From Neolentinus lepideus HHB14362 ss-1 (taxonomy: Eukaryota; Basidiomycota; Agaricomycetes; Gloeophyllales; Gloeophyllaceae): 41,792 nt of DNA. The first letter of the stretch is position 1, and each line of letters opens with the position of its first letter. The notes under the pieces are model-generated. The model ran no database searches. It saw nothing but the letters and a program-made list of their open reading frames with translations, and was not told where the DNA came from. The stretch lies in contig KV425687.1 of assembly GCA_001632425.1 (NCBI GenBank), positions 1-41,792 on the forward strand, written 5' to 3'. Shown here one piece after another: positions 1-41,792 of the stretch. The translations under genes were made by a program, and so were the position numbers.

Positions 1-218
1 ATGCCGATGACTCGACTGAATGACGCCCGACGTCCGCGCTACCGAGGAGCCGTCCTAAGTCCGCCGAGGAGCCGAGAGCCTCGTCGCTGGTGCGTAGGGT
101 CGCTAGTGCGCAGAGTACCGACAGTGCGCTATTGAGTCGCTAAGTCGCCGTTCCCACGAAGCGCGCGGAATCGCTCTAAGTCGCGTTTTCTGGGGTCAGA
201 AGCCAACGGGGCGTATCA
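1..218 (-). repeat. Repeat family U, terminal fragment (end of a copy cut by the window edge)
   Basis: This segment is the outer end of repeat family U in reverse orientation. It matches the right end of the longer copy at 2256-3568 and is the inverse of 1448-1665. It ends in GGGGCGTATCAACG, close to the GGGCCTATCAGCG end of that copy. Most differences between copies are C/T or G/A changes, many at CpG. The rest of the copy lies outside the window. Confidence 0.75.
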
Positions 219-720
219 ACGTTGACAGGCTAAAACACACAACAACCACCAAAAACACCTAGAAAATGCGGAGGGAACTCCATCTAATAGTGTCGGCAGT
301 CGAAGGGTAGAAAGGTAAAGCTCGGGGGAGGTGAGGGATGAAAAACAACACAATGGAAGGCACTGTATATCTCCTGTGAGTCGACCCAGACGCTCTATAA
401 TGCTCCTAACTCTCTAAAACCCTGGCTCTACGCATCTCAGCACTGACTCAGCACTTCTCGGAGGGTATTCGGTACTGGGCAAGACCAGCTGTCCATCGGA
501 AGGACTCGGAAGGGTGAAAGACAATAGCTTGGAAGGTTCCCTCCATGCCAGAGGACTCTAGGACACAATAGAACACAATGAGGATGCAGTAAAACACAGT
601 AAGAATGCAATGGAGATGATAAGACACAACACAAACGCTAGACCTCATGCCGAGGCCGACTAGAATGCAATTTTGAATGCAGTGAGACTTCGAGATGAGA
701 AAGGTGAACTAAATTCGATG
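211..720. repeat. Dispersed repeat family B, copy 1
   Basis: About 500 bp beginning CGTTGACAGGCTA and ending near AAATTCG recurs at 4196-4700 in the same orientation, with many substitutions and a few small indels. No frame in it resembles a protein I know. Its first bases resemble the tip of family U read inward, so the two may share a terminus type. Confidence 0.7.
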
Positions 721-924
721 GTGACCAGTGCAGTGGTCCAGAATGATCTGATGGGTGTTATAGTGTAGTTATGAATTAACTACATATTTCTAGATTCTCT
801 ATTTAGCCCGAATATATGCTACCTCATGGACTATCAGGACTCAATCTACTAAGTCTAGCATCAGAGTCAACAAGTCTTGGTTAACTCAGAATTTACTAAC
901 TACAAAGACTTGAGAACTTGAGTC

Positions 925-1447
925 GAGTCACGCGCTGATATGCACAGACACACGATGAAACCCGCAGAAAAGAGATCTAAAGGGTAGACACAACCACAAA
1001 GCAAACACCAAAGCCCTTGGTGTCAGATGGCTGCGAGGCCCAGGGTAGCGAAGGGTAATTTAGTTCGGAGGGGATGGGTGTAGGTGAGACGTATAGTTGG
1101 GGCTAAAGGGAGGTTGACGCCAAGTCGCTACTCAGCGGCAGTCTGAGGATAGAAGGCGACGCTATGCGCTATGTAGCGCTATGTGCACGGCGCTGTGTAG
1201 GCACTATATGATGCACCTCCTACTCAGCGCTGTATGGTCTTCAGTGCTCTATAGGGGAGCGCTACTCATAGTCGCTAGCTCTAACTCGGAGGTATATAGA
1301 CTCTTGTTAGCACTACGCTACAGCACACGGGGCTGTCTAGGAGGAAGGGACTGCTAAGGGATCACTTATGAACAGCGACGCTACACTGGTGTACTCTGTC
1401 GCTATCTCTGGGTGAAGTTGGAGGTATGCAAGAGTACCTAAACGCGA
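925..1447 (+). repeat. Repeat family U, inner part (partial copy)
   Basis: This stretch matches the reverse complement of 2256-2780, for example the GATATGCACAGACACACGA block, the GTTCGGAGGGGATGGGTG block and the GAGTACCTAAA end. It abuts the start of another U copy at 1448, so U copies here lie head to tail. No protein-coding potential was recognised. Confidence 0.7.
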
Positions 1448-2255
1448 TGATAGGCCCCGTTGGCTTCTGACCCCAGAAAACGCGACTTAGGGCGATTCCG
1501 CGTGCTTCGTGGGAACGGCGACTTAGCGACTCAATAGCGCACTGTCGGTACTCTGTGCACTAGCGACCCTACGCACCAGCGACAAGGCTCTCAGCTCCTC
1601 GGCGGACTTAAGACAGCTCCTCGGTAGCTCGGACGTCGGGCGTCATTCAGTCGAGTCATCGGCATTTCGGCAGGCGTCGGCCGGTGTTCTTACTGCGGAC
1701 CGAACCAAGGTGGTGTCTCAGGGCGCCTTTCCATATGGCGTACAGCCCGCTGTCGCCTCGGATCAGCGCAAGTTCTATTGGCGCGACTTTCCTTATGCGT
1801 GCAGTGCGCATCGACACATGGCGCGACCACGGCTATCACAACACCGCCGCACCACAGAGCGGCCCCGCCCTTTATCCCTCTTTCGGCAGCATCGCGCTAG
1901 CATCGGCAGCATAGCCCGCCCCGGATCATCGAAGAGGCGCACCCTAACGCAAAGTCAAGACGCACCCGACTGGCTCCCGTCCGCGGAGCGGCGCGCATGC
2001 TAGAGTTGGTCGCGCAGGTTATTGGTCGCAGAGCGCATGTGGATTAGGAGCAAGGCAGTACAAGTCGTATGGATGTGAGGCTGAGCAGAGGCACAACTCG
2101 CGGTAGTAGGTAGATAGGATCAGACACGGAGTAGTCTTTCTTATGTATTTAAGCCATTACTTTACTGTCTGTACAACAAGTTATCTTCACCACACTCTTC
2201 AGATCTCAAACTTGCGTCAGAGCTTTTCTTTCTAAGTCTGTCTTGCGATTCGCAT
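1448..2255 (+). repeat. Repeat family U, outer part (partial copy, tip at 1448)
   Basis: The copy starts TGATAGGCCCCGTTGG and matches the reverse complement of 2780-3568 over about 800 bp. It contains TATTTAAGCC near 2147 followed by the block ACAACAAGTTATCTTCACCA. The layout is compatible with an LTR promoter, but this is not demonstrated. It stops where the reverse copy begins, forming a large palindrome with 2780-3568. Confidence 0.7.
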
Positions 2256-3568
2256 TTAGGTACTCTTGCGTACCTCCGACTTCACCCAGAGATAGCGACA
2301 GAGTACGCCAGCGTAGCGTCGCTGTTTGTAAGTCACCCTTTATACGTTCCCTTCTCCAAGACAGCCCCGTGCGCTGTAGCGTAGTGCTAATCAGAAGTCA
2401 ATATACGTCCGAGTTAGAGATAGCGACTACCAGTAGCGCTCCACTATAGAGCATCGAAGACCACATAGCGCCGAGCAGGAGGACTATCGTACAGCGCCCA
2501 TACAGCGCCGTGCACATAGCGCTACATAGCGCATAGCGTCGCCTTCATTCCACAGACTGCTGCCAAGTAGCGACTTGGCGCCAACCTTCCTTTAGCCCCA
2601 ACTATACGTCTCACCTACACCCATCCCCTCCGAACTATATTACCCTTCGCTACCCCGGGCCTCACAGCCATCTGACACCAAGGGCTTTGGTGTTTGCTTT
2701 GTGGTTGTGTCTACACTTTAGGTCTCTTTTCCGCGGGTTTCGTCGTGTGTCTGTGCATATCAGCGAGTCGCAAGACGGACTTAGAAGAAACTCTGATGTG
2801 AGACTGAAATCTGAAGAGTGTGGTGAAGATAACTTGTTGTACAAACAGTAGAGTAATGTCTTAAATACAGGAGAGCGACTGCTCTATGTCCGATCCTATC
2901 TACCTACTACCGCGAGTTGTGCCTTTGCTCAGCCTCACATCCATACGACTTGTACTGCCTTGCTCCTAATCCACATGCGCTCTTCGACCAGTACCCTGTG
3001 CAACCAACTCTAGCACGCATGCCGTTCCGCAGACAGGAGCCAGGTGGGTGTGTCTTGACTTTGCGTTAGAGCATGCCTCTTTGATGATCCGTGGGCGGGC
3101 TATGCTGCCGATGCTAGTGCGATCCTGCCGAAAGAGGGATAAAGGGCGGGGCTGCTCTGTGGTGCGGCGGTGTCGTGATAGCCATAGTCACGCCATGTGT
3201 CGATGTGCACTGCATGCATAAGGAAAGTCACGCCAATAGAACTAGCGCTGATCCGAAGCAACAGTGGGATGTATGCCATATGGAAATGTGCCCTGAGACA
3301 CCGCCTCGGTTCGGACCGCAGTAACAATGCCAGGCGATGCGTGCCGAGATGCCGATGACTCGACTGAATGATGTTCGGCCGACCGAGCTACTGAGGAGCT
3401 GTCCTAAGTGCGCTGAAGAGCTGAGAGCCTTGTCACTGGTGCGTAGGGTTGCTAGTGCACAGAGTACTGACAGTGCGCTATTGAGTCGCTAAGTCGCTGT
3501 TCCCACGAAGTGCGCAGAATCACCCTAAATCATGTTTTCTGGGGTCAGAATCCAACAGGGCCTATCAG
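2256..3568 (-). repeat. Repeat family U, longest copy, inverted
   Basis: This is the most complete copy, about 1.3 kb, and reads tip to inner end on the minus strand. It starts TGATAGGCCCTGTTGG at 3568 and ends near 2256. Its outer 800 bp is an inverted repeat of 1448-2255 and its inner 520 bp is an inverted repeat of 925-1447. The apparent open frames inside are poorly conserved between arms. It could be a terminal-inverted-repeat element, a solo long LTR or a foldback element; the sequence does not decide. Confidence 0.65.
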
Positions 3569-4195
3569 CGCCACAGTAGTTAGCCTTATTTAGATACTTT
3601 CCCGTGTGAGTCGGGAATATCCGAGTAGCCACTTGTGACTGAAAGAACATTCAAGGACAATGAATGATGAACAGAGTAGCTCGTAGAATATATTAGAAAC
3701 CTGTAGAATTAAGTAGAGATCATGAGAAAGACCTGTAAGTTACTCTCGGGCTCCTGATCGAGGTAACTTGCAAATGTATATAAGAATGACACTGAAGCGT
3801 CTGGAAATCAATCACTCTTGCACACCAATATACTCGGGAACATCCCCCCTCTAAGGATTTAAGTCCTCTTCCTATAGCGGTTTAGCTAGGACCTGTAGCT
3901 TGATATTTATCATAGCGAAAGCTGATTATATCAAGCGCGATTTAGTTTATTATAGGGTATCTACGGTTCTGAACTTATTCAAGTTGCGGCTGGATTTATC
4001 ACTTAGGAAATTCCCCTCTCACAATATTATTAATTAAATACTCCTACTCGACTTTACAAATTCTAGCTCAGTCGTAACAATGGCGGTCCGAGAATACAGG
4101 GTGTCTAAAGTACTAAGTAACCCAAATGTCCGAAATCTACTAAGTCCGAAGCTCCTTTGTCTATCAAATTGTGCCATATGCAACAAATGAGAATA
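3569..4195. other. No gene seen; AT-richer spacer
   Basis: I see no coding frame with homology or codon bias. The only structure is a 60-bp block at 4091-4150 that recurs at 4709-4769. Confidence 0.5.
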
Positions 4196-4769
4196 TACGT
4201 TGACAGGCTACAACACACAACAACCACCAAAAACACCTAGAAAACGCGGAGGGAACTCCGTCTAATAGTGTCAGTAGTCGAAGGGCAGAAGGGTAAAGCT
4301 CGGGGGAGGTGAGGAATGCAAAACAGAACACTAAATGGCACCGTATATCTCTTTGTGAGTAGACCCGGACGCTCTTCAACTCTTCTAGATCCCTAACTCT
4401 CTTACTATACGCGTCTCAGCGCCGACTCAGCGCTTCTCAGAGAGTTCTCGGAGCCGGGCTAGACCAGCTTGTCCTTTTCGGGGACTCGGACGTTAATCGG
4501 ACTATAGACTGACAGGTTCCTCCACGCCGGAGGACTTCGATGACGCGATAAGAGGGAACGCCGGTGCAGAAGACGCAGGGAGAACGCAATAGGGACGATA
4601 AACGCAGAGGTAAACGCAAGACCTCACGCCGAGGTCTTCTTAGAACGCAATTCGGATGCAACGAGACTTTGAGATGTGAGCTGTGAGGTAAAATTCGCTG
4701 CTGGAAAGGAATATACAGGACGCCTAAAGTACTAAGTGACCCGAAGTCTAAGAAACCGCTAAGTCCGAG
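4091..4769. repeat. 60-bp imperfect direct repeats bracketing family B copy 2
   Basis: The block at 4091-4150 and the block at 4709-4769 share CTAAAGTACTAAGT and CTAAGTCCGA in the same order. They lie on either side of the B repeat. They are too long for an ordinary target-site duplication and may be part of a larger B unit. Confidence 0.6.
4196..4700. repeat. Dispersed repeat family B, copy 2
   Basis: This is the second copy of the element at 211-720, in the same orientation. Shared landmarks include ACAACCACCAAAAACACC, GGAGGGAACTCC, AAAGCTCGGGGGAGGTGAGG and the AAATTCG end. It is more CpG-rich than copy 1, so copy 1 looks more decayed by transitions. Confidence 0.7.
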
Positions 4770-4833
4770 ACCGCCTAACGCTCCATGCGTCTACAATTGG
4801 AGAATACAACCAGAAATGCGCCGCCGAGTCTCG

Positions 4834-5091
4834 CTAAACTCCCAAGCCGCTCGCCAATCGTCCGCCGCATACCGCTCTTATTCCGAAGCACTCTAGGCGG
4901 GTCAGGAACCGCCGCCCCAGGGAAGATCCTTCCATCTTGAGCCCGTACAGCGCCTCGGTGCGTTTTGACGACTCGTGCTTGATGACCATCACCTCGAACT
5001 TCATAAAGAGGGCTGACCGAGTGTTGCGACGGCACCGGACCGAAACGGTGGCCCACGGCATCCTATCGTACAACGACCAATGACCGCCGAG
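4834..5091 (-). pseudogene. Unrecognised coding-like frame
   Basis: An open minus-strand frame of about 85 codons ends at a TAG at 4834 and has no stop down from a TAA near 5092. It includes a Met at 5073 and the stretch MPWATVSVRCRR. Third codon positions are mostly G or C, unlike the surrounding repeats, which is why I list it. I do not recognise the protein. It may be one exon or a relic of a transposon gene. There is no convincing partner exon next to it. Confidence 0.3.
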
Positions 5092-5532
5092 TTATTGCGA
5101 GGTCGGACGGAAGGTAAGATCAGCTGGTTTGCGTCAGGAAGGCTGATATGAGTGACTCAGCGTGTTTCGGCGCTTGATGGATGCACCGAGTGCTGCGACT
5201 CGCTGCCACGGAGAGAGTAGGCTGAGTTCCGGAGGTTCCGAGGATCGTCGTATCGTATGGAAGAGGCAGGGTGTTGAGTAAGCGTTGCCGATGCCATCGG
5301 TCCCGTCGTCCGAGCACATAAGCAACATTCGACAACCTCGGCGTATCCTGAGTCATCGAATTGAGTCCCGGTATAGCACCGACAGGCATGCGGCGCGGCG
5401 AAGTGTCCACTGCTCGGCGGTGACGTCAGTATCCGGCGGTGCGCATCCTCGGGGATCGCCGATGTATTGAGTCGTAGCTCGGTGAACGCTCGGGGATTCG
5501 TCGGTGGCCTCGGCGCTTTCCGCATCGTGTTG
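5092..5532. other. No gene supported
   Basis: Several overlapping frames are open on both strands, but none has a recognisable motif or a clear codon signal. The segment lies between the coding-like frame and the U-like end at 5533. Confidence 0.4.
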
Positions 5533-5586
5533 AACACGCCGAAAACGCGTTTTCAGAGGCTAGCGACGCTGGAGGCCTATCAACGT
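5533..5586. repeat. U-like terminal sequence, copy 1
   Basis: The block AAAACGCGTTTTCAGAGGCT followed by GGAGGCCTATCAACGTC recurs at 6297-6350. It also resembles the right tip of family U (CGCGTTTTCTGGGGTCAG followed by GGGCGTATCAACG at 182-218). It looks like the end of a mobile element, but the other end was not located. Confidence 0.55.
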
Positions 5587-6296
5587 CCGAAAACATACTG
5601 CCACAGCATGTCATACACCTAACCGAGTACCACTATCATTCTGAAATAAGCTCGGCACCTTAGAAACAACAGGTCCGAAGGAAAACCCTCCAAAAATGCT
5701 CCATCCGAAGTGTCGGCACCCATGAATGACTTGTATGAGCTGACTTGCATCTTGAACATCGTAAGGATAGTCAACAAAGGTCCGCGATGGCATCGGAGTG
5801 GCAAGGAGGGTCTGCAGCACCTGAACTCGGTGCGTCCAATCAGCTCGGAGGTGCCACATGGTCAAACAGAGGATAGGATCATCACAAGTGCATAAGGGAG
5901 ACTAGATACAGTCCACTCAGCATGGATAAGCTCGGGATAGAGGTGCCAAGAGCACTGAGTGTCATGAAATCGCTGATGTCAGGGGGTTCCGAAGGTCCTG
6001 AATGCTGAATAGCCTCACAACATCCACATGGTGATGTTCTGGAGCATGTAGGAGGTCCACCGATAATGTCGGTACTGCTCTTGAGGTGCATAAGGGTCAC
6101 TTGGTCATCTCAGCATACAGTAAAGGCTCCGAGGATCTCCGAGGATGTGGTGGTGAAGTACTGAAACTCAGCGCAATGTCTAAGTGCATCGGTTGTAGCA
6201 GGCGTGTCGCTCGGAGCTCAGATATGAAGTACGTCAGAGCATGGAGATGTGTTGGAGGTGAATGGAAGTGGTGGAGTGCTCCAAGAAGTCGTTAGA
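5587..6296. other. No gene supported; flanked by repeated ends
   Basis: This is about 710 bp between two direct copies of a U-like terminal sequence. A short motif starting GCATAAGGG occurs twice (near 5891 and 6088). No protein is recognisable in any frame. It may be the body of a small non-autonomous element whose right end is at 6343. Confidence 0.4.
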
Positions 6297-6350
6297 AACA
6301 CCGAAAATGTGTTTTCGGAGGCTAGCGGCACCTGAGGCCTATCAATGTCT
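6297..6350. repeat. U-like terminal sequence, copy 2
   Basis: This is the second copy of the 5533-5586 block (AAAATGTGTTTTCGGAGGCT followed by GAGGCCTATCAATGTC). It abuts the point where the gypsy remnant starts abruptly. This suggests that the element ending here inserted into, or recombined with, the gypsy element. Confidence 0.55.
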
Positions 6351-8045
6351 GCACCAGTTTTAGCAATACCAAATGACACTGATCAATTCCGTGTCCAAAC
6401 TGATGCCTCTGTGTATACCATGGGTGCAACCCTAGAACAATGTCAAAATGGGACCTGGCGTCCAATATCATTCATTTCAAAATCTTTCAATCCTGCTGAG
6501 CAGAACTATGAAATCTGGGATAGAGAAATGTTAGCAATCATTATAGCTTTGGAAGAATGGCAGCATTTCCTCAAACATGCTCATCAAAATTTTGAGATCC
6601 ATACGGATCATAAAAATCTTGAATACTTCTGCAAACTGCAAAAGCTTAATGATCGTTGAGCACGTTGGATCTTAGACCTCCAAGAATATGATTTCCAGCT
6701 TATACATAAGCCTGGGATCACAATGGGAAAAGCTGATGCATTCTCCCATCATCCAGACTGGAACAGCAGTCCAAACCCTATCAATGATGATGTTACCATG
6801 CTCGAACCAGAATATTTCCATGTTCTCGGCAATGAAGTAACGAGACGAAATCTGGAACAAGATCCTACCTTTTCTAAGACTGAGGATGGCCTTATCTGGA
6901 GAAGGGGGAGAATTGTTATACCAGATAATGACAACTTGAAAGGCTTAATTATTTCGTCCTATCACGATACACCACTGGCTGGGCATCCAGGAGTTGAAAA
7001 GATGCAGGAATTAATTTATCAGTCTTACTGGTGGCATCACATTAGAAGCGATGTCAAGAAATACATATCAGGCTGTGGGATCTGCCAAAAGACCAAGATA
7101 CAACATCAACCACAGGCAGCGCCTCTTAATCCAGACCCAACACCTGATTGTAACTGGCAGTACATCAGTGTGGATATGATCACGCATCTTCCAGAGTCCA
7201 AGGGTTTCAATGTGCTATTAGTAAGTGTTGACATGAAATCCAAAGACTTTGTTGTGGAACCATGCATGGAGAAGTTAACGTCTGAAGGCTGGGCCAATAT
7301 CTTACAAAAACGAGTAATATCCCAACATGGACTACCTGAGTGAGTCACTTCCGACTGAGGACCTCAGTTTGCATCCATGTTCATTAAAGATATTTATAAA
7401 AAGCTGGGTATAGAAGGAAATCCATCTATGGCATATCATCCCCAGACTGATGGTCAGACCAAGTGGATCAATCAAGAAATAGAAAATTATCTTCAAATAT
7501 TTATCAACTACAGGCAAGATGACTGGCTGGACTGGATCCCTGTTTGCGAATTTATTTATAGAAACTGAGTGCATTTGGCCACTGGTTTCTCTCCATTTTT
7601 CATGATGCATGATTACCATCCATACACGGGGTTAGAAACTAGAAAAGAACTCAAAACACAAGCTGCAGAAGATTGGACTACACATATGAAAAAAATACAA
7701 GAAGAAGCATCTTCTGCATTAAAAATGTCAAAAGAAGCCACAAAAACATATTATGACAAGAAATGACGACCTGCCAAGCAGTACGAAATAGGAGATTTGG
7801 TTTGGCTCGAAGCTACCAACATCTCTATGGCTAGACCAAACAAAAACTCGATGATAAACAACTAGGCCCCTTCGCTAGCAAGGAGAAGGTCGGACCAGCA
7901 GCATATTGACTTCAATTGCCCAAATCATGGCAGATCCACAATGTCTTCAATGAAGTATTACTAACACCATACACAAAACCCCAATTCCCAAATCAACATC
8001 ACAAACTAGTTGCACCTGAAGTAGTTCCTGATGTAGCGGAAAGGG
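6346..8045 (+). pseudogene. Ty3/gypsy chromovirus pol remnant: RNase H and integrase (5' truncated)
   Basis: The frame enters in the RNase H region (FRVQTDASVYTMGATLEQ, IHTDHKNLEY). It then gives the integrase H2C2 zinc region (HDTPLAGHPG, CGICQKTK) and the integrase core (ISVDM, PQTDGQT, with W and E residues after it). It ends in the post-integrase linker (YEIGDLVWLEA). Gag, protease and reverse transcriptase are missing to the left. Six in-frame TGA codons break it at 6657, 7341, 7356, 7566, 7764 and 7907; most fall where the family has Arg. A likely one-base deletion lies near 7842. The frame continues after the copia insertion in the chromodomain at 13766. This copy is dead. Confidence 0.9.
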
Positions 8046-8336
8046 TGTAGAAGCTATAGACAAATGTTCTCAGCCGTGTACGATAACGACTATATATAGA
8101 GCTGTGTACCTATAGACAAATGTTCTATGGTACATGGATCAATGCTATGCTCGGACATGAGATATGTGGATGGGGGGCGCTCACCTCAGCCGTGTACGAT
8201 AACGACTGAGGAAAATGGAGCGCGGGGAGAGGCGGCGACTATATACGTCGACGCCAATACTTCTGTGACGATGTCGCTCTCGCATTGCACAAACGCGGAT
8301 CACGCGTCATAGCGTGTCAGTGCTCGTGCGCCAACA
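8046..8336 (-). repeat. copia 3' LTR (in element sense)
   Basis: This 291-bp sequence is identical to 13475-13765. It contains an internal repeat: CTATAGACAAATGTTCT and CAGCCGTGTACGATAACGAC each occur twice within the LTR. Confidence 0.95.
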
Positions 8337-8347
8337 CTCCTCCTTGC
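8337..8347 (-). other. copia polypurine tract
   Basis: Read on the minus strand, GCAAGGAGGAG sits immediately before the 3' LTR. This is the expected place and composition for the plus-strand primer. Confidence 0.7.
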
Positions 8348-8475
8348 GAGGGCTAGGCATCCCGGAACATCAACATCCCAAGATCTCCTCCTCGCATGGA
8401 ATCCGACTCCTCCTGAATCCGACTCCTCCTAAAACCCAACTCCTCCCCAGATCCAATTGTTCTTCATCCCTAAGA

Positions 8476-11400
8476 TTATTGTTTGAGACCGAGGAAGCCA
8501 CGAAGACGAGTGAATTGGGCTGGCTCAAGAGCTTTGGTAAAGATGTCGGCAATGTTGTCGCGGGTGTTGACGTAGCTGACAGAAAGGGCGCGGGCGTCGC
8601 TGAGTTCTCGGATGTAGTGATATTTGATGTCGATGTGTTTGGTGCGGTTGTGGAATGAGGGATCGCCAGAGAGAACGATGGCACCATTATTGTCGCAAAG
8701 TAAAGGAGTAGGGGTAGGTTGCTCAAACTTGATGCCCGCGAGAAGAGTGCGCAGCCAGATCAGTTCTTTCGCCGCCTCAGAGGCCGCTATGTATTCGGCT
8801 TCGCAAGAAGAAGTAGATACGGTCTTTTGCTTGGAAGAACGCCAGGTCACCATGCCAGAGCCTAGAGTAAAGCAGTATCCGCCGACGGAACGGCGGGTAT
8901 CGGGACACATGGCAAAGCCGGAGTCAGTGTAACCGAGCAACTGCGCCGTATGCTTGCCGCCCAGGACCAGTTTGAAGTCGCGAGTGCCTTTGAGATACTT
9001 GACAACACGTTTAGCTGCCTCCCAGTGAGCAGGGCCATAGCAGTCGAGGAACTGGCTAAGATATGTGACGGCGTAGGTAATGTCGGGACGAGTGCCCACA
9101 GAGAGATACATGAGGGAGCCGATTAGCGAACGATATGGTAACGTAGCCGCGATGAGCCGCTCCTCCTCAGTCTTAGGCGAGTGTTCTGCCCGAGAAAGCC
9201 GAAGACTGTGTTCCATAGGCGTCGCAACTGGGTAGGCATCCTTGAGGTTAAACTGAGTAATGACACGGTCGATCAGTGCCGTCTGAGAGAGGGAAACAGT
9301 ACGGGAAGACCGATCACGCTCGATAGCGATGCCAATGCAGAATTTAGCTTCACCCTGGTCGGATATTTGCCATTTCTCCCGGAGCTGAGCTTTGAAGCGA
9401 TCGTTTGCATCAGCGCGGCTAGCGACAGAGAGAAAGTCATCGACATGGACACCAGCGAGAACGATTCCATGTTCGTCCTGACGGTAATAGACACAGTACT
9501 CACTCGCCAGGCGAGTGAAGTGAAGTTCGACCATCCGATCGTGCATCGTCCTGTTCCAGATACGACCAGCCTGTTTCATTCCATAGAGCCCTTTCTGAAG
9601 CTCCCAGACCCAGTCCTCCTTACCAAGTTCCTCGAAACCGGTAGGCTGACGCATGTAGCAGACTTCATCGGCAGGGAGTAGACCGTAAAGGAACGCGGTC
9701 TTGATGTCTATTTGCTGGGTATCCCAGTCGAGGGCAGCTGCCAGGTGGAGAAGTACGCGGAAGGATTCCATGCGCATGGTCGGTGAAGTTGTCTTATCGT
9801 AATCGAGACCGAAGACAGCCTCATAGCCCTTGCAGACGTAGCGAGCCTTGTAGCGAGCCGGGGCACCATGCTCATCACGCTTGAGCCGGAAGACTGGACG
9901 CCCGTTCATGAGCTTACGACCGGGAGGAACGGCAGATGGAGGGACGAGCTTGTAGACACCGAGCTCCTTAATGGAGGCGAATTCGTCGAGCAGTGCTTTA
10001 TGCCAGTGATCAGCATCAGCGGCGGCCATAGCCTCCCGTAGACTCTTGGGATCGTCAGGATACTCGACGTCGATGGGTCCATCAGCAAGCGTGGTGAAGG
10101 ATTCGTGAATCATCGCGAGGACTTCAGTGATGGTCGGTTCGTGGTGCGCGCGGCGGTTAGCTCGCTCAAGACGAAGGCGCTCACCGATAGCGGTAGACTC
10201 TGCGGTGGCCTGCTGGACAGCGGAGACCTTTGGGAGGCCCTCAGTTTCTGCACGTTTATCGCTCGGAACGGGCACACGTGAGGAGCGGCGAAGGTCCACG
10301 GCAGGAGAAGCATCAGACAGGGGAGCAGCGGTAGGAGGTGACGAAGCAGGTGCAGGAACCAGAGGTGAGAGAGGTAACACTGGAGCATCAAGGGGAAGAC
10401 CGTCGAGGACAGCCGGATCAGAGGAGAGGCCAAGAGTGGCGGAGGACTGACTTGCGGGGTCAACTTCCCGGTCTTGAGGGCTTTGAGCGCTTATTGAAGC
10501 GACTTGTATGTTGGAGGACTGACTTGCGGGGTCAACTTCCCGGTTTTGAGGGCTTTGAGCGCTTGTTGAAGCGACTTGGGAACCTTGAGAGTCTTGAGGA
10601 GAAGTCGAAGGCCCCGGTAGAATGTCAGAGGCGATGGGAGGTGAACCAGGAAGGATTTGGCCAGGATGGAAGGGGCGATGGGTAGCCTCATGAGATTCGA
10701 TGAATTCTACATGAAACGAGGTAATGACTCGATGGGTAGCGCGGTGATAGCACCTATAAGCCTTGGAATTCGGGCTGTAGCCGATAAGGACGCATTCTTC
10801 TGAGCGAGCCTTGATCTTAGGGTTATATCCAGTGTCTTTACGGACGAAAGCGCGACAACCGATCTCCCGGAGATGGGAGACATCAGGTTTGACGCCGTAG
10901 TAAGCCTCCCAGGGAGTGCGGTAATTAGGCAGGGATCGAGAGGGAGTACGCACGGTCAGGTAACACGCAGTTTCAACAAGAATGTCCCAACGATTTTCGG
11001 GGAGGTTAGCATAAAGGCGCATCGTCCGCGCCTTGTTGCGTAGAGTGCGGTGAGCGCGTTCAGCGCGACCGTTGTGAGCAGATACGTGTGGCGCAGTGAA
11101 TTGGTGTTGGGTACCGCGCGACGCAAGCCACTTCGCCATGTCGGCGCTCTTGAGTTCCCCGCTGTCCGTCCGGTAGATTCCGACTGTGAGACCGGTCTCA
11201 TGCTCACGAAGACGTTCCCATGCTCGAAGCTCACCGAAGGCAGCATCCTTCGTCGGAAGAGGTATAGACCACATAAACGAGGTATGATCATCGACGAGGT
11301 TAAGTACAAATTTCTTTCCCGAGGCAGAGACTACTGATTCCTCCATCAGGTCTGCAAAAATGATGCCTAGCTTCCGATCCGCCTTAGCCCCAGCCCGAAC

Positions 11401-13293
11401 TTTAGGAGGTGAGTTCTTGACCTGCTTGCCGAGAATGCAATGGTCACATTTCGGGGGCTGGGTGGAGAGATCGATGCGCATACCTGTCACGGAATTGTGG
11501 GTTGCCATCTCGACGACAGTACGCGGGTTGGTGTGACCGAGACGACGATGCCATACTTCGACATCGGGAACGCGGGTCGAAAAATAGACATGTGCAGTCG
11601 ACGGAGGAGAGCTCTCAAGGCGATACAGTTTGCGAGAAGTACGGACGCCGCGGGCGACAACAGTCCCATTGGGTTTGGTGAGACAGCAAGAGGTTCGATC
11701 AAAGTAAGAACCGAGACGGGAATCGTCGGCAAGACAGCCAACAGAGATGAGACGGACAGTCGCTTGCGGTACATAGAGAACATTGCGGAGCTCGAGGTGA
11801 ACGCCACGCGCGACAAGCAACTTGATTTTTCCAATACCGATGACTTGGATAGTGGATCCACCAACACCCTTGATAGCGCTAGGCGGGACGGGACGAAGTT
11901 CGCAGAAGTCACTACGTTCGGGAGAGACATGGGCAGTAGCACCGGAATCGAGGAAGAAGGAAGCTTCAATGTTCTGGAGTGGGGCACGAGCCGAGCACTT
12001 CACCGGAGAAACAGGGAGAGAAGTGAGACACTCATCAGGGATATCGGATCTCCTCCTCTCGTGCCAATCAACGCTACAGTCAAAATCCTCGATTAAGGCC
12101 ATATGCGCTTCATATTCAAAGCGGTCACCAGCAGACTCAGAGTAGGCGGCCAACCACTCAGGCGTGACGGGGGAAGGCTCGACGTGCAGGACAGTAGCAG
12201 ACTCAGTCATCATAGAAGCCACAGTAGACGCAGTGGCAGGAGTATCGGTAACAAAGAAGGCTGTCCCGGTAGCGTTGTCGAGAAGATAGGCTCGGCCATC
12301 CTGGTCATAGCGCTTGGTAACATGAGCGGGACGAGCCCCGGAGGTAGACGTAGTGGACGGAGCGCCGCCCTTCCCCTTTCCCGTCTTGCGTGCCTTCTTC
12401 GCCGCAAGAACTTCATCCCGGCGACCTTCCATAGGGCCGCCCTCAGCCCAGCAAGAGGCAACAAGATGACCATGGCCTTTGCAGTGACTGCAAATGAGAG
12501 TACTCTTGGTCCTCACGGGCTGGACGGCCAAAGCATCAGGTGTAGAAGACACAGCGCGGTCGCGATCAACGATCTGTTGCTGGTAGTCCAGACGGGCGCG
12601 GATGGCATCGGAGGTTAAGACCGGGTCAGTACCGGACTGGGGCTTGGAGAGGGAAGTCGCGATATGGTCGCGGACACCAGAGAAGTCACGAAGGGCGTTC
12701 AGCATGACGATAGCGAGGAACATGTCCTGGGTAGGAATGCCAATGGCCCAGATACGTCCGACGAGCTCCGTGAGGCGGTGGCTGGTCGTAGCGAAGCGTT
12801 CCTCGGTGGAGTAGCGAGCGGCAAATGCCTGCTCGATAAGCGTAATCTGGGTCAGTGGGCCTTGTTGCTCATGGCGGGCACGAAGGGCATCCCAGGCCTC
12901 CCGGGCAGTCGTGGCGGGGTCGATGAAACGGCGCTCCTCCTGGACGGCACGCAGACTGAAGAGTGCGATAATGGATTCATTGTTGGAAATCCAGTTGTTG
13001 TGGCCGACGGGGTCAGAGGAGCGGTCAGGACAGACAATCCGACCATCGATGTAGCCGCCAAGCCCGCATAAGCGAAGGGTGTGCGTGTTCTCATGAGCCC
13101 AAGCACGATAGTTGTTCTCGGTCAGGTCCAGCTTGATAGCGTGCGCCGCTGCGATGATGGAGGGCGCAACCGTGAGTAGCGGAATGCTCGGCGCCATGGT
13201 GGTTGTACCCGAAGGCTGAGTCTCAGAGACGGCGGGGGCCTTAGGAGGATCCGTCGAGGGGTCCTTGAGGGAACTAGACTTGCCGCCAGTCAT
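8476..13293 (-). CDS. Ty1/copia gag-pol polyprotein
   Basis: This is one open frame of 1605 codons. Residues 55-215 resemble the copia gag (UBN2) region. A CCHC zinc knuckle (CSHCKGHGHLVASC) lies at 268-281 and the protease DSGAT at 449-453. The integrase has a zinc region with H582, H586, C616 and C619, and acidic residues D648, D710 and E745. Reverse transcriptase carries HVDD at 1283-1286 in place of the usual YVDD. RNase H near the C-terminus has YTDSG, SSCEAEY and the TKHIDIKYHYIRE signature. Gag and pol are fused without a frameshift, as is usual for fungal copia elements. Residues 908-955 hold a 24-residue tandem duplication in the linker between integrase and reverse transcriptase. 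The ATG at 13293 is the first in frame after the primer-binding site. Confidence 0.96.
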   Translation of the reverse strand: MTGGKSSSLKDPSTDPPKAPAVSETQPSGTTTMAPSIPLLTVAPSIIAAAHAIKLDLTENNYRAWAHENTHTLRLCGLGGYIDGRIVCPDRSSDPVGHNNWISNNESIIALFSLRAVQEERRFIDPATTAREAWDALRARHEQQGPLTQITLIEQAFAARYSTEERFATTSHRLTELVGRIWAIGIPTQDMFLAIVMLNALRDFSGVRDHIATSLSKPQSGTDPVLTSDAIRARLDYQQQIVDRDRAVSSTPDALAVQPVRTKSTLICSHCKGHGHLVASCWAEGGPMEGRRDEVLAAKKARKTGKGKGGAPSTTSTSGARPAHVTKRYDQDGRAYLLDNATGTAFFVTDTPATASTVASMMTESATVLHVEPSPVTPEWLAAYSESAGDRFEYEAHMALIEDFDCSVDWHERRRSDIPDECLTSLPVSPVKCSARAPLQNIEASFFLDSGATAHVSPERSDFCELRPVPPSAIKGVGGSTIQVIGIGKIKLLVARGVHLELRNVLYVPQATVRLISVGCLADDSRLGSYFDRTSCCLTKPNGTVVARGVRTSRKLYRLESSPPSTAHVYFSTRVPDVEVWHRRLGHTNPRTVVEMATHNSVTGMRIDLSTQPPKCDHCILGKQVKNSPPKVRAGAKADRKLGIIFADLMEESVVSASGKKFVLNLVDDHTSFMWSIPLPTKDAAFGELRAWERLREHETGLTVGIYRTDSGELKSADMAKWLASRGTQHQFTAPHVSAHNGRAERAHRTLRNKARTMRLYANLPENRWDILVETACYLTVRTPSRSLPNYRTPWEAYYGVKPDVSHLREIGCRAFVRKDTGYNPKIKARSEECVLIGYSPNSKAYRCYHRATHRVITSFHVEFIESHEATHRPFHPGQILPGSPPIASDILPGPSTSPQDSQGSQVASTSAQSPQNREVDPASQSSNIQVASISAQSPQDREVDPASQSSATLGLSSDPAVLDGLPLDAPVLPLSPLVPAPASSPPTAAPLSDASPAVDLRRSSRVPVPSDKRAETEGLPKVSAVQQATAESTAIGERLRLERANRRAHHEPTITEVLAMIHESFTTLADGPIDVEYPDDPKSLREAMAAADADHWHKALLDEFASIKELGVYKLVPPSAVPPGRKLMNGRPVFRLKRDEHGAPARYKARYVCKGYEAVFGLDYDKTTSPTMRMESFRVLLHLAAALDWDTQQIDIKTAFLYGLLPADEVCYMRQPTGFEELGKEDWVWELQKGLYGMKQAGRIWNRTMHDRMVELHFTRLASEYCVYYRQDEHGIVLAGVHVDDFLSVASRADANDRFKAQLREKWQISDQGEAKFCIGIAIERDRSSRTVSLSQTALIDRVITQFNLKDAYPVATPMEHSLRLSRAEHSPKTEEERLIAATLPYRSLIGSLMYLSVGTRPDITYAVTYLSQFLDCYGPAHWEAAKRVVKYLKGTRDFKLVLGGKHTAQLLGYTDSGFAMCPDTRRSVGGYCFTLGSGMVTWRSSKQKTVSTSSCEAEYIAASEAAKELIWLRTLLAGIKFEQPTPTPLLCDNNGAIVLSGDPSFHNRTKHIDIKYHYIRELSDARALSVSYVNTRDNIADIFTKALEPAQFTRLRGFLGLKQ
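10441..10584 (-). repeat. 72-bp tandem duplication inside copia gag-pol
   Basis: The units 10441-10512 and 10513-10584 differ at only a few positions. Each encodes 24 residues of a Ser/Gln-rich linker (AQSPQ.REVDPASQSS). The duplication keeps the frame and falls between integrase and reverse transcriptase, where length change is tolerated. Confidence 0.9.
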
Positions 13294-13462
13294 GCGAAGA
13301 GAACGAGCGGGGGGGAAAAGCGAGAGCGAGCGACGTAGAAGAGAGCGAGAGCGAGGAGACGCGAGCTGTGCGCACGTAGGTGGGCGCTTCGGATCGTACT
13401 TCGGGTCCGAGAGTCAAAGATGTCAAGTTTCTGCGACTCGGCTTGCGAGAGCACGAGGTCAG

Positions 13463-13474
13463 AGGCTCATAACC
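13463..13474 (-). other. copia primer-binding site complementary to the initiator tRNA-Met anticodon arm
   Basis: Immediately after the 5' LTR, the minus strand reads GGTTATGAGCC. This is the complement of GGCTCATAACC, the anticodon stem-loop (anticodon CAT) of fungal initiator tRNA-Met. Priming from a tRNA half rather than its 3' end is known for Drosophila copia, and this site has the same logic. Confidence 0.75.
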
Positions 13475-13765
13475 TGTAGAAGCTATAGACAAATGTTCTC
13501 AGCCGTGTACGATAACGACTATATATAGAGCTGTGTACCTATAGACAAATGTTCTATGGTACATGGATCAATGCTATGCTCGGACATGAGATATGTGGAT
13601 GGGGGGCGCTCACCTCAGCCGTGTACGATAACGACTGAGGAAAATGGAGCGCGGGGAGAGGCGGCGACTATATACGTCGACGCCAATACTTCTGTGACGA
13701 TGTCGCTCTCGCATTGCACAAACGCGGATCACGCGTCATAGCGTGTCAGTGCTCGTGCGCCAACA
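13475..13765 (-). repeat. copia 5' LTR (in element sense)
   Basis: It is identical to 8046-8336. It should carry the element promoter; the minus strand has a TATATATAGTCG run near 13521-13535. Confidence 0.95.
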
Positions 13766-14102
13766 AAGGGTTGTGGAAGAAATACTCGAGATGTGTGCAC
13801 AAGTGAATGGAGTTCAATATCTGGTCAAATGGAAAGATTTACCTTTATCTGAAGCAACATGGGAAGCCAGGAGTTGGCTACTTCGAAAACACCAACCCCT
13901 ACTAGTACAATTTCATCAACAAAATCCTAGTGCAACTGCACCACCACAAATTATGATTCCTCCAAAACAAAAAGTCAAAGCAGTAATGACTTCTGATTTA
14001 TCTGAATGGAATTATTGGGCCGAGAAGTGGAGGAAATGGAAGGAAAGAAGAAAAACCCTTGGTCTCATCTATTTACCACCCACATTCCCTCAAACTGACT
14101 AG
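13766..14102 (+). pseudogene. Ty3/gypsy chromovirus pol remnant: chromodomain and C-terminus
   Basis: This is the continuation of the gypsy frame after the copia insertion. The chromodomain core is visible as VQYLVKWKDLPLSEATWEAR, with the aromatic and Trp residues that read methylated histone H3 tails in chromoviruses. A basic tail follows to the stop at 14100-14102. This half has no internal stop. The domain would target integration to heterochromatin, but the element is 5' truncated and broken by stops further up. Confidence 0.88.
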
Positions 14103-14279
14103 ACATGTATTACAATTATCCCCTTCACAATCCCTGCTCCAGAAGAAAACCAAAATCAATGGTTAGGAGTAAGTTGATGAAGGAACAGGAGAAAGTACAA
14201 AGCATGAAAACCATCAAACGAGACCATGAACAACACTCTACACAAATTGCCAAGGACATCAATTCTAGGGAAGGGGTGA

Positions 14280-14600
14280 TGTTATGGGCATTTCAATTTC
14301 TCTAAGTTTCCCTTCACATTATTCTCTCATGGACCCTAAACTACTTCATGGAACCATAGGTTGTCTGACTTTGTGCTGACTCACATTCATTATTCAAACC
14401 TTAGATAAGACTCGGGACTTACTCATTACCGTCTTTACTCTCACCATACATAGTAAAACCTTTTGTATTAGCCACGAATGACTATATAAGCTGAGCAGGA
14501 CTGAGGCTAACAACCTCAGTCTCGACTTGGCCTTTTTCCGGGCTCAACTGATTTGTTGCCTTGTCACTCGTGAGCTTGACCCGAAACCCAAATTCTAACA
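14280..14600 (+). repeat. Candidate 3' LTR of the gypsy element
   Basis: A purine run (AGGGAAGGGGTGA) at 14267-14279 is followed by TGTTATGGGC, a typical LTR start. ATTCTAACA at 14592-14600 would be the matching end, giving 321 bp with TGTTA...TAACA tips. A TATATAA box lies at 14483-14489. The 5' LTR is not in the window, so the right boundary cannot be confirmed. Confidence 0.6.
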
Positions 14601-14887
14601 ACAAGTTCAGTCCCGATAATCTATGTCTCAAGTACGTCAGCTGTACCCCGGACGCAGGTGCTCCCTTGCATCAGAAAATCAAGCCCAGGTACGAAGATGC
14701 ACTTCAATCCCTGATCAAGCTGACACTGGACTCACAGGTCGGGCTCTCAATCCGGATTCCGGACCAAGTTTCTCCCTTCCGTCCCGTCAGCAGCCACGCC
14801 GGGGTTGACGCAAATACTGCCGGCATTATTCAGCGCGTCGATGCGGAGACAACCATCCAAGAGTCAATTAGGCTGTGTACGAGCTAA
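14601..14887 (+). other. Unrecognised coding-like frame after the gypsy LTR
   Basis: A plus-strand frame with strong third-position bias runs from the LTR end to a TAA at 14885. It includes HQKIKPRYEDALQSLIK and AGIIQRVDAETTIQES. I do not recognise it. It could be host gene sequence disrupted by the gypsy insertion, or part of an unrelated element. There is no start codon beyond the LTR that I would defend. Confidence 0.3.
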
Positions 14888-14934
14888 TCCGGCGATAGGA
14901 TTGGACGGCGCCATGTCTCTGATTCGTTGTCATG

Positions 14935-15190
14935 CTAGCAGTCACGAGTTTGAGTGAGTCTGACTGCTGCATAGAGCATTGGCGCGGTGTTCACTTCCTT
15001 GACACCCGTCCGTGCGTGATACACCGCGACATCGTCCTCGAGATGTGGGATTTCAAGGATGTAAAATCCCTCATCATTAACACTAGCTACTTTGACTGAG
15101 GACGGCAATGCCAAGGTCTCCCGAGCACGTTGGACTGCCAGTGTCTCGTCTAATTCTGGACATTTACTCGTGTCCGATCTAGTCTCGACA
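14935..15190 (-). other. Unrecognised coding-like frame, convergent
   Basis: On the minus strand an open frame of about 80 codons ends at a TAG at 14935. It includes LDETLAVQRARETLALPSS and HLEDDVAVYHARTGVKEVN. Codon third positions and residue composition look real. Upstream a GTAAGT at about 15206-15211 may be a donor, joining a further short open piece (DAHLSLPDQLLASAIGMK). That piece runs into a stop, so this may be a fragment. No family was recognised. Confidence 0.3.
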
Positions 15191-16270
15191 CTGCTAATAC
15201 AGTATACTTACCGCGACTTCATCCCGATGGCGCTCGCGAGCAGTTGATCAGGCAGCGACAAGTGTGCGTCATGTCATCTTGCGTTTATTCTGACAATGCG
15301 TTCTCCAGACCCGCCTTCGTGGCTCACATCGTTGACCTAACGATCGTCATGCAAAAGCTATTTCATTAGTCACTGCCACCGCCGATGTCGACGCCGAATT
15401 TTCCGAATGCGAGGAATCGTTTCTGAGGTACACATGGAGTTCGTCGACTGCAGGACTACCTGGATAGCCGTCAAGAAAGATCCCGCCTCGAAGAAGATGG
15501 GGGAATTAATTCATAAGGATCAGCCTCGGCGTGATGGATGTTATCACGCAATCTCTGCATGTTTATTTCTTCCTCTTTGTATTCTCCGTTCTGTTACGAT
15601 GTTGTACACATCTGTGTACGCCTTTATATATCATTCCGTAGGGCTGTGAACTAGATTTCACAGTAATGCGAACCTGAGAGCTTAGACGGCGGTTTAGCGC
15701 CTGCATAGCGAATGTTGTGGAGGCGTTAACCCGTGACAGATGCAGATGCTTAGACTTGCTTCACTCGCAGCGCTCTTCATGTCCTGGATAAACCCGGTAC
15801 GAGGGTCGCGCCCACCTCCAAGTAACGCAATAAAACGCACGACAAAACAGTGCTCGCAGCTGAAAAAAGACGGACGGTAAAGGCTTCACCGCGATCGCCC
15901 CCCCTCGGCCTGGAGGGCTTGTTGACATCCTATAATACGGACAGCTACAGGCCGCGGGTAGAGATATACATACCGGTCCAGGCGACACCGGACTCGAATT
16001 GAATGCTTCCATGCCACGCACGGTCCGAGTCAGCAGAGCCTATTTTGATGTGCGGGCTTGAGTCTAATTCACGACTAGTACTCGGAGCGAGGGAGGGGCC
16101 CAGATGACAAAGTTGACTGTTCACTGCCTCGCGTGTTCCCCGGGCCGCATCTGCGATCTTCGCCCCCCAGGTGCTGGGACGCCGCTGCCCTCTTCGCAGG
16201 AGGAGGTGGGGTTAGGAGGAGGCGCGGGATCGTCGTACGTCGCGCACCCCTCGTTCGCCCCTATTGATAG
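15191..16270. other. No gene supported
   Basis: Apart from the possible upstream exon near 15210-15270, no convincing gene is visible. A plus-strand frame at 15407-15649 starts with a polar stretch but ends in a low-complexity hydrophobic run, and I do not trust it. Confidence 0.4.
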
Positions 16271-16831
16271 AGCGGGTTTTTCTGCCTGAAGCTACTCGCT
16301 GATCGCCTCTCGTTATTCGGACTGGACAATGAAAATGACTTTACCATCTACGCAGGCTGTCGCATCGGGGTCCGTATCTAACATCGACGTTGTGATCCTC
16401 AATGTCCACCCGCCAAGCAAGTCATCTCGCCGCGCTCGGCGTATAGACTGCCTAGAAATGACGAGCGGGTGGACGGTCTCACCGTGGAGATCGAGCACGT
16501 TAACGCAGATGTGCAGCGATCGCGCCGGTGCAGGTACACCCCGCCCCCTCGACGATCAGGATAAGTTGCGGCAAAAAGAGCCCTGCTCTCGCGAGGCTGC
16601 GTGGTTTCGGAGTTTATGAGCGTCGAGTCTAGTGTGGAATCTATCTAGGATGCAGCACAGGAGCTGGTACTACTTCTTATGCTGAAGAGCCGCACACTGG
16701 CGTATGACAACTTTGTCGTGTGCCATCCCTCTCAGGCGCTGGCTGCCCTCGAATTTCTGGGAAACTGTCCGCTGTACGCGGAGAAGTGGGTCCGGTTCAC
16801 CGAGGAGATCGCCGTCATGGTCGTCTGTTGA
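16271..16831 (+). pseudogene. Unrecognised reading frame broken by three stops
   Basis: One plus-strand frame carries coding-like sequence over 560 nt but is interrupted by stops at 16379, 16562 and about 16649 before the final TGA at 16829. Recognisable protein-like pieces are LLADRLSLFGLDNENDFTIY, ERVDGLTVEIEHVNADVQ and [20 protein letters not shown]. All fall in the same frame, which argues against chance. No family was recognised. It is either a decayed gene or a gene whose introns I did not resolve. Confidence 0.35.
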
Positions 16832-17548
16832 GACGAAGAGTAAGACCCTCCTCGCGACAGAGCACCCTTGGCTTGTACTCGATCCCACGCACACGTGAGC
16901 CGAGTGAGTACCGCCTCGCGTATCTACGAAGACTAGTACGAATGGTGAGCCACTCGTGATGACCCCAGTCTGGATGACGTCATGAGCACAGCTATGATCA
17001 CCGAGCACGACGATCGAGATCCCCCGCGCCTGCTCCTACCCTCCGCCTCAGCCTACCCACACAGCGCCAACGAAGAGGGAGCGTCCGAGCACCGGGTGGG
17101 GCATCATGGGGAGTTGGCGAGGGCTGTGGAACGTCGGCGGGGGCGAATGAGGGGTAGCGCAGAGAGGTGAGCCGGTCGAGGAAGGATGACGTACCACCGC
17201 CCTATTAGGAATCAACGCCACCTCCTGCATCCTTCCTCAGACTACAGAGGTGACTTGTCGCCTGGGTCGTGTGTAGGTCCGTGGCGGGCAGGTGTTATGC
17301 AGTCATCGGTGGCTGAACTTCGTCATCTGTTCTCTGCCCCTCGCTTATATCCACTCACTTTCGTGGCCTATATACACTGGACCGCCATATATTTTACAAG
17401 ACGTTGATACATGACCCGGTCTCGAGTCGCGTACTATAAATTGATATCACGCCCTCTCCCTGAATCGGTATCTACGCCATTTCGATCGTAAAGGAGAGGG
17501 ACGTGAAGACGCCGCATCACCGGGTTGAATGGAGAGCACCGAAGCTGA
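16832..17548. other. No gene supported
   Basis: Short open frames exist, but no motif or convincing splice pattern is visible. The GC content is locally high. Confidence 0.4.
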
Positions 17549-17962
17549 ATGCGCGCGACGGGTCGAGAGAATATGGCTGACTTAAGGACCGGGCGTGTGT
17601 CCTGGATTCCGAGTGCATCGGCCGTCTATAGGCACAGTGAGCCGTCAAGCTTTCAAGTTTTACAAGCACTTCCGCGCCGCGACGCTGGGGTTCTTGCGCG
17701 TACAGTGAGCCTCGTGTATATCCGGCGCACGTACGAGCACGACTCTCGGGGCGGGTACGATGACGAGGAGGGGAGTACCAGTGAAGAGACGGTGGTCAAG
17801 GTGAGTGGGTAGACAGGCGTGTAGTAGATAGGGTTTATGGGTTAAGACTGACAAGGGCAGTATCTCTGTCTTCGTCGGTATACTAGTATGCAAGAGAAAT
17901 CTCGAGGTCCCGCAGCCGGTTGCTTTATTTCTGCTCGGGTGGACCAGCGGGGGTGGAAATGA
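17549..17962 (+). CDS. Possible small two-exon hypothetical protein
   Basis: An ATG at 17549 opens 84 codons to a donor GTGAGT at 17801. The intron 17801-17860 (60 nt, CTGAC branch, GCAG end) joins in phase to 33 more codons ending TGA at 17960-17962, giving 117 residues. The middle is acidic (YEHDSRGGYDDEEGSTSEE). No family was recognised. Support is only the clean intron and the preserved frame, so this could be chance. Confidence 0.25.
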
Positions 17963-18933
17963 GGCTGGGCTCTCCTGCCATCGGAGGCTCCAGAGAGGCT
18001 CCAGAATCGTTCTCAATCCTGGCGGTCGTCAATGGCAGCGTCTCCGATGGGGATCATCCGAGGCTCTTCTAACGTTCGTCCGAGCAGAGATATGTCGAGC
18101 CCATTGATCGGAGAGGGACGTCTTATCTGCATGAAGACGCCAAATGGAAGGGAGCATCAAAGTCGAGCAGTTAATATTTACTTGAAAACAGTGTTCCATT
18201 CAAAGGACTGCGCGCTCGTCGGGCTAGTGCACGTCATCTCGATAGTCAGCTTTCAGTACTCGGTACTCAGTATCTCACGTACCCGTTCGCATGCATTCGA
18301 TCAGTTGAATGTCTGCTACCCGGAATTGTCGGACCTGTCACCCTGGAGCTGCTTATTCGCAGCGAGTTCTCATGATTGAAGGGGAAAAGTAATCAATGTT
18401 CGGTGTCACGGGAAGGGTGCAGACCGACTGGAGCGGTGGTCTCCATGTCACGTGCCGACTAGACCTATATATTTGACTAGCGATCGATTAATTAATGTGG
18501 CAGTGACTTCTCGCAAAAAGACCACAACTGGGGAGGAACCGACAATACACATCTTGACATCTTTGCGCGCGAGTGGGACTTCACGCCAATAAGAAAACAG
18601 CTTCGAAACGGATAGCGCCGGGACGCATCATATGGAGCCCCTGCCATCTTCGAATTCGAGCCTGAAATCGGAGTTTTCGTAGCTGCACACTGCAGCTGGT
18701 AGTATTCCTGCCACCTTGGGACCAGAGTATCGACGGTGGGTTTTGCGGTAATCCGATTCGCCCGCCACAAGGGATATCTGGATCAAACCATTTAGCATCG
18801 ACGTTGCAGGAGAAGGCCAGTCGCCATCATGATTGACTAGCAGCTAGCGGCTGAGATCTGTACTACTCTAGATTTGGAGGGGCATGTGAGGATTCAAATG
18901 TCCACCGGTGCCCCGAATGAATGGGACCCAGTG
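17963..18933. other. No gene supported; upstream region of the methyltransferase gene
   Basis: No coding frame was recognised on either strand. The right end should hold the promoter of the gene at 18996. Confidence 0.4.
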
Positions 18934-18940
18934 TATATAA
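18934..18940 (+). promoter_or_regulatory. Putative TATA box of the methyltransferase gene
   Basis: TATATAA lies 56 bp upstream of the ATG at 18996, a normal distance for a fungal core promoter with a short leader. Confidence 0.5.
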
Positions 18941-18995
18941 CAACTTGCAGTGTCGCATGCTAATCAACTCTCGAAATCATCCCATTTCCTCTGTC

Positions 18996-21227
18996 ATGGC
19001 TTCCACGTACAAGTACTTCGCGCATTCGCCTGCGCTGCTGGATAGTCTGTCCAGTTATGCACAAAATCTATTGCTGCGCTCGACGAAGAACCCGCTCCAG
19101 TCGTTCGGTACGAAAACCCACATATGCAGCCTGTACTGGAACGTTGTTAACCCCGCCCGCCCAGCCAAGTCGGCCATTCTGTCGACACTAGCTAGAATCA
19201 CGCGCGGACAGCTGCGGCTGGAGTCACTGGGCGTGTTGCATGAATTCGGCAGTGGCTATACTCTGCCAGCGCATATAGGTGGGCCTTCAGCGGGCTTGGC
19301 TGCGAAGATTACAGTTGTGGACGAGGGGTTCTGGGTTCGGTTACTCTTGCATGCGGATTTTGGGTTTGCGGGTGAGATCCTAGCGGCTTATTTCTCCGGA
19401 TACTGAAAGGTATAGAACGAATCATAGATGCCTACATGTTGCACGAGATTGAGGTGGATAACCTCGGCAACGTGTTCAAGGTCAGAGTCGTGAGTTTATA
19501 TGTCCTGTATCTCTAAGCCTGTCCTGTCCTGCAGATATTCCTGTTGAACCGCCGCGCTCTCACCGAAATGTCGACGTTCGCAACGCCACTTCTCCAAGGT
19601 CTCAGCTACATGTGAGCTGCGCTCATCTTCTTGCCGGACTCTATTAATGCTAATACGACAGATCGAACTCTCGCCTAGCCAACGCATTGTCGAGGAGTCG
19701 CCAGAACATATCGTGCGTAGTGCTTAAAGTGACGTCAGGCGTTCACGCAAAGCCTCTCTAGGATGCACTACGATCTGTCTAATGAAGTGTTTCAAGCATT
19801 CCTGTCTTGGGATATGACGTGCGCGGATCCAACCCTTCGTATCTCTATCTCATCTTTACTTATGTTGGTATAGGTACTCCTGTGCTATATTTCTACAAGA
19901 CACGAACGGACCGACAGGCGATCTCCTGGAAACTAGACCTATCGCGCCTCCTCGGAAAACTCTGGAAGAACCTGCTGTTGCTCCTCCGGATGACCTCGAG
20001 AAAGGCCAGATGGAGAAGCTGCATTTGATTGCCAGAAGAGCTAGGATTAAGAAAGGCTCTCGGGTCCTCGAAGTTGGGTGAGCATATTTTTTGCGCACTC
20101 GTTGCGCGGCTGACGGTTGCGAAGATGCGGCTGGGGAAGCTTCTCGATCCTAGTGAGTCTTCAAAATCACAGCAAGTCATCACCGTGCCAGCTATCCCCG
20201 CAAAGGCGGCTACCGAATACGGAGCTATCGTCGATGCGATCACCCTCTCCGCTGAGCAGAAATCCATAGTCCAAGCAAAGATCGACAAATTGGGTCTGTC
20301 GCATTGCATTACCGTACAGCTCATGGACTACCGTGAGCTCCCGAAACACTTCCACCATGCGTTTGACGCTGTAGTGTCTATTGGCGTGATGGAGCACGGT
20401 GAGCTGTGATCATTCTTTTTTGAAGGAAGACGCTGTTTATTGTAAGCGGGACAGTCGGATCCGAGTTCATGTGCAGATGGTTTGAGGTGATGGAATGGGC
20501 TATGAAAGAGGAAAACGCGGTGAAAGTGTGCACGATAACTACTGTTCCGGATTCCAGATGGGAGTCGTACTCTAGGTGCGTCGTTTTTATGTCGGCATTT
20601 GTAAAGCATTTCCAGACCGGTCCATGACAGAGATGTCGACTTCATACAAAAGTACATCTTCCCGTAAGTGCCACGTTTAAATATCGCGAATTTCGGCGTA
20701 GAACTAAACTAGTCGATGACAGCGGAGGACAGCTCCCCTCCGTCAAGACACTCGTGAACGCCGCTGTCGGTGCCAAGCTGAATGTCCACTCAATCGAAGA
20801 CATCGGACCTCGTCGGTTCCTATTATTAATATCCCACTCTTCCATTTCTGATTTCTTCGATGTACCGTAGACTACGCCCGGACTCTGCGCGAATGGAACT
20901 CCCGCTTCCAAAGCAACTTCGACAGCCATATCCGGCCTGCCCTGCGACTTCGATACCCGCACCTGACTGAGGGTGACATCAACGTATTCAAGCGCAAGTG
21001 GACGTGTATGTTCATTCCTGTTTGGCTGTCAATAGGGAGATAGGCGATTGCTTATGCTGCGATCTTTGACCAGATTACTTTATGTACTGCGAAGCAGGTT
21101 TCGCGATGCGTTTCATCTCTGACCATGTGATAGTGTTTACTCGAGAGGTGAGCGATCTACACTTGCTCCATTTTACCCAATTGACTGACGACTCTATGAT
21201 CCGTAGGGTAACCTCCTACTCGATTAA
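18996..21227 (+). CDS. Cyclopropane-fatty-acyl-phospholipid synthase-like SAM methyltransferase
   Basis: Fourteen exons give about 503 residues with no broken motif. Introns: 19372-19427, 19481 (or 19490)-19534, 19612-19661, 19713-19761, 19819-19873, 20078-20124, 20153-20205, 20399-20454, 20576-20630, 20664-20722, 20812-20870, 21006-21073 and 21148-21206. The stop is TAA at 21225. Family landmarks in order are the N-terminal lipid-binding part, HYDLSNEVFQAFLSWDMTYS, the SAM motif VLEVGCGWGSFSI, ITLSAEQK, YRELP.HFHHAFDAVVSIGV, GPHYARTLREWN and the C-terminal MYCEAGFAMRFISDH. Bacterial relatives transfer a methylene group from SAM to double bonds of membrane lipid chains; the substrate here is unknown. 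Start: the ATG at 18996 follows a TATA box, and an earlier in-frame ATG at 18921 would precede it. The second intron has two equally phased donors. Confidence 0.9.
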
Positions 21228-22234
21228 TGCCCCAGCCTTTTTATCTTGAGCTCTTTGTGCAGTTAGCAGTTGCGCCGCTGCATTTTCGTTGTCTCTGTAG
21301 CCCGCAAATCTGCTTAGTACGACTGTCTGCTTCATTGCACAGACCTGGTCAGAGGATCTATCGAATACTATCAGCACCAAACTATCAGATACCCGCATTG
21401 TGCCAACATTGACTGATTTCTCCTGCCATCCTGTCATTTGTTGTGTACATGCATTTTTGTCTGTACCCAGCCAAACTCTATTTGCTGCGGGCGTACTCAT
21501 TAGCAGACCGTTTAAGGAAGTGGTCCTTCTGGATCGGGAAGCCACCACGTGGCTCGGATGGCGTCAAGTCTTCTTGACCGCTGACTGAGTCTTAAAGCGA
21601 ATTGCAGCCAGTAGAAGGTTATATATCGCATGGATGGACGTGTCTAGGATTTGAGGGGTGCAGCTGTTTTCAGATGTTGGAGTCAATTTACTTACTTTAA
21701 CGTGTCGGTACGGCTCTGTTGACTTAGTGAGTAGATATTCGGTACATGCCCAATCCCCCGACTCTTGTAGTATATAAATAATAAGATGCACTGTTTAGCG
21801 CTGAAATGAGTCAATCTTATACTTTGGAACCACCCTCAACTATATTGTGAGCTATAAATCCTGTATTCAGAGTATTGCTACGGCTACTTAACTTTCGGTG
21901 TGTTAGATAAGCACTCGCTAGATCTCTTACACAACACCATCGACATTTAAATGAGTCGTGCACACAATTCTTGGATACATACACTAGGCAAAGACAAGCC
22001 GAGGAGCCTACAGTATGAGTCGCGAGTCGACAAGTCCTCTGCTCTGCAGGAATTCCTGTAACCTTCACACCTCGTAACCGGCATTCCTCGCAAGCGTTAA
22101 AACTACAGTAACTGGAAGCGGCCACACGTTACCTTGATAGGTAGGTAGAAAGGAGGAGAGACGAAGGGGAGGTGGAGGACAAGACTCGGATGCTAGTGTA
22201 GATCTTCGTGGGCCGTGGCATGTCACGGCTTCTC
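21228..22234. other. No gene supported
   Basis: No recognisable frame or splice pattern was found. It lies between the end of the methyltransferase gene and the first promoter-like repeat. Confidence 0.4.
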
Positions 22235-22555
22235 TTATGAGTCCTGATCACAACGCAAGGGACATCAGATCAACAATGCTATCGACACATGTGTCAAGAA
22301 GCTTCGAACATGTCCATTGTTTTAAGGCGCAGAAAGTCGAGGAAATACGTTGGAACTTCGTCGTAGCTGACCAATCAAGAACCGAGGCGAAGGTAATATG
22401 TATTTCTCGAGAAACACTCTCGTCATCTCCAGGGATTCACGTCGAATATTCACCAAAATATTCAGGGAAGCTGCATATATATTCAAGAGCTTATGTTAGA
22501 AATAGTGAGTGAAACAAATGACGAATGTACAAGTGAGGAAGTCGACACAGTGAAC
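22235..22555. repeat. Direct repeat flanking the DUF6534 gene, downstream copy
   Basis: About 320 bp aligns in the same orientation with 24570-24905. Shared landmarks are AAGGGACATC, GAAGAAGCTT-like, CAGAAAGTCG, TCCAGGGA, GCTACATATATATG-like and AAAAGCTTAT-like blocks. Because the other copy is the upstream region of the minus-strand gene, this copy looks like a duplicated promoter without its gene. Confidence 0.65.
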
Positions 22556-22760
22556 TGAGACTACGAAACCAGTTTTTTTAGTCGCTCCAACCGGGAATTA
22601 AATGATGTAGAGTGAACTCAAAGACCGTTTCGGCATCATATTTCCTACGGGTACGGGATTCGTTATGCCGGTCATTTTCAACGCGTGTACTGACTTCGTT
22701 CCTCAAGATTCGTGATAACTTGAATGTTGCCAAGCTGCGCTCGCATGGCCTCTCGACCAT

Positions 22761-24470
22761 TTAGCCTGAGGCACGAACTTGTAAGACATCTAATAATGGA
22801 AATAGAGGTGGGACGGACGCAGCAAGCATAGAATTCACGTATACTGAAAAAGCTATTAGAATCATCTCACGAGATTTGGAATTCTGCGCACATTTTCCCA
22901 AGTTGAAGTAGATCCCAACAAAGACCATGTTGCCGGGTAAGGCCATGACCTGTAGAGGGTAAGGTGTAGGCAGAGGATCAATAAAAGACTCTTACACAAA
23001 TGAGGAACATAATCATGGCGAACCTGCAGGAGAGGGGTCAGCCAATCAAAAGCCTAAAGCCCAGGATTCAGACCCATGACACACGTGACGAGGGAACCCG
23101 TGGCGATAGTATATCTTATGATCATATTAATAAGTGATCTGGTGCCCAGTAAGTATCGTTTCTGTGCTTCAAGAAGCAGCTTCGACATGCTGATAGCAAT
23201 GCCCATATCAGTCATGATCGCGCAGGTGACAATAGCGCTCAGCAGTCCCTGAAGCACCACCACGTTAAGTGTGCTGGCGGCTGCACACAAGATATTTGTG
23301 CGACATACCTTTAATATCTGGTGTTCCTTGTCGTTTTGGGCCAGAACGGTGAAGGAGATAACCTTATAGCTGACCAAGGAAAGATCATTCCCTGAGGCCA
23401 GAAATTGAGAGCAAGAGGTTCTTACCACTGCACAGTGTAAACTATAATCTCGTCAGATGTCGAGGCAACACAACAAATCGATATGAGATAGTCTTACCCG
23501 TGGAAAACACTAGCGAAGAATTGCATAAGATGAATAAAGATGAATATCAGCAGTATATTATAGACGTACTAATTTCCATGGTGGCTGGAACGAACTATGG
23601 AGCCGGCGCTACGTGTGAGAACAAAGTTTCACAGATGTTCTTCACTCACAAGTAGCCAAGTAAGCTTCCGCTTGCTCACTACCACAGACGGCATAAAGTT
23701 GGCTATAAGTGGCGCTGCTTGAGCGGGAGAAATACTTACGTGACCATATCCTCAGGATATAGAAACTGAGGAAAAAATCAGTGTGCTAGTCAACAACAAA
23801 TATTGACATCTGAAAGGGTACCATTGTACAATATAAAAAATGAGCTCCTTAATAGAGTGAATGAGGGTAAGCGTCGGGCGCATCATCAATGGGAGCTAGA
23901 TGTCTCACTGATGGTATAACCTGTCCCTGAGACCGGGCATATCGTTCAGAATATTGCAGACACCTTGAGTGTGACACGGCATACCAGATAGCTCCTGCAT
24001 CTTTACATTAGTGGGAAAACAGGTATGATTACTACACCGCTCTTACCAATTTGCATACAGAAACCCGTCGGGATTGCCGTTGCATCGTGTTACGAGATAA
24101 TACCACATGCTATGTATTATCAGGAATTGCTGAAAAGTGTCGAGCTAATCCGAAAAGCGGCGTTGACAAACTGAGAGGGAACGCTGGAGAGGAGGGTCAC
24201 TGACCATGAAACTGCCGGTAACCTAACAATTTCGCGACGGTACTGAATTCACAATGATATGGACATAGGGTCAAGTTACATACTGTCAACTTAAGAGCAA
24301 GTCGATCATTCTTGAAGGTCCGGAAGTACTTGGTGACTTGACCTAAAGTAACGCCGTACAACCTGTGAAGGGTGAGTCCGACTGACCTGAAAGAGAGAAA
24401 TGTGCTCGAACATGAGCGATACAATGGTACCGTTGAGGCAGGCACCAAATGTTAGGTGGAGCGAGACCAT
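22761..24470 (-). CDS. DUF6534-type multi-pass membrane protein
   Basis: The gene is cut into about 16-17 small exons; the middle ones are tentative. It starts at the ATG at 24470 (exon 24470-24412, intron 24411-24363, exon 24362-24284, 18-nt exon 24222-24205, exon 24144-24047) and ends at the stop at 22761. The spliced frame shows the expected landmarks in order: LTFGACLNGTIVSLMLYGVT, KYFRTFKNDRLALKLT, a segment ending HSMWYYLVT, WSYLGQVIPS, VQCFYILRIWSLSKRK, MTDMGIAISMSK, SLINMIIRYTIATGSLVTF, ALPGNMVFVGIYFNLGK and LYVNSMLA. Family members have about seven membrane segments; their function is unknown and they often occur in multigene families. The C-terminus after LYVNSMLA is divergent. A relation to the neighbouring NRPS is not shown. 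Confidence 0.75.
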
Positions 24471-24569
24471 TGTTATTGATAAGGCGTTCGTTTAAGTGAG
24501 TCTTGGGCGAAGGGAAAGGGAGGGGAAGTGGGCCGTTGCATAGCACAGCAGACTAGTAGTTTTACGAGT

Positions 24570-24905
24570 ACTGAGCACAGCACAAGGGACATCGGACCAA
24601 CGAAACTCCCGTGAAGAAGCTTGGAATATGTCTATGGTGCTGAGCAGCACTGCAGACGCAACACAGCAGAAAGTCGCGGAAATACACTAGAACTCCGTCC
24701 ACCAATCGAGACGCGGCGGAAGGCTTTTGAAAGGTATGTTCCCACGGCAAAAAAACACTTGTCGAAATCCAGGGACTCACGAATCACGACGAATACCAAC
24801 TAAATTATTCACAAGGGCTACATATATATGTAAAAGCTTATATTGACAAGGGTAGCTGAACCGGATAAAAAATGTGGAAGTGAGGGAGCCTGAGCACACT
24901 GTAGC
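24570..24905. repeat. Direct repeat flanking the DUF6534 gene, upstream copy
   Basis: This is the second copy of the 22235-22555 sequence. It lies 100-430 bp upstream of the DUF6534 start codon and so probably contains its promoter. Confidence 0.65.
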
Positions 24906-25642
24906 GGACATTGAAGCGGGGATGTAACCTACACTAGATTGGATATAAAGACCGATTATCCGGCATTCAGGACCACGGCGTCAAAGGACTATCAGCAGAC
25001 ACCCAAGTGCCCACTGATACCGCCAGATGAGGCTCAAGTTGGAGTCATCATGAAACATGGTATTGGAGTCACATAAATGCGACTTGTACCTGGATTGACC
25101 AAGACTTTTATTCTCTCTCTTCCTTCTTCGCGGTGGTGCCTGTGCCATGCCCACAGATGTCTATCTTCTCGCCAAAAGACCCTTGCCACGGCCCGCAGGT
25201 TCACTTTAGTAACTGGTCATCACCGGTATACATCACCAAGTACGCTAACGCTGTACGTCTCGTGGAACTTCCAATCCAACGTTTTCCAAGGAGAACTGAG
25301 GAGATAAATAGATTGATCAAGTACGAAGAAGCGAGTATACAGTATAAATACAGCAGAGGGTTTAGTATCAGACCAAATAATACTAGAGAATGAATCACAG
25401 ATCCTGCCACGAGAGACTTGGATACAAAGAACGACAGCACGTACGATCAGGGACAATAAATTCAAAAAGAAAGGAAGATTTATACCATGCCTGAAGGAAA
25501 GGACAGAAAATACAGAAGGACCGCGATCCACTATTCCACACCACATTGTACGCTGAATTAGTATGAGGGTGGTCAGCTGTCATCGTAGTAGAACTCCAAT
25601 TAAACCACTCACAAATTTGAGAATAAGAAGACAGCAATACAA
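24906..25642. other. No gene supported; downstream of the NRPS
   Basis: A plus-strand frame at 25133-25393 has some protein-like sequence (PCPQMSIFSPKDPCHGPQ) but no recognisable family or splice partner. The right end should hold the 3' untranslated region of the NRPS gene. Confidence 0.4.
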
Positions 25643-26376
25643 TCATGCTCTAGCAACCAAGATCACCAAGCCCGCGAGCAGCCCCGCGTTCATCAACACC
25701 ACCGCCGAAAGCACCGCCGTCAAGCCCATCACGAGCGATCCCAGTCCTATGAGTAGCAGCGCGTCCGAGTTGCCGGTGGCGATCCCAAATCGCGTTGCGG
25801 GCTGTTGAGGATGAACTAAGACAGGCGAGTCACCCTCCTTAGCAGGACTCAGCGCGCGGTTGCCTTCCAGGACGGTGTTGACGAGCGCAAGCACGTTCAC
25901 GACGATACGCTCGAGCGCCGCCGGTTCGCGCCCGTCATCATACTGTCTCTCTCTCGAGACCGCGGTCCGCTCCGACGACGGGCGGCGCCGGCGCTCTCGA
26001 GTCTCAGTCTCCATCTTCGACTCCTCGTGGCGGACATGATCAGTAACGGCGTCGAACCTGGCTGACTCGTGCGGGTCGGTCTCGAATACAGTGGAACTCG
26101 TCGACACGGCGTGCGAGAGAGCCGGTCGCTCGAGGGTGTCGAATATGGAGAGGTGTGGGGTAGTAGCTTCCTTCTGGATCGGAGTCGGGAGGCTGATGGC
26201 AATATCCGGGATGGGAAGGTGCAAGTGAGACAATTCCGGCGACTCGAGAAGACCTCCAGGTAGCGAAACGCGCACTTGCTCGAGTTCTGCATCCGCTGTT
26301 ACTTGAGGTGCAGGAGCCTCTTCCACCGCAGATGTGGAGGCAGCGAGCGACGGCGACATGAATAGGTCCGCAGGAG
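25643..26376 (-). other. NRPS C-terminal tail with hydrophobic segment (residues about 4047-4289)
   Basis: After E2 comes a Pro/Ser/Glu-rich linker, a charged stretch (RERRRRPSSER), a possible amphipathic helix (LERIVVNVLALVNTVLEGN) and then residues 4252-4287. That last stretch has no charged side chain (ALLLIGLGSLVMGLTAVLSA and on) and ends ARA. It is long enough for a two-helix hairpin or one tail anchor. It is in the same uninterrupted exon as E2, so it is not a gene-model artefact. Confidence 0.85.
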
Positions 26377-29300
26377 GATTCAACTGCGCCGCTGTGAATA
26401 TCTCGCGCAGACTCGCCTTACACCCCTCCATAACATCTTTGATCACCTCCGCATCATACATCTCGCTGTAAAACTCCGCATCCATCTGCAATGTCCCTTC
26501 AGGCGTAACCTGCCCAGTAATCGAAAGTGGCTTGTGCAGGATCTCGACGTCCGCGTAGTTTGCCGGGTTCCGGATGCTCTCCCCGTCCTCTTTGAAGAAC
26601 GCGTCCTTGGCGAACACCTGCCACCGCCCGAAGTAGTTGAAGCACACGTCCGCGTCAGCGCTGCGAAGATCGCGGTCGTGCTCGCCTGCCTCGGTGAGCC
26701 AGCGCACAGCCTGATAGTCGAAGCCCTCCTGGGCGAATGAGGAGAGCGACGTCTGGACGTACTCAACCAGCGAGGCGACATCCGTGGGTGTGCCGGAGAG
26801 ATCGAACGTGTGCGGGCTGCCGTTGCTCGTGCTAAACCACCCGATACTGCGAGAGACATCCAGGTCTTCGGCGTATGGTACGCGACCATGGCTCACGATG
26901 GCGAGTGGAACAGCGATGCTGCCGAATCGAGTCCGAATGGACATGAGGAGCGCAGCGAGGAGCAAGTCTTGGTCGCCTGTGTTGTAGAATTGGTTGCCTC
27001 TGTTCAAGAGATCTTCGATGCCAGAACCGATGGAGATTGAGGCCATGCCTATAGCCATCTCGCGGCCTCTTTCAACGACAGCGAGTGATGGTGCACCAGG
27101 GCGTAGTAGTCTCCTGACGAAGGCGTCATTGTCCACGAGAAGGCTCCTCGAGTACTCGATGAAAGATGCGGGATTCAGTGCTGAAGCATATTGCTGCAGA
27201 CGATGACTCCATTCATGGAAGGAAGTCGTCTTCGGTCCGAGTTTCTCACCACGGAGTAGAAGCTCCAAGTCCTCCATAAGAATACGCCAACTGACCAAGT
27301 CAATACAGATGTGGTGCACAGCTATCCAGATTCGTTGCTGAGACGCGTCCTCGAAGAGTACAGCCTGATAGAGTGGGCCATGGTATACGTCGATCTCTTG
27401 CTGAAGCTTTCTCACATGCGAGTCTAGTTCGTCGAACGACGAGACTGTGATATGCTTGACTGCAACAGTGTGCTCTGTCTCAGGTACGATTACCTGAGAC
27501 CAAGAACCGCCCTGCTTCCGGTACGTGGCCCGCAGAATATCGTGATTCCTGACTATCTCTCCAATAGCTTGCGAGAAGGAACTGTAAGTGATGCGCTGGT
27601 GTGGTGTCACACAGAAACTCTGATTCCACCAGCCAACATTCCTCCAGTTCAGAGAGAAATACCATCTCATGACGGGCGACAAGGGTGTATCACCAGACGT
27701 TGGTATCTTCTCGGGCTTCGAGGGAACAAGCGAAGTTTGTGATTCAGCTGGGCTGCCTGTACTGGCACCGGCGAGGGCACTCAGAGAGGTCTTACGATCG
27801 GCGACCTGACTAGGCTTGATGGTGAAGCCACGCTTCTTAGCGGCAGCAACGACGCGCAAAGCACTAATGCTGGATGGAAAAAGATATTGAGAAGACATTC
27901 TGTTGCAGACGAATGTAACTGCCTTACCTGTCGCCTCCGAGCTCTTTAAAGGTGGTATCGCTCATTATAGTACGAGCATCTACTTTGAGGACAGACGCCC
28001 AGATCTCCGCGTACATTCTTTGAACATCATCCAACGAATGCGTGGCTTTCTTGCTCTCCTTTGGCGCCTGGTCGAGATTAAGTAGAGCTTCCTTATCGAC
28101 TTTGCCGTTGCGATTCATTGGAAGAACCCGCACAGCTGTTACTTTTGAGGGCACCATGTACTCGGGTACATATCTGGCAGCCGTATCTTGGGCGCCCAAG
28201 ACGTCCACACTTTCGGGGGTGACGAAGGCGACGAGGTTACCGTTCTTAACCAGGGCGACTGCTTGCTGGACATCCTTGTGGTGACGCAGAGCATTCGCAA
28301 CCTCCAACAGCTCGATTCGGAAGCCCTTCACTTTCACTTGATCGTCCATTCGGCCGAAGTGTTCGACACCTCCCCACTCCGTCCATCTTCCGACGTCGCC
28401 AGACCTAAACATTGTCAGGCCAGGAGTGAAAGGATCTGGCAGGAATTTCTCAGAAGTGAGCTGCGGCATTTTTAGATATCCTCGGCCGACGCAGGTGCCA
28501 CTGATGAACACCTCTCCCTTGCACCCGAAGGGAACACGCTTCATCGTTGCCGGATCCAGGATATAGCATCTGACGTTGGGTAGTGGTTTACCCATAGTGA
28601 TGCGTCGGTCAACACGCATCTGATCCAAGAAGGATATGATTGTCGTTTCCGAAGGTGCGCACGAGTTGTAGAATCGGACGTGAGGCGCCCACGTTTGGAT
28701 CAATTGTGCGGGGCATGGTTCTCCTGAAACAGCGATACTCTTGATGTTGGGCAGGTCTTCTCTGGAGAGCTGAGAGAGGATGGTAGGGGTGATAAAAACA
28801 GTGTCCACCGTTCGGAGGACATCAAGCGTGGGCCCCTCTGCATAGCTGTTAAAGACCGGTCGCAGAGAAGAAGGAAAACTTGCTTACTACGCATGACTAC
28901 TGTTGCTCCATTGAATAGACACGACTGAACTTCCCAGGTACCCATATCGAACGAGACAGACAGTATGCTGGCTCCCCGGCTGCCTGGACCAGTGCCGAAG
29001 GCACGGGGACTCTGCATCACAACATTCACTAGACTTCGATGCACACATATCACACCCTTAGGTTTACCTGTCGCAGAGGTCAGATCTGCCAACAATAATT
29101 ACAGTCATATAAAACGCACCAGTCGTTCCGCTCGTGAAAATCACGTACGCTGGATCATCACGATCTACCAAAACTGAACGGGGCTTTAACTGGGGCAATA
29201 GTGAGGCCGATGTCCGTGAGATTGAGATGACACGCGTGGTGGCTCCTAGTACTGCATGCTCCGTCGAAGGATGACACAACGCAACGGTCGGGTTGACCGA

Positions 29301-32300
29301 GACGAGAATGTCTTCGATCCTGGCTGTTGGGTAATCTTTATCAATTGGCACATAAGCAGCACCAGCTTTGAGTATGGCCATGATGGCGATCACCATGTCA
29401 ATTGACCGAGTGGTAATCAAGGGGACCATGTCACCTCGCTTCACGCCTTCTTGCTGAAGCCTATGAGCGACAGCATCAGCGAGACGATTCAGTTCTCCGT
29501 AGGTAATGGTCTCTTCTCCGTGCTCAGCGGCAACAGCTCGCGGCTGTCGGCGAGCGTGTGCTTCGAAGCCGTGATGTACGCATTGATAGGTAAGCTCCAT
29601 GGGCTCACCAATTTCCATTTCTTGTAAGCGCGCAAGATCAAATTGGCTCACAGAGTTCAAGTCCTTCAAGGGAGTGGCGACGGAGAAGCTAGGTCCGGAG
29701 ATTACCTCCAGTAAATCCACGAACTTCTCTGCGACACCACGGGCGTGGTGAACATCAAATTTGTGCGAGTTGAAGGTCATGAGAACCTCGATGGCATCTT
29801 CGACGCACATCAAGTTGACATTGATGTCGAACTCGGTGTTCTCGATGGCTTGTATGACTTGCACGTCGAATGGTAGACTGTCGTTCGATTCCGTCGCAGG
29901 GAAATTCTAAAAACTCCTGTCAATCTCAGACACTCAAGACGTGTGTATCTTATCTGCTTACCTGGAAGGTTAAGGTTGTGGTGAAGAACGACGTGAGATC
30001 GGAGATCTCATTCCATTTCATGATATCCCTCAGTGTCGCATGATTATGCGCCAGGGATTCCACATGCTGGTTATGGAGATCCCGAAGCAGGGACAAGAGC
30101 GTTCCATGCGAATCGATTCGGGCAGCCACAGGTACTGTGTTGACCAACGTCCCAAAAATTTGGTCTGCATCATCGATCACAGTATCGCGTCCAGAGACTA
30201 TTGCACCAAAGATAACCGTCTGCTCTTTTGTATAGTGGTATACCGTTAACGCCCATATCGCTCTCAAAAGGGTAGACAGTGTTGTCTCGACGCTCGAGCA
30301 TAAGCGGGAGAGAGGTCCCATCACATTGGAAGTTCTCTTGCTGATCGAGACATCTGCAAGGCTGTGGTGAGAATCCGAGGGCAAGGGCTCTGGGAACGGA
30401 AACGGAAACGGGGAGCATTTGTGGTCACGGAACAGGTCCTGTCGCCAGTAAACACGAGCTGCAGCTGACTCGATGGCATTTAATTGCATCGCATAGTCCT
30501 TGAAAGACGGCTTCCGCGCAGTCAGTCGCTTACCACTGCATCCCTTTAAAAAGTCTTCAAACTCCAGGGCATGAGACCACCCATCACTGATAGAGTGGTG
30601 CTGTGTCCAAACGCAGCGCCATCGATTCGTTGAACCTATACGAGCAATGGTCATCCGCGCAAAGTACGGCGAGCTGGTATCGAAACCAAGAGAGAGATCT
30701 TCATGCAGGAAACTCGTCTGGATCTCATCCATTCGCTCTTCAGGCCACTGCAGAACGGTCACATTAGACGACGCCGCCGAGGATCGCAACACGACTTGAT
30801 ACAATCCTTCAGAAGTATTGACAAAGGTACTTCGGAAATTGACGTTGACACTCACCAGAGCCTTCCAGGCCCTGATGAGATCCTGCTCACTGATTCCTCC
30901 GGTAAACTCGTAGATGGTCTGCGAGACGTACTGATCGGAAGCCTTCATAAGGCTTAGGAAGAACGCAGACTGTGCAGCAGTGGCTTTCCACAAGTCTTCA
31001 ATATCTGAGGGCATCAGACCGGCAGCGGAGAGTTCGGCGTCGATTTCGTCAAACGTCCCCTTGTCGACTGCACCAGTGGCAACGACAGGCAAGTGAGGTG
31101 GCAAAGAAGAGCTGGTCAGAATGATTTCCATACGGGACGTCCATTCTTGTCCGAATTGCGCCAAGATAGTTTCGTCGTACAACCCTGGATCAAAGTAAAA
31201 CTCGATGACCATGCCGCCATGCTCTTCCAGGTATACCGAACAGACAATCCCGAAATCGACATTGTCGACGTCAAGATCCACATCGAGTGGCAAGTCGATA
31301 GGTTCAAGGAGCTCCGACTTGACGCTCGCTGCCTGTCCAAAATAATTGAATTCTATGTGCGGGAGAGAGCGTCGCTTGATCAAGGACGCATCCGTTCGAG
31401 ATGTGCAATACTTGAGCATTTCGTACGAGGTGCCCTGATCTGGTACCGAACGAAGCTGGTCCCGCACAGCCCGAAGTGCATCTTCGGTACACCGCATTGA
31501 ACGAAGGTCCAAGACGACAGGATACGTGGAAGTGAACCACCCGACTGTCCTAGATATGTCCATGTCCTCGGCGAACACACTCCGACCATGCGACTCTACG
31601 CAGATACCGAAAGGACCCAAACTAATGAGTTCATGGAAAGCGAAGGTCAATGCCGTCAACACAACATCCTGCGTATTGCAATCGTAGGCCACATTTAATG
31701 CGTTCAGCCCTTCACATAGCTGCATGGGCAGAACGGATTTGATGGTCTTCCGCCGTCCAGTGGATAAACTGTTTCGACGAATAAGATCAGATATGTGCAA
31801 AACTATTGCGGCCACCCTACACACCCTTGGGACTTGGTGAATACAGAACCATCTGCATCGTTCGACAAGAATCTGGTCCACTCTTGCGGATTGTAAGTAT
31901 CCGCAAGTCTCGACAGGTGTCTTGTCCATGCGCCGAAAGGAGTGGTCTTCGGCTCAAGCTTCATCATGAGAAGAGCCCTTTCAATATCTTCAAGCAAAAC
32001 GTTGAATGATACGATATCCACAATCAGGTGATGGACTGCGACAAAGAGGTACTGGCGTTCAATGTCCTGGAGACGAAGATCGGTTCAGCTGTTGGCGATT
32101 CCGCGTTGTAGACTCACTTCGATCAATGCAATGAGGAACAGCGGTCCCTCCAGAATGTTGAGAGTCTTACTCAACCGCAGCACTTCATCGCGCACATCCC
32201 CTTGGACTTGGATATGCTGGACTGAAGCCGTATTAGTCTCGGTCCCGGCAGGAGCAACAACTTGGTTCCATTCATTGCCGTTTCGTTGGAACCTAGCCCT

Positions 32301-35300
32301 TAACATATCATGTTGCATCAACAAACGTGGTATTGCTTGCTGAAGGTCGGCAAACTCCAGTCGGCGCTTGAGTCGACAAAGACGGCTTTGATTATAGTGG
32401 TGCAACTGTTTCGCGTTCGTCAAGAAGCGAGCCTGGGCAGGTGATAGAGGGACGTCTCCAGTAATTTCCCCTTGGAAGTGCAAGGACTTAATAGTCGGCT
32501 TCTGAGCGTCGCCCACTATCTCAGCCAGTGCTGCAACCGTTGGCGACTTAAATATTTGAGAAACCGTGAAATTAAGTCCCTCCGCTCGAGCCTTCGACAT
32601 AAGTTTGATGGCGCTGATGCTGTCGCCGCCGAGAGCAAGGAATGATGTCTGCCGGCCAACCGTGTCGACAGGAATACCAAGGGTAGCAGCAATTGCACGC
32701 TGGACGGCCAGCTCGGTGGGAGATGCAGGAGATTCTGTCGATTTTGGCGCCTCAATACGGCTCAGACGGCTGCGATCTATCTTCCCGATGCTTGTCATCG
32801 GGAACTCGGGGAGACAAATAATCTCAGACGGAATCTCATATGATGGCAAAGACGTCATGCAAGCACGGCGCACAGCCTCAACGTCGACAGTCTTCGACGA
32901 GACAAATCCGACCAGAATTTGTCCATTATTCGTCCCTCGGATCATAGCAAGAGCATCGTCCACGCCCGTGACACCCCTCATTACTGAGGCAACCTCTTCG
33001 AGCTCGATTCGGTATCCCTTCAGTTTCACCTGTGCTCCGACGTAAGCGCATTATACCATAGCCAACAACACGGCACTTACTTGTGTATCATCTCTCCCGT
33101 GGAATTGCAACTCGCCATGCGGCAGCCAACGCACCAAGTCGCCAGCTCGGTACATCATTTCTCTTGGATTACCGGCCGGCATAAATGGATCCTGAACGAA
33201 CTTCGCGTTCGTCAGATCAGATCTTCCATAATAACCTCCGGCAGCTACACCCACTCCACCAATAAACAGCTCTCCTGTGACACCTATAGGGACAGGTCGC
33301 CGAGTTTCGCCATTCAGGACATACATACTCATGTTTGGGAACGGTCGGCCAAGCGTGATGGGCATATCACCCGAGTACGGAGTGGAATTGCACGACGTAC
33401 TGATGCAGCATTCGGTCGGACCATAATCAGAGTACAGTGCCACTTTCGTGCTCCACTTGTCAACTAGAGACTTGGGAAGAGCCTCTCCACAAGTGAAAAT
33501 ACATTTCAGATTCGGATGATCGCATGGATCCAGCTGCTGCAAACCACTAGGTGTGAGGCTGAGCACGTCAAGCTTCTTGATCGTAGAAAACGCATCTTCT
33601 TCACGTATCACTACTGTTGCCCCAGTGAACAGTCCTCCAAAAACCTCCTGGAGAGTCCCGTCAAAGCTAATGGCTAGCATCTGACCAATACGAGTGTCTG
33701 GACGTATGTGTTTCATCGCCGGGTGGAACCAGATGTTGTTGACGGCGCCAGAGTGATGGCATGCGATCGGCTTTGGCTTGCCTGTGGTACCAGAGGAAAA
33801 GATGATGTAAGACAAGTCTTCCCCGTGAGCAATATCTTTAGGCAAATCTGATTTTTTTGAAGGCGTAGATCCAATAAACCCATACGGCAGGCCCTCGAGA
33901 AGATGCGCCCTCTCGTGATGGATGGCTTCCGTCGTCAGTACATACGTGATGTACGCTGCAGACATCATATAGCGGATACGTTCCTCTGGAAATGTGACAT
34001 CCAAGGGAACGAACGCGGCTCCAGCCTTGACGACCGCCAACATGCCTACCACGAACTCGATACTTCGGTCCACCAGGAGTCCAACAAACTTTCCCGGCAC
34101 TATCCCCAAAGTCTTCTGCAACTGACAAGCTAAGCGATTGGTCCAGTTGTCCAGTTCCCGGTACGTGATCTTCATACCGTAATGTTCTAGCGCAACATGG
34201 TCCGGATATTTCGACGCCGCAGAAATGAAACCGCCATGCATGGTCTGGAATGGTGTTGTAGATGCACCGCCATACCCGAACTCTCGGAATCGTCGCATTT
34301 GATCCACGGAAAGCGGAATGTCGTCGACCACCATACCGTCATTTTCAGGGGAGACCATAACCCTGAGCAAGTGCTCCAGTTCATCGACGATGTCCGTGGT
34401 TGCAACTTGGTCAATCATGTTCGGATTATGAACGAACTCAAGTTGTAATCCTTCCTCGTGCGGAACGAATGTCAAGTCCGCCCCGTATTCAGTAACGTCT
34501 CCCAACCAACACCGGTCCTCCAGAATGAAGGCACCAGTCTTCGACGAGTCCTTCGCCTCCGCGGTGCCGAACGTTACTAGTGTATGAAAGAGAGACATGT
34601 GACCATCCTGACGAGCCCATTTCTGGATATTGACAAGACCCGCATGACAATGATCCAAGCTTCCCATGTACGAAGATTGCACGTTGCTCAGAAGGTCACG
34701 AATAGTCATGCCCCGCTCAAACCGAATCCTAACGGGGACGGTTGCGAGAAGGAGGCCGACCATCTTGTCGACATCAGGCACTGGGACACTCCGCCCAGCT
34801 TGCACGTTCCCAAAAATAACGTCCTCACGATTGAGATAAAGCTTGAGTATCACTGCCCAGGAAGCGTTCACCAGGGTAGCTTGCGTGATACCAAAGCGGA
34901 CACACGCCGCTCGCATGGACTCGGGAGGGATGCGTATGAGCCGATTGACCGTGTTCGACTTTCCGGACGTTGGAGATGTAGGGAGAGACAAACTGTCCGA
35001 GGGCATAACACCATCCAGGTACTTCGTCCAGTAGACTTCCGCGTCCGCCTCAGAGGCGCTAAGGATATAATCGGTGAAGGTTCTATACGAGGGTGCTGGG
35101 CTAGGTGGTATCGTATAGCAAAATGCTCGGAGATCCGATTTAACGATGCCCATGGACCAGCCATCATAAATAGAATGGTGAAGGGTCATAATTATAAAGT
35201 TTGCAGAACCATTCGATCCCTTGATGATCGTAAGACGAGCCATGGGTTGACCGAGCTCGAAACCACGCTGGAGATCCTGATGGAGAAGTTGACGACATTC

Positions 35301-38300
35301 GGTTTCGTCTTTCTGACCCAATACCAAAGGAGCTCGTTGGTCAGCATCTTCCACCACCACCTTGTATACACGTCGTCAGCATGAGCGAACAACGATAGAA
35401 GACATATAAAATCTACTTACTTGGAAGACCCCGTCTTGCGTCGTGACAAACCTGGTTCGAAGACTAGAGTGGTGATTCAAAAGGCGCTTCCAGGATATGC
35501 TGAGCCTGCTGACATCAATAGGTCGATCGGACCGTACTTTCCACATACGTCCAGTAGCGTATTTTGATCTGTCCTGCATAAGCGCGAGAATTAAGCCGGT
35601 CTGCAGCTGATTTGCTGGCAAAATATCCTGGATTGTATCCTCTCTGATACCAACATGTCGAAGTTCTGCCATCACAGCCGCCACCGTACTGAAGGACACC
35701 GATGACGGCATTTGAGGCTTTGCCTTCGGAATGACAGGCACGACTGCTGCGGCTACTGCCGACACACCAAGATAGCTTTCCAGCTTCGAGATGGTTTGTA
35801 ACTTGAATATTTGCGAGGCGGAAAATTTGTGACCGGCGGCCGTGAGGGCGGCTGCCACCCTGACGGCTGTGATACTGTCGCCGTTTGGCAACTGGAAAAA
35901 TGAGGTATCCATTCCGATCATGGACACGTCGATTCCAAGGACCTCAGCCCAGACCTTGGCAACCAGTTTCGACACTGTTGAGGAAGGAGCTCTCATGTCA
36001 GTAGGTGACGCTTCGACAAGTAATTTCTCGAGCTCCTTTCTATCCACCTTTCCATTACGCGTCATTGGCAGGTCTGACTGGCTGACGGCCTTGAACACGT
36101 CCGGGACCATGTAATGGGGTAGCACCTCGGCGCAGGAGTCCCGTACTCCGTCGATATCCACACTTTTCGGAGCAATGAACGCAATGATTCTCTCATCCTT
36201 GACGAAAACCGCAACGAACTTGACTTCCGGGTGCTGTGAGATGACATACGAAACTTCGTCCAGGTTCAAACGACGACCCTTGACTTTGATGTCGTCGTGA
36301 AGATCCTTGCGACCGATATAGTAAATGCTTCCGTCCTCAGTCCATCTACACATGTCACCGGAGGCATACAATCTCCCGCCTTCACAATACGGATCAGCGA
36401 TAAACTTCTTCGCCGTCAAATCCGGCTTGTTCAGGTACCCAATTCCAACGCCATACCCACCAATCCAGAGTTCACCTTTCATGCCGATAGGCACCCGTTG
36501 CATATTATCGTCAAGAATACGACAAATGACGTTGGGGATGGGCCTGCCGACTGTGATATCCTGGTCCTGTCGCAGCGCAGCGGAACTAGTATGAACGGTA
36601 CACTCGCTGGGCCCATATATGTTTATGATAGTGGGCACAACGTCAAGCCAAGCCTTGAGCAACGCGGCAGGTACAGGTTCACCAGCAAGCGTGATACGCT
36701 TGAGTTTCGGGAACGACCGGGGCTTCACTCGCTGAAGACCAGTGGGAGTGAACTGGAGATAGTCCAGAGTCTCAATGGTGCTCTCCCAATCAACATTGTC
36801 ATCACGCAAGACAAGAGTGGCGCCAAACATGAGGGTGGAGAATATTTCACCGACACAGCAATCAAATGCAAGACCCATAAAGTTCCCGACACGGTCTCCA
36901 GGAGAGGACAACCAGCTGCCCGAGGAATCATGGAGCACGTTCACCAGCGGCTGGTGGCGACTTATGCTGACTTTGGGTGTACCCGTCGTCCCAGACGACC
37001 CAATCCCAAACGCGGGGTCCGAAGCGTCGACGACAGGCAGCGGCGCCTCCCGGAGCACTTCACGAACGTCGCGCTCGGTGACAATGAAAACTTCCTTCAG
37101 ATCATCCTTGAACACTTCCGGCGGGTCATGCAACGCTTGCCTAGACGTCACTACCATGACATCCGCGCGACAGTCCCGTATGAGGCTCCGAATCCTAGCA
37201 CTGGGAGTCTCCTCGTCAATCGGCAGGTATGCGGCACCCGCACGGAGGACAGCCATGATCCCAACCACCATCGCTATCTCCCTGTGCACAAGCACAGGGA
37301 TGAGACAACCTTTCCCGACACCAAGGGCTATCAGCTGATGAGCCAGGCCTTCGCTTCGTCTCTCTAATTCGCCATAGGTGAGATGACGTGCACCCTCTTC
37401 GACAGCTATGGCGTCCGGATCTCGCTGAGCCTGCGCAAGGAACCCTTCGATGACACTAGTGTACGGCACCGGCCTTTTCTCTCCCTCTTCGAATGGCAGG
37501 ACACGTAACACCTCCTGAGCTATCTGCACCTGCACAAAATCCTGGAGAGTAGTCCGCTCTGCAAAGTCCGTCTCGGCATCGTCGAGGAAACTCTGCAAAA
37601 CAGCACGGAGATGTCGTTTTGCAGTCAAGGCCGTCTCGTGCGGCACAACGTTCAAGTCGTGCGACATCAAAGCATACAGAACACCATTTTTGTTGTTGAA
37701 TTCGGCAGCCAATTCGAACTCAACTGATGAAATGTGAATCAAGAACTCGGTGTCATAAGCGCCCATCTGAGCAGTCTGAACAACGAAGTTGAGAGTGATA
37801 AAGGTCCGGAACAGCTTGGCCTGCTTGACATTGAGCCACTGCGATAGTTCCCCTAAAGAAACCTGCCGATGAGAGATAATGTCAAAGTAGCCCTCCTGCA
37901 AAACTTCGGCGAGTTCCTTGATAGACTGAGTAGGCTTCACTTCGACTCGGAAAGGGAGGGTAGAGATAGTGGGGCCCATGATCCTATCAAAGATCATCAG
38001 AACCACGATCGCCTAAAACCGAACTGACGACGTACCGGTCCACATCAGCGAGAGGAGTGTCTCTACCACTAAATACCTCGCCAAAAATGTGGCCATATTC
38101 GGAAGTACTCAAGACGAGGGCCAGCGCCCAAACTGTGCGAACCAAACTCGGCGCAGTAACCCCCAGAGCGCGCGCGGCCCTCTGGAACTCCTCGACATTC
38201 CCGACCGGAAACTCGGACAGACATCGCATGCGTCTCCCAGACGCAGCCGCATCCGAAGCCTTGTCGAACGGTGCGTCCGCCAAATATTCGGTCCAGAACT

Positions 38301-39095
38301 TCTTCGCCTCTTCGCGGTCCTGGACTGACGAAATGTGTGCTTCATACTGAGCAAACGAAGGCCGACTGATGGGGAGACCGGATAACGCAGAGATGAAATC
38401 TTCGATGAGTATTTGGAGCGAAGCGGCGTCGAACAATGCGTGGTGCATGGTGACGACGAAACGCGAACTATTCTGCTTCGGAAGAGGGGCAAGACCAGCC
38501 GTCACCACAGTCTGCTTCGTCCCCTTGTGCAAACAATCAGCATACAGTTTATGTATCGGCTAGAGGTAACGTACCTCCGCGAGTATATTAATCACTTTGG
38601 CCTCATTTTTTATATACCCTTCTTGGATGACCTCAACGTCGTCATCGTCCCAGCAGAGCCGCTGCAGCTCCGTCCGACTCGGATGCACCTCCCCCAACTC
38701 GACACGGAAAATACCATGCCCGTTGGCCACAAACTGGCTGCGCAAGATGCCATTGCCCGCGACCACCGCACTCCACGCGGCCTGCGCTCGTTCAGGTTCG
38801 ACGACAGCGTTGATGGCCCACACCGTCGACCCCACGTACGCGCGCGCGTGCAGAGCAGTGACGCTGAGCATGTCCGCCTGCATAGGCGTAGCGGCCGACA
38901 CGTACGCTATGCTCTCCCCGGGCTCGAGAAAGACCGCGTGAGCGACGGCTTTTGCAACTTCGACTGGAAGACGCGGCGGATCGATGCGAGAGGAGCCACC
39001 GGACTCTGTCGGACAGGGTCTGCATGTTCTGTCAATATCACCACATATCGCCCATGTATGTCAAAGAAAACCCACTTTAATGATAGGGTAGACAT
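25643..39095 (-). CDS. Trimodular nonribosomal peptide synthetase, C-A-T-C-A-T-E-C-A-T-E with hydrophobic C-terminus
   Basis: Twelve exons give 12,870 nt (4,289 residues plus TGA). Introns of 47-60 nt: 39029-39075 (tentative), 38524-38574, 37984-38035, 35361-35420, 33030-33080, 32067-32117, 31769-31824, 29907-29961, 29068-29119, 28838-28887 and 27870-27927. Every intron is GT..AG and every junction restores a conserved motif, for example GRDDTQ/VKLKG, SGTTG/KPKG and LGGD/SISAL. The whole coding length is divisible by three, so I treat it as one gene. The enzyme should load three amino acids, join them and epimerise at least the second. There is no thioesterase, reductase or terminal C domain. 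The N-terminal C domain implies an acylated or otherwise capped first residue, or a partner donating to it. The ATG at 39095 is inferred through the tentative first intron. It is divergent from a diaminobutyrate aminotransferase gene. Confidence 0.93.
26377..31017 (-). other. NRPS module 3: C3-A3-T3-E2 (residues about 2571-4046)
   Basis: C3 has HHSISDGWS from 2710 and, following E1, should be a D-accepting C domain. A3 runs from about 3033 to 3495 with FTSGTTGKPKG, FRSGD and NGKVDKEAL. Its A5 motif is unusual, NSCAPSETT in place of N.YGPTE. The pocket residues by eye are D-M-W-F-A-S-S-I-I-K. T3 has Ser 3548 (LGGDSISAL, split by an intron). E2 keeps HHICIDLVSW (3733 on) and FNYFG, but the Glu motif reads AIVSHGR, with Val 3873 at the catalytic Glu, and WFSTSNGSP replaces WFTS.YP. 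Confidence 0.88.
31095..35693 (-). other. NRPS module 2: C2-A2-T2-E1 (residues about 1085-2545)
   Basis: C2 has HHSIYDGWS at 1236-1244. A2 runs from about 1549 to 2024 with SSGTTGKPK, SDYGPTECC, YRAGD and SIGKIDR. Its pocket residues by eye are D-G-Q-S-F-C-D-I-S-K. The Asp at position 322 could face a cationic side chain such as diaminobutyrate. T2 is canonical (LGGDSISA, Ser 2072). E1 looks complete: HHLIVDIVSF from 2251, catalytic Glu 2378 in CVESHGR, DISRTVGWFTSTYP and EFNYFG. The second residue is therefore predicted to be D. Confidence 0.88.
35765..39095 (-). other. NRPS module 1: C1-A1-T1 (residues about 1-1061)
   Basis: C1 starts at SAATPMQADML (residues 51-61) and has its active site HHALFDA at 185-191, with Ala in place of the usual Gly. 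A1 covers about 500-975 with SSGTTGTPK, NIYGPSECT, YASGD and NGKVDRKEL. By alignment to GrsA I read the pocket residues as D-C-G-Q-T-A-I-V-H-K. A1 has two extra residues in the A8 loop (GRKDLHDDIKVKG). T1 has an extra residue before its Ser (FFQLPNGDSI, Ser 1024). Substrate unknown. Confidence 0.88.
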
Positions 39096-39218
39096 TATGC
39101 GGTAAAGTAACTTGTAGCTCAAAAAGACGGGCAGTTATTATTAGTGGCGACGACAAACTGTTCGGAGCGGTTGGCTCAAGGGTCGAAATTGTTTGACAGA
39201 GAGCGGGGGAGCAGGAGG

Positions 39219-39225
39219 TCTTATA
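39219..39225 (-). promoter_or_regulatory. Possible TATA box for the NRPS gene
   Basis: TATAAGA on the minus strand lies about 125 bp upstream of the proposed ATG at 39095. The match is imperfect and the start codon itself is tentative. Confidence 0.3.
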
Positions 39226-39785
39226 CAGACCTCCCGGTCCCGTCCTCATACAGTGACGCGACCATTCGAGTACTTTGTGTGCTCACCTGTGCCTCCACGG
39301 TCCCTCGGCACTTAGGCACCATCATTTTCATTACTGTGACTGGAAACAGTATGCAGCGCTTCTGTACGCCAGCTCCTGGGTATCTCCGTTTGGCGACGCA
39401 TCGGTCTGTCTGACACGGCACATTAATCACGTTGCATCAGTAAGTGATCCTGGGGACTTCTATCATAGAGGTTAACTGTCCCTCGACGATCCAGTAACCT
39501 TGATGCATCATTTCAAAACAGACCGGCCTGTGAAACTCGCCTGTAGCACGGTGGAGACCGAGGACATTGGGCACCGTTGAAAAGCATAGAAACGTTTATT
39601 TGTACCCTTTCAGAACATTGTAGCTGCGGCAGATCTGAAGCTGAAATTCGTCGCGATCACCTCGAGATTTAAAGAAACTTAGCAGCAAGGCAGTACAGAC
39701 CGAGACGCGTCCCTGTAAATCATGCCAAAGGCGATCAACCGATTGCCGCCGGCATCGCGCTGTTACAGACGTGATACTGTCACAG

Positions 39786-39870
39786 TCATTCGAACAAATG
39801 TGGCTGTCTTGTGTGGCTCCGTGCCCATCAAATTGCGACATATCATTTCAAACAAATGTGAGCTGTCTTG
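39786..39870. repeat. Short direct repeat in the divergent promoter
   Basis: The core AACAAATGTG(A)GCTGTCTTG occurs at 39793-39811 and 39851-39870, each preceded by TCATT. The spacing is about 57 bp. It could be a paired operator for a pathway regulator. Confidence 0.55.
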
Positions 39871-40342
39871 ATTTTTAATATCTCTAATCCGAGACCCGCA
39901 TCCCACAGACGCGCACTTCCACATGCTCCTGGACAGCTTTAGCGAGCAGGGCTGAAACCTTGATCGCGATTTGCGTAAAGTATGCGCAGCGTTGCTGATG
40001 ATCGGACCTCCATCCTCAACAGGTACGTTTGGTGTCTGAGGCACCGGCCTGAATCATCCCTTCACTGAACGGCATGTGCCCTGCCACTGAGATGCATCCA
40101 GATTCCAGACTTGCACATCCCACGAAATGATCCAGTAACCACGGATGTCTGGAATGGAATTGCGACTGACTATTGTACACTTGGTGGAAATCGGCGCTGT
40201 GAGACACGCCCGAGCCCGACTCCCCAACGGTTCAATATCAGATGAACCAGCTATTATGCTACAGTGAATAGTCCAGCGCTGTCACTGTGACTGCGTGAAG
40301 ATTTTAAAGTCGTTCTTGACCTCGTACTGAGCCCCATTCGCC

Positions 40343-41792
40343 ATGTCTCCAGTTGCCGAGTCTACTAGTCGCCTCATCGAATCTGATGCCATTCACAAAG
40401 AAACCAACGGTGGTCACGGTGCTGTCGTGCCGTTCGCTTTATCGTCTGTAGAGTCCAATGCACGCACCTATGCTCGCAGATTACCCGGCACCTTTGCCAA
40501 GGGCGATGGTCTCTGGCTATACGACACAGACGGTACGTCTTCCAGTGCAAGGTCTTTATTGCATACATCTGATAAACAAATACAGGGAACAAGTATCTCG
40601 ATCTTCTTCAGTGCGCAGGTGCACTTCCCCTGGGTCACAATCACCCCATTGTCCGTCAAGCTATCCTCGACTACGTAGACTCCCAGCTCCCACAACAATG
40701 TCTGGACCTCGCAACGACCGCAAAGACAGCCTTCGTCCAAGAGCTGTGGCGCTGGATCCCCGCCCCGCTGTCGTCCACCGGCAAGATCCAGTTCACCTCG
40801 CCCTCGGGCTCCGACGCCGTCGAAGCCGCCATGAAGCTCGTCCGCATCGCGACCGGGAGGTCCACCATCATCGCCTTCGACGGCGGCTACCACGGGCACA
40901 CTTCCGGCTCCCTCGCCGCCATGGGCAACACCGACACAAAATCGCAGCTCAAGACGGGTGCGCTAGCGGATATTGCGTTCTTCCCCTTCCCGCACCCCGA
41001 CAAGTCGCCTTTTGGCTCGAGCGTTACCGACAGCAAGGTCACTGCCGACCTGTGCGCGTCGCTGCTCGAGACCAAGCTTGCTGACCCGGAGAGTGGAATG
41101 ACAAAGCCCGCTGGAATCATTGTCGAGTGCATCCAAGGCGAAGGCGGGGTCGTGCCCGCGCCCAGGGAGTGGCTGAAACGACTGCGGCGCCTCGCCACTG
41201 AGCACGATATCCCGCTCATATTCGACGAAGTCCAAAGCGGGTTTGCCAGGAGCGGCACGCCCTTCGCCTTCGAGTACGCGGGCGTGACACCTGACGTCAT
41301 CGTCATGTCCAAAGCCGGTGAGATCTACATCACGTTATTCTTCCCACGCACTCGGATACTTAGAGCTATAATTAGTCGGGGGCAGCATGCCACTAGCGTG
41401 CATCGTCTACGATCAAAAATTAGACAAGTGGCAACCCGGGAGCCACGCCGGGACGTTCAGAGGCAATCAGCTCGCGCTTGTCACAGGTGCCCGTGTCCTT
41501 GCCCACATGCGTGAAACGAGGATATGGGAGCATGCGGCGCACATGGGTGAATTGTTCAAATCACACCTGTTCGAGCGTGCCTACACGTACGGCATCAAGC
41601 AGCATATTCTTTCCATCCGTGGCAGGGTAAGCCATAGTATTTTTCAATATTAATTTAAGCTGACGAAAATTCATAGGGTCTAATGTTGGGTGTACAACTC
41701 GTGTTGCCCGATTCAATAATTGAAGACGGCACCCTGGCACAGAAAGTCCAGGCCATCATGTTCGATAAACACAAGGTGATTATTGAACGCGG
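40343..41792 (+). CDS. Diaminobutyrate--2-oxoglutarate aminotransferase-like class III aminotransferase (3' end cut off)
   Basis: The exons are 40343-40532, 40586-41317, 41376-41626 and 41677 to the window edge; introns are 53, 58 and 50 nt and all phases agree. The product is PLP-dependent and cytosolic by lack of a signal. Family marks are YLDLLQCAGALPLGHNHP, QCLDLATTAKTAFV, FTSPSGSDAVEAAMKL, FDGGYHGHTSG, ECIQGEGG, FDEVQSGFARSG, the PLP lysine in MSKAVGG and GSHAGTFRGNQLALV. The PSGxDAVEAAxKL and HAGTFRGNQLA patterns fit the EctB/diaminobutyrate branch better than ornithine or GABA aminotransferases. It would convert L-aspartate semialdehyde and glutamate to L-2,4-diaminobutyrate. Its place opposite the NRPS start suggests precursor supply. 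The C-terminus is outside the window. Confidence 0.9.

What the first reader, a model, noticed from the sequence alone, without database searches (positions are those of the whole stretch)
25643..41792. Uncharacterised NRPS plus diaminobutyrate aminotransferase cluster
A 4,289-residue C-A-T-C-A-T-E-C-A-T-E synthetase lies divergent from an enzyme that makes L-2,4-diaminobutyrate. I know of no described basidiomycete pathway with this pair. The aminotransferase predicts a building block, and the synthetase predicts a tripeptide with an N-terminal cap and a D residue. Basidiomycete NRPS genes are mostly ferrichrome-type or short NRPS-like enzymes, so E-containing modules are notable.
Basis: partly seen in the sequence, partly recalled or inferred. 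Interest (0 to 1): 0.88.

Follow-up and report, generated by a model that had tools for sequence, protein, structure and literature searches.

The report
Duplicated mushroom peptide-synthetase and aminotransferase pair
A wood-decay mushroom carries two near-identical copies of a giant peptide-building enzyme, each beside an enzyme of the family that makes an unusual amino acid; the giant enzyme belongs to a small mushroom family that ends in an apparently disabled "mirror-image" domain and what looks like a membrane anchor, so its product and its way of releasing it are unknown.

Summary
Window 25643-39095 (-) encodes an intact NRPS of about 4,286 aa (C-A-T-C-A-T-E-C-A-T-E). 1.25 kb away, divergently, lies a diaminobutyrate-aminotransferase-family gene (40343 onward) that runs off the window end. 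The genome is Neolentinus lepideus HHB14362 ss-1 (Gloeophyllales). (2) Both proteins are also held for Omphalotus olearius (NRPS 49%, aminotransferase Amo1 69-70%); Heliocybe sulcata has the NRPS (79%). (3) The last 'E' domain has Val at the catalytic Glu (VSHGR) in all four genes; 457 of 460 reference E domains have Glu and none Val. It is nonetheless the best-conserved C/E-type domain. (4) All four proteins end in a hydrophobic segment stronger than in 232 other NRPSs. (5) A2 and A3 codes are nearly identical across two fungal orders. Most likely this is a dedicated assembly line for a small peptide with one D residue, possibly containing diaminobutyrate, tethered to a membrane. Product, residue identity and release are inferred, not shown.

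The parts
25643..39095 (-). NRPS gene, 12 exons, about 4,286 aa, C-A-T-C-A-T-E-C-A-T-E plus tail (copy 1)
   Evidence: 98.0% identical to copy 2 (C37:28475-41919)
37494..38925 (-). C1 condensation domain, HHALFD motif intact at 38428-38445
36015..37454 (-). A1 adenylation domain, code DCGQTAIVHK (Omphalotus: DCGFSAIIFK)
35757..35987 (-). T1 carrier domain (LPNGDSI)
34281..35648 (-). C2 condensation domain (HHSIYDG)
32796..34214 (-). A2 adenylation domain, code DGQSFCDISK, identical in Heliocybe and Omphalotus; my candidate site for diaminobutyrate (D322)
   Evidence: substrate is inference
32511..32723 (-). T2 carrier domain (LGGDSI)
31054..32480 (-). E1 epimerization domain, catalytic motifs HHLIVD and ESHGR intact
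29634..31017 (-). C3 condensation domain directly after E1 (HHSISDG)
28086..29585 (-). A3 adenylation domain, code DMWFASSIIK (DMWFASSIVK in Omphalotus)
27758..28028 (-). T3 carrier domain (LGGDSI), split by an intron
26333..27715 (-). E2: E-type domain with Val in place of the catalytic Glu (VSHGR at 26882-26896); HHICID kept
25790..26332 (-). poorly conserved linker of about 180 aa
25646..25780 (-). C-terminal hydrophobic tail, predicted membrane anchor
39096..40342 (.). shared divergent intergenic region, 99.4% identical between the two copies
40343..41792 (+). diaminobutyrate-aminotransferase-family gene (exons 40343-40532, 40586-41317, 41376-41626, 41677- into C37:369), 468 aa, cut by the window end
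25269..41792 (.). arm of an inverted duplication; other arm C37:42302-25783

Best explanation
The pair is a dedicated peptide assembly line of agaricomycete fungi. The aminotransferase makes L-2,4-diaminobutyrate from aspartate semialdehyde (inferred from family). The NRPS activates three residues; E1 turns the second into the D form and C3 joins it on (inferred from motifs and order). The terminal E2 domain should not epimerise in the usual way, because its Glu is Val, but it is under strong constraint. I think it has become a non-epimerising end domain that holds, hands over or releases the peptide. The hydrophobic tail tethers the synthetase to a membrane. The cluster was duplicated in inverted orientation, and patchy near-identity suggests gene conversion keeps the copies alike. 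Shown by sequence: gene structures, domain order, family assignment of the aminotransferase, lost Glu, conserved tail, the two copies, NRPS orthologues in two other genera and an aminotransferase orthologue in one. Inferred: use of diaminobutyrate by this NRPS, role of E2, membrane location, release.
For: Domain order and intact motifs. 'dat' family above cut-off; the three best solved relatives are diaminobutyrate transaminases. In the own genome the only two 'dat' stretches above 200 bits are in the genes beside the two NRPS copies; the next locus has 86.5 bits (scored exon by exon, so none reaches the whole-protein cut-off). Both proteins also held for Omphalotus. E2: Val in 4 of 4 genes against Glu in 457 of 460 reference E-type domains found without an alignment, the three others being Gln, Ala and Thr, and in 429 of 429 found through an alignment; of those 429, 68 lie near a C-terminus and all keep Glu. 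E2 keeps the consensus in at least one of three sequences at 27 of 32 strongly conserved columns and has the highest identity of the five C/E-type domains, 83.3% and 51.0%. Tail hydropathy 2.44-2.59 against at most 2.06 in 232 others. Copies: dN 0.009, dS 0.050.
Against: No A-domain code looks diagnostic for diaminobutyrate: no acidic residue at 278 or 331, only D322 in A2 (positions recalled). A Heliocybe aminotransferase was not among the 120 listed hits. Linkage in Omphalotus and Heliocybe was not seen. The aminotransferase misses the equivalog cut-offs (EctB 345.1 of 552.2, PRK06931 422.6 of 753, uncorrected model). Three of 460 reference E-type domains also lack Glu, so loss is rare, not unheard of. 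Membrane anchoring rests on hydropathy alone. Adjacency in one genome is one event, even if seen twice after duplication.
Confidence: 0.55

Rival explanations
1. The aminotransferase has its own job (polyamine, osmolyte or amino-acid turnover) or makes an NRPS building block other than diaminobutyrate; the NRPS does not use diaminobutyrate.
For: No A-domain code points clearly to diaminobutyrate. The two fungal aminotransferases form their own clade on a long branch (1.64 changes per column as drawn) apart from 118 other listed proteins, so substrate drift is possible. No Heliocybe copy in the list.
Against: The two 'dat' stretches above 200 bits in the genome are both beside an NRPS copy, across a shared 1.25-kb divergent region 99.4% alike. 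Both proteins are held for Omphalotus, another order.
Confidence: 0.3
2. E2 is a normal docking or epimerising end that passes the chain to a second synthetase in trans, as bacterial initiation NRPSs do (recalled: TycA, GrsA), perhaps using another base.
For: E2 is E-type in sequence, tree and closest solved structures. 68 of 429 reference E-type domains lie within 400 residues of a C-terminus.
Against: All 68 of those keep the Glu; E2 does not in any of four genes. Besides the two copies, the C-domain matches found in this genome are one stretch on C9 and a sub-threshold one on C7 (a lower bound).
Confidence: 0.2
3. E2 is simply decaying after loss of function.
For: Loss of the catalytic residue.
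Against: Highest conservation of the five C/E-type domains between orders (51.0% against 38.0-45.1%); 27 of 32 strongly conserved columns kept; same Val in four genes.
Confidence: 0.07
4. The second copy is an allele or an assembly artefact, not a duplication.
For: Copies are 97.7% alike and the window ends at a contig break.
Against: Contig C37 holds both inner arm ends, C37:1-1462 and 26033-24284, in opposite orientation in one sequence. The rest of the window shows no match to the 80 kb of C37 fetched. 'ss-1' reads like a single-spore strain (my reading). dS is 0.05 and the arms fade to about 80-85% at their ends.
Confidence: 0.08
5. It is a siderophore synthetase.
For: Siderophore synthetases are the best known basidiomycete NRPSs (PMC8358039 and PMC7725599, passages).
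Against: No strong ornithine N-monooxygenase match in the genome: best 24.4 bits, just over the 21.3 cut-off and on a short stretch. Architecture with E domains, three full modules and no repeated T-C tail.
Confidence: 0.07

Closest known systems
Omphalotus olearius putative NRPS Q2VJ19 and putative aminotransferase Amo1 Q2VIS5
   Same: Orthologous NRPS (49%), same E1/E2 pattern, same A2 code and A3 code but for one residue, hydrophobic tail; aminotransferase 69-70% identical
   Different: Extra A-T in module 1 and another A1 code; C2 and C3 lack the first His of HHxxxD; product and gene linkage not found in what I could search
Heliocybe sulcata NRPS (P0123)
   Same: 79% identical, same codes, VSHGR and tail
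   Different: Duplicated T domain after A3; no aminotransferase among the listed hits
Pseudomonad pyoverdine pair PvdH and PvdL (roles recalled)
   Same: A diaminobutyrate aminotransferase supplying an NRPS; the PvdL E domain is the best solved match to E2
   Different: Bacterial; Glu present in the PvdL E domain as aligned; architecture differs (recalled)
Fungal E plus C_T-DCL synthetases such as HC-toxin synthetase (PMC10212144, passages)
   Same: E1 followed directly by a C domain
   Different: Here the chain ends with a Glu-less E domain, with no terminal C_T or TE found
Ferrichrome-type and type VI (basidioferrin) synthetases of basidiomycetes (PMC8358039, passages; details recalled)
   Same: Basidiomycete NRPS
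   Different: Three full modules with E domains; no strong ornithine monooxygenase match in the genome

Membership tests
Multimodular NRPS | Repeated C-A-T modules with intact HHxxxD, carrier Ser and adenylation motifs | tested here: met
Diaminobutyrate aminotransferase (TIGR00709 'dat') | Whole-protein score above curated cut-off | tested here: met
   423.2 against 401.6 bits, (model lacking seven residues)
Diaminobutyrate aminotransferase equivalogs (EctB TIGR02407, PRK06931) | Score above equivalog cut-off | tested here: not met
   345.1 of 552.2 and 422.6 of 753
Diaminobutyrate aminotransferase | Forms 2,4-diaminobutyrate | not testable with these tools
   needs enzyme assay
NRPS epimerization domain, E1 | HHxxxD and catalytic Glu of the E[GS]HGR motif | tested here: met
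   HHLIVD and ESHGR
NRPS epimerization domain, E2 | Catalytic Glu | tested here: not met
   Val in 4 of 4 genes; Glu in 457 of 460 references
NRPS epimerization domain, E2 | Belongs to the E clade and keeps the other conserved residues | tested here: met
   tree; 27 of 32 columns
TIGR01720 (post-condensation region of E domains) | Score above cut-off 74.2 | tested here: not met
   56.6 (exon piece with the end of E1) and 42.7 (E2)
Tail-anchored membrane protein | Hydrophobic segment at the very C-terminus | tested here: met
   KD19 2.44-2.59, highest window of each protein; one span or a hairpin is not decided
Tail-anchored membrane protein | Membrane location | not testable with these tools
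   needs localisation
Hydroxamate siderophore pathway | Ornithine N-monooxygenase in the genome | tested here: inconclusive
   best PF13434 stretch 24.4 bits, cut-off 21.3
TE- or C_T-terminated NRPS | Terminal thioesterase, reductase or C_T domain | tested here: not met
   the last exon gives only the E2 match in Pfam; E2 lies in the E clade; only linker and tail follow

The most novel reading that the evidence does not exclude
A membrane-tethered NRPS family of agaricomycetes in which an epimerization domain lost its catalytic Glu, gained a C-domain-like residue at that site and became the chain-terminating (releasing or cyclising) domain, working with a dedicated diaminobutyrate aminotransferase to make a D-residue-containing diaminobutyrate peptide.
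Probability: 0.25. Interest if true: 0.8.

Novelty: new variant of a known kind. Interest (0 to 1): 0.55.

Why it matters
Multimodular basidiomycete NRPSs are little studied: a review passage I read calls NRPs largely underrepresented in basidiomycete studies and names ferrichromes and involutin among the examples (PMC7725599, passages). A three-module line with its own precursor enzyme, both proteins held for two fungal orders, is a concrete handle on a new mushroom peptide. An E domain without its Glu but under strong constraint makes a testable case of an NRPS domain changing its job, and bears on how fungal NRPSs without a thioesterase release their product. The C-terminal segment would make this a membrane-tethered assembly line; my one search on that listed two papers, both off the subject by title and abstract start.

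Tried and rejected
Gene finder at low intron cost gave nonsense chains; raised cost gave the models used. Models overlapping the NRPS on the other strand (for example 35920-37367 +) were taken as shadows and not pursued. The first splice model of aminotransferase intron 2 lost seven residues; sequence reading and P0002 fixed it, but the NCBIfam and PDB scores are for the uncorrected model. Rfam and tRNA scans of the window were empty. The viral, metagenome and bacterial contig collections were not searched: wrong kingdom for orthologues. Structure prediction was not run: the whole NRPS is over the length limit, and for the E2 piece alone I expected little beyond what the sequence tree shows. 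An ABC transporter as part of the cluster was considered: it stands beside copy 2 only; near copy 1 there is a 35-residue stretch with a stop, so it is left out of the core. Horizontal transfer of the aminotransferase from bacteria: its listed non-fungal relatives are bacterial where an organism is named, but the tree has no outgroup, so this stays open. The published signature table for diaminobutyrate A domains (PMC12283262, passages only) was not held in text, so I could not compare codes with it. A first count through an alignment gave Glu in 429 of 429 reference E domains but missed some domains, among them one with Gln seen; an alignment-free recount gave 457 of 460, which I use.
Full report
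What is there. The window is contig C135 (41,792 bases) of a 33.8-Mb assembly. The organism is Neolentinus lepideus HHB14362 ss-1: protein P0122, named so by its source, lies on a 272,126-base contig, the length of contig C37 here, and is the second copy of the NRPS. Its order is Gloeophyllales. Comparison with P0122 moves one acceptor by 12 bases, giving introns of 50-60 bp with GT-AG ends and about 4,286 aa. The aminotransferase starts at 40343 on the plus strand. Its intron 41318-41375 was fixed by reading the sequence, giving SKAVGGSMPLA, and matches P0002. The gene leaves the window and ends at C37:369, the two contigs sharing 251 identical end bases.

Domains. Pfam on ten exon pieces of the NRPS finds C, A and T domains; motif search adds T3. 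The order is C1-A1-T1-C2-A2-T2-E1-C3-A3-T3-E2-tail. E1 and E2 match solved E domains of tyrocidine, gramicidin, bacitracin and pyoverdine synthetases. In a quick tree of 105 C/E-type domains they sit in the E clade (support 100). E1 and E2 form one group (support 91), each a clade of three species, beside other fungal E domains (support 94). All C domains of the family keep the second His of HHxxxD; Omphalotus C2 and C3 have lost the first.

The second E domain. At the column of the catalytic Glu, E1 reads ESHGR and E2 reads VSHGR, in both Neolentinus copies, Heliocybe and Omphalotus. As a control I took the 232 other NRPS proteins listed. Found without an alignment, by HxxxDxxS[WF] followed 90-200 residues on by xHG[RK], they hold 460 E-type domains in 207 proteins: 457 have Glu, one each Gln, Ala and Thr, none Val. 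Found through an alignment, with both motifs, 429 of 429 have Glu; by HG[RK] alone, 451 pass: 437 Glu, 8 Leu, 3 Ala, 2 Val, 1 Pro. In a smaller earlier set of 193, the 12 without Glu were mostly ordinary C domains by their His motif. Among 68 of the 429 that lie within 400 residues of a C-terminus all keep Glu. Of 867 C-type domains, 163 have Val at that column and 1 has Glu; Thr is commonest. Of 32 columns conserved at 90% or more in the 429, E2 keeps the consensus in at least one of three sequences at 27. Identity of E2 to its Omphalotus counterpart is 51.0%, against 38.0, 41.3, 41.0 and 45.1% for C1, C2, E1 and C3; to Heliocybe 83.3% against 72.0-79.1%. A domain that lost its catalytic residue yet is better conserved than its neighbours probably has another task. 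That Glu is catalytic in E domains is recalled knowledge. Reading E2 as a release or hand-over domain is inference.

The tail. After E2 comes a poorly conserved linker (56.1% and 29.8% where alignable) and a hydrophobic end (86.0% and 38.7%). The best 19-residue hydropathy mean in the last 60 residues is 2.44, 2.44, 2.59 and 2.55 in the four proteins, and the highest window in each whole protein. In 232 other NRPSs the maximum in the last 60 residues is 2.06. Some of those are marked partial or may be incomplete. One paper search for tail-anchored NRPSs listed two papers, neither on this by title and abstract start.

Specificity. Motif-anchored codes (positions recalled; the final Lys assumed) are A1 DCGQTAIVHK, A2 DGQSFCDISK, A3 DMWFASSIIK. 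Heliocybe is identical in all three. Omphalotus is identical in A2, has one change in A3, differs in A1 and has an extra A-T. A2 and A3 are also the best conserved catalytic domains to Omphalotus, 67.5% and 63.9%. So residues 2 and 3 look fixed and the first varies. None of the codes looks diagnostic for diaminobutyrate; A2 is my guess because of Asp at 322.

The aminotransferase. NCBIfam TIGR00709 'dat' is passed (423.2 against 401.6 bits); of the 25 best families shown it is the only one whose cut-off is reached. The three best solved relatives are diaminobutyrate transaminases. 7,743 of 7,999 scored candidates are significant and the best 120 are listed: the window's own protein, Omphalotus Amo1 at 69%, then 118 proteins at 46-52%, bacterial where an organism is named. 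The two fungal proteins group together on a long branch apart from those 118. In this genome the 'dat' model gives 17 stretches, scored exon by exon. The main stretches of the two cluster genes score 273 bits each; the next locus scores 86.5. A Heliocybe aminotransferase is not among the 120. It may be absent, unannotated, of unusual length, or hidden in the 90%-identity cluster of the window's protein (three members), so this counts neither way firmly.

The duplication. Window 25269-41792 matches C37:42302-25783 in reverse at 97.7%. C37:1-1462 matches C37:26033-24284 in reverse in pieces at 77.7-96.1%, so both inner arm ends lie on one contig. The arms flank about 23 kb with other predicted genes. 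Copy 2 of the NRPS is intact, 98.0% identical, with the same intron positions. Between copies exons are 98.1%, introns 95.5% and the divergent intergenic region 99.4% identical; identity in 500-base steps runs from 92.6 to 100% inside and falls to about 80-85% at the ends. dN is 0.009 and dS 0.050 for the NRPS, 0.009 and 0.086 for the aminotransferase (NG86). Patchiness with old-looking ends suggests gene conversion; this is inference. An ABC transporter (C37:19503-24502; Pfam) stands beside the second aminotransferase; near the first there is a 35-residue remnant-like match with a stop.

Relatives. The whole-length NRPS search scored 1,630 candidates, 431 significant, 120 listed: own copy (98%), Heliocybe (79%), Omphalotus Q2VJ19 (49%), then 32% or less. 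A search with E2 alone scored 1,612 candidates, 787 significant, 120 listed: the same three, then a drop from 672 to 439 bits. So within what these searches reach this is a small family in Gloeophyllales and Agaricales.

Literature. None of what I saw describes a basidiomycete NRPS plus diaminobutyrate aminotransferase pathway, or the Omphalotus proteins Q2VJ19 and Amo1. The two papers holding all three terms mention diaminobutyrate and basidiomycetes in unrelated places; one (PMC2922099) notes diaminobutyrate transaminase genes in peptide-synthesis neighbourhoods, which fits the precursor idea in general. Passages in PMC10212144 say 78% of fungal E domains precede a C_T-DCL domain and that penicillin synthetase has E before TE; an E domain as the last catalytic domain fits neither. 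Passages in PMC7725599 call NRPs largely underrepresented in basidiomycete studies. The library lacks most subscription papers, so an existing description may be missed.

Verdict. Its chemistry forecast is half right: one D residue, since only one of two E domains keeps its Glu; diaminobutyrate plausible, unproven. What is new is the family itself: conserved Glu-less terminal E domain, hydrophobic tail, fixed A2/A3 codes, and, in this genome, the inverted duplication.

Noticed in passing
window 8046-13765: A copia-type LTR retrotransposon: 291-bp direct end repeats 100% identical, one open 1,605-aa gag-pol frame on the minus strand. Looks like a recent insertion.
   Followed up: partly
window 1-4703: Nested direct and inverted repeats of about 220-810 bp at 77-95% identity fill the left end; probably older transposon pieces.
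   Followed up: no
window 18996-21227: A 14-exon predicted gene matching cyclopropane synthetase PF02353 (185 bits), outside the duplicated arm; gene model untested.
   Followed up: partly
C37:19503-24502 (L010, L011): ABC transporter (1,427 aa in the model) beside the second aminotransferase; near the first copy a 35-residue match with a stop at C37:1383-1487.
   Followed up: partly
arms window 25269-41792 and C37:25783-42302: Noncoding divergent region (99.4%) is more alike than exons (98.1%) or introns (95.5%), with patchy identity: possible gene conversion between inverted arms.
   Followed up: partly
whole genome G000: No strong ornithine N-monooxygenase match (best 24.4 bits) although one further NRPS-like gene lies on C9 near 387331-389533.
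   Followed up: no
P0123 residues 3551 and 3655; P0124 residues about 1090-1627: Lineage-specific module changes: duplicated T domain in Heliocybe, extra A-T in Omphalotus module 1.
   Followed up: partly
P0208 residue 2799, P0220 residue 1367, P0284 residue 1943: Three other NRPSs have an E-type domain with Gln, Ala or Thr at the Glu position.
   Followed up: no
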